Positions 1-64,000 of a stretch of 64,000 nucleotides of DNA are shown here, in pieces. The notes below the pieces were generated by a model. The model worked only from the letters and a program-made list of their open reading frames with translations, had not been told where the DNA came from and did not search any database. The stretch lies in the NCBI GenBank assembly GCA_037127255.1, contig JBANSL010000010.1, forward strand, positions 32,485,120-32,549,119, given 5' to 3'. Numbering within the stretch: position 1 is the first letter of the stretch; every line of letters begins with the position of its first letter. Source of the stretch: Persicaria tinctoria. Its lineage: Eukaryota; Streptophyta; Magnoliopsida; Caryophyllales; Polygonaceae. A program made the translations under genes and the position numbers.

Positions 1-728
1 ATTTTATGTATCGTTGTTATGCATTGTTGATTATTTGTTTGTTTGTTGTTATTTCATTATTTATTTATTTTTATACAAGGCAAAATTTGGGGGTGGTATT
101 TGTTTTTTTATTAAATAAATATTCGAGATCTGGCAAGCATGATTCTCGAAAGGCGACGAGTTGACAGACAGAAACCGCCTAAACATACAATACAAAACAA
201 AAACAGGCACAAGAAAACAAGCAGAAAAGACCCTACAACAAGCCATCCTAAGCATAACTACTCCCAAAAGTTGAGGACGTCGGTGAAGAACGAAGCCAAG
301 CACCACCGAACAGTAGCATCGTGGGCCATCGTTACTGTAGGAATCTATCTCATATGGGTAATTCAGACAAAACTCCAAGGAAGCTCCTTCCCGGATACTG
401 AGTCGCCATGAAAGCACCACAACGACCTCAGCAAGTCCCGACCCCGAGCTCCACGACCCCAACCAAACATAAGAACTCCTAGAGATGTTGAAAGTAGATC
501 CACATACCGCTCATTCAAAAAGGCCAATAAAGTTATTGTCCAGACCCTTTTGGGATTTGTTCAGCCCTTTCAAGAGTTCAAATAAAGCTATTTCGGAATT
601 TTGGTCACATCCCTTCGGGATTTTGGTCAAACCCTTTCGGGATCGGGATATTGTTCAAGACCTTATAAACCCTTTCGGGAGATGTTTGTTCAAGAGTAGA
701 AATTATAAACACTTATTTTATATATCTC

Positions 729-730
729 TA

Positions 731-792
<62 letters not shown>
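729..792. repeat. (TATC)n microsatellite
   Basis: About sixteen uninterrupted tetranucleotide units, with TATATATATA at the right edge. It lies between the GC-rich and 3' parts of the LINE-derived element. Confidence 0.95.
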
Positions 793-793
<1 letters not shown>

Positions 794-1205
794 ATATATA
801 ACAATAAAGTATTTGTTTTAATTGTCCGGGCCTTCCGTTCCTACTCTACCAGACGGTGAACAAAAACACTCCCCTCTTCTCTACCTCGGGCTCAATGTCA
901 AGCCTTGAGCCCAAATCATAAGGTGTCAGGCCTCCTCAGGCCCAAGGAAAATCCTTTGGGCCCAGGGAACAAGTTGTTGGGAACGCAGCTACATTGCGAC
1001 ATCCAGACAGGGAAAGAGCTAGGTAGAGGGGCGCCGAATCCGACGGGCCTCCGACCAAAACAACCCAAGGGCAACCCGAAAAGGAAGGAATGTACCCAAT
1101 CAAGACCACCATAAGGAGGTGGTGGAAAGGGACAGTGGAAGGCGCGTTGGCTCCGAAGAAAAAGATCGGAATGGACGATGATGGAGCCAAGATGGTCAGA
1201 TCCAA

Positions 1206-1239
1206 CCCCCCCCCCCCCACCCCACCCACCCACCCACCA
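1206..1239 (-). repeat. C13 run plus (CCCA)n; G-rich on minus strand
   Basis: A run of thirteen C is followed by CCCC and several ACCC units. Read on the minus strand this gives many closely spaced runs of three or more G, a good G-quadruplex candidate. It lies inside the LINE-derived element. Confidence 0.8.
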
Positions 1240-1654
1240 AAACGGAAGACCCAACGGACTCCGAGTAGGGAGGAAGAGGAGGAGGTGGGGCAAGAAAGTG
1301 AGGGTGGTTGTCCGGACTAGTGACCGGCGAGATTGGAACCCCACAAAGGGAATTTGGGCCCTGATTTAGGCGAATGGTGGAGGTGAACACCGACTCGGAG
1401 AATCGGAATCAAATTCCACCTGTCACGAGGGCTGAGGCCAAGGTTAGGACGATGATGCCAAGGTTAGGACGATGATGATGAGGACGAATCGAACCTAAAC
1501 GGATAAGAATGGGGGCGTTTTGAGGACAAATTGAGGGTTTGAGATTGGAGATTATCGAGAAAGTATTAAGTCCAGAAAGATTTTCACAAGCGAGCTCTCT
1601 TTCGAAAAGAAGAGAGAGGAGAGAGCGTTTAGGGCGCTTGGGGTGGTATTTGTT

Positions 1655-2839
1655 GGTATTTCATGAGTTGTAGGTTGTACCATGAAGTCCTCCAAATCTT
1701 TTTTTTTTTAATAAAAGATGTGTTATTGGTTGTTTTCATTTCAGTGTTGTCTTTTTGTATATTTTATACATATTAATCAATAAAATCGATTGTTATTATA
1801 AAAATATAAGGAAATGTTTTGGTGACAATCAACTTCGACTGGACCATTAACCAATAGCAGATCCTGACAACCACTATACGTGAGAAGATTGTTATAGTTG
1901 TTCGTATGAAGTAGGGAAACAACCCGGTCCACCATTCTATTAACTTATAAAAAAACACGCACTAAGTGCACCACTTCAAGTTGCCTTACTTGTCTAATGA
2001 GGAGCAATCAGAGATGATGATCTCTATTTTTCGAGCGATCGCCATAAACCCTTGTTGACTACAATCAAACTACGGCCTTTAATCAACACCTTTAAGTCCT
2101 AGCTCGGGAGCTTTGTGAATCCCATGGTCCCACGGTGGAGCGCCTTCGCCTCCACCTCCTCTTCATAGTTCGGATAACAAAACATTAGAGCATCCGCACC
2201 CATAAATTGAGTTTGCTCAAACAAATGGGGGTTGGAAAGTAAATTTTTCTTCAAGCAGATGAAATGCTTATTTTGTTCAAGCAAGTTAATTTTTCAACAC
2301 ACTCATTAACAATTTGCTTGTATATTTAAAATTTGTCTTATTGTAAAATGATTAAAATTTATTGTGCTCGGTGTTTTTTTCCGATTATATTTATTACAAG
2401 CATGCAAATCATTTACTATATTTTAAATAAAGTGAATATACTATATAAAATATAAATAATTTGTCTTATTGTGAAATGATAAAAAAAATTCGGATAAGAT
2501 ATTGGATATGATTTTCGACTAATATAGAATCGACACATATCACTATCCTATCTACTATAATTCATTTTATAAATCACCATTGTAAAGGGTATGATCAAAT
2601 AAGTCATCCTTCAATATTCTAAAATCTTAACACTTATTCATCCAAACCAATACCTTGTTCATTCATTGAGCAATGAATCCTTTTAACTTCCACAATTTCT
2701 TTCGACAGAGATAATGTCAACAAGCAGAGGATGACCACATGGAGCAGTCATTTGTCAATTAGATGGTCATGGCAGAATCCCAACACGACCAATTCCCATG
2801 GTAAAAAGGCAAATAAAGAGCGCTAGAGGATATCTAGAG
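1655..2839. other. Intergenic, AT-rich
   Basis: No gene is recognised. At about 2187 the sequence GAGCATCCGCACCCAT resembles the end of PIF/Harbinger elements. It may be the left end of the element that carried the broken transposase to its right, but no matching right end was found. Confidence 0.4.
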
Positions 2840-3977
2840 GTCGTAATCTTATGGAAGATTACTTTGTGGAACATCCAATCTTCGACACACAAGATTTTCG
2901 CCGAAGGTAAAGGATGAGCAGAGACCGATTCAACATCATCATGACAGGCCTCTACAACCACGACCAATCTTGTCATCAAAGAGAAGACGCCACCAATTTG
3001 TTGGGGTTACTTCCCCAACAAAAGACGATTGGAGCTTTACGAATGTTGACGTATGGGTCCGCTGCAGATCAATGTGCTGACATTACAAGGATGGGGGAAT
3101 CGAGTACCTTGCGATGTATGAAGGAATTTTGCAGGCAAGTCGTTCAACTCTATGGCCCAAGATATCTTCGCAGTCCAACACCAGTTGACCTCACTCGCTT
3201 ACTATCTATAAAAGCAAATGTTGAGGCTTTAAAAGTATGATTGGAAGTATCGACTGCATGCATTGAGAGTGGAAGAACTGTCAAATTGCTTATCAAGGGG
3301 CACACTCAGGACGAAAGGATCGCCCAACGATTATCCTAGAGGCGGTGGCATCGTTTGATACTTGGATATGACATAGTTTCTTTGGGTGTCCTAGAGCTAA
3401 AAATGGCATTAATGTGCTCCATCTATCAAATGTGTTCTCACAGATCCTGGCTAGGAGAGGTCCAACCGCTGTCTACGAAGTCCATGGGAAAAGGTACTCA
3501 AGGGCTTATTATCTAGCTGATGAAATATATCTAAGGTACTCTACATTTGTCAAAACAATTGCCAATCCCCATACGCCACAAGTAAGTTATTTGCAAAGAA
3601 GTAGGAGGCATATCGAAGAGATGTAGAGAGGGCATTTGATATCTTGCAATCTCGATGGGCAATTATATGTCATAGTTGTACATTGCACCACAAATCGGTA
3701 ATGACTACAATTATGCTAACTTGCATTATATTGCATAACATGATTGTTGAGGAAAAGTATGTGGAGGATGAAGAATAAACAGATGAGGAAGAAGAAGACT
3801 TGCAAAAGTCATCAAGGGCTTTTCAAATTTATGATGGGCCAGTCGATATACATGGGAATCGAATTCCTTTTGAGCCAATCAGTAGAGATGGAGCCAATAT
3901 ACAGGCCTTTCATGACCGTCGTGCCAATCTCGAATCCTCTTACATTCACATTCGCCCCATTTTTGCAAGAGTAGCCT
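2840..3977 (+). pseudogene. PIF/Harbinger transposase, degraded
   Basis: Three reading frames together give most of a plant Harbinger (DDE_Tnp_4) transposase. An N-terminal part reads DYFVEHPIFDTQDFRRR. A long intact helical segment follows (2914-3237) with LRMLTYGSAADQ and GESSTLRCMKEF. The catalytic domain has GSIDCMH, WHSFFGCP, YYLADEIY and FVKTI, then RRDVERAFDILQSRWAI and CIILHNMIVE. It is broken by in-frame stops and shifts; a tryptophan after CMH has become TGA at about 3263. The second catalytic aspartate of the family motif NDINVL is glycine here (NGINVL), so catalysis would be lost even if the frame were open. It belongs to a different Harbinger lineage from the element at 28553-33179. 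Confidence 0.85.
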
Positions 3978-4533
3978 GAACTTGTTGTAGTGAGAAGCGA
4001 GTGCGATTTGAGCCTTTGGCTCATTCAGAGGTTTCTTGCACCGGCGCTAGTTGCCAATTTTCCATATAATCAGCATAAATTGTCTCCCATAATTTATCCC
4101 TCTTTAGTTTGTTACCATCATATTCATCAACACTATGACGAACAAAAGATGCACATTTGTAAATCTTCCGAAGGAAGCCAATGAGTGCCCGTTGTTTGGA
4201 AAAATATTACAAAAATTAACGAGAAAGAAGATGGAGGAAGATAAATTGTTAAAAAAAATTGTGTGTGAACTCATAAAAAATTCAAGTGTTATTTAATGGA
4301 GTTTACCATTGTTGAAAATTTGTAAAATTATTACTGTTAATTATTATCGTTGTAAAATCTACCGTTCAAATTATAAAACTTTTGATCAACTAAAATGAAA
4401 GAAGAGAAACAAATTTAATGCAAAGAGACACATGCGAGCTTTTCTAAATTTAATTGAAAAAAAGCAGCTTTGTGGGTGTTGAAAGAATAAAGAGATGAGC
4501 AATTAATGATCAAGTGAATCCCGACCTTAGGCT
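3978..4533. other. Flank of Harbinger remnant
   Basis: AT-rich, with no readable gene. It leads directly into the target-site duplication of the Pack-MULE at 4534. Confidence 0.4.
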
Positions 4534-4542
4534 TTTATTTAA
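4534..4542. repeat. 9-bp target duplication TTTATTTAA, copy 1
   Basis: Left flank of the Mutator-like element at 4543. Identical copies occur at 9009-9017 and 10840-10848, each exactly at an element end. Confidence 0.8.
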
Positions 4543-4596
4543 GAGGAAATTACACTAAATAGCCTAAAAAACGGGCCTATTTGCATAAATAGCCAA

Positions 4597-4612
4597 GGGG
4601 GGGGGGGGGGGG
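4597..4612 (+). repeat. G16 homopolymer
   Basis: Sixteen G in a row inside the left terminal repeat of the Pack-MULE. The right terminal repeat lacks it, so it arose after the arms diverged or is a sequencing artefact. Confidence 0.8.
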
Positions 4613-4843
4613 AATGGGCCAAAATGGCCGAGCTACTTTATGCAAATAAAACTGCCGGTTATTTCCCACTGTTTGTAACCGGTTGCAGTGGGTAATGAAA
4701 TTAAAACGGAGAGGGATGGTGTAGCAGCGGAGACTGGAGAGACGAGCGTCTGTGGAGAAGAAGAGAGGGGAGGGTGAGGCGGTGGGTGCGGGTGGGCCTA
4801 AGGGGAATCCCAGCGAGAGAAGCCGGGGCTGGGGCGGACGGCG

Positions 4844-5092
4844 GTGGGTGAGGGTGAGGCGGCGACGACAGACGATTTGTTTGGCGAGATCGATAAGGCG
4901 ATTGCGATGAAGAGTAAGGAGTTCGTGAAGCAGGGGTTGTTGAAGCCCAATCCTCATAAGGTTGTGACGGCGGCGGACGGTGGTGGTGTCAATGAGGCTT
5001 CGGAGGAGATTGAGGAGTTGGAGGCGAAGGAATTTGTGGATTTTGATTCTTCTTCGTCCACAGTTTCTTTTTCAATCTCGCCGGAAGCTTGA
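4844..5092 (+). pseudogene. Captured coding-like fragment, unknown
   Basis: This is an open GC-rich stretch with protein-like composition. It includes DDLFGEIDKAIAMKSKEF and a Glu-rich part EASEEIEELEAKEF, then a stop. The first ATG in frame is at 4907; the frame is open upstream without one. I do not recognise the family. It sits between the left terminal repeat and the synaptotagmin exons of the Pack-MULE, where the captured 5' end of a host gene would lie. It may come from a different locus from the SYT exons, making the cargo chimeric. It could also be translated 5' UTR. Confidence 0.35.
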
Positions 5093-5367
5093 CAAATCAT
5101 CACTATGGCTACCGCATCAGGTTCGTCCCGCTTTCCCCTCTTTCCCTTTTGATTTAGTAGGTCTAATTTGTAGTAGATCTAATTTGTGGAATTGAGGTTT
5201 GATTTTCTAAAATTGGGTTCAATTCGATGCTTTTGCTTTTACTGTCCAAACTTTAGGGTTTCTTGCTAGTATTAGAAGGGGGAATTGAGAACTTGCAGAT
5301 AGAAATCAGTTCTTTTGACTCTGCCTTGTGCTTTTGGTTGATGGTTTGTTGTCTCACTCTTGATCAG

Positions 5368-6429
5368 GATCCTCATGTTCGTCCACTGGCTGAGCAAGAT
5401 TCCGAGACATTGCAGCGACTGCTTCCTGAAATACCCCTTTGGGTGAAAAATCCAGACTATGATAGAGTATGTAGTACTTTGTTTTTGTGGCTCGTAGGCA
5501 GGCTAAGTACAAAAAGATTTGCTTATATGAGAAAAAAAAAATACACAGTTTACTTAGAAATGACTATATTGTTCTAGTACAGATACTAACCTTTAAATCT
5601 CATTGATAGACTATTATTGAACTCGTCTTTGATGGTCCTTTTGTTGTTTTGCTTTTGCAAAGGTTGACTGGCTGAACAAACTTATAGCTTACATGTGGCC
5701 TTACCTTGACAAGGTATCCAATCATTGCAAATGCCCTATTTATACCGCAAAAATTACAAGTTGGTTCTTTTCTCATCTTGTTGTACAACATTGGCTAAAA
5801 TCAATTATGGTTCTAACTTGTATTGCAAGGCGATATGTAAAACCGTTAAGGATGCTGCAACACCGATCATTGCTGAGCAGATTCCCAAGTATAAAATTGA
5901 CTCTGTTGAATTCGAGTCGCTCACTTTGGGTACTCTGCCTTCTACTTTCCAAGGTCAGTGCCATATTCTACCAATAATCTTGTGGGTGTGATCTCAGCCC
6001 TTATGATTTCCTTTTTAAGCAAGACACTTGGTGAAGAGAAAATGTATAGAGATATCAAATACCGATTTTTTTTGGTTGTGTAATAGGGGTATTTCAGAAT
6101 ATTTTACAGTTTAAAGATAGTGTGTGCAATGTCTAATACACAATCTGCTCATCCTATCTGTCTAAGCCATGTGTCATTGATCTCTTGTTGCTCTATTAGA
6201 TGTAATTTCATGTTGTGAATTTTAACTTAATAGAAAGTGGTGTATCATCGCTAATATTTCTTCTCATCGTCTATTGCATTCGCCGTTCCATGTTCTTGTT
6301 CTCTTATCAGGCATGAAAGTCTATGTTACTGATGAGAAAGAATTGATGATGGAACCACATTTGAAGTGGGCTGCAAATCCTAATATTCTGGTTACTGTGA
6401 AATCGTTTGGCTTGAAGGCAACTGCTCAG
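5368..6429 (+). pseudogene. SYT1: Synaptotagmin-1-like fragment (SMP domain, 4 exons)
   Basis: Plant synaptotagmins tether the ER to the plasma membrane through an N-terminal membrane anchor, an SMP lipid-binding domain and C2 domains. Here only exons 2-5 of the usual layout are present, with splice sites and phases intact: 5368-5466 (EQDSETLQRLLPEIPLWV), 5663-5713 (VDWLNKLIAYMWPYLDK), 5830-5953 (IIAEQIPKYKIDSVEFES) and 6311-6429 (GMKVYVTDEKELMMEPHL). The membrane-anchor exon, the rest of the SMP domain and both C2 domains are missing. The exons carry no stops, so capture looks fairly recent or the fragment is under some constraint. It lies inside a Pack-MULE and cannot make a working synaptotagmin. 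Confidence 0.88.
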
Positions 6430-6675
6430 GTTGCCCGTTTTCTTCTTTTATTCTTCCTTTTATCTCCTTATGTTTCCTTTTCCCCAATGCTAATGCCCGT
6501 TTTCTTCATTTATTCTTCCTTTTATCTCCTTATATACCTGCATGCTCTCTATCTTACACAAAGCAGCTCTAGGTTTCTCCCTCTTTATGCTTTCAGAGTT
6601 ATAAAGTTTGTGAAGGTAAAGAAACATGCCTGTTAATAACTTAATATGCATTCATAATGAAGATAGATGGAAAAT

Positions 6676-6745
6676 AGTCTATTAGCTCAATTGGTAGAAC
6701 GTTGTGTTTGCACACAAAGATGTGAGTTCGACTCTCACATAGGCT
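6676..6745 (+). other. tRNA-like sequence, left arm
   Basis: The acceptor halves AGTCTAT and ATAGGCT pair along all seven positions with one wobble. A D-arm-like GCTCAATTGGTAGAAC and a T-arm GTGAGTTCGACTCTCAC are present. The anticodon arm is TTGTG-TTTGCA-CACAA, with only six loop bases instead of seven. It is probably a tRNA-derived repeat rather than a working tRNA. Confidence 0.5.
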
Positions 6746-6794
6746 AATACGGAGTATGCGTTCATATCTTTATGGACTTATACGATTGAACATG

Positions 6795-8790
6795 GTAGAA
6801 AATATATACACTAATGGCAGGACAAATTTGTGAATCTGGTACGACAAATTTGTGAATTATGAATATCTATGAACTTATAAAATTATGAACTTGGTAGGAA
6901 ATATATAGACTAGTGGTAGGACAAATTTGTTAATCTGGTAGGATAAATATATGATAATGGTATGATAAAAATGTAATCACCGAAATTCCTAAGTGTATAA
7001 CTTGACACTAATGGTAGGATAGATGTACACGAATGGTAAGATATATTTGTACTATTGACAAAGAAGTAGAATTAATATTGATCAATCCACAAATCCCAGA
7101 CTAGTAATTATTGAGGCGTAAATTGACCATAATCTCAATCTCAATTACCAATCCATAAATCCCAATCACAATCCAATTTCTACCAATCAAAATTCTTGAA
7201 TCCAATCTAATTCAATGCTAGAGCGACTGAATTAGAGCATCTACCCTTGGATATAATGTTACTTAGGTTTCCTTCATCTTCTGTTGTAGGTTGGAAACCC
7301 TCTACCCTTGGTTGTTTTTCTGAAAAATGTGGAACATAATTTGTTACGGTTTCTAGCTTGATTTTCCTTGAAAGCTATTTAAATTGGTATGATAGATGCA
7401 CAAAAATGGTAGGATATATGAAAACTAATGGTAGGATAAAACAACGATATCGGTAGGATCAGAATGGTAGGATTGATGGAAACTAATGGTAGGAGAAAAC
7501 AACGATATTGGTAGGATCATAATGGAAACCCAGTAATTCCTGTATAACTTGAAACTAATGGTATGATAGATGCACACTGATGGTACGATATATTTATACT
7601 ATTGGAAAAATGTAAATGCATAATTGACTTTACGAAAAAAAATTACTTCCACATGAATCTCAGAAAAGCAAAAAGAGAAGGCATGCTCCACAGGCAGAGA
7701 CTGAAGTTATATGAACCACATATGCAAAAGCTATACATGGATATATCATGTGCGATGATGAATCTCAAGCTATGGTCCCTATCCTGGATAAAGTTAGTGC
7801 TACACTGAAAGAAGATCCAAGTAGTGAATATTGACACTCAGAAGTACCCAGTCATCGCTGACAAGTTCATGATCATCACAGATTTGTCCTATCACCAATG
7901 TATATATTTTCTGTCATGTTTATAATCGTATAAGTTCAGAGAGATTTATGAATTTGTCCTAACATGTTCGTAAATGTGTCATACCATTAGTGTATATATT
8001 TTCTGCCAGGTTCATAATTGTATAAGTTTAGAGAGATTCGTGAACACACATACTCCGTATTAGCCTATGTTAGAGTCGAACTCACATCTTTGTGTGCAAA
8101 GACAACGCTCTACCAATTGAGCTAATAGACTATTTTCAATGGGTCCTTATGATCGTCTAGGCATCAAGAAGTGATAATTTCGCAGGAAGCAAAAATAGCG
8201 CTTGAATTTGTTATCTTAATTTGCAAGTCATGCAATTGATCAAAAAGAGAGTATAAATTACGAACTCTCTGCAACCGGTCTTGTGAAACCGTCACCTTGG
8301 GGTAGTTCTGTTATAAGAAAAATGAATAACTACAAAGGATAGGTACAAGATCACTTACACATCGCTGTCACTGTCATCGGTCAAACTTCTTGCACTTTTT
8401 CAGGTATGAAAGGACAGTTGTACACTATTGGTAGGACGAAAGTATTCTATTGGTAGGATGGGGACTGTATCGTTTCCTAGAATGAACGGGTAACTTTTTC
8501 CTCATCCTTTCCGCTTTTTGCAGAGCATGTTATGGTGTTTCAGATCCTCCTTTCAAGCTTATATATGTTTTTGGGGACACCCATCAATGCAATTATTGCA
8601 TTTTCCCCTCATAAATGCTCCCCCTTTTCTCAAAAGAGGAATTCTGTTTTGGCGCCAAAAGTACACTGACAGCCCGCCAAATCAGCTACAGTGAATCACC
8701 GCCAGATTCTTTCCAAAATATCTCCAGGTATGGAAAGAGGGGTTTAGTCTATTGGTAGGACAAATTAATTCTATTGGTAAGATGGACAGT
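6795..8790 (+). repeat. Dispersed TGGTAGGAT/C motif array
   Basis: A short motif of the form ACTAATGGTAGGATAAA or CTATTGGTAGGACAAA recurs many times between 6795 and 7600, and again at about 8428-8460 and 8745-8790. A longer direct repeat is embedded: the stretch at about 6985-7075 (AAATTCCTAAGTGTATAAC) returns at about 7530-7605. Confidence 0.6.
8062..8131 (-). other. tRNA-like sequence, right arm
   Basis: Inverted copy of the block at 6676-6745. It differs at a few positions: GAGC instead of GAAC restores the D-stem, and TAACATAGGCT replaces TCACATAGGCT. The six-base anticodon loop is conserved. Confidence 0.5.
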
Positions 8791-9008
8791 CTACAGTTTT
8801 CTGAAATGAACGGAGGATGTCTTTTGGTGCCACATGTCACTGACACCTACTGACAGCTACAGTGTCCCCCACCTTCACCTGCAACTTCCTCTCCCGGTTA
8901 CCAATTTTATTTGCACAAAATAGCCATTTTCTACCCCATGCAAATAATCCAGCCACTTGGCTATTTGTGCAAAGTTTTTTTTTAGGTGGCTAGTTATGCA
9001 AATTGACC

Positions 9009-9017
9009 TTTATTTAA
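9009..9017. repeat. TTTATTTAA target duplication, copy 2
   Basis: Shared junction: it closes the element at 4543-9008 and opens the element at 9018-10839. Confidence 0.8.
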
Positions 9018-9124
9018 GGATCTTGATACATTTACACTAGGTGTAAAATATTAATTTTACACCACCAATAAATTTATAAAAGTGTCACCGTTTATATGCT
9101 AATAATTAATAAAGTTAAAAAGGG

Positions 9125-9660
9125 GAACAAAAGCACAACTCTTCATCTCCTTCTGCACATACTCCGGCCGACCTTTTGGCTTCTATTCTTATGGTGTTCT
9201 GTCGTTTTCAACCCAGCACAAGGAAGCAGAGCAAACAAGAAGGTATTGAAAATTTCCTTCTTTTAATTTTTCCCAACCCCAAATTTCCAATAATATAATA
9301 CAAAACCTTAATTCCAAATCTTCCTCTGATTGTTGGAGATTTACCCAGTCCCAAATCAAACCCTAGCAATCACCACCATGGCATCATCGACCACAATCAA
9401 ACCCTTTGTGATCCCCAAAACTCAATATTTCCCTCTTGCATCTCCTCTCACGCCATTTTGTTCTTCCTCAATGGACGAATTCTCGATTGCTCTACCAGAA
9501 TCCTCTCCGCCTCCAGTGCAATCGCACTTTCTTCGCCCTCAATTTCTGCTTCAAGCTCCTTGGCAATGGCGGTGATGGAAACTCTACCGAATCTCACGAT
9601 TACTAGCTATATCATTTGTACGGAAAAAATTGTGTTGGTTTGAGATTAAAGGAAAATGAA
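9125..9660 (+). other. Possible captured gene 5' end
   Basis: Near 9190 an ATG opens MVFCRFQPSTRKQSKQE and runs to a donor-like GAAG|GTATTG at about 9241. A second ATG at 9378 opens MASSTTIKPFVIPKTQ and continues to a stop at 9575. Base composition and the CCACCATGG start context look genic. The minus strand also has an open stretch rich in Glu, Ala and Leu here, so strand is uncertain. I do not recognise a family. Confidence 0.3.
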
Positions 9661-9779
9661 ATATGGAGAGTTATGGAGCTCTTGTGCAAGTTCTATGGCA
9701 ATTTCAATTTTATTATTTTAAAGTAAAAAAAATGGTGAAAAGTTTATGAGATCTGGGAGGGAAATGAGAAGAGGCTTAA

Positions 9780-10689
9780 GGGCATCTTCCCTCGTAGGTC
9801 AAACCGGTCATGAAAAATAGCCTACTAAAAAAGAATATTCTATAAGATATCCTCTTTTAACCTACCATCTATTATTTTGGTTCTCCTCATAAGCCAATTT
9901 TAGCTTGCTAAAATTGTTAAAACTATCTATAAATTGATGCATATTTTCATTTATTCTATACATCACCTAATATATTTGGTTGTGCTAACTTTAACTAATT
10001 TCAAAGTGAATCACAAGGTGTATGTCATTGTGAAAATTTTGATATATATTCAAAATTTCCTAGTAGCTTTGGAACAAGCCATTAAAAATTCACATGAAGA
10101 CGATTAGAGTGATGACCTCGAAACAATGAATCATTTTGGAGAGAGTGATATTAATTTGCAATCATATTAGATATTACTTCCTATTATGGTTTTGATGTGT
10201 TTAGAAATTTATTATTATTATTTTCAAATAAAGTTGGATCAAAAAATTATTTTCAAATAAAGTAGTTTATGCAACTTGATATTTATTTATGAGGTATGAT
10301 TTTGATAAAGATATAATAATAATAAATGAATATGTGGTTCTAAAGATATTATTTATGCAAATATAATCCAAACATATTAAATATTATAGTCATATCAAAT
10401 AACTCATCAATATCTTTACAACACTATAACTTTTTATTTTGATAAAAATTATAATTAGATAGTTTATATACAATTAATTGTGTAATTTGTAAATTTATAT
10501 TAATATTAAACAATTAAAAATAAATAAATAAAAGGGTGAAATTCACATTTGGCCTTCTAAAATTTCAAGCCAAATTTGGCCTTCGTTTTAGAAATAGGCC
10601 AAAAAGTTTTTGGCAAAAACCCATTTTAACCTATGATGGGAGGGAAAAAAAGTCAAAACCCATTTTATAGCCTATGGTGGGAGATGGCC
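9780..10689. mobile_element. Tourist-like MITE
   Basis: The inverted ends are GGGCATCTTCCCTCGTAGG on the left and, in reverse, GGCCATCTCCCACCATAGG on the right. The flanking trinucleotide is TAA on both sides (9777-9779 and 10690-10692), as in PIF/Harbinger-type MITEs. The body is AT-rich with no coding potential. Confidence 0.65.
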
Positions 10690-10839
10690 TAATGGAGGAA
10701 GCCAGGAAGGAAGACGAACAGTCTTGATATTTTTGCCTTTGATTTTTTTTTAATAAAATGATTTACCTGCCACATGTCAACACGGTAGTGGAAGTGTAAA
10801 ACAAATTTGTTTACACCGAGTGTAAACGTAGATTTTTCC

Positions 10840-10848
10840 TTTATTTAA
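10840..10848. repeat. TTTATTTAA target duplication, copy 3
   Basis: Right flank of the second Mutator-like element. It lies inside the LINE reading frame that resumes immediately afterwards. Confidence 0.75.
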
Positions 10849-12256
10849 ACCAGGTCTTCGATGGTCTATCGGAAATGGCCTGTGAGGTAATTTCTGGAGG
10901 GACAACTGGGTTCGCCATAATCCCTTAGCGGATCTCGCTCTCCGACCGATTGATGATGAATTTTCCAATTGGTCTGTTAACAGGTTTATTGATCCCAATA
11001 AGAATTGGAATGTTTCAGCACTTTATACGGACTTACGCGATTTACTAAACACAACCATCATTGACAACATCATTCAGATTAAATTACCCGACAACAATTT
11101 TCATGACAGACTATTCTGGGGGCCTAGTAAGGATGGCTGGTTCTCAGCTAGCTCGACCTCGTCCATCATCCCGCTTCATGACGGTGACACAAACTTCGTC
11201 TGTAACTGGCTTTGGAAACTGAATGTTCCACATAAAATTATACATTTTCTTTGGAAAATTTCTTGGGATGGTTTACCTACTTCCGATAGACTACAACGAT
11301 CTCATGTATTGGTACCATCCGACTACATCTTTTGCGGATGCTCCGAGAATCTACTTTCCACTTACTACTAGAATGCCCCATGACAAACGAGCTGTTTTCG
11401 GCTCTTAAGATTCGTAAACCTAATACAATAGGCTTAACGGCTGATTCTAAGCCAAATGCTCTTCTAAATAATATTTTTACAAATCTGGGTAAGCATAAAA
11501 CCGGTTATCTGGCTTTTGCTAGGTGGGGTCTATGGTTTTTCATAAACCAGCTTGTCTTCAAGCACGTTACATCTGTCAAGACGCGGGAAATTTCACTTTT
11601 ATGCAATACGTTAAACATATTTGGTCTGAAAGTACCAAATCAACGGAAAAACATAAAACCATAAGCCATATTAATACCTTCTCGGCGCAAATGAACAACC
11701 CCATTTCGAGCAGAAATACCTCACGGAAAGCAAAAGTTTGGGACAAACCACTTTCTGGGTATTATAAGTTAAATTTCGACGGTTCATATTGCCTATAGGA
11801 GGAAGACTCCTACGGTTTTGTCATTCGAGATCACAACGACAACATTTTATCCTTGGGGTTGGGTAGATGTGATAACAGTTCAACTGTTTTTGTCGAGACT
11901 ATGGGCCTACACATGGGTGTTGCTAAGGCAAAACACTTGGGAATTCAATATCTTCTAATCGAACGAGATTGTCTAGTCATTATAAAGGCTCTCATGGGGA
12001 ACTGGTCGTGTCCTTGGAACATTGAGCTGCTAATGGCGGATACGAAAACTCATATAAACTCTATGTCTCATGTTGCTATTCGTCATATTTTCAGAGGTTC
12101 GAATGCGGTGGCTGACATGATTACACGTCTGGTTTACAGAATCCCTGTCGATGATAGCATGGTGACTGATGTGTTCTCGTCCGGTTGGACGCCCTAGGAA
12201 AGATGCCCGGTCGGCGGCAACTTTCCTAAATTTTATCCTGCTTCGGAAAAAAAAAA
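10849..12256 (+). mobile_element. LINE (L1, RNase H type), 3' fragment
   Basis: This is the C-terminal part of a plant L1 ORF2, broken by stops and shifts. It starts at GLRWSIGNG and FWRDNWVRHNPLADLAL, goes through the zinc-binding region after reverse transcriptase (RLFWGPSKDGWFSASS, WKLNVPHKIIHFLWKISWDG), and continues into an RNase H domain (YYKLNFDGSY; ETMGLHMGVAKAKHLGIQ; HIFRGSNAVADMITRLVY). The RNase H stop at 12195-12197 is followed by only about 50 bases and an A10 tail (12247-12256). Its upstream part is cut by the Mutator-like insertions. It is inactive. Confidence 0.85.
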
Positions 12257-12410
12257 TGTTCAAATGAATGAGAGAGCAAATTGAATTAGTTGACTGGGTA
12301 AACAAGATGTACACCGGTGTGCTTCCAAAATCATTTTGTTCATGCAAATTGCTATGGTCTCACCACTTCCTCATGAAGTAACATATCACTTACCGGGACA
12401 AATCCTCTTG

Positions 12411-12419
12411 GTACTTAAA
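12411..12419. repeat. 9-bp target duplication GTACTTAAA
   Basis: An identical copy at 13396-13404 flanks the other end of the small MULE. Confidence 0.85.
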
Positions 12420-13395
12420 GGGTAAATTGCAGAAAACCACCCCTTAAATATGCTGTTTTGCTCAAAACCACCTTTTAAAATCGAAATTGCATAAAACCAC
12501 CCTCTAAAAGCATTCCGTTTGCAAAGTCACACCCAACTCCACTTTCCGTTAAACAAATTATTAACTTTTTTTAATAGAGTTCAGCCATTGAGATTTACTA
12601 TTATTTTATATATTTTTTATTTTATAGTGTCCAAAAATCCATATTTGGAAAACAAAAAGAGGAAAATACAAAACCATTCCCCATTCCCCATTCCCCTTCC
12701 TCTTCCCCTCTATGTCAACCAAACTTACGTATGTCAATGGCAACTCCATATTTTCAGCGCACATTCGTTCTCTACCGACATCATTACTAGTGCTCGTGCA
12801 ACGAATTCCTCAATTAAAACTCCAGAAGAAAAGTCAAAAATAAAAGCCCCAAATTTTAGGGTTATTCACAATGGACACAATTAAAAACTCCAAGGTTCGA
12901 ATTCGAATGTTTGGTGAAATTTACCTCAATTCAGACCACAAATCATCAACATTTGTCATCCTCGAGTCCAACTCATGTGAACTTAGGACTCAAACAAAAG
13001 AAACAACGATCTTTGCTTTCGAAATCCACAATAACCGCATAATAGATAGAATGGGATATGGAGGAGGAAAAAGACGGGAGAGATAGAAGGCAACAATAAC
13101 TCTAGTATGAACATGAAGAGCCCGAAGAATAAAAGTTACAATGGTGATATGGTGGGTTTCTTAGGAAGAAGATGATGAATAGTGTTATGGTGGGATCTTA
13201 AATGAAAATATAATAAAAGCTTAGGGAGAAAATAGTAATTTTGGACAATTTTAACAATAAGTAAACGGAATATATGAGGTGGGTGGTATTTTGCCAACAA
13301 ACTATATATAAGGGGTGGTTTGTGGCAATTTTGCATTTATGGGGTGGTTATGAGTAATGTGCTATATTTAAAGGGTGGTTTGCTGCAGTTTACCC
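12420..13395. mobile_element. Small MULE, ACCACCC family, copy 1
   Basis: The left end is GGGTAAATTGCAGAAAACC and the right end in reverse is GGGTAAACTGCAGCAAACC. Each arm repeats an AACCACCC motif three times at about 30-35-bp steps. The 9-bp duplication GTACTTAAA is perfect. The inside encodes nothing I recognise; an ATG at 12871 opens 71 codons (MDTIKNSKVRIRMF) that may be a captured fragment. The element shares its ends with the one at 39382-40406. Confidence 0.85.
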
Positions 13396-13421
13396 GTACT
13401 TAAAATATTTAAAATAAGTTA

Positions 13422-13470
13422 AACGGGCCCATTAAAAAAAGCCCAATTTCGTGGCCCTTAAAAACGGGCC
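13422..13470 (+). promoter_or_regulatory. Site II (TGGGCC/GGCCCA) cluster
   Basis: GGGCCCA, GCCCA, GGCCC and GGGCC motifs lie within 50 bases just right of the MULE. Clusters like this are common in promoters of plant housekeeping genes. The stretch 13500-13800 downstream looks like a first exon of an unidentified transcript. Confidence 0.4.
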
Positions 13471-13479
13471 TCGTTGCTA

Positions 13480-15540
13480 AGGTTTTCGGACTTCACTCAT
13501 CCAGTGTGATTCGAAATCGTGTCGGCGTCGCGGCGGTGGCGCCATCCATCGCTTGAAGGTCTGCAATGCCTGCAACTTTTCGTATGTGATCATCGCCGCG
13601 TCTCACTGATTCGGTTTGCATGGAATGTCGATCAGAAAGACCTATTAGGTCCCGGCTCCGTGTGGTTAGAAATCAGGTTTCGAACTGAAATATATATGCT
13701 TCGAATTAGGGCTTTGTGTAGCAGCCAGAAATTGCAAGTTTGCATGGTCAAATGGCAGTCCTCAATCACAATTGAGTCTTCTGCATTCGCTTTTTCAGGT
13801 TGATATATAGATATTATGATGGCATTCGTGTCTGAATCGAAGACCGAGTATCCTCTGTCTCTCTATTTTTGTTTCTATGTTTAGGCCACTCATGAGACCT
13901 AGCTTATTTTCTTTCTTCCTACAGATGGAAATATGGGGATTTCTTTTGCATTTAATCATGGAAAAAAAGGAGCTTTTGGGGATTACAGTGAAGAGAAAGC
14001 ATTAAAAAGTGGAAAGGAGTCCTTTGGAGTAGCTTTCATTCTACCTATACACTTTTTTGTTCCTTGTTTCCTGGTGTTCTTTCTTCATTTCATTTTTTTT
14101 TTAAAATAAGTGCTTCTGTATGCTACAGCAGAGTCCAATTTTAGGTTCAGGAATGCATTTGGAAGCAAACTGTATACATATATTTCTTCATTGTTGCCTT
14201 GATGACTCCCTCTTCCTCTTGCAGTATATTGGGTGTTTACTGTTTGGTCCATCTTATTTATATCATCATTTACAAATTTTCCATCACTTGATGGTGTTGT
14301 GTACCTGTAGTGCCTTTCTTTTGAAGATTAGATTACATGAAACAATTGCACTGAGGTTGCAACTTGCAAGTCATGCCTGTATATCCTGAATAAATCTTTT
14401 AGTTTGTTGAATCATCATTCCCATTAAAGTAATAATGTGTGTTTAGCAACTTAGTTTATTATGTGGGGACTGATTTAACAATACCAATTAGAGAAAGCAC
14501 GCGGTTGGAGAGTGCTCCAATATGAGTAGTCAAATATTGTTTACAACATGATGGCCTCACAAGGATATTCTGTAGTGCAGTTAAATAATTTATCTGAGGT
14601 ATTGAGACTAAGAAGTGATCAATTCTGTTGTTAAGGAAAATAAGTGTCCTCCATATATATTATTTTGGAGAGTGCATATGGACAAAGTTTTAGCCCAGTA
14701 GTAGAAGCTTCAATGTGTCTTGTACATTTCTGTTTCAAGTTATGAAATGCTGTAAAAGTTCAGATGCATATATTGAAATTATTGGAAAGGAACAAGTGGT
14801 CACTTTTATTCTTTTTGGGTGTCCCATGTGAATATATGATTAAGTTCTAGACTTCTTCATGGCTACTTGATTACAATATTATAACCAGGTGACAGAAATA
14901 TGTTCTTGAGAAAGACACGGGGAAGCCTTTATTGATAGTTTTACATATTTTTTTTACAGTTCTGGAAAAGCTTGTAAAATCATTCATGTGTATTTTGCAT
15001 TATAGTTCACACAGTCTATGCAGATATTTATCCTCATCCTTCATTTTCCTGTGAAGAATATGATTGTTTGTTATACACTGTTAAAAATGAAACTATGTAT
15101 TGGGTGTCTTAGTGGTAAGGAGGTAGAAGGATTTTGGGAGGTGTCAAGTTCTATTCCTGCAAACCAGTTTATCACTGTGTCTGAAAAAGAAACTACTACT
15201 GGATTATCTAGGTTAATGAGCATAAATGTGTGATCAACACATGATTCTTTTCCCCATAATTTATCCTAACTTCTAATACACGTGTGACGTGTGTATAGAT
15301 TCATGCAAGAATGAGAGAGATGGAGATAGATTATGTGTATTGGAAGCAAAATCTTGGCTTGGTTAGAAAACAAGCATTAGTTTTCACGCTCTCTTTGATA
15401 CAAAGATGACATGATTATTACCTTGTGAGTGAAGGAAGTGAAGGAATAGCAAAAGACAAGCAATGGAGTCAAAGACAAGACGACCACCTCTCATCCCCTC
15501 TCTCATTCTTTTAGATTACCTTTGAAACCGTTTTCTATTG
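13480..15540 (+). other. Possible transcript of unknown type upstream of MYB
   Basis: A less AT-rich stretch (13500-13800) follows the site II cluster and has an open frame of 94 codons without resemblance to a known family. Downstream to 15240 the sequence is T-rich and intron-like. I cannot define exons. It could be a long non-coding RNA or the 5' part of a decayed gene. Confidence 0.25.
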
Positions 15541-15548
15541 ACCCATCA

Positions 15549-15555
15549 ACCAACC
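15549..15555 (+). promoter_or_regulatory. SMRE-like site ACCAACC
   Basis: The sequence fits ACC(A/T)A(A/C)(T/C), the secondary-wall MYB-responsive element bound by MYB46 and MYB83. It lies about 220 bp before the start codon of the MYB gene, next to a CT-rich stretch. A match of seven bases is weak by itself. Confidence 0.35.
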
Positions 15556-15694
15556 CTGCCTCCTCCCCCCTCTCTCTCTAGCCTCTCTCTCTATCCCCTC
15601 CCCCAATCTAAGCAAGCCAAAGCTTCCATCACAATCATGAAGGCTATATCAGCATACTTTATCCGAACCTTTGAAAATCGTCGAACTGGTTTCT

Positions 15695-15700
15695 TATAAA
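15695..15700 (+). promoter_or_regulatory. TATA box candidate for MYB gene
   Basis: TATAAA in the context TTCTTATAAAGGC, 78 bases before the ATG at 15778. This would leave a leader of about 50 bases. Confidence 0.45.
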
Positions 15701-15777
15701 GGCTTGATTTCTATAAGCCCCATCCCTTCTGAGGAATTGGTTAATCAGCTTCTTCAGCTGAATTAATTGCAATAGCA

Positions 15778-17873
15778 ATGAGGAAGCCTGCACCTGATTC
15801 CTCAGACAAGAACAACAATCCTGATAACAATACCCAAACCAATTCTAATGGTGCCAAGCTCAGAAAGGGTTTATGGTCACCGGAAGAGGATGAAAAGCTC
15901 ATCAATTATATGCTTACAAATGGGCAGGGCTGTTGGACTGATGTGGCCCGGAATGCTGGTCTCCAGAGGTGTGGTAAGAGCTGCCGCCTTCGTTGGATTA
16001 ATTATCTGCGCCCTGACCTTAAGCGAGGTGCTTTCTCCCCCCAAGAAGAAGAGCTCATTGTCCACTTTCATTCTCTTCTAGGCAACAGGTAATCATTTTG
16101 AATAGTTTTTCTTTTAAGCTCATTTCATTCATTTGTGTCATAATAGGAAAAATAATGTCACTTGTTGATGTGATGATACTGTGTAAACCTACAATGCAAC
16201 CTGCAAAGCACTCAAAATGCAGAATCAAATTCACTACTTCATCCACAACATTCAAGAACAAAAATCTGCCCGGCAAAAATCTGCCTGGCAAAAATCTTGG
16301 CTCCACCACTAGATGATACATAACCATGATGCATATATATTTTTTTCAAAAAAGTTTATTTTGCTTTTCTGCTTTTGCATGTTTGTTGTCTCCATGTGAT
16401 TTTAATTTTTGACTTTTTTCCAGAACTGAATTGAAGAGTAGTTTTCTTTTGCTAACATGAAGCTTTAACATGAAAGGCGATTACAAGATGATGATGTGAA
16501 TGGTAACTTTGAGATAATGATGTGAATGGTAACTTTGGATAAGAATGTATAAAGTGATGCGTACATCAGGGTTGAGCTTCAGTGATAAATCCTAGCCCTT
16601 TGTAATATATGCAGTCCTTTACCAATCCTGGTTGGTAGCACACGTGGCTTGTGATTCTTCCATGAAACTCTTATCTTAGTTTAATTCATGAGGAACAAAA
16701 CTGAAAGGAACGTTGGTACGTGTTTGTATTTCAAAGTACGTGTTTTGAGTTGAAGACACTCCATCTTTTATCACTTTTTAATTCTCTCAGTTGGCATGAA
16801 ACAGTCCTATTTCAGATCTGGTCAAAATTTGCACTTTGCTTTGTAGACCAGTTGAAAGGTACTTTTAAGAATTAGGACTTGTAGGGTCTTAATATGTGAA
16901 GTAAAATCTTGCATATTAGCATATATCGACTGTTTTTTTTCCCCGAAGATAAGATTTAGGTTAGTGTACAACAACCTAGGGCATCCTTTCGGATTAGGAA
17001 CCTTAGCTTCTGACAATCATAATTTCTAGTTTTCTACATTCATATTGTAAGTCGCCAATCTCTGCAATTGTATCTGCCACTTTATTAATGTTAGCTTCCA
17101 GGAGGCAATGTGTTTGCATATGATTTTAATTTTATTCTTTTTTCTTGTGTTGAAGGTGGTCACAAATTGCAGCTCGCTTGCCTGGAAGAACTGACAATGA
17201 AATAAAGAATTTTTGGAATTCAACTATAAAGAAAAGGCTGAAGAACACATCATCACCTAATGTGAGCGACTCATCTTCCTCAGGGCCTATGGATATTATC
17301 TATGTAGAAGGTAGAGGCACCCCGTCAACAAGCACACACGCAGATCAACAAGGCATCACACCCATGTACATAAACTCTCTGTCGTCTTCAACATCAACAG
17401 GCACCAATCCTCCAATGGAACCCATGCAACCCTTAGCAGGCCAAAGTCTAGTTGACATCCACATGCCTACACTTGCAAGTGGATACTTCAACAGATCCCT
17501 GTCTTCATCTACATCATCGTCGTCCTCCTGCATGACTCAGTCTGCGATGAATAACAATTATGGCGGCATTCTTGGAAGTCAGCATAATAGCCTTGTGAAT
17601 GGCCTAGATGTGGAATTCTGTATGCCTTCTTTTGAGGGTTTCAGCATTGAAGAAAATGCTCGGACCGACAACCATCTGGACAGCAACCAGTTAAACTATG
17701 TGAATAGTACAGTTGATAATAATAACTGCATTAACAGTAACATGAGGGTGGAGATGACAGCTGGCATTACGAACAACTGGGAAGGAGACGAGATAAGGTT
17801 CGGAGAATGGGACTTCGATGAGCTGATGAGAGACGCTCCTTCCTTTCCGTTCCTTGATTACCAAGTCGAGTAA
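15778..17873 (+). CDS. MYB83: R2R3-MYB secondary-wall regulator (MYB83/MYB46 type)
   Basis: Nuclear transcription factor of the MYB46/MYB83 pair, master switches of secondary wall formation (cellulose, xylan and lignin genes). Exons 15778-16088 and 17156-17873 give 342 residues; the junction splits the Arg codon of [20 protein letters not shown]2 (about residues 30-80) carries [29 protein letters not shown] and LRWINYL. R3 (about 82-132) carries [11 protein letters not shown] and [16 protein letters not shown]. The bHLH-binding signature is absent (His at the required Arg/Lys), as expected for this group. The tail is Ser/Asn-rich and ends [10 protein letters not shown] then [10 protein letters not shown], which resembles the MYB83 C-terminus more than MYB46. 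The 1067-base intron is T-rich and has no element I can define. Confidence 0.92.
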
Positions 17874-18623
17874 GCCTTACACACACATGCTACTTCTTCC
17901 GATTCAAGTATTCTTTTCGGTGATCGTCTTCTTTTCTGCTCATGAACATCTAGGTCATTTTAAAGCCACATTGTAATTTGGTATTGTGGGTGTTGCTCAT
18001 AGAATAAAGGGTCTGGGCGATTGTGGAAAACTCTTAGAGACACCCTATGAAGCAAGTGTTGATGTTTCATATACATGTATGAGATGTATGTAAGATACTA
18101 AGATGCGAAAGGGTTAATAATGCATCCGTTGTTGTGAATGAAGAGAGAGGTGAATAGTACGTTGTTAGTAGAAGAGGTAGATAGTTAGGTGTTGCACCAT
18201 TTTTTAGGGACTTGGTTGTATGGTAAATCTGTAGCCATATATTGAGAATGTACAAACGAAATGGTGGTGTGTTTTCAGTTGTTATTACATTTACGGATCA
18301 AGATGTAACGATGCACGTTATCAGATGTAATGAAACACATTGTTTAAGATTCAAAGGCAAGCACTCACTACGTGTTTCCACTGTATCTATCTATATATAT
18401 ATATACATATATTATAAATTAGTTATAATTGATGTGTGTTCTACATGATGGGTTGGAGTTGATTCTATGATTTTTTTTAATTAAAATAATATATCGTCTT
18501 AATTTACATAAATTTATATAAATTGTCACAATCTAACAATCTATCGATCTATATAGTTTAGTTAATTGATAAAAATAGAAATAAAAATTACTTCATAATC
18601 ATATTTACCAAAATTATGAATAG
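17874..18623. other. MYB 3' flank
   Basis: Contains the 3' UTR and AT-rich spacer with a TATATATATATA run near 18395. No gene seen. Confidence 0.5.
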
Positions 18624-18632
18624 ATATTTGAT
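18624..18632. repeat. 9-bp target duplication ATATTTGAT
   Basis: Identical copy at 25256-25264. The two bracket a 6623-bp element. Confidence 0.85.
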
Positions 18633-18937
18633 GGGGGGTTTTGCAAAATAGCCACGAAAATGGGCTGATTTTGCGAAATACCCGCGTTTTGGGACATTTT
18701 TGTAAAATGGACGCAATAAAAGGCTCCACCATCTCTCCACAAGCGCTTTTCTCTCTCCTCCAGCTCTCCATCTCCGGACGCTCTCTCTTTCTCCCTCCCG
18801 ACCTGCTCGCCGGCGATTGCTAGGATTTCCGACGGATTACCACTCCGACATCATCAAAGCGATTGATTGAGATGGCTCCGGCTTGAGGTACATCTCTCTT
18901 TCTCTCTCCGAATTTGTTGCAGTTCCTCATCCCGCGC

Positions 18938-19309
18938 CTTATCAATCGATCGAAGATCGATTGATAAGTAACTCGATTTTTGCTTCCGACTGTTTTTCTT
19001 ATCAATCGATCGAAGATCGATTGATAACGGACTCGATTTTGTTTGTGATGGCTGCAATTGATGAACGAAATCTAAAATCTTGTCCTTGTTGTTTTACGTT
19101 TGTGATTGATATGTTGTTTTATGTTTTGCACATAACCTGTTTGATGAAATGCTCCAATAGGTCGAGTGACTGTATTTTTACGAGCCGAGGTTTCCTTATC
19201 AATCGATCGAAGATCGATTGATAAGGAACTCGAATTTTGCTTCCGACTGATCGATCTTTGCTTCCGACTGTTTTCCTTATCAATCGATCGAAGATCGATT
19301 GATAAGGAA
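18938..19309. repeat. Four copies of a perfect ATCGAT-rich palindrome
   Basis: Copies at 18938-18968, 18999-19027, 19192-19228 and 19273-19309 share the arm TTATCAATCGATC, centre GAA and the complementary arm. The stems are 14, 13, 17 and 17 bp without mismatch. The sequence right of the second copy (ACTCGATTTTGTTTGTGATG, about 110 bp) recurs right of the fourth, so the region is a tandem duplication of about 280 bp. Confidence 0.9.
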
Positions 19310-19568
19310 CTCGATTTTGTTTGTGATGGCTGCAATTGCTGAATGAAATCTGAAATCTTGTCCTTGTTGTTTTATGTTTGTGATTGATATGTTGTTTTAT
19401 GTTTTGCACATAACCTGTATGTTAAGCATCAATTACTGGTTTTGATCGTTTTTTGCTATATGTGTGTGATTTTCAAGTCTGCAATTGAATATGTGCTTGT
19501 TTATGCTTATTTATTCTATATCTCTATGAAATACAGTCGAATCAAGTGATTACTGTTATGGAATGCCT

Positions 19569-20420
19569 CAAAATTTGCGCCATGTGCAAATTTTGATTGA
19601 TTTTTGAAGCATCAATTACTAATTATAATCGTTTTTTGCTATATGTGTGTGATTTTCAAGTCTCCAATTGAATATATATGTGCTTGTTTATGCTTATGTA
19701 TGCTCGTTAATATGTTACATTGGTAAATTTTATTTCATTTTTGATGTATTGGATGATATTTTGAAGTCTCCTTTTGAATCCATGCTTCTTTATGTTCATT
19801 CGGATAATGTGCTTGCACTTTAAATGTAACATTTCTATATCTAGATCAAATACATCCCGAGCAATGTGCTTACTCTATTGATCTAGTTGATTTAATGATA
19901 TGCATTCCTCACTGTTGCATCCATTATTGCATTTGACAATAAAATGAACTCCACATTCCTTATTACACTTTGATTACTCCATGTCAGCACTGCATTTGAA
20001 TCATAGAAAATTTGCATCGGAGGTACAAATTTTGATAGATTGTGTTTATAACTGGTGTATTTTATTCATATAGTTGATTGCTCTTGTCATCACTGCACTT
20101 GAGTCATAGAAAATTTGCACCGGAGGTGCAAATTTTGTAGGATTGTGTTCGTAAATGGTGTATTCTATTCATCTAGTTGATTTAATGATATGCATTCCTC
20201 ACTGTTGAATCCATTATTGCATTTGACAATATAATGAAGTACTCATTTCTTATTACACTTTCATTGCTCATGTCATCATTGCACTTGAATCATAGAAAAT
20301 TTGCACCGGAGGTGCAAATTTTGTAGGATTGTGTTCATAAATGGTGTATTTTATTCATCTAGCTAATTTAATGATCATGTTTGTTGCTGCTGAAAATTTG
20401 TGCCTTCGGCACAAATTTTC
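19569..20420. repeat. Five AAAATTTG-armed hairpins in tandem units
   Basis: Hairpins lie at 19569-19595 (10-bp stem), 20007-20033 (imperfect), 20110-20136 and 20296-20322 (AAAATTTGCACC, centre GGA, 12-bp stem) and 20392-20420 (GAAAATTTGTGCC, centre TTC, 13-bp stem). Between them longer direct repeats recur, for example GATATGCATTCCTCACTGTT and ATGGTGTATTTTATTCAT at steps of roughly 100-190 bp. Confidence 0.88.
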
Positions 20421-21326
20421 TCTTCTTGTATTTGCCCTCACTTCCATCTTGTATTTACATATTCACTATTCTTGTATTTGAACTGTTGATGCTGTCATCA
20501 CTGTTATTTCCTTCTCTGTGCAGAGGTAAGTTAATTCTGTTTGGTCTTTGAAACTAAAATTCATATTTGATAGCTTATTAATATGTCTGACATCCCTATT
20601 TTAGTTCATTCCTTTTCTTCATTTGCCTTGATTTTCAATGGTGTAATTGGATTTCTTCTTTGCTCGACAGAGGGACTGCCTATTGATTTTCGAGACCAGG
20701 AAGACCACCCTGCAATAGAAAGATTTCAATAGGAGAGTTCAAGAGAAGGATAAAGCATTCAAAATAAGGTTGTCAACACAATTCTTTGCTTGCAGGATCA
20801 CTGTCGATCAATTTTTATGAGTCGAGGTTTCGATCTTTTTTCTGTTGAGCAATTCTTCAAGCAGCGTCTTTGCACACTTCAAGGAGATGGGGCACTATTG
20901 AGCAATTTTGAACTTTGCATGTGGATTCTTCAAGGAGCCTGAAAATTTGTAACTAATATCAGTGTCATCGCTAATTGTTAGTGCTATATTTGTAACTAAC
21001 ATCAGTGTCAGCACAAAATATCAGTGTCAGCACTAATTGCTTGTGCTATATTTGTTTATTTCTTCCTTTGAATTATTGTGTGCATCATCTTTTCTTTTCT
21101 TTTGGTTTAGATTTTGGTTTTGTCTATATTTGATTACGAAGTTCTTTATCCCCCTTTTCACCCCATCATTGTGCGGGATTTGAACCCGCATCATTGTGTG
21201 TTATTCACATTTATGTTTTATCATGTAATAAGACAAGTTTGTGTATTCTTTTTTATATGTCAGCACAATTCTGTCATCGGTACTCATCAAATTTTAGATT
21301 TTATCATTATTGTTTACTTAAAAAAA

Positions 21327-21388
21327 CAATACCATGTTAAGAAACAACATGGTATTGCTTCTCAACATGATATTCTTAACATGTTGAG
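21327..21388. repeat. Two adjacent hairpins
   Basis: CAATACCATGTT pairs with AACATGGTATTG (21327-21357, seven-base loop). CTCAACATG pairs with CATGTTGAG (about 21362-21388). Confidence 0.75.
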
Positions 21389-21469
21389 CAAATTTTCACC
21401 ACTAATTTAACCAATATCAGTGTCAGTACTAATTGTAACTAATATTAGTGTCAGCACTAATTTTCATCA

Positions 21470-22870
21470 CTAGTTGTGCAAAAATAAAGTATTGATGAGC
21501 AAAAATAAGAGCATGTTGTGCAATATGTTATTAAGAAAGTATGAAATTATATTGAGAGAAAATCAGAGTCTCGATTGTTGTGCAAAAATAACCTATAGTT
21601 GAGCAAAAATAAGATGATTTTGAGCAAAATTTCATCAATCCCCCATTGGTGTGCAATTATTGTCTATTGATGAGCAAAAATAAGATCATGTTGTGCAATA
21701 ATCTATTTAAAAAGTATAAAATTATATTTACAAAAAGTAAGATCATGTTGAGACACAATTTCACAAGTCTCAAATGTTGTACAAAAATAAAGTATTGATG
21801 AGCAAAAATAAGAGCATGTTGTGCAATAATTTATTGAGAAAATATGAAATTATATTGAGAGAAAATAAGATCATGTTGTGCAAAAATAACCTATATTTGA
21901 GCAAAAATAAGATGATGTTGAGCAAAATTTCACCAATCCCCCATGTTGTGCAATTATTGTCTATTGATGAGCAAAAATAAGACCATGTTGTACAATAATC
22001 TATTAAAAAAGTATAAAATTATATTTACAAAAAGTAAGATCATGTTGAGACACGATTTCATAAGTCTTGAATGTTGTGCAAAAATAAAGTATTGATGAGC
22101 AAAAATAAGAGCATGTTGTGCAATAATTTATTGAGAAAATATGAAATTATATTGAGAGAAAATATGACCATGTTGTGCAAAAATAACCTATAGTTGAGCA
22201 AAAATAAGATGATGTTAGCAAAATTTCACCAATCCCCCATGTTGTGCAATTATTGTCTATTGATGAGCAAAAATAAGACCATGTTGTGCAATAATCTATT
22301 AAAAAAGTATAAAATTATATTTACAAAAAGTAAGATCACGTTGAGACACAATTTCACAAGTCTCAAATGTTGTGCAAAAATAAAGTATTAATGAGCAAAA
22401 ATAAGAGCATGTTGTGCAATAATTTATTGAGAAAGTATGAAATTATATTGAGAGAAAAAAAAAATCATATTGAGAACAAATTCTCAAGTCTCGATTGCTG
22501 TGCAAAAATAACCTATTGTTGAGCAAAAATAAGATGATGTTGAGCAAAATTTCACCAATCCCTCCATGCTGTGCAATTTTACTCTATTGATGAGCAAAAA
22601 TAAGACCGTGTTGTGCAATAATCTATTAAAAAAGTATAAAATTATATTTACAAAAAATAAGATCATGTTGAGACACAATTTCAAAAGTCTCGATTGTTGT
22701 GCAAAAATAAAGAATTGTTGAGCAAAAATAAGAGCATGTTTAGCAAAAAATCCATTAATTCCCCATGTTCTACAATCATAGTTTATTGAGCACAATTTCA
22801 AAACTCTTCGATTGTTGTGCAAATATAATCTATTATTGAACAAAAATAAGACAATGTTGTGCAACATAAC
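21470..22870 (+). repeat. Tandem array, period about 300 bp
   Basis: The phrase GAGCAAAAATAAGAGCATGT starts at 21497, 21800, 22097, 22393 and 22720, giving about four and a half units. Each unit is itself made of shorter TTGTGCAAAAATAA and GAGCAAAAATAAGA sub-repeats. Unit ends also share TTCACCAATCCCCCATG. No protein is encoded. Confidence 0.9.
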
Positions 22871-22879
22871 ACTTCAAAA

Positions 22880-23215
22880 TAGAAAAATACAAGGCTAGTG
22901 TCACCACTACTTGTAACTAATATCAATGTCAGCACTACTTTGAGACTTACCACCTAGTGTCACCACATAAACTTCAATAACAGAAAACGTCACCACATAC
23001 ACTTCAATATCAGAAAACACAAGGCTAGTGTCACCACTACTTGTAACTAATATTAGTGTCAGCACTACTTTGGGGCTTAACCACATAGTGTCACCACATA
23101 CACTTCAAAATAAATAAATAAAAAGCTAGTGTCACCACTACTTGTAACTAATATTAGTGTCAGCACTACTTTGGGCCTTAATCACCTAGTGTCACCACAT
23201 ACACTTCAAAATCAA
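22880..23215 (+). repeat. Tandem array with AGTGTCACCAC motif
   Basis: The units begin GCTAGTGTCACCACTACTTG and include TAGTGTCAGCACTACTTTG and CACCACATACACTTCAA. There are about three units of 105-150 bp. Related AGTGTCAGCACTAAT pieces also lie at 20955-21050 and 21415-21460. Confidence 0.8.
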
Positions 23216-23323
23216 AAAACACATTCATCTAGTGTACAAAACCAATTCAAGAAAAAATCACAATTCAAACACTAAAAAATAAAATTCAAACTAAAATTGC
23301 ACATTTTAATCACAATTCAATTT

Positions 23324-23392
23324 GCCTACATGGGATTCGAACCCACATCTTTGTGCATGAGCACAATGCTCTCCCATTTGAGCTAATAGGCT
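23324..23392 (-). other. tRNA-like sequence, third copy
   Basis: On the minus strand: AGCCTATTAGCTCAAATGGG, an anticodon-arm-like TTGTGCTCATGCACAA, AAGATG, then a T-arm GTGGGTTCGAATCCCAT and GTAGGC, which pairs with the 5' GCCTAT. It belongs to the same family as the arms at 6676 and 8062. A T-arm-only relative lies near 21173 (GCGGGATTTGAACCCGC on the plus strand). Confidence 0.5.
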
Positions 23393-23829
23393 AAAAGCAT
23401 TCGACTAGGAAACTCAATAACTCCACAACCAAATGAATAGCTCCAAAACAAAGGCATTCAAAAGGGATGATATAAGACTTTGTAATTATGATAGTTCTCA
23501 TTACACAAGCGAAAATATCAAGAAAAAAGCTCATATGAATTTTAATAAAATTAAGCCTCCAAGAAGAGCCCAAGTGAGAGACAAAATCCAATTAGTAGCA
23601 GCAGCCAGAAGACACGCTCCCAAGCAAGCAGATTTGTGACAACAGACAGTATGACACTACAAAAATACAGCCCATCGCATATCTCCATGGTTCATGACAG
23701 CACCACCAGTGCACAAATCCATCTCAATTACGACTCCACCAATAACACCACCAACCGGACCCTTCATTCAGCACAATCAAACAGATCAGTCCGGCCGATA
23801 AGAATCATCAAGTACACAGCAGAGATCAA

Positions 23830-24155
23830 GTGTTTTCCGTAAAACAGATTTCCCAAAATCTATTTTCTGTAAAACATATTTCAAAAAATCTGTTTTCTGT
23901 AAAAACTGATTTCTGTAAAAACAGATTTCCAGAAATCTATTTTCTGTAATACTGATTTCTGTAAAACAGATTTCCAAAAATTTGTTTTCTGTAAAAACTG
24001 ATTTCTGTAAAACAGATTTCTGGAAATCTGTTTTCTATAAAACTGATTTCTGTAAAACAGATTTTTGGAAATCTGTTTTATGTAAAAACAGATTTCTGTA
24101 AAACAAATTTCCAAAAATCTGTTTTCTGTAAAATAGATTTCCAAAATCTGTAATT
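23830..24155. repeat. ACAGATTT minisatellite with internal palindromes
   Basis: TTTTCTGTAAAACAGATTTC and related units repeat at roughly 20-60-bp steps. One perfect inverted pair is AAAACAGATTTC, TG, GAAATCTGTTTT at 24009-24034. Open frames crossing it are by-products of the repeat. Confidence 0.85.
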
Positions 24156-25255
24156 CAAATTGGAACTTTCATGAATCAAAGCATTCCAAAATCTATAATC
24201 AAATTGGAACTTTCATGAATCAAAAATCTGTTTTCTGTAAAACATATTTCCTAAAACCTCACTTTCTTTCATGAATCAAAGCATTGCATGTAACTATATC
24301 TTTGTGTTTCATTATGTGAAAAACAGCCACTCTTTGGGCAAAAAATCCACATTTAGCATACATGGATACAAGAAGCTTCAATGTCAGTACCTGATTTATG
24401 TGTATAACAATGTATGCTTCTTCCTAAATTAATTTCAAAATAAACAAAGTTCCAAGTTTCTAAATTAACAGTGTATGAAAATCAAAGAGTTGCAGATCAA
24501 ATTCAGTATAACAGTGTATGTATATCAGTGAGCAACAAAGGCATATCAGTGAGCAATTAGAAACAATTCAATATAGAAAGCATTGAAGGAAACTCGACAT
24601 CGCTCAATTTTTTACACCATCGACTATTCAGAAATCCAATTGTAACCTAGGGTGAATGAAATCGAACGAAATGGACAAAACCTAAGGCGAAATGGACAAT
24701 AAAATCAACATAAACAAACTTAATCCAAAACCCTAGCACGACAAATTTCGCAAAAAGAAACGAAATTGATACCTGAGCTGCTGGATGACGACATTGAAGC
24801 AAACGACGAAAACTCCGAACTTTAGCAAAGCAAGGAAGAACAATCGACCGAACCAAGCCGGAAAACGCACGACGAATCAAGCCGGGTCGATTGCGTCGTC
24901 CTCGTCGAGCACAGGAGGACGACCTCCAGAGACGGAAGAAGATGGACGGCAAGGAAGAGGTGGCGAGAGGGAGGGAAGAGATGAGCGACGACGTCGTCCT
25001 CGTCGAGCACGGGAGAGGAGGAGCGTGCGGCGGCGGCAGCGAACAGGAGGAGACTCGTCGCCATCGGAGCCGGATCCTGTGGAGAGAGAGAGAGAGAGAA
25101 CAGATCGAGAAGGCGAGAGGATTTGGGAGACAGAAAAAAATGTCCGTACAATCCGAGAATAAGTATATATAGCGGCTATTTTTCTAAATTGTCCAAACCC
25201 GTGGCTATTTTGCAAATACGTCCAAATAAAGTGCATGTTTTGCAATTTTTTTTTC

Positions 25256-25742
25256 ATATTTGATAGATATTATTATTTTATTTATATCTAAATTATTTTT
25301 CGGTGGAAAGAATTATTTATCTCGAAATTAATTATTTGATAGGTATTGTTTTATATATATCTATATTATTTTTTTGGTAGAATTAATTATTTATATCTAG
25401 ATTAATTTTTATTTTCTATGTTCCATAATTAAATTTTGATCGTTATTAGTTTGATTCTGATATATATTGTAATACATATTTATTATTTTTGTCATGTTTT
25501 TAATAATTTTTTTATATAAATAATATAATAAATGTTAGTATTTTATAATATTGTGTTAATATATTTCCGTGCACGAGAAGAGACACACACTAGTACAGTA
25601 CTAAAATGAGGGATTTAATCTTTTTCAAATCCATATATAATCCTAGCTAGTTTGAAATTACTTGACTTCTGAAAAATATATACGACCCAAGTGAATTTAA
25701 AACAATAAAAAATAGTAATATTTTACATACCCAGCTTATTAG
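25256..25742. other. AT-rich spacer
   Basis: It begins with the right target duplication of the 6.6-kb element. No gene or other element is seen. Confidence 0.5.
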
Positions 25743-25760
25743 TAATCTGTTGTCAAAAAA

Positions 25761-27277
25761 AGGGACGATTGAACTATCAAAGACTTTGAGGAATTTAAAT
25801 CTCAAGAAGAAATCCTCTCCTATGGAGAGCATCTAAATCCCCTTCGGGGGCCCAAACCTCCTTCGGGAGCCACCGCCTCCTCCTCCGGGAGCCACCACTC
25901 CACCGGTTACCCTTGCTCCACTTGTGTAACCCCCCTTTCCTTTGGGTTCCGATCTCCGATTGTTCGATTTTGGTGTCCAATTTGGGGCTTCGACCCCTCG
26001 TAGATGGCTAGATAGGTTGTAGACTATCTTTTACCTCCGTTCTTGTGCCTTTGGCCGGCTTCCATGGCTTTTTCGGTCTGGGTGCGTTGGTTCGGGCTCG
26101 ACCGGCCTCTTTCCGGCTTCCCGATTTCGGTTCACTGTTTATATGGGGTCCTTGGTGACCCCTTTCAACTCCGCTCGCGCCTCCGCGTTCCGGGCCGGGG
26201 CCCCGCCTCGTCGCTTCCGATGGTCCTCCATCGCTTGGCTGATGGCGCCTCCTACCCCGGCTTGGTGGCTTCCTGGTCGCCGCCGGCGCTGGGTTGTGGG
26301 TTGGTCACTCTTGCGCTGGGCTCGGCGGGGTGTGCCTGGTAGTCCCGAGTAGGCCCGATATCCTGTTTCTTTGGCCTCCTTCTCGGTGGTTCTCCGGCGT
26401 CGCCGCCGCGGGGGTGGGTGTTGGGTGTCGCCTTTGTTCTCCTGCTACAGCGCATTCTTCCTCCCTCCTCCCTCCGGCCGTCGTTCCTCGCTGAGCTCGA
26501 TTTTGGGGTGAGGCAGGGTTTCACTGTCTTTGCCTTGGGCCCAAAGCCTATGCTTTGAGCCCGGGATGACCCGAAATCCTTTGCTTTGGGCCCAAGGTTA
26601 TTCCTTGGGCCCAAAGTGACCCGTACACTTGAAAAATTAAACAAATAAATAAAGATAACATAGTCTCACTATGGTTAAAAAATAAAATAAAATAAAGTAA
26701 TTAATAAAAGAACTTGTGTAAATTATTTCCAGATTTTTCTTGCACTCTTCGTCATTTTGCGGTCGTGCTTCACTTTCTCGGGTTGGTTGGAGTTCTGTCA
26801 GCTGGATTCGTGGTTAGTTTCGGTTGAGGAGCAGCTAGCTCTGCGGCCCTGGTAGATCGAAGTGATCGTTTTGGTGGTGTTCGTGGTCTCTAAAGATCCT
26901 TCATCTAGGTGGAGGGAGCGTCGTGTGATCCACACTTCCCCAGGTGTCGTCTTTGCCCTATGTGGATTGATGCTTTCCGTCTTTCCGGCGACGAGACATC
27001 GTGTCAGTTCTGCTGTCCCATGCGCTCGCTATCCACTTTTCCTTGCCGGGTCTCCTTCTTCTCTCTATTGTGGCCGCTTGTGTGCTTAGGGTCTGGGGTT
27101 TTCCGGGTTTAGTTTATTTAGTTCTTTTGTTGTATTAGGTGTTTATATTCTGTTTTCATGTTTTATTTTCTTTTGCTATAATGTATGTTAAGACGGCTTG
27201 CCGTCTGCCGACTTTGTCGGCCTCTCGAGGTCCGGGCCTGTCCGGCCTCGAATTATTTCCTAATAAAAAAATAAAAT
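25761..27277 (+). mobile_element. LINE-derived non-autonomous element, copy 2
   Basis: It is bordered by an exact 18-bp direct repeat TAATCTGTTGTCAAAAAA (25743-25760 and 27278-27295), as made by target-primed reverse transcription. It ends in the A-rich tail CCTAATAAAAAAATAAAA. The layout matches copy 1: a GC-rich 5' half that ends in several GGGCCCAAAG motifs (26520-26610), an AT-rich spacer (26635-26720), and a 3' part ending AAGACGGCTTGCCGTCTG then GGCCTCGAATTATTTCC. No reverse transcriptase frame is present. Confidence 0.75.
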
Positions 27278-27295
27278 TAATCTGTTGTCAAAAAA

Positions 27296-28549
27296 CTTAG
27301 GGAGTATTAGTAATCTAAAAGTAAAAAAGAAATTATTTTGAAAGGATGATTTGAAAACTGTGAAATTAATAAATATAAATGATTAAATGATCCGAATCAA
27401 AAGTAATTAAACTTAAAACCAAATGTTTCCAACTGATGGATTGACACGTCTTATACTGAAATGGCAGTCACCTCATGAAAGTGCCCAATTTGCAACGAGA
27501 TGAGATGAGTGGATCTTTATTCATCATGTATTTTAAGTAACAACAATTCATCAACATGTTGATTAGAACTTAAGCTACCATTTCTGATCGATTACACACA
27601 TATCTTCAATATATTGGCTTCATAATCCACATCCACATATAATTATATATTTATATATGTAGGTTGCACTGCATTTCTAATTAGTAATTGAATTGAAATA
27701 TTATTGTACCCTTGATTAATTAATTTATACACAAATAAGCTTAAATTTTCTTGTAACTAAATTAATGTTTTTAATTTGGAGTTTGATATGGAAGTGATCT
27801 AAGTGGTATATAGTAGGGTGGTTTTCACATGGGAATTGAATTGGATTGTGATGGATGATGCTTCATATTCATATAGACACCCTATAATTTCTCCTGATGA
27901 AGGGTGGGTTAACGTGAAGTTGAAGTCAGTTTAATTTATTTATTATATTAATTAAATTCACTTTTTAAAGATTGAAATTTTAGCCTACCAACCAACCTAG
28001 CTCCGCCAATCACTTTACTCTCACCTCTTTCACTTCAATATATTATTATTAAGTTTATTGTATGTTCTTTCTACCAAATTATTAGCTATATATGTTCTTG
28101 AATTGATGGGTGATATGCTGATCGGAATTAAACCCATTTAAACTCTTTTAAGAGTAAGGGAACAAAATTATAACCGATAATCAATTTAGTCATTGCTTCA
28201 TCACAATACGATACATTTTTGGTATAATACACATCACCATTTTTTGGTTTGAGAGATGTTACACCTTACTGATATATCTCCTAATAATATTATATTAGTT
28301 TTTTTTTTTAACTATCATCCAATGTCTAATAACATTTGTGAACAAAAGTCATAAGTTTTGGGTACACTGTACACATGCGCTAATAGCCTAGTAAATCAGT
28401 CGAGCAGAGTTCCATCCTAAAACCATTTGACAATAGAAGGAGTAATCAACTAGCTTATATACTAAGGTTTATTTGTTCATATTATCGATGTGAGACTCTT
28501 TTGAGTCTTTTCACATCTTTCATTCTCTCAACGTTACCTTGTTAGAAAC
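27296..28549. other. AT-rich intergenic
   Basis: No readable gene, RNA or element end. It leads to the TTA duplication of the PIF/Harbinger element at 28550-28552. Confidence 0.5.
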
Positions 28550-28977
28550 TTAGGGCCCGTTTGGTTCGAGCTAGGGAAAGGAAAGGGATTCATTACCTTT
28601 ATGGGAAGAGAAAGGAAATGATTAGTGTTTGATTGTGTTTTTGTTTGGTTGACTTAGAAGATGAATCATTGAATTCCCTATTGCATTTTTTAATGTTTGG
28701 TTGAATTGATTTAGGAAAGGGATATGTTTAATCATCACATAAATCATAATGTTTGTCGTTTTTAATTTGTGAAAGTAATGATCATCAACACTAACTTGGA
28801 GATCTATAAAAACTCAGTTTTGATTTTTTTTTTTTTGCTATAAATTAGAATTGGAATTATTTCGGATTTTTTTCAGAATTGTTGCAAAACAAAGATATGA
28901 CAAATTATAAATTTAATGGCGCACCACAAAAGGAAGTTTGACAATTTCCAACATAAGTGAAGACAATTTTCAAAAAA

Positions 28978-29240
28978 AAAGTTAACAGAAGATAAGACAA
29001 TACACACCAGAAGCTAACAGAAGTTAAGACAATACACACCAGAAGTTAACAGAAGTTAAGACAATACACACCAGAAGTTAACAGAAGTTAAGACATACAC
29101 ACCAGAAGTTAACAGAAGTGAAGACAATACACCAGAAGCTAATAGAAGTTAAAAAAAGTTAAGACAATACACACCAGAAGTTAACAGAAGTTAAGACAAC
29201 ACAAACCAGAAGTTAACAGAACTTAAGACAATACCCAGCA
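28978..29240. repeat. Minisatellite, unit about 31 bp
   Basis: About eight units of the form GAAGTTAACAGAAGTTAAG plus ACAATACACACCA. It lies in the left subterminal part of the PIF/Harbinger element, beyond the ORF1 stop. Confidence 0.9.
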
Positions 29241-29301
29241 GAATATCACTTCAAATTCATAGTCACTTCTCGAGCCCCAAACGCATAATCACTTCAAATT
29301 C

Positions 29302-30453
29302 TCAGTTGTTTCTCCTTTTGAGAATATCTGAAACATATTGCTTCTTTAATGTTGCATTTGCCTGAAAGAAAATCCGGAGTTTGTGCTCCTCGCCCATCAA
29401 AATTGTTGCTACCTATTTATTTAAATAATTCAGTTTTGTATAATAAATAAGTTTTTTAATGAAACAAATATACAGAATAATTACAATTACAAGTTTACCT
29501 CTAAAGCATCTGATGGAGATAGCACATCCAGCTTAAGAACCTCCTCTAATACTTTGTTGCTTTCACCATCCAAAATTTTCTTCCTCTCGTCTTCATTAGT
29601 CCATGCTTGAGCCATTGCAACTAAACTTGAATTCATCTCCTGAAAAACCTTTTCAAATGATGAACTGACTGAGCCTATAGCAGAAGCCAAATTCCCAACT
29701 TCATCATTTTTCTTTGTCAATCCCTTCAATTTCTTTCCCACTCTCGCTTGAGATCGAAGAGAGTTCCTTTTCCTTGAATCACTTGCACCGCTTGCGCTAC
29801 TTGCACCGCTTGCACCAGATTCGATTTCAGCCTCAATATCAAAGTCTTCATCAATATCGATTGCAAGAGACTCACGTGTAATCTCAATGTCTATGTCATG
29901 GACAGCTTTCTCAAAAGACTCACTTGCTTCTCCCGTAGCTCTATCTTTACCATAAATTTCAGCAAGCATTTCATAATGTGGGAATGGTACTCCGTATAGC
30001 CCTTTTGCTTTTTTATGAGTCTAAATAATCATGTTAAAAGAGGGTTCAATATTTCTCTTAAGAAAAACTATAGAGAAGTAAACACTGATAAAAAGTACAA
30101 GTATCACGAGTTACCTTGATCCATTCTTCATAAACACTTCTTTCTACTTGCAACATCTTCTTCTCACTATCCCATCCAAACCCAGAGATGCCAAGCATTT
30201 CAGCCATTGCTGAGTATTTCTCTGACCAGTGCTTCAGTCTTGAGTCAATATGAGGCTCAACCTTCAAGCCACAATGAGGAAGTTTTTTTAGTATCATCTC
30301 CTCCAACTTGCCCATAAAGCCACTCTTAAACCCACTCTCGCCTTTCCACTTTGGATCACGAGATAGGTCCAATAAGGCGGCAATTAGTGTTGCGTCCTCT
30401 TCGTTCGTCCAAAACCTCTTGTTTCTCCCTCTTCCTCGAATAACACCATCCAT
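29302..30453 (-). CDS. PIF/Harbinger ORF1, Myb/SANT-like protein
   Basis: Partner protein of PIF-type transposases; it binds the element DNA and helps carry the transposase into the nucleus. Three exons join cleanly: 30453-30115, 30020-29499 and 29412-29302, giving 323 residues with no stop or shift. Residues about 12-112 form the Myb_DNA-bind_3 domain (KRFWTNEEDATLIAALLDL; GLKVEPHIDSRLKHW; SGFGWDSEKKMLQ). An acidic region and a basic stretch (DSRKRNSLRSQARVGKKLK) follow, then a helical C-terminus (EVGNLASAIGSVSSSFEKV; ILMGEEHKLRIFFQ). The last exon is short and easily missed. Unlike the transposase beside it, this gene looks intact. Confidence 0.85.
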
Positions 30454-30800
30454 CGTATAGCTTTAAATAACAAAGTAGAACATAATAAGCAACAATTATA
30501 TGTCAACAGACACTAGTAACAAGCACACTACTACAATTCTCATGTTCAAACAAAAACAATTAATAAGACTACTCTTTATATGACAGCAAACAACAACAAC
30601 AACAACAACATCAAGAACCACCTCGGTTCAACAAATAACAATAGATAAAAAAGACTTGTAATATATAAATTAACGGATGTTCAACAAATCTGAGTAACAA
30701 AAGTTTGTAGGAAGCTAAATTACGAGATACAAAAGATATTAAAGACAAGTATGAAATTTCAATAAAACTAGATCAACACATCAGATTAGTTTCCCTAGAT

Positions 30801-32236
30801 CTAACCATGTCTAGATCTCCAACTATTAAACATCTCTTGAGCCAGGGTGTTCCTATATCCAGTCCAAAGATCTGAAGTTTCGATATTAGTAATGAATTCA
30901 ATTTCTTCTTCTTCTTCAGAACCTTCATCTTCAGAATCATCTTCTTCTTGTCCATCATCATCGTCTTCGTCCTCTTCCGTCATGTATCCTTCATCTTCAT
31001 CAGTAGGCATGAGTTTTCTTATAAGGTTATGCAATAAACAACATGCTAGGACAATACGACCTTGAGTTTTGATTGGAAAATACGAAGGGCTTCTAAGTAT
31101 AGCCCATCTCCCTTTAAGCACTCCCAAACATCGCTCTATCACATTTCTAGCTCTAGCATGCTTCATGTTGAAATATTCTTCCGCACTTCGTGGTTGTTGC
31201 CTGTTGGGTACCCCATTCCTTTAGGTGATAACGTTGTCCTCTATATGGTGCAAGGAATCCTTCAGAATTGGCATATCCACCATCCACCAAATAATAACAA
31301 CCTTCACGTGTTTAATAAAGAAACCATAAGTAAATTCTCTCATTCCTTTTTTAATATATATAGTATTTGGATGCAAAACTATTTATTCTAATTTTAATAC
31401 CTTTAGGAACCCTTAACCCATCAGGCCGAGAGATTGCATTTCGAAGAACTCGGCCATCATGGGCTGACCCTTCCCAACCAGATAAGACATAAGTAAACTC
31501 CATATTAGGTGTGCAAGCACCTAAGACATTCATGGCAATAGTGCCTTTCCTTGTTCGGTACCTTGCCCTTTCTTTTGAAGGTGGAGAAACACTGATATAT
31601 GTACCATCTAAGGCTCCTAAACAATTCTACAAGAACAAAAAAGGGTAAGTTGCTCCTCTATTAGTAATGATTATCTCATTAGAATTATTTGCACATTGCA
31701 AACAAATAGGTAAATACCTTGAAGCATTTCCACCTATCGTCTTCACAATCATCTGGAATAGGTATGGGCGTTTTAAGCAAATGGCCATGCAATTTGAGAA
31801 CAGCCCCAAGACAATGATTAAATTATCTACTCACGCTTTCTCCACTTCGAAGAAAATAGTGCGAAAGTGTTCTATTCTTCTTGTGATGCGCCAATGTATA
31901 CAGAAACATACATACTATCTCCTCAATAGACATGTTTCTAGTCTCCTTTAATCCACCAATATCTCTAAGCATCTCACACAACACACTGAAAACATGTCTA
32001 TCCACACGGAGTTCATTCCTACAAGATATGTCACTTTCTCTTATCAACCTATTCAACATTTCAAGTCTCAACCATTTGTTAGGCTTTTTTCTCTCCCTCA
32101 AGCTAATACTTCTAACAAGTGCCACACTCATCGTATACCACATCAAATACATCATCATCAACACTCTAACTATGACAAAAATCGTCTGAAGTTGCTGTAA
32201 TTTTCTAGTCCTAGTCAATGATCCATTACGAGCCAT
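30801..32236 (-). pseudogene. PIF/Harbinger DDE transposase with two lesions
   Basis: Plant PIF transposase (ALP1-like family). The likely start is MARNGSLTRTRK at 32236. Exons 32236-31718, 31626-31401 and 31301-30801 follow splice consensus. The catalytic residues are all present: D in GALDGTYI (31606-31608), D in [12 protein letters not shown] (31456-31458) and E in NVIERCLGVLKGRW (31134-31136). A DWT-like acidic tail with many Glu and Asp follows, ending WRSRHG. Two faults break it: a TAA (31823-31825) where relatives have a codon just after GESVSR, and a one-base frame change between EWGTQQ and PRSAEEYFNM (near 31196-31206). Unless these are assembly errors, no full transposase is made. 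Confidence 0.85.
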
Positions 32237-33404
32237 CTCTGAAATGAAAAATAGATCCAAAAGTAAGTGTATAATTCACACTCTATGACAAAAGTAAGTC
32301 TACAAGATCCTACCAAGCATGAACATCAATGGCACAAGAATATTAAGACAAGCAAATGTACTGATACAAGTTCATTTACCAGTACGTTCATATGCACAGA
32401 TGATCACACACACAGCGAAAAAGAAACAACAGCCTTGCTTCAACACAAATTTGGAGCAAAGAAAAAAGCACAAAAGAAAAGCCAAATAAGAAACCACAAC
32501 CCACAATAACTAATCGTGAAGCAATTCTATATCCAGGATGTACATCACTAAATTACAACATAAGAAACTTTGATGTGGACTGTCGAAAAAAGGTAATAAA
32601 AACACAAAGTAGATGAAATTAAAAACATTGTCCCAACAAATGGAGATTAAAGATTGAAAAAAGGAAACAAATGGAGAATAAATCAAACCTAGTCCACCAC
32701 AACTCCCAGCAAAAACGGCGCAGGATCACAAAATTGGCATGATTAACGATCGGAAGGTAACTAAGGAGTGTAATCACAATACTGAACGAGATTGAAGGTA
32801 GGAATTTCATGTTAAATTTCGAAGCTAGGGTTAAGACTCACCGAACGAGATTGAAGCCGACGACCGACGATCGACACCAAGGTACGGAAGACGAGTGAGA
32901 CAGAGATCGGATGGGCACGGTGGTGCAGACGACGAACGACCCCTAGGTGCAATCAGCGGGGAGTCGCTTTCGGCCGGCGAATCGAAGGGAAACGATGGTG
33001 TTGGGGAGACTGATGAGACGGCGAGCAAACCCCCAAAAAATCGAGGGTAACAGATTGGGCCGAACTGTTTAACCCCTAAAACACTTTGTTACCTTTGAGG
33101 CCTGAAACAAAAATTTTTTTTTTAGCCTAACACTAACAAAGTGTTTGTTGGGCTTTTTTTTAATGAACCAAACGGGCCCTTAGTTGATTTATTTGAAGAC
33201 GTGGAAACAAAGAACAATGCTAAAGGATCGGAGGAGAATAAGCGTGTCGTAGATCATCGTTTCGACCTCTCAAGAACATTTCCACAAATCTTTAATTGAG
33301 TTGATAACAAAAACTGTCACCTTCTACTCTCAACCTACGGAATCCCCATTACTTTTGGCGCAGCAAGACAGAACTAGAATGTCTTTCAAAAACACAAGTA
33401 GTTT

Positions 33405-33442
33405 GGCCCATTACGGCCCAATGGGCTTTTTAACCGGGCCCA
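33405..33442 (+). promoter_or_regulatory. Site II (GGCCCA/TGGGCC) cluster
   Basis: GGCCCA at 33405 and 33415, TGGGCT at 33422 and GGGCCCA at 33436 lie within 40 bases. GC-rich leader-like sequence starts about 50 bases further on. This looks like a plant core promoter reading to the right. Confidence 0.45.
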
Positions 33443-33449
33443 TCTGTAA

Positions 33450-35520
33450 ATTATCTTTTAATCCGGCAAGTCCACGTTGCCACTTTCAACGGCCATTGAT
33501 ATTGTTCTGTTCTGCCTTCCAAGTTTCCCACCATCGGCTTCCCACATCGTTGCCGGCGGCTCCGCCGGAGAAGCCATCCCAGCCAAGGCAGGGATCCGGC
33601 GAGGGTGTAAAGGACTCGCTCGTGATGAGAAAACAGTTTGAGACCTTCATATTTTCAATTCATTGCCACAATACGCCATTAACGAATTTTCTGTCAGGCA
33701 GCTAAAATTCAGAAATGGTCGAACCATCCACTTGTCTCCAAGACGCCATCTTGTTTCCTTTTTCCTTTTCTGCGTACGAAAGAAAACCTCACTCCCGCAA
33801 AAAATTAGGAAGGTAAAGCCGAAAAGCGAGCAATTTTCCAACAAAGGTGAAAAAAAAACCCCAATTCTAATGCTGAATTTCTGCCTGGAATCGGTAAGTT
33901 ATGGCAAGGTTTGGTGGTTTGAAGTTAGGGTTAGCTATCACATTGCTTGTGGTCTTGCAGTCAATGGTCGTTGCTAAAGGGGTTTCGTACTCAAACCATT
34001 CTTATGTGAACCTTTTGTGTGGTATTGATTTTTTGCTAGGTGTTGAGTGCTTGGGAAGTCGATTCGAGATACTGGTTGGTACTGATAAAGATACGACTGT
34101 ATTGGTATCTGATGGTGTGTTTCTGATTATGCCAAGAAGCTTCTTGATGTATGAGGTTCTATTCTTTGTTTGTAGCTCCTTTATGGCTTGGAAAATAAAA
34201 TAACGTTTAGGATTATAAGTAAATTTCTGTAATGCCTGTAGTGAGAAAAAAATATATAAAGTTGTTTCATTTGTTAGGGATTGGAAGGAAGTAAACTTGA
34301 CAATGTTGTTGGTTGGGTGTATTCATAAGCTAAAACAAAATGGCTACCTTTTTTCGGTTCATAGGAGGCATTAAGCCGTTATAACAGATAGGGAGATTTA
34401 ATTCGCGGGTTTTGAATCTTACAACCATGGGTTTTGAATCTATTGATGGTCTTTCTTGCCTTTTGAACTTACGTTCGGCATTTGAAATTAGTGACTTGGG
34501 TGAGTCTTGGTTGTTGTTGTTGTTGTATGCTAGGTCAGGTAGAATGCATTGTTTGTTATGATGCTTGATTGTGGAGTATGCAGGTGAAAACCGATAGGCG
34601 TTTTGCTTGCTGAATTCCTTTATGGGTGTTTTTTGGCAGGCTGATCGATGGCTGGATTGTGCAGATGATTTCCTTTCCTTGTTGAATTCCACTTACTTTC
34701 CTTTTTCTTGTTGTCCATTACTATGAATCACTTCTCCGGGTATGATGATTGACAAATTCTTGGCTCTTCAAATTTTATTTTGTTTCTCCTTGGAATTGGA
34801 TCCACCTGAATTTCGGTTCAGGCATGGGAATGTTATGGTTCTCTTTTCCGGGTTTCATTCACAAGACGAGAAAAGGCACAGTTGTGGCAGCATGCTTCAT
34901 CACTACCATGATTTCCCTTGGACTCTCGCTTTTGATTGTTCCGAGATAAGTGATTTCTGATGTATGAATGGACTTTCTTCATGCGTCCGGGCAGGAGGCT
35001 AAAAATGATTACGGACTTGAAAAAGGTTTGAACATCATATAGTGTACACGATATTTATCGGTTACTGCCCATTGAGTCCAATTCATGATCATTATTTATT
35101 AGTGTTTGTGGATGTTGCAGGACATCATCTGTACTTTTCTTCAGCAAATGCCGATTCATTGTATTTAGGGTTGGAAACGGGTGTTGTTGGCTGTAGCTAC
35201 TCGGTCCTCTATAACTGCTTTATTCTCAAGGCAGTTTGTTTTTTAGATACTTGATTGCGATTAAACTTGGATTTTGGTTATTGCTTATTACACGCTCATG
35301 TTCGAGATTTATGTTCATTCTGTTTTCTCATTTGCATATTTCTGCATTTTAACATTGCTCCAAATTTTAACACCTCTTTCTTTTCATCAAAAAGATTGAT
35401 CTTGTATGTAACCAATCTCCATTATATAGCAAGGAGGCCTGATTTTGAAGTTGCTTTGCTCATCGATAGCTTTGTTTTGATGTCAGATACTCCTGAATTC
35501 GACCCCTGAGTGAAAAATTA
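33450..35520 (+). other. Unresolved transcription unit
   Basis: A promoter-like cluster precedes a leader-like stretch (33470-33900). An ATG at 33901 opens MARFGGLKLGLAITLLVVLQ, a good signal peptide or membrane anchor, open for 100 codons. At 34826-34953, after an acceptor-like CAG, a second hydrophobic stretch reads GMGMLWFSFPGFIHKTRKGT then ISLGLSLLIVPR and a stop. These may be exons of one small membrane protein, but I cannot connect them with confidence and recognise no family. Confidence 0.3.
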
Positions 35521-35698
35521 CGAGTGTTTGAAAGTTGGACATGTATTAATCACTTCAATATCGTCTTTCCTTACACCGAAAACGTAGGCAGTTTTGTGTA
35601 CAATTATGTATGTTGTATGGTCGAAATGTAACAATGGAGGTTAATCTCATTGCATTTACACACACAGTAACAGTTGATGAGAATAAACACATACAAAA

Positions 35699-35941
35699 TC
35701 AGACCACATTTGTATAGAGCAGGAAGCATAAGAGCATCATCACCAATGCCACATGAAGCAACACAACAACCCTCTTTGAAGCCCTCTGGTCATCTGCAGG
35801 CACCTCCTCCGCGATCGTCTCCAGCTTTCGACGTCCTGAGTACTTGTTATGAGAGGACATGAGAAGCCACGGGGAAACCTCCATCATCACCCTGTTCCGG
35901 TTATTGATTCTCTGCAAGTACCTGACCGCTGATCTCGCCAT
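35699..35941 (-). CDS. Putative small tail-anchored protein, 80 aa
   Basis: This is a single-exon frame starting at ATG 35941 in good context (GAAGAATGGCGAG), with a leader of about 150 bases to its right. The N-terminal half is basic (MARSAVRYLQRINNRNRVMM), the middle is charged (GRRKLETIAEEVPADDQRAS), and the last 23 residues are a hydrophobic segment (VVVLLHVALVMMLLCFLLY) running nearly to the stop. That is the layout of a C-terminal membrane anchor. I do not recognise the family. It could also be an exon of a longer gene or chance. Confidence 0.4.
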   Translation of the reverse strand: MARSAVRYLQRINNRNRVMMEVSPWLLMSSHNKYSGRRKLETIAEEVPADDQRASKRVVVLLHVALVMMLLCFLLYTNVV

Positions 35942-36119
35942 TCTTCCTCTCCCTCTCAATCAATCACTAGGCACTGCAATGAGGTTTTCCTGAATCGGGT
36001 TAGTTGGGTTTCCGAAGGATGAATCAGAAATGTGAATTTGGAGATCCGTGTTGGTGTAGGGGGGAAATGAAATCATCTTTGAATGATTCAATGTGGTGAA
36101 GATATATCAGAAGATCGAG

Positions 36120-36980
36120 CATCTGCTCAAATTGTCTAAATTTGGGTACGGTATTGGATAAACATCACATGAAGAGTGTAAAATGTATTTGTAGGTATGA
36201 TTCCTGTATTTATACAAGACAGGTTATGATATATATTCATGAACTAAGACCATCCGCATCAATGCGGGTTTTTAGAGTTTCTTAATATCATTTATCACTT
36301 TTCCTCTCCTTAAAAATTTCAACTATTTTTCATCCACATCCATATGAGTTTCTAGAGTTTATTAATTTACTTTTCATCAACTATTATCTATTATATATTT
36401 AAATATACATAATAATATGTTATACTTCCCTTTATTTTCTATTTGTTATGTATGATGTCTATTAATAACTTAAAATAAATTATGAATTTTAATAAAAATA
36501 TTATATTTTATTTCTTATATTTAATGACTAAAAACTAGCTAAAATGAATATTAAAGTATACAAAAATTTAATTTTATCATCACATCCTTGCAGGTGTGAC
36601 AAGTGTCACAACTTACCATATGCCACTCTTTGTTTATATATTTAAGGAGTAAAAAAAATGGTCTCTCACTGCCAAACATGCAAAAGCCAGCAATATATGT
36701 AGATAGGGCCCATGCAAAAAAAATAAAAAAAAATGCAAAAGTAAGCCATATATGTAGATGGGGCCCATTTAATGAAATACTCCAAAGTATTTTTGAGTAT
36801 TTCAGTTTTAATGAAAATAAATAAATAAATAAATTCTCTTTAGTGGATAATTAGCAGTATATATAGCTATTTATTTATGTATATACATGTATATTACGTA
36901 TATACCTACAGAAATATGCATACATAAATATGCATACATGTATATACACCTACTCACATTCAGCCCTTCACACCAAGCCG
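36120..36980. other. AT-rich spacer with MITE-like end
   Basis: GACCATCCGCATCAATGCGG (about 36248) and a diverged echo (CATCCACATCCATATGAG, about 36339) resemble a PIF/Harbinger-type MITE end. No matching far end was found. No gene seen. Confidence 0.35.
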
Positions 36981-37013
36981 GCCCACGCACAGCAGCGGTT
37001 GCTGTGCGTGGGC
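36981..37013. repeat. GC-rich perfect hairpin, 14-bp stem
   Basis: GCCCACGCACAGCA, loop GCGGT, then the exact complement. It stands out from AT-rich surroundings. It is not followed by a T run, and its function is unknown. Confidence 0.9.
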
Positions 37014-39372
37014 TGCAGCCTGCAGCAGCCCAGTCCACGGAAGAAACTTAGACTGCGGGAAGAGGTTTTGCTTTACAAAATCCATCTTTTAACAAAGTGA
37101 TAACTATCAATATTTTAGCCAAATCTTTCGACCTAAAATCCCTATTATCAAGGAATCCGATTAGGGTAAATCCTAGACAACCTTGCAAGCTTCACATTCA
37201 TATCAAACGCTTCCCATATCCCTCTCCCAGTCATCCTCTTCATCAGCCCCAAACAACACATCGACACACATCTCCACCATTCGATCCGATTGTGCTTGAT
37301 CACAAATCTGACGATCCCAAGGCCAACGACCACCACCCACACGCTCTACAATCACCCAGGAGACAACCTTGGACTCCCTGACACAGAATCTTGCCGGAAA
37401 GTGCCCGGAATCGCCGCCGGAAGTTTCTGTAGAACTGTGTTCGACAACCCCTCTGTCGGGCCACTCCACCGCCACCACAGTGCTCCGACGTCTCCGATTT
37501 CAACATCATCGTGCTCTCTGCATCACTCTCTATCGATCTCAACTTTTTTCTTTCTCAGAAACATTTCGAGGCGCTTGCACCACATCCCTGAAGTTGACTG
37601 GTGAGCCATTTCTCTTCTGTGCAGAAAAACGTGATCTTCATACGTTTTCTCTCCATCTCTTTCGACCCATGGCCTTTTAATTCTTATAAATCATTGTTTT
37701 TGAGATTCATACCATACCAAGGTATCTTAGGTTCGAAATTTGGACATTTTCGAGTCCCGTTCGGGTAAGATCCGCTCCGTTTCTCGCGAACTACCGTATT
37801 TCGATTAGGTGTTTGGGCTCATACTAATCAATCTACTGTATTGAAGCAGTTGGCCTTCATTTTGGCTCCTGAGATTTCCTTGGGTACAGATTTGGGTTCT
37901 TTCGGAAGAAATCAAGGGTATGGTTTCACTTTTTAAAAGTTACGGGGCCGTTTCCGTTATTTATGAAAAGTAACTAACTCCTTTTTAAATTCTGTAAAAT
38001 ATCAGGTCCAATATCAAATTATTTTCCTCAACCACGAATAAGCATTTCGTCGGATCAAAGCAAGTAGTTTGGTTCAATCAGTGCATTTATCCAATTTCGT
38101 GCCTTTTTCGCAATTATTGCCTTTCGTGTCGTTTATGAATTCCATGCTATGAATTTGTGATAAATATGCAAGTTAGTTGTTTGTTGCTATTTATCAACTC
38201 TTAAATCTCACATAGCATGACAACTCGGGTAATTATAGTTTGATCTCATAATTTGAGGAAATTATATTAAATGCCCGAACTTTCTAAAAAGCAAGATTTG
38301 TTCATTTTGTTTCTTTCATGCTAGTTAAGTATGGTATATTATTGGTTTTGAATATCCATTCTTATCAGTTATATTATTTCGTGCACTTTAGAGATCTAAA
38401 GTGTGCATTATGCCTTTTGTGGTCAGCTAGGATGTAATTGTGGATTGGTACTTATACCGTTTGTATTATTATCATTATTGTGGTGGTTATTATTGTTATT
38501 GTGATGTGTGTCTTAAATAATGGAAAAATGGTAAAGTCAGGTCAAGGTTCGGTTATACCTTGCTCTATAAACATCTCATGAGATGCCCCTTCGAAATTGC
38601 AAATCTCTCGAATGGGTACATCTACCTATGGGTAGTAGGTCATCCGCCCAGTATATGCGGCCAAGATCGGTATCACTTGTCCTAAGTAAACAATAAAGAT
38701 GTGTGTAATGGTATTATTATTGTTGTTGTGTTGTGCATTATTTACTAGTAGGTGACCCATTTTCAGTGGCGTTATATCATATTCTTTCCGTACTCAGAAT
38801 GTGATTCCTTAGGGTCTTCGGATCCGCATCCCATTCAAACACTCAGTCCTTTTGGATCATCTTGTTATGTTATTTTTATTTATTTAATCAAACGAGTCAG
38901 GTTCCACATAAATATTTACTCCTAATAATTTATTTTTAGTCTACAATCACCAATACTCTTTTATGGTCAATGGGTGGTAGACGAAGTCTTGAACATTTTA
39001 CTTTCTGCTACTTGCTAGTCGTAAAAAGACTAACCGTCCTATTTTTCTTCCCTTGGACGGCTGGGGTCCCTGGTTTGCATACTATACATCAGTCACTAAT
39101 CCGCAGGTTTAGGTAAACGGTCTTGAGGCGCTGAAGAAGGAAGAAGTCTAATATTTTTCTTCAAATTTTAGTGTTGTGTTTTAAGGTACTAATTCCTAAA
39201 ATTTATTGTGTTAAAGGTTAATTATTTCCGTTGTAATTCTTTTAACATTATTTCCGCTGCTATTATTCAAACTATTTAGATACTATATTCGGACCCGTTA
39301 CTTTAGATTACTTTATTTTAGATCATTGATTTTTATTTAAGTCTTCCGCTAATTTCATATTTATTATACATG
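37014..39372 (+). other. Unassigned, possibly retroelement-derived
   Basis: Long open but featureless frames (37100-37680), followed by non-coding sequence of intermediate composition. The texture resembles the LTR or leader of a plant Gypsy element, but I found no paired LTR, primer-binding site or polyprotein. A MULE is inserted at its right side. Confidence 0.25.
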
Positions 39373-39381
39373 TACTTTATA
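39373..39381. repeat. 9-bp target duplication TACTTTATA
   Basis: Identical copy at 40407-40415, at the other end of the small MULE. Confidence 0.85.
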
Positions 39382-40406
39382 GGGTAAATTACACATAACC
39401 ACCCGTAAATTATGTTACTTTTCACATAACCACCCATAAAACTTAAATTATAGTAAACCACCCATAAATTTGATTTGTTTTCATATGACCACTCACACAT
39501 TAAACCTCTATTTGTTTTGTTTAAAATGACTAAATTACCTATAGTTCAAGCTTATTTGTTTGTACTTTGTAAAGGAAAGATGTTGCATGTATATAAGTAC
39601 GTGTTTGGATTCAATTGTATTATGTTTATAATGTAAAATATAAAAGGTAGTCTTTGGTAAACAAAAAGTTTAAGATAAATTAAGGGTGTGTTAGGATTCC
39701 ATAATTTATTAATTATATATAATGTAATAGTTTTATCCCGATGCATGTGATTATTTGGTCAAATTACTATTTTACCTCATTTTTTATGAGATTTTTAGTT
39801 ATACAACCAACTGCTCACATATATAGACTGGAGTAAATAATTGAATTATAATTAAAATGGAATGTAATTCAAATGCACCCTAAATATATACTCCAACCAA
39901 CATATATCTAAATTGGATTTGCAATGTGAAGAGTCGAGACTTGCAATAGCTCTTAAAAGTCTCATTTCCTTCAAATGTTGAATAAGATAGAGATAAGTTC
40001 TAAAATAAAAACAAGATTATTGCTTTAAAAGAAGGGTAAATTAGCTCATATATCTTAAATTACAAACCATATCATTTAAAAAATAAGCTACGCTTATACA
40101 TATCATTTGGCAAATTAGCCGAACATGAATACTTTTATTATAATTTATCCTTTTTTAAAAGGGTAAAAGTAAAACCGGATTATTTAACAAATGAGAAGTC
40201 TTATGAAAACAAATCATTGCATTAAATACAAATAAGCTTGAATTAAGGGTATTTTAATTTTTTTAAACCAAACAAATAGAGGTTTAAGGGGTGTGTGGTC
40301 TTATGAAAAGATAACTAATTTATGGGTGGTTTACTGTAATTTATATTCTTGTGGGTGGTTATATGAAAAGTACCATAATTTATGGGTGGTTATGTGTAAT
40401 TTACCC
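39382..40406. mobile_element. Small MULE, ACCACCC family, copy 2
   Basis: The left end is GGGTAAATTACACATAACC and the right end in reverse is GGGTAAATTACACATAACC, identical over at least 19 bases. Each arm repeats AACCACCC at about 33-bp steps. The flanking 9-bp duplication is perfect. The interior is AT-rich and non-coding. The ends match those of the element at 12420-13395. Confidence 0.88.
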
Positions 40407-40731
40407 TACTTTATATCATCTTGTTTGTGTTGCATGTCCCTATAAGCCTAAGACGGTTACAAAGACATTAAAGTCCGCGTAATTGATGGCGCTGCAACAT
40501 CTCTTCAGTATTCTAAGAATGGGTGTTACATTTAATGGGGGATTTTAAGAGAGGTTGGAAGATAGAAACTCTCTCATGGGTTTTTTATTGCACTTTTCCC
40601 CTCTCTTCTATTTTTTATGTCTTTTTTTTGCTTAAAACCCCTTTACAATCACCCGATGTGGGTGCTCTAATTGGGTTTTGGATGGGTGTCCTTTTTTGAT
40701 GCACGAGGGGAAGATGAGACACACCTATTTA

Positions 40732-41573
40732 GGACTCGTTTGGTTTCAAGGAGAGAATAGAAAGATAATCAACTCCTTAATTTCAAGGGAAAGTAAACAA
40801 AAAGGGTTAAATACTAGTTTTGTTTGGGATATTTTATGAAATGATTCATTACCTTTTATATAAAAAAAATAAAAAATAAAAAAGTCTGCTTACCTCCTTC
40901 AACGTCAAACAAAAAGTTTAAGTTTGCGAACTCCATACAACTTGTTCGAAACAATCAAAAGCCAAAATTAGAATCTATACAATATTCAAATGCTCAATTA
41001 ATGAAAATCTATTCAAAATCAAAACCTAAATCTAGTACAAATTTCAAATCCCTAATTAGTAAAATGTGAACTGATTTACATAAAAAGAAGAGAGTTTAGA
41101 AAGAAAGATAGACTGATGAACCAGATCTGTCTGACAATGGTAATAATTGGAATCAATTAGGGCTGCAAAGATGGTGAAGGAATAAACAACGAAGGTAGGC
41201 TCGTGGAGGTGGTCGACGTCTCAGCAACGAAGGTGGAGTCACAAACCGATGACGAAGGGTAAGAGAAGAGTAGATTTGCGAAAATCGACAAGGATGAGAG
41301 AGAGAGAGTAGAAGAAGAAGAACGCCTTTGGAGAAGGTGCCAGATCGAGAGTTCGGGCGACTGAAGAAAACGGATGGGCATTGTACAGAGAGGTGGCCGG
41401 AGGGTAAGGTTGGAGATAAAAGAAAAACTAATATTTTTGGAGGGCAACAAAGTGGGTAAATCATTTGAAGCCCAAAAAATAATCATTCATTTGAAGATAC
41501 TAAACAAACGGGTCCGAAAGATAAGCTTTATCATTCTTTCCTATCCTTTTTTTTTATCAAAACAAATACGCCC
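40732..41573. mobile_element. Tourist-like MITE related to PIF element
   Basis: The ends are GGACTCGTTTGGTTTC and, in reverse, GGGCGTATTTGTTTTG, with TTA duplications at 40729-40731 and 41574-41576. The terminal GTTTGGTT core matches the PIF/Harbinger element at 28553-33179. A stretch at about 41110-41420 has leader-like composition on the minus strand, perhaps a remnant of the parent element. Confidence 0.65.
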
Positions 41574-41939
41574 TTAGTGTGAATTCATTAAAAGAACTTG
41601 TCTTCACTCTTAGAAAGTGGAAGATATTATGAATCCTATTATAGAGTCAACAAGAGACATTAAGAGGTCATGAGGGAATTAGATGAACGACTTAACAAAG
41701 ATGAAAACGAACAACTAACTGTAAACTGGTGGCTTACATGGTCTTTCCGAAATCAAGTAACATTCAGGGTCTATATGATTCCTTGTCCCTAGGAAATTGA
41801 GGGAAGAGTAAAAGCTACTCGGGAAAACTAGCAAAAAGCTAACCAAAACGCGGATGATAACGATTATAATCGGTCACACAAGACAAAATTATGAAAAATA
41901 AATAGGAAGAATTTAGATGGAGGCGGCCACAAAATGGAT

Positions 41940-42416
41940 TCATGCAAACTTTGATGGAGTAATATCTCCGGAGGGGATGCGTAGAGGAGGATACATTATT
42001 CGAGATTAGAGAGGTAACCTAATCAATCTTGGAGAAACAAAATATTTGGTAAACATACTCCTATCATGACAGAGGCTATAACATTAAGAAAATGACTACT
42101 ACATGCAAGACATTTAAATATTCACGATCTAATAATTGAAGGTGAATATCTTAGAATTATCCAAAACTTAAAACAACAAGGTATAATTGTCATTGGGCAA
42201 AAGAGCTTCTATTGAGGGACATTAAATGGATTATTAAATCTTTCCTAAGAACAAAAATTTCTCATGTACCTCGGGAAGGGAACAAAGCGACAAATAAGAT
42301 TGCACATCTTGATCGCTCTTCTTCTGTGTTTGCACTGGCATCACATAAAGATCTTATTGATCTCGATCGACTAGGTGTAACCAGCCGAATTTTTACTTTA
42401 TCAAAAAAAAAAAAAC
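41940..42416 (+). mobile_element. LINE 3' remnant (RNase H part)
   Basis: A broken RNase H domain in pieces: WIHANFDGVISPEGMRRGGY, then MTEAITLRK, HDLIIEGEYLRII and KISHVPREGNKATNKIAHL. An A13 tail lies at about 42403-42415. Many frame breaks show it is old. Sequence from 41600 to 41940 may be an upstream part but is unreadable. Confidence 0.7.
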
Positions 42417-42439
42417 AAGATATGCCACTTTACTATATA

Positions 42440-43410
42440 TATTATCACTAACTAAAGAATATTGTCACCATTATTTTGTCACCAGCTATTAAACGCTATC
42501 ACCGCCTATTTTCACTAACTACATAAAATTGTCACTAACCTATTATCACCAACTACATAACATTGTTACCATATTATTTTCTCCAACTTATTATCACTAA
42601 CTACATAACATGTCATCATATTATTTTCTCCAACTTATTGTCACCAACTACAAAATTTTGTCCTTAAATGTAGAACATTGTCACCACTCTATTATCATCA
42701 ACCTCTTCTCAGTAATCTATTATTACCAACGACAAATTAGTGTCACCAACATATTGCCACAACCTACATAACACTGTCAGCATATTATTTTCTCCAATTT
42801 AATATTATCACAACTCTATTGACATCAACCTTTTGTCAGTAATTTATTGTTACCAATGACAAATCAGTGCCCCCAACCTATTTTTACCAACTACATAGCA
42901 CTGCCATCAAACTAAAATGTGTGTATATAGTACTAATGTCATCAACTTTGGCGCCTAATATTAAGTCACTTTTGTCACCAACCTAAAACCTCAGAATGAG
43001 GGGAGCACAGAATCTAGAGGCCTAAAGCTTAGCAAACGAAAACTTGATGTACATTACGATACTACGATTTACCCCTAAACCTTAAACCCTAAAATGTGTG
43101 TACAATACTAATGTTATAGTCTTTTTCACCTACTATTAACTCAACTTTACCACCAAACTGAACACCTAGAACTAGGGGAGCATATATAGACCCTAGATGG
43201 GCTAAAACTAAGTAACAAAAATTTAATGTACAATATAGTTTAGGGTTTAGTCTTTAAGGTCAGGGCCAAGACCCTAAACCCTAAAACTCTAGAATGAGAG
43301 GAGCATAGATCCTAGAGGGGTTGAAGCTTAGCAAACAAAAATTTGATGTGCAATATAATTTAGGGTTTAGTCTTTAAGGTTTATGGTCAAAGGCTCTATC
43401 TATGACATAT
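42440..43410 (+). repeat. Degenerate tandem repeats, two kinds
   Basis: 42440-42960 is a loose array of TTGTCACCAACT and TATTATCACCAACTACATAA phrases. 42960-43410 holds about three diverged units sharing GAGGGGAGCATAGATCCTAG, AAGCTTAGCAAACAAAAA and AATTTAGGGTTTAGTCTTT, with AAACCCTAAA inside. No coding content. Confidence 0.7.
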
Positions 43411-44093
43411 AAATCATATGTACTCAACCCTTACGGTGTATCTCTACACAAATCCGGGTTGTTGATTGAGTTGAGATGGATGGTGTAGATTAATTAGCAC
43501 ATTTACCTTTAATTTTTTAATTGAAACCGGTGGGCTCCACCTGTTTTATGGGTTACTTGCACGGTGGACACATGTATTCCCTCTTTGATGAACTTTTGCT
43601 TGCACGGTGGCCCCACCTATTTTATGGGTATTTCACGCCATGGACACGATCTCTACGTCGACCTTCGAAGTTGACGTACATTTCATTGAATCCGACCACC
43701 CTAGCCGGTACATACTCCGCCGACACTGGCTTCCGAAGTCGGTAGAAGTGGAGTGCAGTCCATGAGGATATTCCCCTGCAACTGGCGCCACAAGTTTTGA
43801 CATAATTTCGGATATCCTTTTCTTTCATCCGTATGAAATATAAGCTTGTACAGGATGTGCTTCCATCCTCCATTGTGCTTTCATATGGTAGATGGGATTC
43901 GCAGAATTCTAATAAAGTGCACATAGACTACCGACTCGGGATGTCGACAACAATAGGATTGACTGCCATATCTCACCGATTTGGGAGGCCGAATCGAAAA
44001 AATGTTCACTGACACTGGAGAGTAGAGTCGGCACCGTACGAGTGACAATATACAACTGTGCCAATAGCATGTCCGAATTTAAATGATTTTTTT
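43411..44093. other. Intergenic, nothing recognised
   Basis: Moderate base composition with short open frames only. A small direct repeat around TTGCACGGTGG (about 43558 and 43599) is the only structure seen. Confidence 0.4.
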
Positions 44094-46885
44094 GGTCACA
44101 ATGCGAAAATTTGGGAGGTGTCAACCACGGTTGTACCACCACTCAAGAGCGTCCTTGCGGACAAGAGTTTGGAACTCAAGGTCAGAACTCCAAGGGGAAG
44201 AGAAGGAAACCAAGGCCAGGTGAGCAAGACGATCGGCAACCCTGTTAGCTTCCCTGAAGACGTGGGAAACGGAGATTGTCTCAAAGGAACTGAGCAGAAG
44301 AAGAGCATCCAAAATAAGCATGTCGATTTCCCCGGGCATCTGCCATGCTCCCTTGATTGCATTGACGATTGCGAGACAATCGCCCTCCACAACAATTCTT
44401 CGAACCCCCCTCTTCTGAGCTTCCATCAGCCCGAGCCGTAATCCAACCGCTTCGGCTTGTAATGCTGACACCTTCCCGCACCTTTTGGTTTCGCAAGCGA
44501 TCAATCTTCCTTTGTCATCTCTAATAAGGAAACCTATAGAAGCGCAACCAAAAGAGATTTTAGCACCATCAAAATTGAGCTTTTAACTACCTTCATCGGG
44601 TATGTGCCATCTAATGACTTTTCTTTGGCGGGGGTTATTCTTTGGTTTGAGTGTTCTTGTGATTACATCTTCTTCATCTAGGTTGTCTTGTTTGGATGTT
44701 TTTCAGTTTTTCATGTGGTGATGGATTGTTTCTATCACTTCACCTATTGTTCTTATGCTTTGGTTTTCAAAAATGATTTTATTTCTCGCAATACTCCACC
44801 AACAGAAAGATAGAGTAGCCTTTTGTTCAGAGTCAAGTTGTCGGAAAAGTTCGCTGGTGATAATCTTTATACTTTTATTACTTTTGTCAGTAGATATGAC
44901 CAATCGCTCAATATTCTTGTCTAGTGAGCATATCATTCTTAATGTTGTTGGACATTCCTTGAATTTGGTAAATAAAGAGCGGCCATCTAGGATTCAAACC
45001 GGAATCCTAGAGCGGTCATTCTTTTGTCAGTACTACCCGTAAGTCCTTTCCGGTTGAGTCATTCCGGAATGGTTGTTGTTGGACATTCCATCAAAAGATG
45101 AATAACGTCTTTCCTTCATGGAGTTACAAAGGGTACAATTTATGGGAGTGTGTAAACCTTTGTTTCTTATTCTTGTTTTGGTCGAGAGTCCATCTAGCGC
45201 TATTTTCCATAGGAAGTTTTTCACCTTGGGCAGACAATCAATTTTCCAAATCCCATTGAAGAGGTCTATTTTGTTTCCATTGGAGTTCGTGATAAAATCT
45301 AGCACGCTAGAAGTAGTGAACCAACCATTTGGGTTTGGTTTCCAATATAGTCTATCCTCAAATTCATGCGATGGAAGAGGGATATTAGTAATTGTTTCTA
45401 TAATATCTGCTGGCAGCACTCCTCGTAGCTTATCCACGTCCCAAACAAGATCTTGTCAAACAAGATCTTGTTTGACAGTAAGTAGTTTTCAACCTTTTCT
45501 TGGTCATCAATGCTCAAAGTCAGTTGATGGTCCTCAAGCTTTCTCTCGTCATTTAGCCATTTGTCCTTCCAAAACTGTATCGTTTTCCCGTTTTCAATCT
45601 TTTAGATGAGACCTGAGAAGAATTCGTCTTTTAATTTAATTAATTTGGCCCATTGCCACGATAAGTTTTTCTTCTTCTTATAGTCCCATATCTGGTCATT
45701 TTTTTAAGTATTTTTCTCTCGCTATCCTAACCCAATGGTTATGGGGTTCTGCAAGAATCTTCTATAAGAGTTTCATTTGAAGGGCTTTGTTCATGTCCTT
45801 TGTTTTATGGAGTCCCAACCCTCCTAATTTTTTCGATTTGCAGATTTTGTCCCATCCTATTAATGGTTTGTAACTGGAGTCCTTGTTCCAAAAAAGCATC
45901 TGTTTAGTTTATCTAAGCCATTATGGACATTCGTCGGGAGCATGAAGTTTTGCATGACATATCTTGGTTTGGCTGGTAGGTTCGCTTTTATAAGAACTAT
46001 TCTACCCTGCTGGGATAACGTATTTGCTTTCCGTTTTGTTACTTGCATTTTCGTTTTTCCTATTACGTCTTCAAAGGTTTCTTTGTTCATCATACCATTA
46101 ATGATAGGGCAATCTAGATATTTGTCCATAGCCACTTGGTTTCCTATAAGGAGAATGCTTTGGATCCTTGCCTTTGGTTGTAAGAAACCCTTTTTGTTAC
46201 TTGGAACGCAAATTTATGAAAATTCACCTTTTGTCCCGAAATGAGACAACCATTCGTCAATTTTTTTTAAACTTTTGTACACGATTCCTGGGTTGCTTTA
46301 GCAAAGATCATAATGTCATATGCGAAAGATAGGAATGAGATTTGTGTTCCGTTTGGGGTCATCTTAAAGCCTATCGAGTTTGTTGTTTCATTGCACTGTT
46401 TCTGTAGTTTTATTGCTAGGATTTCCGCTCCTAATATGAAAAGGTAGGGGAAAATTGGGTCACCTTGCCTTAGTCCTCTTTGTGGTCGAAAGGTCACAGT
46501 GAGTTCATCATTGACTAACATAGAGAAAGAAACAGTTTGGATGCATTCTTTAATCCAACCCAAGAATTTTCCAGAAAAACCGAATTTTTCCATGACCGCT
46601 AGCAGAAAGCTCTAGTCCACTCTGTCATGGGCTTTTTCCATATCAAGGTTTATTGCGATCCATCCTTGGCTTCCTATCCTTGTTCTAAAAGAGTGAAAAA
46701 TTTCGTGAGCTATCAGAACATTTTCTTGAATAACTCGATCAGTAACGAACGCTCCTCTTCAAGGGTGAATAATTTTCGCAAAAATTATTTTAATTCTTTC
46801 TGCAAGTATTTTTGCAATCCCTTTATAAATAGGGGAACACAAGCTAATTGGTCTATAATTATTCGTTATTGATGGATTATCGTAT
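44094..46885 (-). mobile_element. LINE (L1, RNase H type), 5'-truncated
   Basis: On the minus strand it begins in the reverse transcriptase at NNYRPISLCSPIYKGIAKIL. It continues through GFSGKFLGWIKECIQ, RGLRQGDPIFPYLFILGAE and the active-site region FAYDIMIFA. The connection domain follows (ANTLSQQGRIVLIKANLP), then the zinc-binding region (RLYWKPNPNGWFTTSS, LPKVKNFLWKIALDGLSTK), and an RNase H domain (SALQAEAVGLRLGLMEA; IVVEGDCLAIVNAI; SHVFREANRVADRLAHL). It ends near an A7 tail (T run at 44087-44093). The invariant DD of the RT motif is YD here, and several frame breaks occur, so it is dead. Confidence 0.88.
45454..45477. repeat. 24-bp perfect palindrome
   Basis: TGTCAAACAAGA is followed immediately by its reverse complement, with no spacer. 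A second half copy CAAACAAGATCTTGT lies just to the left, so the palindrome probably arose by a local duplication inside the LINE. Confidence 0.9.
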
Positions 46886-47023
46886 TTGATGGATTATCGC
46901 ATTTTGAGATTAAATGGAAAGGATTGCATATTTACATTTTAGGACCATTTATTTATTTTTCTTTTTTCTCGCTTTCCCAGCCTCTCTCTTCAGTTATCGT
47001 TAGTTCGCACGAAGGTACAGAAG

Positions 47024-49171
47024 ATGGGTGTAGGAGGAGAAGAGCTTCTTCCTCCTCAGCAAGCTGCCTCTTCCCAAATCGACGCTCAGCCACCACTGTC
47101 ACCGCCACTACGGCGTTCTGCCAAATTCGATCCCAGTCGAAGTATTGTCTTTCTCTCTCATGCTTTTGATCCCGTCGTTGGATAATTCGTTCGTTCCCTT
47201 TTCCGCTAAAAAAACTAGGGTTTTCGATCACCAGGATCTTGATTGGTTAGTTAATTGCATACACGATGTGAAATTCGTTTGGCGGGGTTGATTTTCTGGT
47301 CATTTAGAACCCTGGGGCTTGAAATTGTGGAATGAATCTCTGTTTTGGTTTAGTTTTGCGCTTAATCAAAGTTCAGACTCCTCTGATGCCCTAAAGCTGA
47401 AATGTTTTTCTCTTGTTTAGGTTTACTGTTGATCAAATGACGGTATCTTATGATTTCCATCGAAATCGGTCTTCCTTTAACTCGACACGTTTGGCCTTCA
47501 GCTGTCTCGCTTCCAAGTTCCAACCCCTAGAAAAAAATTGGAATAACTGTTTTCTTTATTTTACATTGTTTACTTGACTTCTCGTGTTTCTTTGCTTGAT
47601 TTGTGAATGTTACATTTGTCCGACCTCCTAATCATTTATCCATATGAAGAAAAAAGAGAAGTGTTATTTGCATTTTCTTGACCCTATTTTTGGGTAATTT
47701 TTTTTGTAAAAATGCCTATGACCAGTATCTTGGAGATTTCCGACCATGAGAGTTTTCGTAATTCTACTTTCATGATTGCATACTCACTCCATCAGTTGTA
47801 AAATTCACACTTGTTGAACATTGGGATTACAGTGATTGGCATCATCAGAAGGAAAGCCCTGATAAAAGACTTAGCAGCTGTTTACCATGCCGAGTGCCTA
47901 GCCTATTGCCAGGAGCTTCTTGAGCTTCAGACTAAATGGGAAGAGGTCAGATTTTAATTTTGACATCTTATTGTCATTTCAAGAAGTTGCTTTATTGTTC
48001 AGCGAATTTGATTTCACATCCAAATTTCATGTTGCCTTGTATAAGCCAATTCGCTGGGGGTAGTCATTTGCTGTGAAGCTATCTGTTGTCAGCGGAATTC
48101 AAGTTTTCGAACCATTGTGTAATCAATCATACTGTGCAACTTTAATCTTTATTTATTTTCCTTACGATATGCACTTTGAGATTTTCGCTATTAGTTTTAT
48201 TCATTTATGGCTTAAGCATATATGAAATCAGTAATTTCTGCAGAGTTCACAATCTCTCCTATTCGAACCCTTAACCATATGGGACTGATTTGTAGAATAT
48301 ACGCTGCCTTAGATCCAAACCTGTAATTTAAACTCTTTTGTGTTCTTCAACTGCAGATTGGTGGCTTTTATTTTCAATTGCACCCTTATGTGTTATGAAA
48401 TACGTATCAAATATGAACTTATGATTTTGATCATTTCTCAACTTTAAGGTATTTAAAGTCTACCAACTGGAGCTTGCTCCGAGCCTCCCACCTTACCCAA
48501 CATACCACACCATAAAGGGTTTAGCAAGTATCCAAAACGCCTTAGGTCTTGTTTCTTCACTATCTGGGACCATTTGGTTAATTCCTGTATTGTTCAGCAG
48601 CAGCTATTAGCCTTTGGTGGGTTGGCGCTCTTGGTGGTAATACCGCGACATGTATTAGGACCCTGAGAATCAATACCCCTCTGTGGTTGATTCATCGTCT
48701 CTAATGTCCAGTGCTGTTGTCTCCATGTTGTCACCCAAAAAGTTAATGATTTAATGGTATCCAGTTTCACTGCACACATCAGTATCATGTCTTTCAATAA
48801 AATTGAGAGATCTGAAAACTTTCCGCTTATGAGGTTGATGAAAGGAAGTTTTTTTTTATATGGTAGTGTTAAGGTGTTCTTATAGGCATATCATAGCAGA
48901 ATCATTTCCTCGTTCATAAGTTTTGGCTCGGTCGATTGATTTTTCTTTGGCTACTTTACCTTTTCTGTTTGATTTGATGGATTATTGTATTGTTAACTAT
49001 ATTAGATTCATTTATTCAAACACAACTGAGCTCATTGTTAAATCATGTTTTCAAGTTTGTTCTAAATCCCTCCTCGTCCTTGAACTTGCACAGACATACT
49101 CTCATGTCAATCGGCCTGAAGATGCGAGAAAGGATACAACAAGACCAACGAAACGCGTGAAGAAAGCTTGA
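47024..49171 (+). CDS. Small basic-tailed protein, 102 aa, unknown function
   Basis: Three exons with good splice sites: 47024-47141, 47833-47945 and 49094-49171. The N-terminus is Gln/Pro-rich (MGVGGEELLPPQQAASSQ). The first junction creates an in-frame Met in SRMIGIIRRKALIKDLAA. The middle, YHAECLAYCQELLELQTKW, is a strongly predicted amphipathic helix with two Cys. The C-terminus is basic and looks like a nuclear signal (RPTKRVKKA). No membrane segment or known domain is visible. Splicing joins frames that are otherwise short, and the protein-like helix supports a real gene. It looks like an uncharacterised plant family, but I cannot name it. The large second intron (1148 bases) holds nothing recognisable. 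Confidence 0.7.
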
Positions 49172-49870
49172 CATCACCACACTCATTGTCATCCATTTCT
49201 GATGAACGGACTAGGTGCAATCCTCACCTTGGCCGTGTTGTCTGTATAGTTCTGGTTCAGACGCCAGAAATTGGACTCAGTGTATTGTTATTGCTAATGG
49301 ACCGTTGTATTAGTCGTCTGACACTTTCTTCTACGTCGTATAGATCTTCCCTTACCTTAGAATACCGATTTGACGATTTCATATGTAATTTGGTGTCATT
49401 TTTCATACTAATGATCTTCTCCAGGGTTCGCTTGACCCCCCATAGCCATTGCCTCCTGCAAATACCAACGACCATCGTTTTAGTTCAAAACGACCTTATT
49501 TTGATCCAAAAGGTGCTATTGTATTGTCTGTTTTCTGTTGGGTGCCTTCATCTGAGTTGACCCAATCAGCTTCCGCCAAGTGGCACGCAGGGTAACCGTA
49601 AAACGGAATCCGATGGCCGAGATTCACCATCTGAGATTTCTACGGGCGAAGCGCACGATGCAAAGGTCAAGATTTTTGAAAAAACGTTTTACTTTTGGAT
49701 TGTTTGGTATATTCTCGCCTAATTCCAGCCGTCCGATCTTCGAAATCCAACGGCCGTACTTCCTCCTCCGCTGGCTTCATTGAAATCGCACTCACTTCAG
49801 TCATCTCCTCTTCCTTCGCTTCCTCTCTGTTGCATCGCAGACACTCGTTTTGCTCTCCCCACGCCTATCA
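49172..49870. other. Spacer and DiT1 leader
   Basis: Holds the 3' UTR of the small gene and, from about 49560, promoter and leader sequence for DiT1, ending in a CT-rich stretch (49800-49860). No other gene seen. Confidence 0.5.
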
Positions 49871-52847
49871 ATGGCGTCCATTGCTCTCACCTCCTCTTTC
49901 TCTCTTCCCCACAGATCCCTCCCTACGCTCAAACCTCGCTCTCTCAAGTCTCGATCCTTCATTTCCCGCCTCCCTTCACGATCTACTATCCGCAATTCCT
50001 CCATTACCACCAACAATCTCTTCCTATCCCTTCCCTCCCAATTCTCTCTCTCCTCCACCTCGAAATCCGATTTCAGACCGCGAGCATCTGCGGCCGCGGC
50101 TACACCTGCCCCGGCGGCTCCGCCGGCGCAGCCATGGCAGGGCGCCGCTATCAAGCCGCTGATAGCGTCGATAGCGACTGGAGTGATCCTCTGGTTCGTT
50201 CCAACGCCGGCTGGGGTTTCCAGGAACGCGTGGCAGCTGCTTGCGATCTTCCTCGCCACCATCGTTGGCATCATCACCCAGCCGCTCCCGCTCGGCGCCG
50301 TCGCGCTCATGGGACTCGGTGCCTCCGTCCTCACTAAAACCCTAACTTTCGCCGCCGCTTTCTCGGCCTTCGGCGACCCGATCCCGTGGCTGATTGCTCT
50401 CGCTTTCTTCTTTGCTAGAGGATTCATCAAGACTGGCCTCGGGAACCGAATTGCCTATCAGTTCGTTCGATTGTTTGGCAGCTCTACGCTAGGGTTAGGT
50501 TACAGCTTAGTTTTCAGCGAAGCGCTGTTGGCACCTGCGATTCCTTCGGTCTCCGCTAGGGCTGGCGGGATCTTCCTTCCATTGGTGAAGTCTCTTTGCG
50601 TTGCTTGTGGAAGCAATGTTGGCGATGGGACAGAGCGGAAGCTAGGTTCGTGGTTGATGCTTACTTGTTTCCAGACCTCTGTGATTTCGAGCTCTATGTT
50701 CTTGACTGCCATGGCTGCTAATCCACTGAGCGCCACTCTGACGTTCAACACTATCCAGCAGACGATTGGGTGGACGGATTGGGCAAAGGCGGCGATTGTG
50801 CCTGGATTGGTGTCTTTGCTTGTGGTTCCGATGTTGTTGTATGTGATTTATCCGCCCACTGTGAAGAGTAGTCCTGATGCGCCTAGGCTTGCAAAGGAGA
50901 AGCTAGAGTTGATGGGGCCAATGAGCAAGAATGAGATTATCATGGCTGGAACACTGCTACTCACGGTATTTCCTTCGAATGCTTATTTTTGTTACAACTT
51001 GTCCATAATTTGAAAGATCTTCTTTATCCGTTTATGATTCAAATCTTTATCTGTTTATGAGTGACCTCATTTTCTTAAGAAACTTTTTCTGCTTTTGAGC
51101 TTGATTCTTATCAAAATTGCTTCTGTATATACTATATACCTATCCGGTTTTATCTGCAATTTGGATGATTAATTCTGATAATGTTGTGATTGTATGGTAA
51201 CAATTCTAGTAGATCAGTAACTTGGAATGCCCTAATGGATGAAGATTTTTAGAGCAGGGTGGACTATATTTTGACTATGGGACCACTAGAGGTTGTGCAT
51301 TCGGGCTAATGGTGTGTAGAGTTGCGGGTGGTGTCCTTGCTTATTTTCTGCCTTCTTTCCTGCCTCTTTACTGAGTCTGATTCCCGTATATGAGACCAGC
51401 TTCCATGTAGTTCAAGTATCCTATTGTTCTGGGTCTATAGGAAACACTCTCTCGACTTGTTCGGGGAAAGAGTGCGTACATCCTGACCCCTCCATACCCT
51501 GCTTTTCCACGGGATATACTGCATAATGGGTTGTTGTTGTTCTTTACTTAGAGAAGAGATATGATCATATAAAAGTTAATATCATGATCTCACTGTTTAA
51601 CTGTGACTGCTTCCAATCCCTAGATCAATTCAGCATGTTTTCTTTTCAGCTTATTTATACTAAAACTTGGATTATTTTATTGTGGCTGAGGATATCTACG
51701 ATCTTTTGAGTCTTGACTGGTTTTCCTTGTTCATACTTTACAAGCAAATGTGAGGGAGACAGGATCATTTCTTGGGCAGTTGTGTGTTTCCTTTATGTAG
51801 TTCCAGACTTGTACATGTTAGTGGGGAAAGATTAATTTGTCTAATCTCCTCTTAATGGCATTATCAGGTGGGCTTGTGGATCTTTGGAAGTGCTTTGAAT
51901 GTTGATGCTGTTACAGCTGCTATTCTTGGATTATCTGTCCTCTTGATTACTGGTGTTGTAACCTGGAAAGAGTGCTTAGCCGAGTCAGTTGCATGGGACA
52001 CCCTTACCTGGTTTGCTGCACTCATTGCCATGGCTGGTTATCTCAACAAATATGGACTTATTTCCTGGTTCAGTGAAACTGTGGTTAAGGTGGGTTTTCT
52101 TCTCTGCTCACTGCAATTCCTGGTCTTATTTCCTCCGTCATTTATATTGCGTCTTCTGTGGTTTCTTTAATTTTACTGTGCTGTGTTAATGGTAGTTCGG
52201 ATGTTCATTCTTCTTATAAATCTCCCAAACCTAGTTGATATAATATAAAATGGTCTGCTGTGTCATTGAAGCTTGAGAATCTCTCCCTGGCTGGAAAAAA
52301 AGAAAGAACAAACAATTAGATTTTTGAAGTAGGACATCCTTGGTATTTGGAATATAACCGTGCTTTGCTACAAATATCTTTTGTGGGTGAAGGGGAAGAA
52401 ATAGGACATAGAGGGTTACCCAGTTCTATTTATTTCCATGTATCAATTTTACATCTGGTGACCGTGTCTTTCAACTGTTTGCAGTTTGTTGGAGGTCTAG
52501 GCCTTTCATGGCAACTATCCTTTGGGATTCTCGTTCTTCTCTACTTCTACTCTCACTACTTCTTCGCGAGTGGTGCTGCACACATTGGCGCCATGTTCAC
52601 AGCATTCTTATCAGTCGCCAGTGCCCTAGGAACCCCATCATACTTTGCAGCCATGGTGCTAGCCTTCCTATCCAATCTTATGGGTGGGCTCACTCACTAT
52701 GGTATTGGGTCAGCCCCAGTTTTCTATGGTGCCAATTATGTCCCCCTTGCTCAATGGTGGGGCTATGGCTTCATCATCTCGGTTGTTAACATCATCATCT
52801 GGCTCGGAGTCGGAGGGGTTTGGTGGAAAGCCATTGGATTGTGGTAA
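49871..52847 (+). CDS. DiT1: Plastid 2-oxoglutarate/malate translocator DiT1
   Basis: Inner-envelope antiporter that brings 2-oxoglutarate into plastids in exchange for malate, linking photorespiratory nitrogen recycling with GS/GOGAT. It belongs to the DASS (INDY-like) carrier family. Exons 49871-50965, 51868-52089 and 52485-52847 give 559 residues, with both introns in phase 0. Start chosen: ATG at 49871 in context TCAATGGCG. Residues 1 to about 75 are Ser/Arg-rich without acids, a chloroplast transit peptide. The mature part has 12 or more hydrophobic segments with family blocks NAWQLLAIFLATIVG, FFFARGFIKTGLGNRIAYQF and WKECLAESVAWDTLTW. Two helix-breaking SN motifs fit the paired substrate sites (GSNVGDGT near residue 248, SNLMGGLTHYG near 502). 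It ends WWKAIGLW. DiT1 fits better than DiT2 by its sequence blocks. Confidence 0.95.
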
Positions 52848-54908
52848 CTGTTAAAGAAGCTAAGCTGTCCTCGTAGAGAATTTGTCGATTCAGCAACCCT
52901 TTGATATACCATTCCTTATTACTCGTCATATTCCCGGATGGCCTTGGAAAGAAATTCTCCCATTTCATTCTTTTGCTCCATAAAGATTCATTAAATTTTG
53001 GGTGGAGCAACTTGGCATCATTCATTACGATTTACGAGTCTTGTAGCTCATTAGACACTTGTCAGAAACGATACGATGGATTTGTCGGATTCAGAGAAAG
53101 ACTGGAATTCGTCGCGGTTGTACGTATGGCTGCAAATGGTTAAAAATTAAATGCGTCTTCACAAACTGAGGGAGGTGCTTTCCAAACTCATCTTCTCTGG
53201 CTTTACTTTCACTGCCCTGTCCTTCTCAGTGAACAACCTTTGTGTGCATAATGAGTCCTCTTTTTGACGGGTTCTTTCTGAAATTGTCGTCTTTTCAACT
53301 TGCTATGATCTAATTGTTCTTGTTACTTGGTATAGGTGGTTGGTAGTTGACAGTTGACACCTAATCGGGCCTGCCTCTCTTGCATTTCTTAATTATTTTT
53401 GGGATAAATTAACACTGTCAAATTGAAAATATTATTTTTACATTTTATACTCTCATATTGACATTTTTTATAATAGAAATTTATAAATATATCATTATAA
53501 AGGGATATGCTTTAAAAAAAACATTTCAATATATAAATTTTATAATCCAAATAATCAAGTGATGCATAAGGATCCAGATTGGTTGGCAGCATGTCATAAA
53601 TTTCCTTATTTACTTACAACTTACAAGGTTTTATATATTTTTTTTTATAACAAAACAATAAATTGTTGGGTGGACTCTGGATGTGCTTCTGGTTATACAT
53701 GATGATTGGTGTTTCCACCGGCTTGTTGGTATTTCGGTTCTTCATTGTCTAGAGAATCGAATTTCTTTCCTTAATTAAAAAAAATATTTTCAGGATTAAA
53801 AAGGATTTTGACGGTTATTTATACATGTTGGGCAATTGCAAATGGAGAGAGTTTGCTTTACACAATTGCAATGGAGAGAGTACGAACCTTTTTATCGGAT
53901 AAAAAGAAGGAAAGAAGCAAAGCAAAACGTGTGGTGCTTGTTTACCATTCAAATTAAGGCATGGAATTGATGCAAACCAAATTAACTTTTTGTAAAAATG
54001 TTATCATTGTTGATTATGAGTCATCATTTTCGTTGGTTTGTCAAATACTCTTTAGGAGGAACAGAATCAAATTCTTTATCATTCTCTTTTGTTGTATCAA
54101 ATCTATAAGGGGAATAGAATCAACTGTATTGGAAATAAAATTCATGAAAAATCTAAACCTTTTTTTAGAGAAGTTGTAGATTTTATCCCCAAAGATTGAA
54201 ATATGCAGCGAATTTTGCATACTTCGAGTTCGAAAAAACAATTATCTCAAATGTTTATATCTTCTTTTGTAAACAAAACAGATAAGTGATAATTATTGCA
54301 AGCAATTGATGCAAAAACCAAAAGTGGATAGAATTTTAAAACTCCATGAAACCTCTATGTAAGAAACATACTTGTAACATATTCAAAAGTGTTCCAGCTT
54401 TTATGTTAGAAGGTTGATCTGAACGGACAATGAATTGACAAACTATCCAGGAGCAAATCCAGACGAAAATATAACTGTATTTGAGAAGCTCCCCAGGAAA
54501 TTTCTGTGGAGAAGTTGCAGAATCTGGCTTCTGGAGTTAGGCATTAATGTGGGCCTCTTGTTCATCCCTACCCCACATGAGGCTTAACCTTTCAAGTCAC
54601 TCATTTTCTGTCTAACCATTGCATTTACAAACAGTTTAAATGAATGGCATATGCACTCCCCCGTCCCCTTCATATTAATAGTAACGCCTATTTGCACTTG
54701 TACCCTACAAAAAAAGACTAAATACCAACTTCTTTTTTTTTTTTTTAAAGTCTCTCACAAGTGCATCAGTGCATGGCTTGGTGAGCCTTTTTTTTTCAAA
54801 ATTATATATAAAAACTCTTGCTCAATCATGCAGTGTTTTCATTTCCTTGATATTGGTGTAAGAGCTTCATTTTCTTGTGAGGGCTGAAAATAGTGGCTTT
54901 AATTTTAA
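52848..54908. other. Intergenic between DiT1 and DTX42
   Basis: Begins with the DiT1 3' UTR. The rest is AT-rich with short chance frames only. Confidence 0.5.
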
Positions 54909-55297
54909 AGAGTTGTTTAGTTATCAGTTCAATGACATAGAAAAACAGGTTAAGAGTTGTTTAGTTGTCAATTTGATGGCGGAGAAAAATGGGTTTCTAG
55001 ATCAAATGCTCAACTGTGGGGTGTTTTCATTTTCCAACCTTGTACTGATTTTGTGGTAAGAAATTGCAGATTCTCTAATTTTATGTTCTTCCTTCCTAAT
55101 TTGTGATTTGTGGGCTGTGATGGATGAAAATAGACTAATACTGAAGGATTTTGCAGGTACTGAATACCCATTTGCAATTTTTATCTTTTTTCCCTTGGTG
55201 ATCAAACTGACCACTAGTTTGCCAAAGTACACTGAGAATACCTTGGCTTAGGAGCTGCTCAGTTCGCGGTTCAATGGCGGAAAAAAATGGGTTTCTT
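54909..55297 (+). repeat. Triplicated DTX42 leader/first-exon unit
   Basis: Three diverged copies of a 40-46-bp unit: 54909-54949 (AGAGTTGTTTAGTTATCAG), 54953-54998 (with ATGGCGGAGAAAAATGGG) and 55251-55297 (with ATGGCGGAAAAAAATGGG, the used start). The middle copy keeps a start codon and would encode MAEKNGFL before running into a stop. It is a relic or alternative first exon. Confidence 0.7.
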
Positions 55298-57932
55298 GTT
55301 CCAGAGAAGAAGAGAAACATCCCACTCTTTATTCTCTTCAAGAATGCAAGGTACTCATCCTTTTTGACATTCTTACAACTACTAATTAGTTAACTGTTCC
55401 ATTTGCATTTTATGAAATTCAGTTCAGTTGTTGAGTGAAATTTAGTTCAAATTTCAAGAGCTTTTGTTGTATGCACAGGATGGTTTTTAAGTTAGACGAA
55501 CTCGGCCAAGAAATTGCACAGATTGCACTCCCTGCAGCTTTGGCTTTGACAGCTGATCCAATTGCATCTCTAGTAGACACAGCTTTCATAGGCCATATTG
55601 GTACAACATCTCTATTAGGCACAGCACTTTTGAGTAGACATAGTCATGTTTTCAAGTTCTTAAAAACATGTTTCGAAACAGGCCCGGTTGAGCTAGCTGC
55701 TGTTGGAGTCTCCATTGCCCTATTCAACCAGGTTTCAAGAATCGCAATCTTCCCTCTCGTGAGCATAACCACTTCTTTTGTTGCCGAGGAAGATGCTAGA
55801 GCTACATCAATGGAGACCCCTCAAGAAAAGCAAGAGAGCGACGACTTGGAGTTGGCTTCTAATTCTTTCAATAATGAATCCAAAGAGTTGATACCTCAAG
55901 CAGGTGATCACCTGATTTCCTTGCTGTTTTCTTTCAATTTAATCATGATTTTTCATGGCTCCTTTCTATATAGATCCAGGTGAGACCGTTCAGGAATCAA
56001 ACTCTGAGGAGCTTGACATAGACAAGCCCAAGCATCAGAAGAGGCACATTCCATCTGCTTCATCAGCCTTGATTATCGGCTCAGTTCTTGGCGTTCTCCA
56101 AGCCATTTTCCTTATTTTGCTGGCTAAACCATTGTTGAAGTATATGGGAATCAATTCTGTAAGTATCGGAAGCCGTTGTCAACTAGCATTGTTTACAACA
56201 AACAGACCCTAATCACCCTATCATGTTAAACATATATACCTTTTGATCTATAGGAGTCTCCTATGCTGCCATCAGCACAGCGGTATTTGACATTAAGATC
56301 ACTCGGCGCCCCTGCAGTTCTGCTATCATTGGCTATGCAAGGAGTTTTTCGCGGTTTCAAGGACACAAAAACTCCACTATATGCCACCAGTAAGCAATCA
56401 AAAATAAAGAAACTCTATTAATAAGTACAAATCTTGACTTGGATTTATGTTTTCCTTGGATTCTTGTCAATTATCCTCAATCCTATAGTAGCAGGAGATG
56501 CTACTAACATCATTCTCGACCCAATCTTCATTTTCACTTTTCGGATGGGAGTGAGTGGAGCTGCCATTGCCCATGTCATATCTCAGTAAGTCTACTGAAA
56601 AAATCGGTCATTTCATTCAAGTACCTTGTTTTCGGTTCCCTTGTTAGAAGAAATCCATGGTGATCAATTTTTAATCATAGGTACATCATTTCAGCTATCC
56701 TCTTTTGGAGATTGTTCCAACAAGTTGATCTATTACCACCACATTTCAAGGACTTGCAATTCGGCAGGTTCCTGAAAAACGGTGAGCCCTTAGATGTCGG
56801 TTTTTGCTTCTAGTACATGAAGTCACACTATAAAGATCATGACTTCATGTCCATTCAGGCTTTCTGCTGTTGATGAGAGTTGTGGCTGCGACGTTCTGTG
56901 TGACGCTGGCTGCATCATTGGCTGCCCATCAGGGCCCTACACCTATGGCTGCATTTCAAGTCTGCTTGCAAGTGTGGTTGACGACGTCCCTTCTAGCTGA
57001 TGGACTAGCTGTGGCCGGACAGGTGATGATAAGTAGTGCTTTTTATCAAGGCATGAAGAGTCATTCGACACATTGTTCACGATTTCTCTCTTTATTTACT
57101 TCAAATGCAGGCAATCCTTGCTAGTGCATTCGCTAATTCAGATTATGAGAAAGCAACATCCACTGCCTCTCGGGTACTTCAGGTCCGTATAACTGATCTC
57201 AAATGTTACTTGTTCAGCAGATGAGATCTTGACAGTCATAGTATTAACTATTAACTATGCAGCTTGGGTTCATTCTCGGATTGGTGCTCGCTTTCACGCT
57301 TGGTTTCGGACTACATTTTGGAGGCAAGTTGTTCACAAAGGATGATAACGTCCTACATCTCATCAGCATAGGCATTCCGGTATGACACTCAGAAACTTCA
57401 ATCGCCAAATCTGTATTTTTTTCCCTCTTTGAAATCACATAAATATTGGAATCTTTTGTTCTTCTATGCAGTTTGTCGCGCTGACTCAGCCTATCAACGC
57501 CTTGGCATTTGTCTTTGATGGCATCAACTTTGGAGCATCGGATTTTGCCTATTCCGGCTACTCCATGGTAACAGATTGAAAACTCAGCATCAAACACTTA
57601 TGCCATATAGCCATAACCTATCAAAGAATAAAATCATTGAGCCTCTATCTTGCGTTCCTCGATTTTAGGTGACGGTAGCCTTATTCAGCATCTTGTGCCT
57701 GTTGGGTCTTTCGTTGAGACACGGTTTCGTTGGTATTTGGTTTGCCTTGACCATATTCATGAGCCTCCGAGCATTTGCGGGATTCTGGAGGTGATTATAC
57801 ATCTATTTTGATGTATAGTATCTCCTTGCGCAAAAATCACATTCAAGGAAACACATTATAAATGGTTGTGTTTATTTTGTTGTGTGCAGGATAGGGACTG
57901 GTAGTGGACCTTGGAATTTCCTGAGAAGCTGA
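55274..57932 (+). CDS. DTX42: MATE citrate transporter, DTX42/FRD3 group
   Basis: Plasma-membrane MATE carrier of the plant citrate-efflux group (AtDTX42/MATE and FRD3), used in aluminium tolerance and iron movement. Thirteen exons, all GT-AG: 55274-55350, 55479-55600, 55682-55903, 55974-56158, 56254-56389, 56489-56585, 56681-56781, 56859-57022, 57111-57182, 57263-57379, 57472-57567, 57669-57790 and 57890-57932. They give 517 residues. Family blocks: LGQEIAQIALPAALALTADP, IASLVDTAFIGHIG, SRIAIFPLVSITTSFVAEED, SLAMQGVFRGFKDTKTP, MAAFQVCLQVWLTTSLLADG, FVFDGINFGASDFAY and GTGSGPWNFLRS. A long hydrophilic loop between membrane segments 2 and 3 (about residues 115-165) is typical of this group. 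Resemblance is closer to DTX42 than to FRD3. Intron 2 is 81 bases, stop-free and in frame. Confidence 0.94.
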
Positions 57933-58062
57933 TCAAAGTTGTAACCCAAAAGGCAATTTGAAGCTTAAGGAGTATCAGTAAAACAAATTCTAGTTTACAA
58001 ATAAGCAAATTCCTGTACGATTGTAATGTGCATAAAAGAAAATGGAAGTACATGGAAAGTTA

Positions 58063-58443
58063 GGGTTCGTTTGTTTCAATGTCGAAATTGAAATTCACAG
58101 GAAGTTACTTTATGAGAATTGAGTTCTCGGGAAGTCCAATAGATGGGAATTGTAAAAATGTGTTTGTGAAAATGTTTTTGGTTGATTTTTTATTTTATTT
58201 TAAAGGATTAAAATGGGAATTAGAAATTTCCAAATACAAAATGATGGAAGTTAAACTTACATAGGGGGACGATGTAAGTGAACTTCCTCCATTTTGGGAG
58301 AATTGAACTTTCCGAGAAGTTGAATTCCTGCGTTTTTTAATTTCAAAAATACCAACCAAACACATGAATTTCTGCTACTTCCTAGGAAGTTCTCTTGGGA
58401 AGTTCTACTTCCTGGGGTTTTGGGTTGCCAACCAAACGAGCTC
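58063..58443. mobile_element. Tourist-like MITE in DTX42 3' flank
   Basis: The ends are GGGTTCGTTTGTTTCA and, in reverse, GAGCTCGTTTGGTTGG, with TTA on the left (58060-58062) and TCA on the right. The interior is rich in GGAAGTT and its complement. It starts about 130 bases after the DTX42 stop and may lie in its 3' UTR. Confidence 0.6.
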
Positions 58444-59037
58444 TCAGAAGTGGTTTTGAGCAAAGTACTGAAAATTTTCAATTCTGGATGCAAAATGTTT
58501 GTCCCATCCATTAAATCTCGAGTGATGGTAATCCAATCTGAAACAACCAGATCTGTGTCCGACGTAAAGATTAGTTACCGGCACCAAGGGGACGCCACCT
58601 CCAAGGCTCCACTCTCTGTTTCGGTGTTTTCTTTATTTATGTCCTAATATCATCTTCATTTCTAGATTTGCTCTAATTTTCCAATGAAGTGTGAATGTAG
58701 AATAATAGTAACATTCTGAATGCATTTGATTATGTCTTAATATCATCTCTATTTCTGATATAATTGTACGATGAACAAATTAGAAATATATTGATTGATT
58801 TGTTAATGGTAATAAGATCACTGGTTATTCCTGGAAGTACCATATTATTTGGGTGACCTAATTGAAAAACGATCAGAAGATACCGGGATAGGGTTTCTCA
58901 ATGCTTTATAAGTATGCTAAATGTGTTCTATCTTTATGAATAAGGTTGGGCTTCTTCAGCTATATATTATCATCTTTGTGCCTCTGAAATTTATGTTTTA
59001 TTATGTGCACATCGTGTTGTGTTTTATTTGTCACTGT
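58444..59037. other. AT-rich intergenic
   Basis: Nothing recognised apart from short chance frames. Confidence 0.45.
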
Positions 59038-60155
59038 GTAACACCCCATCTCAAATCGAATATAATATGAACATTCAGAGTGATTTATAAGTGATTCGAA
59101 TCCTAATTATACCACAAGAGCTCTTGTTTTCCAGATTCTAAGTGCGAACAATGAACCTGAGATGACTATGTGGCATAGGTTGGTGCCTCTTAAGATTCGG
59201 GGTCTATAAGATGATATAAGAGCCAAATTTGAGATCTGAGGTGTTCAAATAGTATGCTCGAGTAAGCGTCCCCCGAAGGGCACCCCATTGGGACTTGATG
59301 GAGTTGTTAGTTATAAGTAAGGGAGATTATAACCCCTCATCTCACAATATATATATATATATATAATAAAAATGTTCGGAGTGATTTATATCTGATTCAA
59401 GATCTACCCATGTCACAAGAACTTTTTCTTTTCATTGAAATGTTCACTTTCCAGACATGTCTTACAAAAATCTCACAGCATTTTGTAAGGGTTGTCTCTA
59501 CTCTTAATACTTGAAAGCCCTGTCAAGTTCTCTTTTTTTTCCTCTTGACGTGACATTATAGTTTTCTAAAGATAGTTTATTTCTTGTTATTTTGAAGTTT
59601 TGTAGGTATTTGATCTCCTAAAGATGCCTAAGAAAGAGGAAAATCTCTTGTCTCTCATAATGAGTACAATGAACCCGAGAGGGCTATGTGGCATGGGCTG
59701 ACGCCTCTTAAGATCCGGGGTCTATAAGATGGTATAAGAGTTGAATTTGGGTTCCGAGGTGCTCAGACAGTATGCTCGAATAAGCGTCTCCCGGAGGGCA
59801 GTTCCTTGGGACTCGATGGAGTTGTTAGTTATAAGTGGTGGAGGGATTATAACACCTCATCTCACAATATCCAACTTTAATAAAAAATGTTCGGAGTGAT
59901 TTAGATGTGATTCAAACTCTACCCAAGTCACAAAAGCTATTTCTTTTCATTGAAATGTTCACTTTGCAAACATGTCTTACAAAAATCTCATTGGCATTTG
60001 GTAAGGTTTGTCTATACTCTTAACACTTGAAAGGCCCGTCAAGTTCTCTTTTTTTCCCCTTGTCTATTTCTTGCTACTTTGAATGTTTGTAGGTATTTGA
60101 TCTCCTAAAAATGCCTAAGGAAAAGCAAAATCTCTTGTCTCTTATGGTGCAGTTA
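59038..60155 (+). repeat. Tandem duplication, unit about 500 bp
   Basis: Blocks repeat in the same order: ATGTGGCATAGGTTGGTGCC (59169) with ATGTGGCATGGGCTGACGCC (59687); TCGATGGAGTTGTTAGTTAT; CAAGTCACAAAAGC-type text; ATGTCTTACAAAAATCTCA (59457 and 59970); and TAGGTATTTGATCTCCTAAA (about 59604 and 60091). A partial third copy of the start (TGTAACACCCCATCTCAAAT) lies at 59038. No family is recognised. Confidence 0.8.
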
Positions 60156-60160
60156 TAGAA

Positions 60161-61578
60161 GTAGGTATTGACATGCCTATGCATGGTTTACAATATTCAA
60201 CTTTATAGATTTTTGGATTTATATTTTGGTGACACTTAACAAAGCTAAATGCATAAATGATTGTAAGCATCGTTGGTTGTGAGTCTTTCTTTCGACATGG
60301 AACTTGTGAATACGAAGGTTAAATAGCTTTTAAAAAACGTTCAGATATTGTAGTATAATTGGATTTGTTTTGTCGATGTCCTTGGGCGTTATTTCATATA
60401 ATGTTTGGGATGTGAAGAAGGACTTCTCTTCCAACTTTTGCACTACTTCAAAGATTAAGAACCTTTCACCCGAAGCAATGTCAAGAGCAGAAAAGGTAGT
60501 TGTGTCTACCACTGAAAAAGTGAGCAAATATGGAATTATAGGGTTAAATGTTGCAGTAAAATAGCTTGAAGGAATTGCGTTTCTAGTTGAGTGCGACTTC
60601 AAGATTGGGGCTGGAATGTTGGGATTTTTATTGCTATTGCTTTAATTTGCTGCGGGAATTATGAGGGTTTGAAAGTTTCCAAAACCTTAGTTTTTATGGT
60701 TATATTTCTTTTGGACATAGTATTCCATTTCCAACAGTAGTGGAAAATTTATATCATGTGACCCTTCTCGAAAAATCAACATACTTTAATGGCACTTTAG
60801 ATAGACAATACTACATATAACTTTGAACACATTTCTTTCCTCTTTGAATAGATTCATTAGGAATATTTGATCATGCCCATGTGAAAGATTTCCAAGGCAT
60901 GATAATATACTTTTTTTTTTCAGTTCTATGAAATGGTTTAAAGTGTGTTAATTTTTGGACAAGTCTAACATGATATAAATTTTCTATTATTGTTGGAAAT
61001 ATAATACTATGTCTAAAGGAAATATGACCAAAACTAAGGTTTTGGTAACTTGGAGACCCTCATAATACTAGTAGCAATAAAAATAAAAAAAAAAATCCCA
61101 ACAATCTAGTCCCAATCTTGAACTCGTGCCAATTTGCAGATGCATTTCTTTCAAACTTGCCGACCACAAGTTGAAACCCCACAATACCATCTTTGCTTAC
61201 TTTTTTTTGGTGGTAGACACAACTAGATTGTCTGCTCTAGGCATTGCATATGGTGGGAACTTCTTCATCTGTACAGAAATAGTCTCAAGAGTACGTGGAA
61301 GATAAGTCCTTTACATCAAGAACGAAATGAGAGATAATGACAACGGACCCCATCAAAACGATTCCAATTTTAAGACCAACCCAATTGAGTAGTTGGATGT
61401 TTATGGAAAGGGTCTTGACCTTCTCATTCATAGCTTCCATCTTAGAATCAGAACTCAAAAAAATAGCACTATCCAATCATTTATGCATTTGGCCTTGTCA
61501 ACAACCACCAAAATATAAATCCAAAAATATGTAAAGTTAGAATATGGTATTAAAGTCTGCATAAGCATGGCAATACCT
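60161..61578. repeat. Giant imperfect inverted repeat (foldback)
   Basis: The left arm 60161 to about 60815 pairs with the right arm about 60905 to 61578 over nearly the whole length. Matching blocks in order on the left and on the reverse of the right are: GGTATTGACATGCCTATGCA / GGTATTGCCATGCTTATGCA; TTTGGATTTATATTTTGGTG (identical); AAATGCATAAATGATTG (identical); AGTTGTGTCTACCAC (identical); TTCAAGATTGGG; TTATGAGGGT; CCAAAACCTTAGTTTT (identical); GACATAGTATT; and AAAATTTATATCATGT (identical). The spacer is under 100 bp. The arms carry gene-like frames, 60370-60564 on the plus strand and 61285-61476 on the minus strand, related to each other. No terminal duplication was found. Confidence 0.85.
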
Positions 61579-62345
61579 GATCTGTGTGATTGTCGATCGG
61601 GTCATTCTGGTCAAGTTCGGGTATGGCTATTACGAGTTCTGGGTAAAATGGGCCTCGGGTAGATTCGAGTTGACTTGAACTCGAGTTTGACCCGATTTCG
61701 GGTTTGTCAATTTTTTCTTTTTTAAATTAAAAAAATCATGATTTGGTAATTTTGCGATAATTTTAAAATTCTAATAGTAAAGAAGTGGTTCATAAGTTCT
61801 GGTGCTTGTAATTATATACTATATCTAATCTAAAATATTTGATTTTTTTTATTATTTCTCATAATTTTTAATAAAATTTAAAAATATATAAAATATCAAA
61901 ATTTTAAACAATTTTTTAAAAATAATTTCATGAAATTAGTAATAAGTATAGAATTGTTTTTAATATTTTTTTAGAGTTTTGTTCTTCTTAAAAAATGTGA
62001 TGAAAAATAAAAAATCAAATACTATCGATCACAGGGAGTATTACACAATACAAATAAATTAAGTTGATTTGAAAATAAAAGATCAAGTGATTGTAATTAT
62101 AAAATGTAATAAATTGGAATCTCCATAAAAAAAATTAATCATATATAATTATAAATCAATAGGGTCAATCGAGTCAACGGGTCAAAATTAGCGGGTCAAT
62201 CGAGTCACCGGGTCTAAACCCATACAACTTGGAAAATCACCGAGTTTTCGGGTTCGGGTCAGAAAATTTTCCGGGTTTTAACCCAAAATTTCTCGGGCAT
62301 TCGGGTCGGGTTCATTGGGTCAGGTCGAGTTTTTACAGGTCTAGC
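61579..62345. mobile_element. Probable DNA element inserted in Copia remnant
   Basis: Both flanks are rich in GGGTC and CGGGTT phrases (61590-61710 and 62160-62340) around an AT-rich core. The right end interrupts a Copia reading frame just after GKVIVKA. Ends and target duplication were not resolved. Confidence 0.35.
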
Positions 62346-62900
62346 TTTAACTATCACCTTACCATTTTTGGAAATAGTTCTAACACCATCAGTAAAGTTC
62401 AAATCACAACCTATTTCTTCTAATGTAGACTCAGACATGAGACTTCCCCTTAAACTTGGGACCCACCTGACATTAGTAAATATTCTAACAATGACATCAT
62501 CCATGAGCAAAGGAACATCTCCAATACCTTTACTTTTCAGAGAAGCATGATCACCCAACATAACATCACCACACACATATTCATTCAAATTCATAAAGAA
62601 ATGCTTAAGAGGTGTGGCATGCATTGTGCAACATGAATCTAACATCCATGTACTAGAAGCAAACAATTTAGTATTGTTTTTCTTTGCTAATTCTTCAGCT
62701 CTTTTCTTTTTCCTGCACTCCTTAACCTAGTGTTCAATATTACCACAATAATTGCCCTTTGAATTAGGGTCAGATTTCTCATGATTGGGTTTGTCTGACT
62801 TATCAGTTTTAAGACCTCGGCCAGTAAATCCCGCATGGGGCGTAGTCGCGTAGAAGGTTTTGATCTTTTTTGACAAGACAACATATGTGGAAGCATTTTT
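62346..62900 (-). mobile_element. Copia retrotransposon fragment (gag end, protease)
   Basis: On the minus strand a degenerate zinc knuckle (NYCGNIEH, then VKECRKKKRAEEL) is followed by the Copia protease region. This holds WMLDSCCTMHATPLKHFF (normally DSGCT), LGDHASLKSKGIGDV and VRWVPSLRGSL, then STLEEIGCDLNF. It is cut off on the left by the GGGTC-rich insert. The knuckle lacks its first Cys and has a stop, so it is inactive. Confidence 0.8.
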
Positions 62901-63540
62901 TACAAATTGGCACTAAAATTGGGTTTTCTTGAACGGTTTCCTTAGGGAAAAAAAATAATAACAAATGAAACCCGAAAAACAAAATTGATTCAACCAAGCA
63001 ACTAATCCGGGCAAAATTGCCTCAAATTAACATAACACGATTATTCCTAATACCAAACCGACGACGACGACGACAACAACAACAACAACAACAAAACTTA
63101 CCCAGCCAAGTCCGTGAACGAATCAAAGGGGAAGAAGATGTGAGAGATACAACTCAAGATATTCGATCACGAGGGAGGAAGACTAGCATTGAAGAGGAAC
63201 GATGAGCTTCCTGAAAGACAATTCAAGAGGCGACCACAGAAGAAGATATGGGGAAGGAAAAAGCGTTGGGTATGAACCCGGTCCAACTCTTTATTTTTTT
63301 TTCTAAGGACATTGTTCAAGAAAACCCTTGTAAAAAAAAATCCACGTAGGCGGTCTTGTCATCATTTTTGACTCGTAAGAAAACACATGGTAATATATTA
63401 CCACCACCCTAAAAGGTCGGGATAGTTTTATTACATTTGAAAATTGAGGATATATTTTTACCATGCCCCTAAAGGTGGGGATATTTTAATTAGTTTTACC
63501 TTCAAAAAAATTATACGTTGTTATAAAAAGCAGAGCACTT
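62901..63540. other. Spacer with trinucleotide repeat
   Basis: (ACG)n passing into (ACA)n at about 63058-63094, and otherwise unassigned sequence. Two similar phrases, CCACCCTAAAAGGTCGGGATA (about 63405) and TGCCCCTAAAGGTGGGGATA (about 63464), form a local repeat. Confidence 0.45.
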
Positions 63541-63561
63541 TTTAAAACATGAATGGCCAAA

Positions 63562-63695
63562 AAGACAAATTAGTATATTAAACGACCCCCTGAGGACAAA
63601 TTGGTATATTAAAAGCCTTTAGAGACAAATAGGTATATTAAAAGTGCTCTAATGGACAAATTGGTATATTAAAAGACTCTAGCTTACAAATAACC
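63562..63695 (+). repeat. GACAAATTGGTATATTAAAAG repeats
   Basis: Four diverged units at steps of about 30-40 bp, ending CTTACAAATAACCC. This layout resembles a MULE terminal repeat, but no partner end was found in the window. Confidence 0.6.
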
Positions 63696-64000
63696 CTTTT
63701 TACATAATTGGACTTCCTTTTCGTTTTATTTTTTTAATAAAATCATGTTAATATATTTGTATGATAATGAATTGGTTACATACTCATATAATCTTATTAA
63801 TTTGCTTATATAATCATCAAAAAAAAATTAAATTTGGTATATATTTCTATCAAATTATAAAACTATTGAATTTTTATCACTATTTGTCACTAATAATATA
63901 TATTATATACATTTTATTAAATAAAAACTTTATTACAATGGTTGTTTGTATAAATTGCACAAATTAAATTACCCCACAAAAATATGAGCTAGTATTTGTT

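Follow-up and report, generated by a model that had tools for sequence, protein, structure and literature searches.

Organization of the locus

We analysed a window of 64,000 nucleotides from the Persicaria tinctoria genome (C10:32485120-32549119 in a 1.68-Gb assembly). The locus described here has as its upstream neighbour a MATE gene (PF01554, E = 8e-6, one exon), whose exons end near 57.8 kb, and is followed by an apparent further gene from near 64.8 kb, both limits being judged by eye. It consists of exon remnants of TAP46-like genes, a large foldback and a retrotransposon fragment (Table 1). Aligned with its own reverse complement, the foldback (60163-61578) showed 69% identity (E = 1.6e-150; BLASTN, query 60000-61700 against the window). 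In a local alignment with cheap gaps, the left arm at 60163-60839 (677 bases) and the right arm at 60883-61578 (696 bases) were identical in 512 of 726 columns, gaps being scored as differences; a preliminary description of this DNA had likewise noted two inverted arms matching in order over their full length. In this alignment the spacer measured 43 bases; the innermost ungapped blocks lie 148 bases apart. Across a multiple alignment, the two arms carried the same base at 97/125 aligned positions in the intron, 274/392 in the exon and 106/150 in the 3' flank.

Table 1 Features of the foldback locus, with positions in the window
Feature	Position	Strand	Basis
Exon 3 remnant of the left (C15-type) TAP46-like gene	58837..58899	+	tblastn, 76% to C5 exon over 21 residues
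First tandem unit: exon 5 and 6 remnants with introns; exon 6 at 59609-59650	59143..59660	+	Direct repeat; exon 6 match; 78% to canonical TAP46 over 59438-59652
Second tandem unit: exon 5 and 6 remnants; exon 6 at 60096-60152; adjoins left arm	59661..60152	+	80% to first unit
Left arm: final intron, terminal exon 7 (broken; match at 60355-60684), 3' flank; C15-type lineage	60163..60839	+	
Centre: native 3' flank of left copy and probable join to right copy	60840..60932	.	C15 match; arm-to-arm alignment extends weakly to 60883
Right arm: final intron, terminal exon 7 (broken; 61464-61090), 3' flank; C5-type lineage	60933..61578	-	79% to C5 over 629 columns
GGGTC-rich sequence abutting the exon/intron edge of the right arm	61580..62340	.	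Sequence; arm homology ends here; C20 without 61706-62763
Retrotransposon polyprotein fragment (Pol_BBD domain)	62406..62648	-	PF22936, E = 1.9e-17, frame 62259-62726

The tandem duplication next to the left arm (59148-59658 against 59666-60145, 80% identity) had been taken for a separate event; the duplication itself stands, but its units hold what is left of exons 5 and 6 in the left copy, and it is not separate from the foldback. On the other side, the GGGTC-rich sequence is probably an insertion that separated the right copy from its upstream exons.

Elsewhere in the window, self-comparison revealed densely arrayed, overlapping direct repeats at 21473-23220, with up to 89% identity over more than 600 columns. 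The only Rfam matches at gathering thresholds were three tRNAs at 6676-6746 (+), 8061-8131 (-) and 23322-23392 (-), which also appeared as mutual repeats in the self-comparison. Just beyond the window end (~64.08-64.23 kb) lies an extended simple repeat whose translation is poly-Tyr, poly-Ile or poly-Leu depending on the frame.

A TAP46-like parent gene with an additional terminal exon

A search of the genome with the arms, which the preliminary description had proposed for finding a parent gene, led to TAP46-like copies on C15 and C5. In both, the single arm runs upstream into sequence matching the tandem units of the window, and the counterpart of the second unit is continuous with the arm. 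The C5 copy has six exons upstream of the arm-like sequence, with splice signals judged by eye. Once spliced, exons 1-6 matched the TAP42 family (PF04177; E = 1.4e-27; score 97.2 bits, cut-off 26), which places the parental gene in this family; the arms themselves, made of intron 6 and exon 7, fall outside the match. Each arm comprises the final intron and final exon of a TAP46-like gene, together with its 3' flank. We call the parent gene TAP46, which we take to be its name among the plant PP2A regulatory subunits. Two observations count against the explanation preferred below: the spliced C5 protein had no match among PDB chains at E <= 0.001, and a stretch of the normal TAP46 protein that presumably lies between exons 4 and 5 was not recognised in the C5 copy.

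Presumed canonical TAP46 genes were also found on C15 and C5, each matching profile positions 27-72 and 281-346 in the family search. They align with the tandem units, but in the arms the match stops after only ~70-80 bases from the outer end (60163-60231 and 61498-61579). The outer arm end reads AG followed by GTATTG, the boundary between exon 6 and its intron. The variant gene resembles canonical TAP46 from exon 1 through exon 6 and into the beginning of intron 6, and differs from it in a terminal exon 7 (142 codons in the C5 copy), which a search of the plant's own genome did not find at the canonical loci. In that genome, exon 7 gave 10 matches, confined to the five loci that carry arms (see below). 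Among 5.8 billion proteins it drew 32 candidates, none at E <= 0.001; in Pfam nothing was matched by the C5 version and one entry, below the cut-off, by the C15 version. The variant exon 7, for which no relative was found in these searches, carries two hydrophobic stretches as judged by eye. Literature queries on a TAP46 fusion gene or TAP46 gene structure brought up no such fusion in titles or abstract openings, among the matches listed, and a query on endogenous inverted repeats gave no result.

The C5 variant occupies C5:73422472-73429959, with all seven recognised exons open and, by eye, a LINE-like insertion before exon 5. The C15 variant, at C15:61085111-61086511, appears to be without most of exon 2 and without exons 3-4.

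Copies of the arms in the genome

Each arm gave 9 matches in the genome, at the same five loci, both counts being lower bounds. Three of these loci are foldbacks, on C10 (the window), C20 and C18; C15 and C5 carry single copies. In window numbering, matches to C20 cover most of the stretch 45.5-75 kb, generally at 95-99% identity (87.5% at 62764-63519 and 90% in a 59-column piece), so its foldback occupies the same site on a partner chromosome. The partner may be a homeologue or a haplotype; C5/C15 and C10/C20 behave as pairs. C20 is without 58868-60082, and so retains only the portion of the second tandem unit from 60083 onward, and without 61706-62763. Throughout window positions 45466-64000, where C20 was mostly 95-99% identical, several segments of at least 0.4 kb were missing or added, and the pair therefore differs by many insertions or deletions.

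C18 shares 58626-62787 with the window and otherwise only short pieces of at most 195 columns (window 40.0-83.9 kb compared with 29.9 kb of C18); the C18 foldback is thus a dispersed copy. The Pol_BBD fragment lies inside this common block, the C18 matches extending to 62787.

The foldback is present on C10, C20 and C18, and so is older than the split between C10 and C20. Divergence of aligned bases between these two was 1.56, 2.54, 1.20 and 2.09% in four flanking stretches and 3.56% in the foldback. Exon 7 was 96-97% identical between C10 and C20, and 91% (left) and 90% (right) between the window and C18.

Two lineages of arms in a tail-to-tail arrangement

The preliminary description regarded the arms as an inverted duplication of a gene fragment, a view that was not supported. 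A tree of 8 arm sequences separated C15 and the left arms from C5 and the right arms with a support of 100/100; the tree has no outgroup, and all 5 of its inner branches were at or above the program's support mark. A four-taxon comparison of the two arms with C15 and C5 had 67 informative sites; the split that joins left arm with C15 and right arm with C5 was favoured by 48 of them, the alternatives by 13 and 6. In the window, the left arm with its upstream unit was 76% identical to C15 and the right arm 79% identical to C5, compared with ~70% between the arms. As the left arm groups with C15 and the right arm with C5, the arms are two paralogues that were already distinct. Because the tree is without an outgroup, two scenarios agree with it: diverged copies were brought together, or an earlier tail-to-tail pair of whole genes gave rise to the single copies from its members. 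Under either scenario the gene duplication behind the arms is old. For the polarity and timing of the individual steps we depend on this single tree, which we count against the explanation preferred below.

The centre of the foldback supports a tail-to-tail joining. Sequence 60802-60915 recurs downstream of the C15 copy (79% over 118 columns) and is therefore the left copy's own 3' flank. The matches of the right copy to C5 start at 60952, apart from a 24-base piece that extends to 60933; since the C15 match ends at 60915, the join would lie at about 60916-60936. By eye, a short motif at 60922-60936 is similar to the flanking sequence of either parent, suggesting microhomology at the join.

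We also considered whether the single copies on C15 and C5 might be allelic or homeologous to one another, and rejected this: the variants are 75% identical over 916 columns, whereas the canonical TAP46 loci on C15 and C5 are 98% identical over 3143 and 2503 columns (a further piece, 79% over 701). Outside the gene, no match in the 50-kb surroundings of the variant copies was longer than about 300 columns. The variants lie ~1.58 Mb (C15) and ~1.60 Mb (C5) from canonical TAP46, at C15:59.51/61.09 Mb and C5:71.83/73.42 Mb, and the relative orientation is opposite.

Decay of the reading frames

The preliminary description reported a related open frame in each arm. The frame of exon 7 was recognisable in both, but broken in both: the matched stretch of the left arm contains one TGA, one TAG and one TAA, and the right arm one TGA and one TAG. 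Exon 7 was also interrupted in both C20 arms and in the left arm of C18, and was open in the C18 right arm, C15 and C5. The C18 right exon, an open frame of 143 codons, counts against the explanation preferred below. Between C15 and C5 the dN/dS of exon 7 was 0.77 (0.334/0.433), indicating constraint that is at most weak.

Predicted hairpin and pairing between the arms

RNA folding of 60140-61600 gave a single hairpin of -599.6 kcal/mol, with 525 arm-to-arm pairs and a longest uninterrupted helix of 33 bp; 14 other stretches of 1461 bases from the window folded to between -258 and -427 kcal/mol. The corresponding stretches of C20 and C18 folded to -601.8 and -548.0 kcal/mol. A transcript of the foldback is therefore predicted to form a long, mostly double-stranded hairpin, as the preliminary description expected when it proposed the folding.

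At <=2 mismatches, 52/658 21-mers of the left arm matched C15 and 11 matched C5; for the right arm, 58/629 matched C5 and 16 matched C15. The C18 right exon was nearer by the same measure (278/629 of the right arm and 41/658 of the left). Canonical TAP46 was matched by at most 4/658 and 2/629, presumably within the shared intron.

Mismatches between the arms were more often of the G-U than of the A-C type: 56 : 30 in the window (p = 0.007), 58 : 33 in C20 (p = 0.011) and 41 : 26 in C18 (p = 0.086), the three excesses being mutually dependent. Among the controls, C15 with C5 gave 52 : 52, C15 with the right arm 51 : 48, and the left arm with C5 55 : 40 (p = 0.151); from the two crossed controls, part of the raw excess comes from the left arm alone. 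The test on which we relied was a polarised count, with fractional counts over equally short reconstructions. On the foldback branches, transitions that preserve pairing exceeded those that break it by 79 : 57 (p = 0.071; left 41 : 27, right 38 : 30), compared with 41 : 53 on the control branches. Neither the window-folded pairs nor the homologous columns of the three foldbacks held a pair that had changed on both sides and still paired. Strand-biased mutation would yield an excess of the same sign. We consider the excess a weak hint, and no proof, of selection on the hairpin, and count it, with the raw excess in the window, against the explanation preferred below.

Two other tests of kept pairing were set aside. 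The first, on window-folded pairs, conditions on pairs kept in the window and leaves the direction of changes unpolarised; in it, C18 kept 27/51 one-sided changes (15.1 expected; 0/2000 shuffles) and C20 kept 10/25 (8.0 expected; 234/2000). The second, on homologous columns, dealt the changes without their direction and gave 28/80 for window-C18 (19.5 expected; 6/2000), 33/81 for C20-C18 (23.2 expected; 2/2000) and 10/36 for window-C20 (8.1 expected; 463/2000). Of the transitions alone, 28/41 were kept in window-C18 (p = 0.014), 33/47 in C20-C18 (p = 0.004) and 10/17 in window-C20 (p = 0.315), and these comparisons are not independent of each other.

Origin of the foldback and alternative explanations

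The foldback very probably represents two decayed TAP46-like pseudogenes lying tail to tail. They go back to a variant of TAP46 that carries, after exon 6, a terminal exon absent from the normal gene. Diverged paralogues of the C15 and C5 types would have been joined tail to tail through their 3' flanks, and the joined block would then have come to the C10/C20 site and to C18. Arm identity, gene parentage, the two lineages and the genomic copies are shown by the results above; we infer the end-joining and the order of these events. The block would have lost most of its upstream exons, the left copy gaining the tandem duplication of exons 5-6 and the right copy probably an insertion, after which decay would have followed. 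The foldback is old and of unremarkable appearance, a structure of a known kind, and most likely has no present function.

If a transcript did cross the foldback, it might form a mismatched duplex open to Dicer-like cleavage into siRNAs, by analogy with known plant inverted repeats, and the C5 and C15 copies would be the nearest genes outside foldbacks. A pair of inverted pseudogenes now in use as an siRNA locus, transcribed from the plus strand, kept able to pair and silencing the TAP46-like copies on C5 and C15, is nevertheless improbable. Such a locus would account for the raw G-U over A-C excess in the three foldbacks, set against 52 : 52 between C15 and C5, and for the near-matching 21-mers, and it has precedents (PMC2708354, PMC3203196, PMC13213937). 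Once polarised, however, the excess stood at 79 : 57 (p = 0.071); the crossed controls attribute part of it to the left arm, strand-biased mutation would have the same sign, and pairs changed on both sides yet kept were missing from the three foldbacks. The foldback has, moreover, diverged more between C10 and C20 than any of its four flanks. We would likewise give little credence to the particular form in which a stem transcribed from the plus strand was kept pairing by favoured G-U over A-C changes and its siRNAs act on the C5 and C15 copies that bear exon 7.

The preliminary description had favoured a recently arisen inverted duplication of a single gene fragment, that is, a proto-MIRNA or a new siRNA locus, and this too we regard as quite unlikely. 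The gene-derived arms, the long hairpin and the 21-mers that nearly match single-copy relatives (left arm with C15, right arm with C5) are what such an origin would produce. The arms of a young MIRNA would both trace to a single recent duplication of its target, but here they group with different paralogues, as two lineages and not as sisters. Nor is the structure young: almost 30% of sites differ between its arms and the arrangement is common to three loci, with exon 7 of the window and C18 at 90-91% identity and the C10/C20 flanks diverged by 1.2-2.5%. The Rfam search of the window at the gathering threshold was also without a microRNA match.

A non-autonomous foldback transposon, MITE or long-TIR MULE derivative, for which the dispersed copy on C18 might speak, is extremely unlikely and was rejected on copy number (five loci with either arm and three with foldbacks, as lower bounds, in place of many dispersed copies with the same ends), on the position of the C20 copy at the matching partner site, and on the arm ends, which coincide with an exon/intron boundary and, in C15 and C5, continue into upstream gene exons; by-eye inspection of the ends at 60163 and 61578 showed no target-site duplication. 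The earlier view of the arms as gene-derived and not a MITE is supported in this respect.

Comparison with known inverted repeats

The locus is a clean example of a spectacular foldback that amounts to two decayed paralogues side by side, and the combination of genome-wide copies with a tree separates the inverted duplication of one gene from the junction of two old paralogues. Were siRNAs to be found, a stem of ~70% identity would still feed the silencing pathway in nature; in tobacco, an engineered 200-bp hairpin with one substitution per four bases is described as inducing RNAi (PMC9263138).

Rearrangement has also set inverted paralogues near enough for a read-through hairpin RNA at VIM4-VIM2 of Arabidopsis Cvi-0 (PMC13213937). 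That pair is described as head-to-head with a near-perfect stem, and its siRNAs and their target have been shown, whereas the present pair is tail-to-tail and mismatched. The PAI1-PAI4 genes of Arabidopsis Ws (PMC3203196) share with our foldback the tail-to-tail arrangement of gene copies, from which read-through could give fold-back dsRNA. Transcripts, small RNAs and methylation are described for them; here both copies are truncated and their frames broken. Adjacent inverted pseudogene pairs in rice can yield hairpin siRNAs (PMC2708354), and our foldback has the same structure as given in that report: two paralogous pseudogenes on opposite strands within 2 kb, a stem longer than 100 bp and a loop shorter than 2 kb. 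The rice criteria also demand a hairpin small-RNA density above 0.04. The arms studied here are ~70% identical, and the two rice pairs are listed there with identity 83 and 96. The closest analogues of the foldback are these rice inverted pseudogene pairs together with Arabidopsis PAI1-PAI4.
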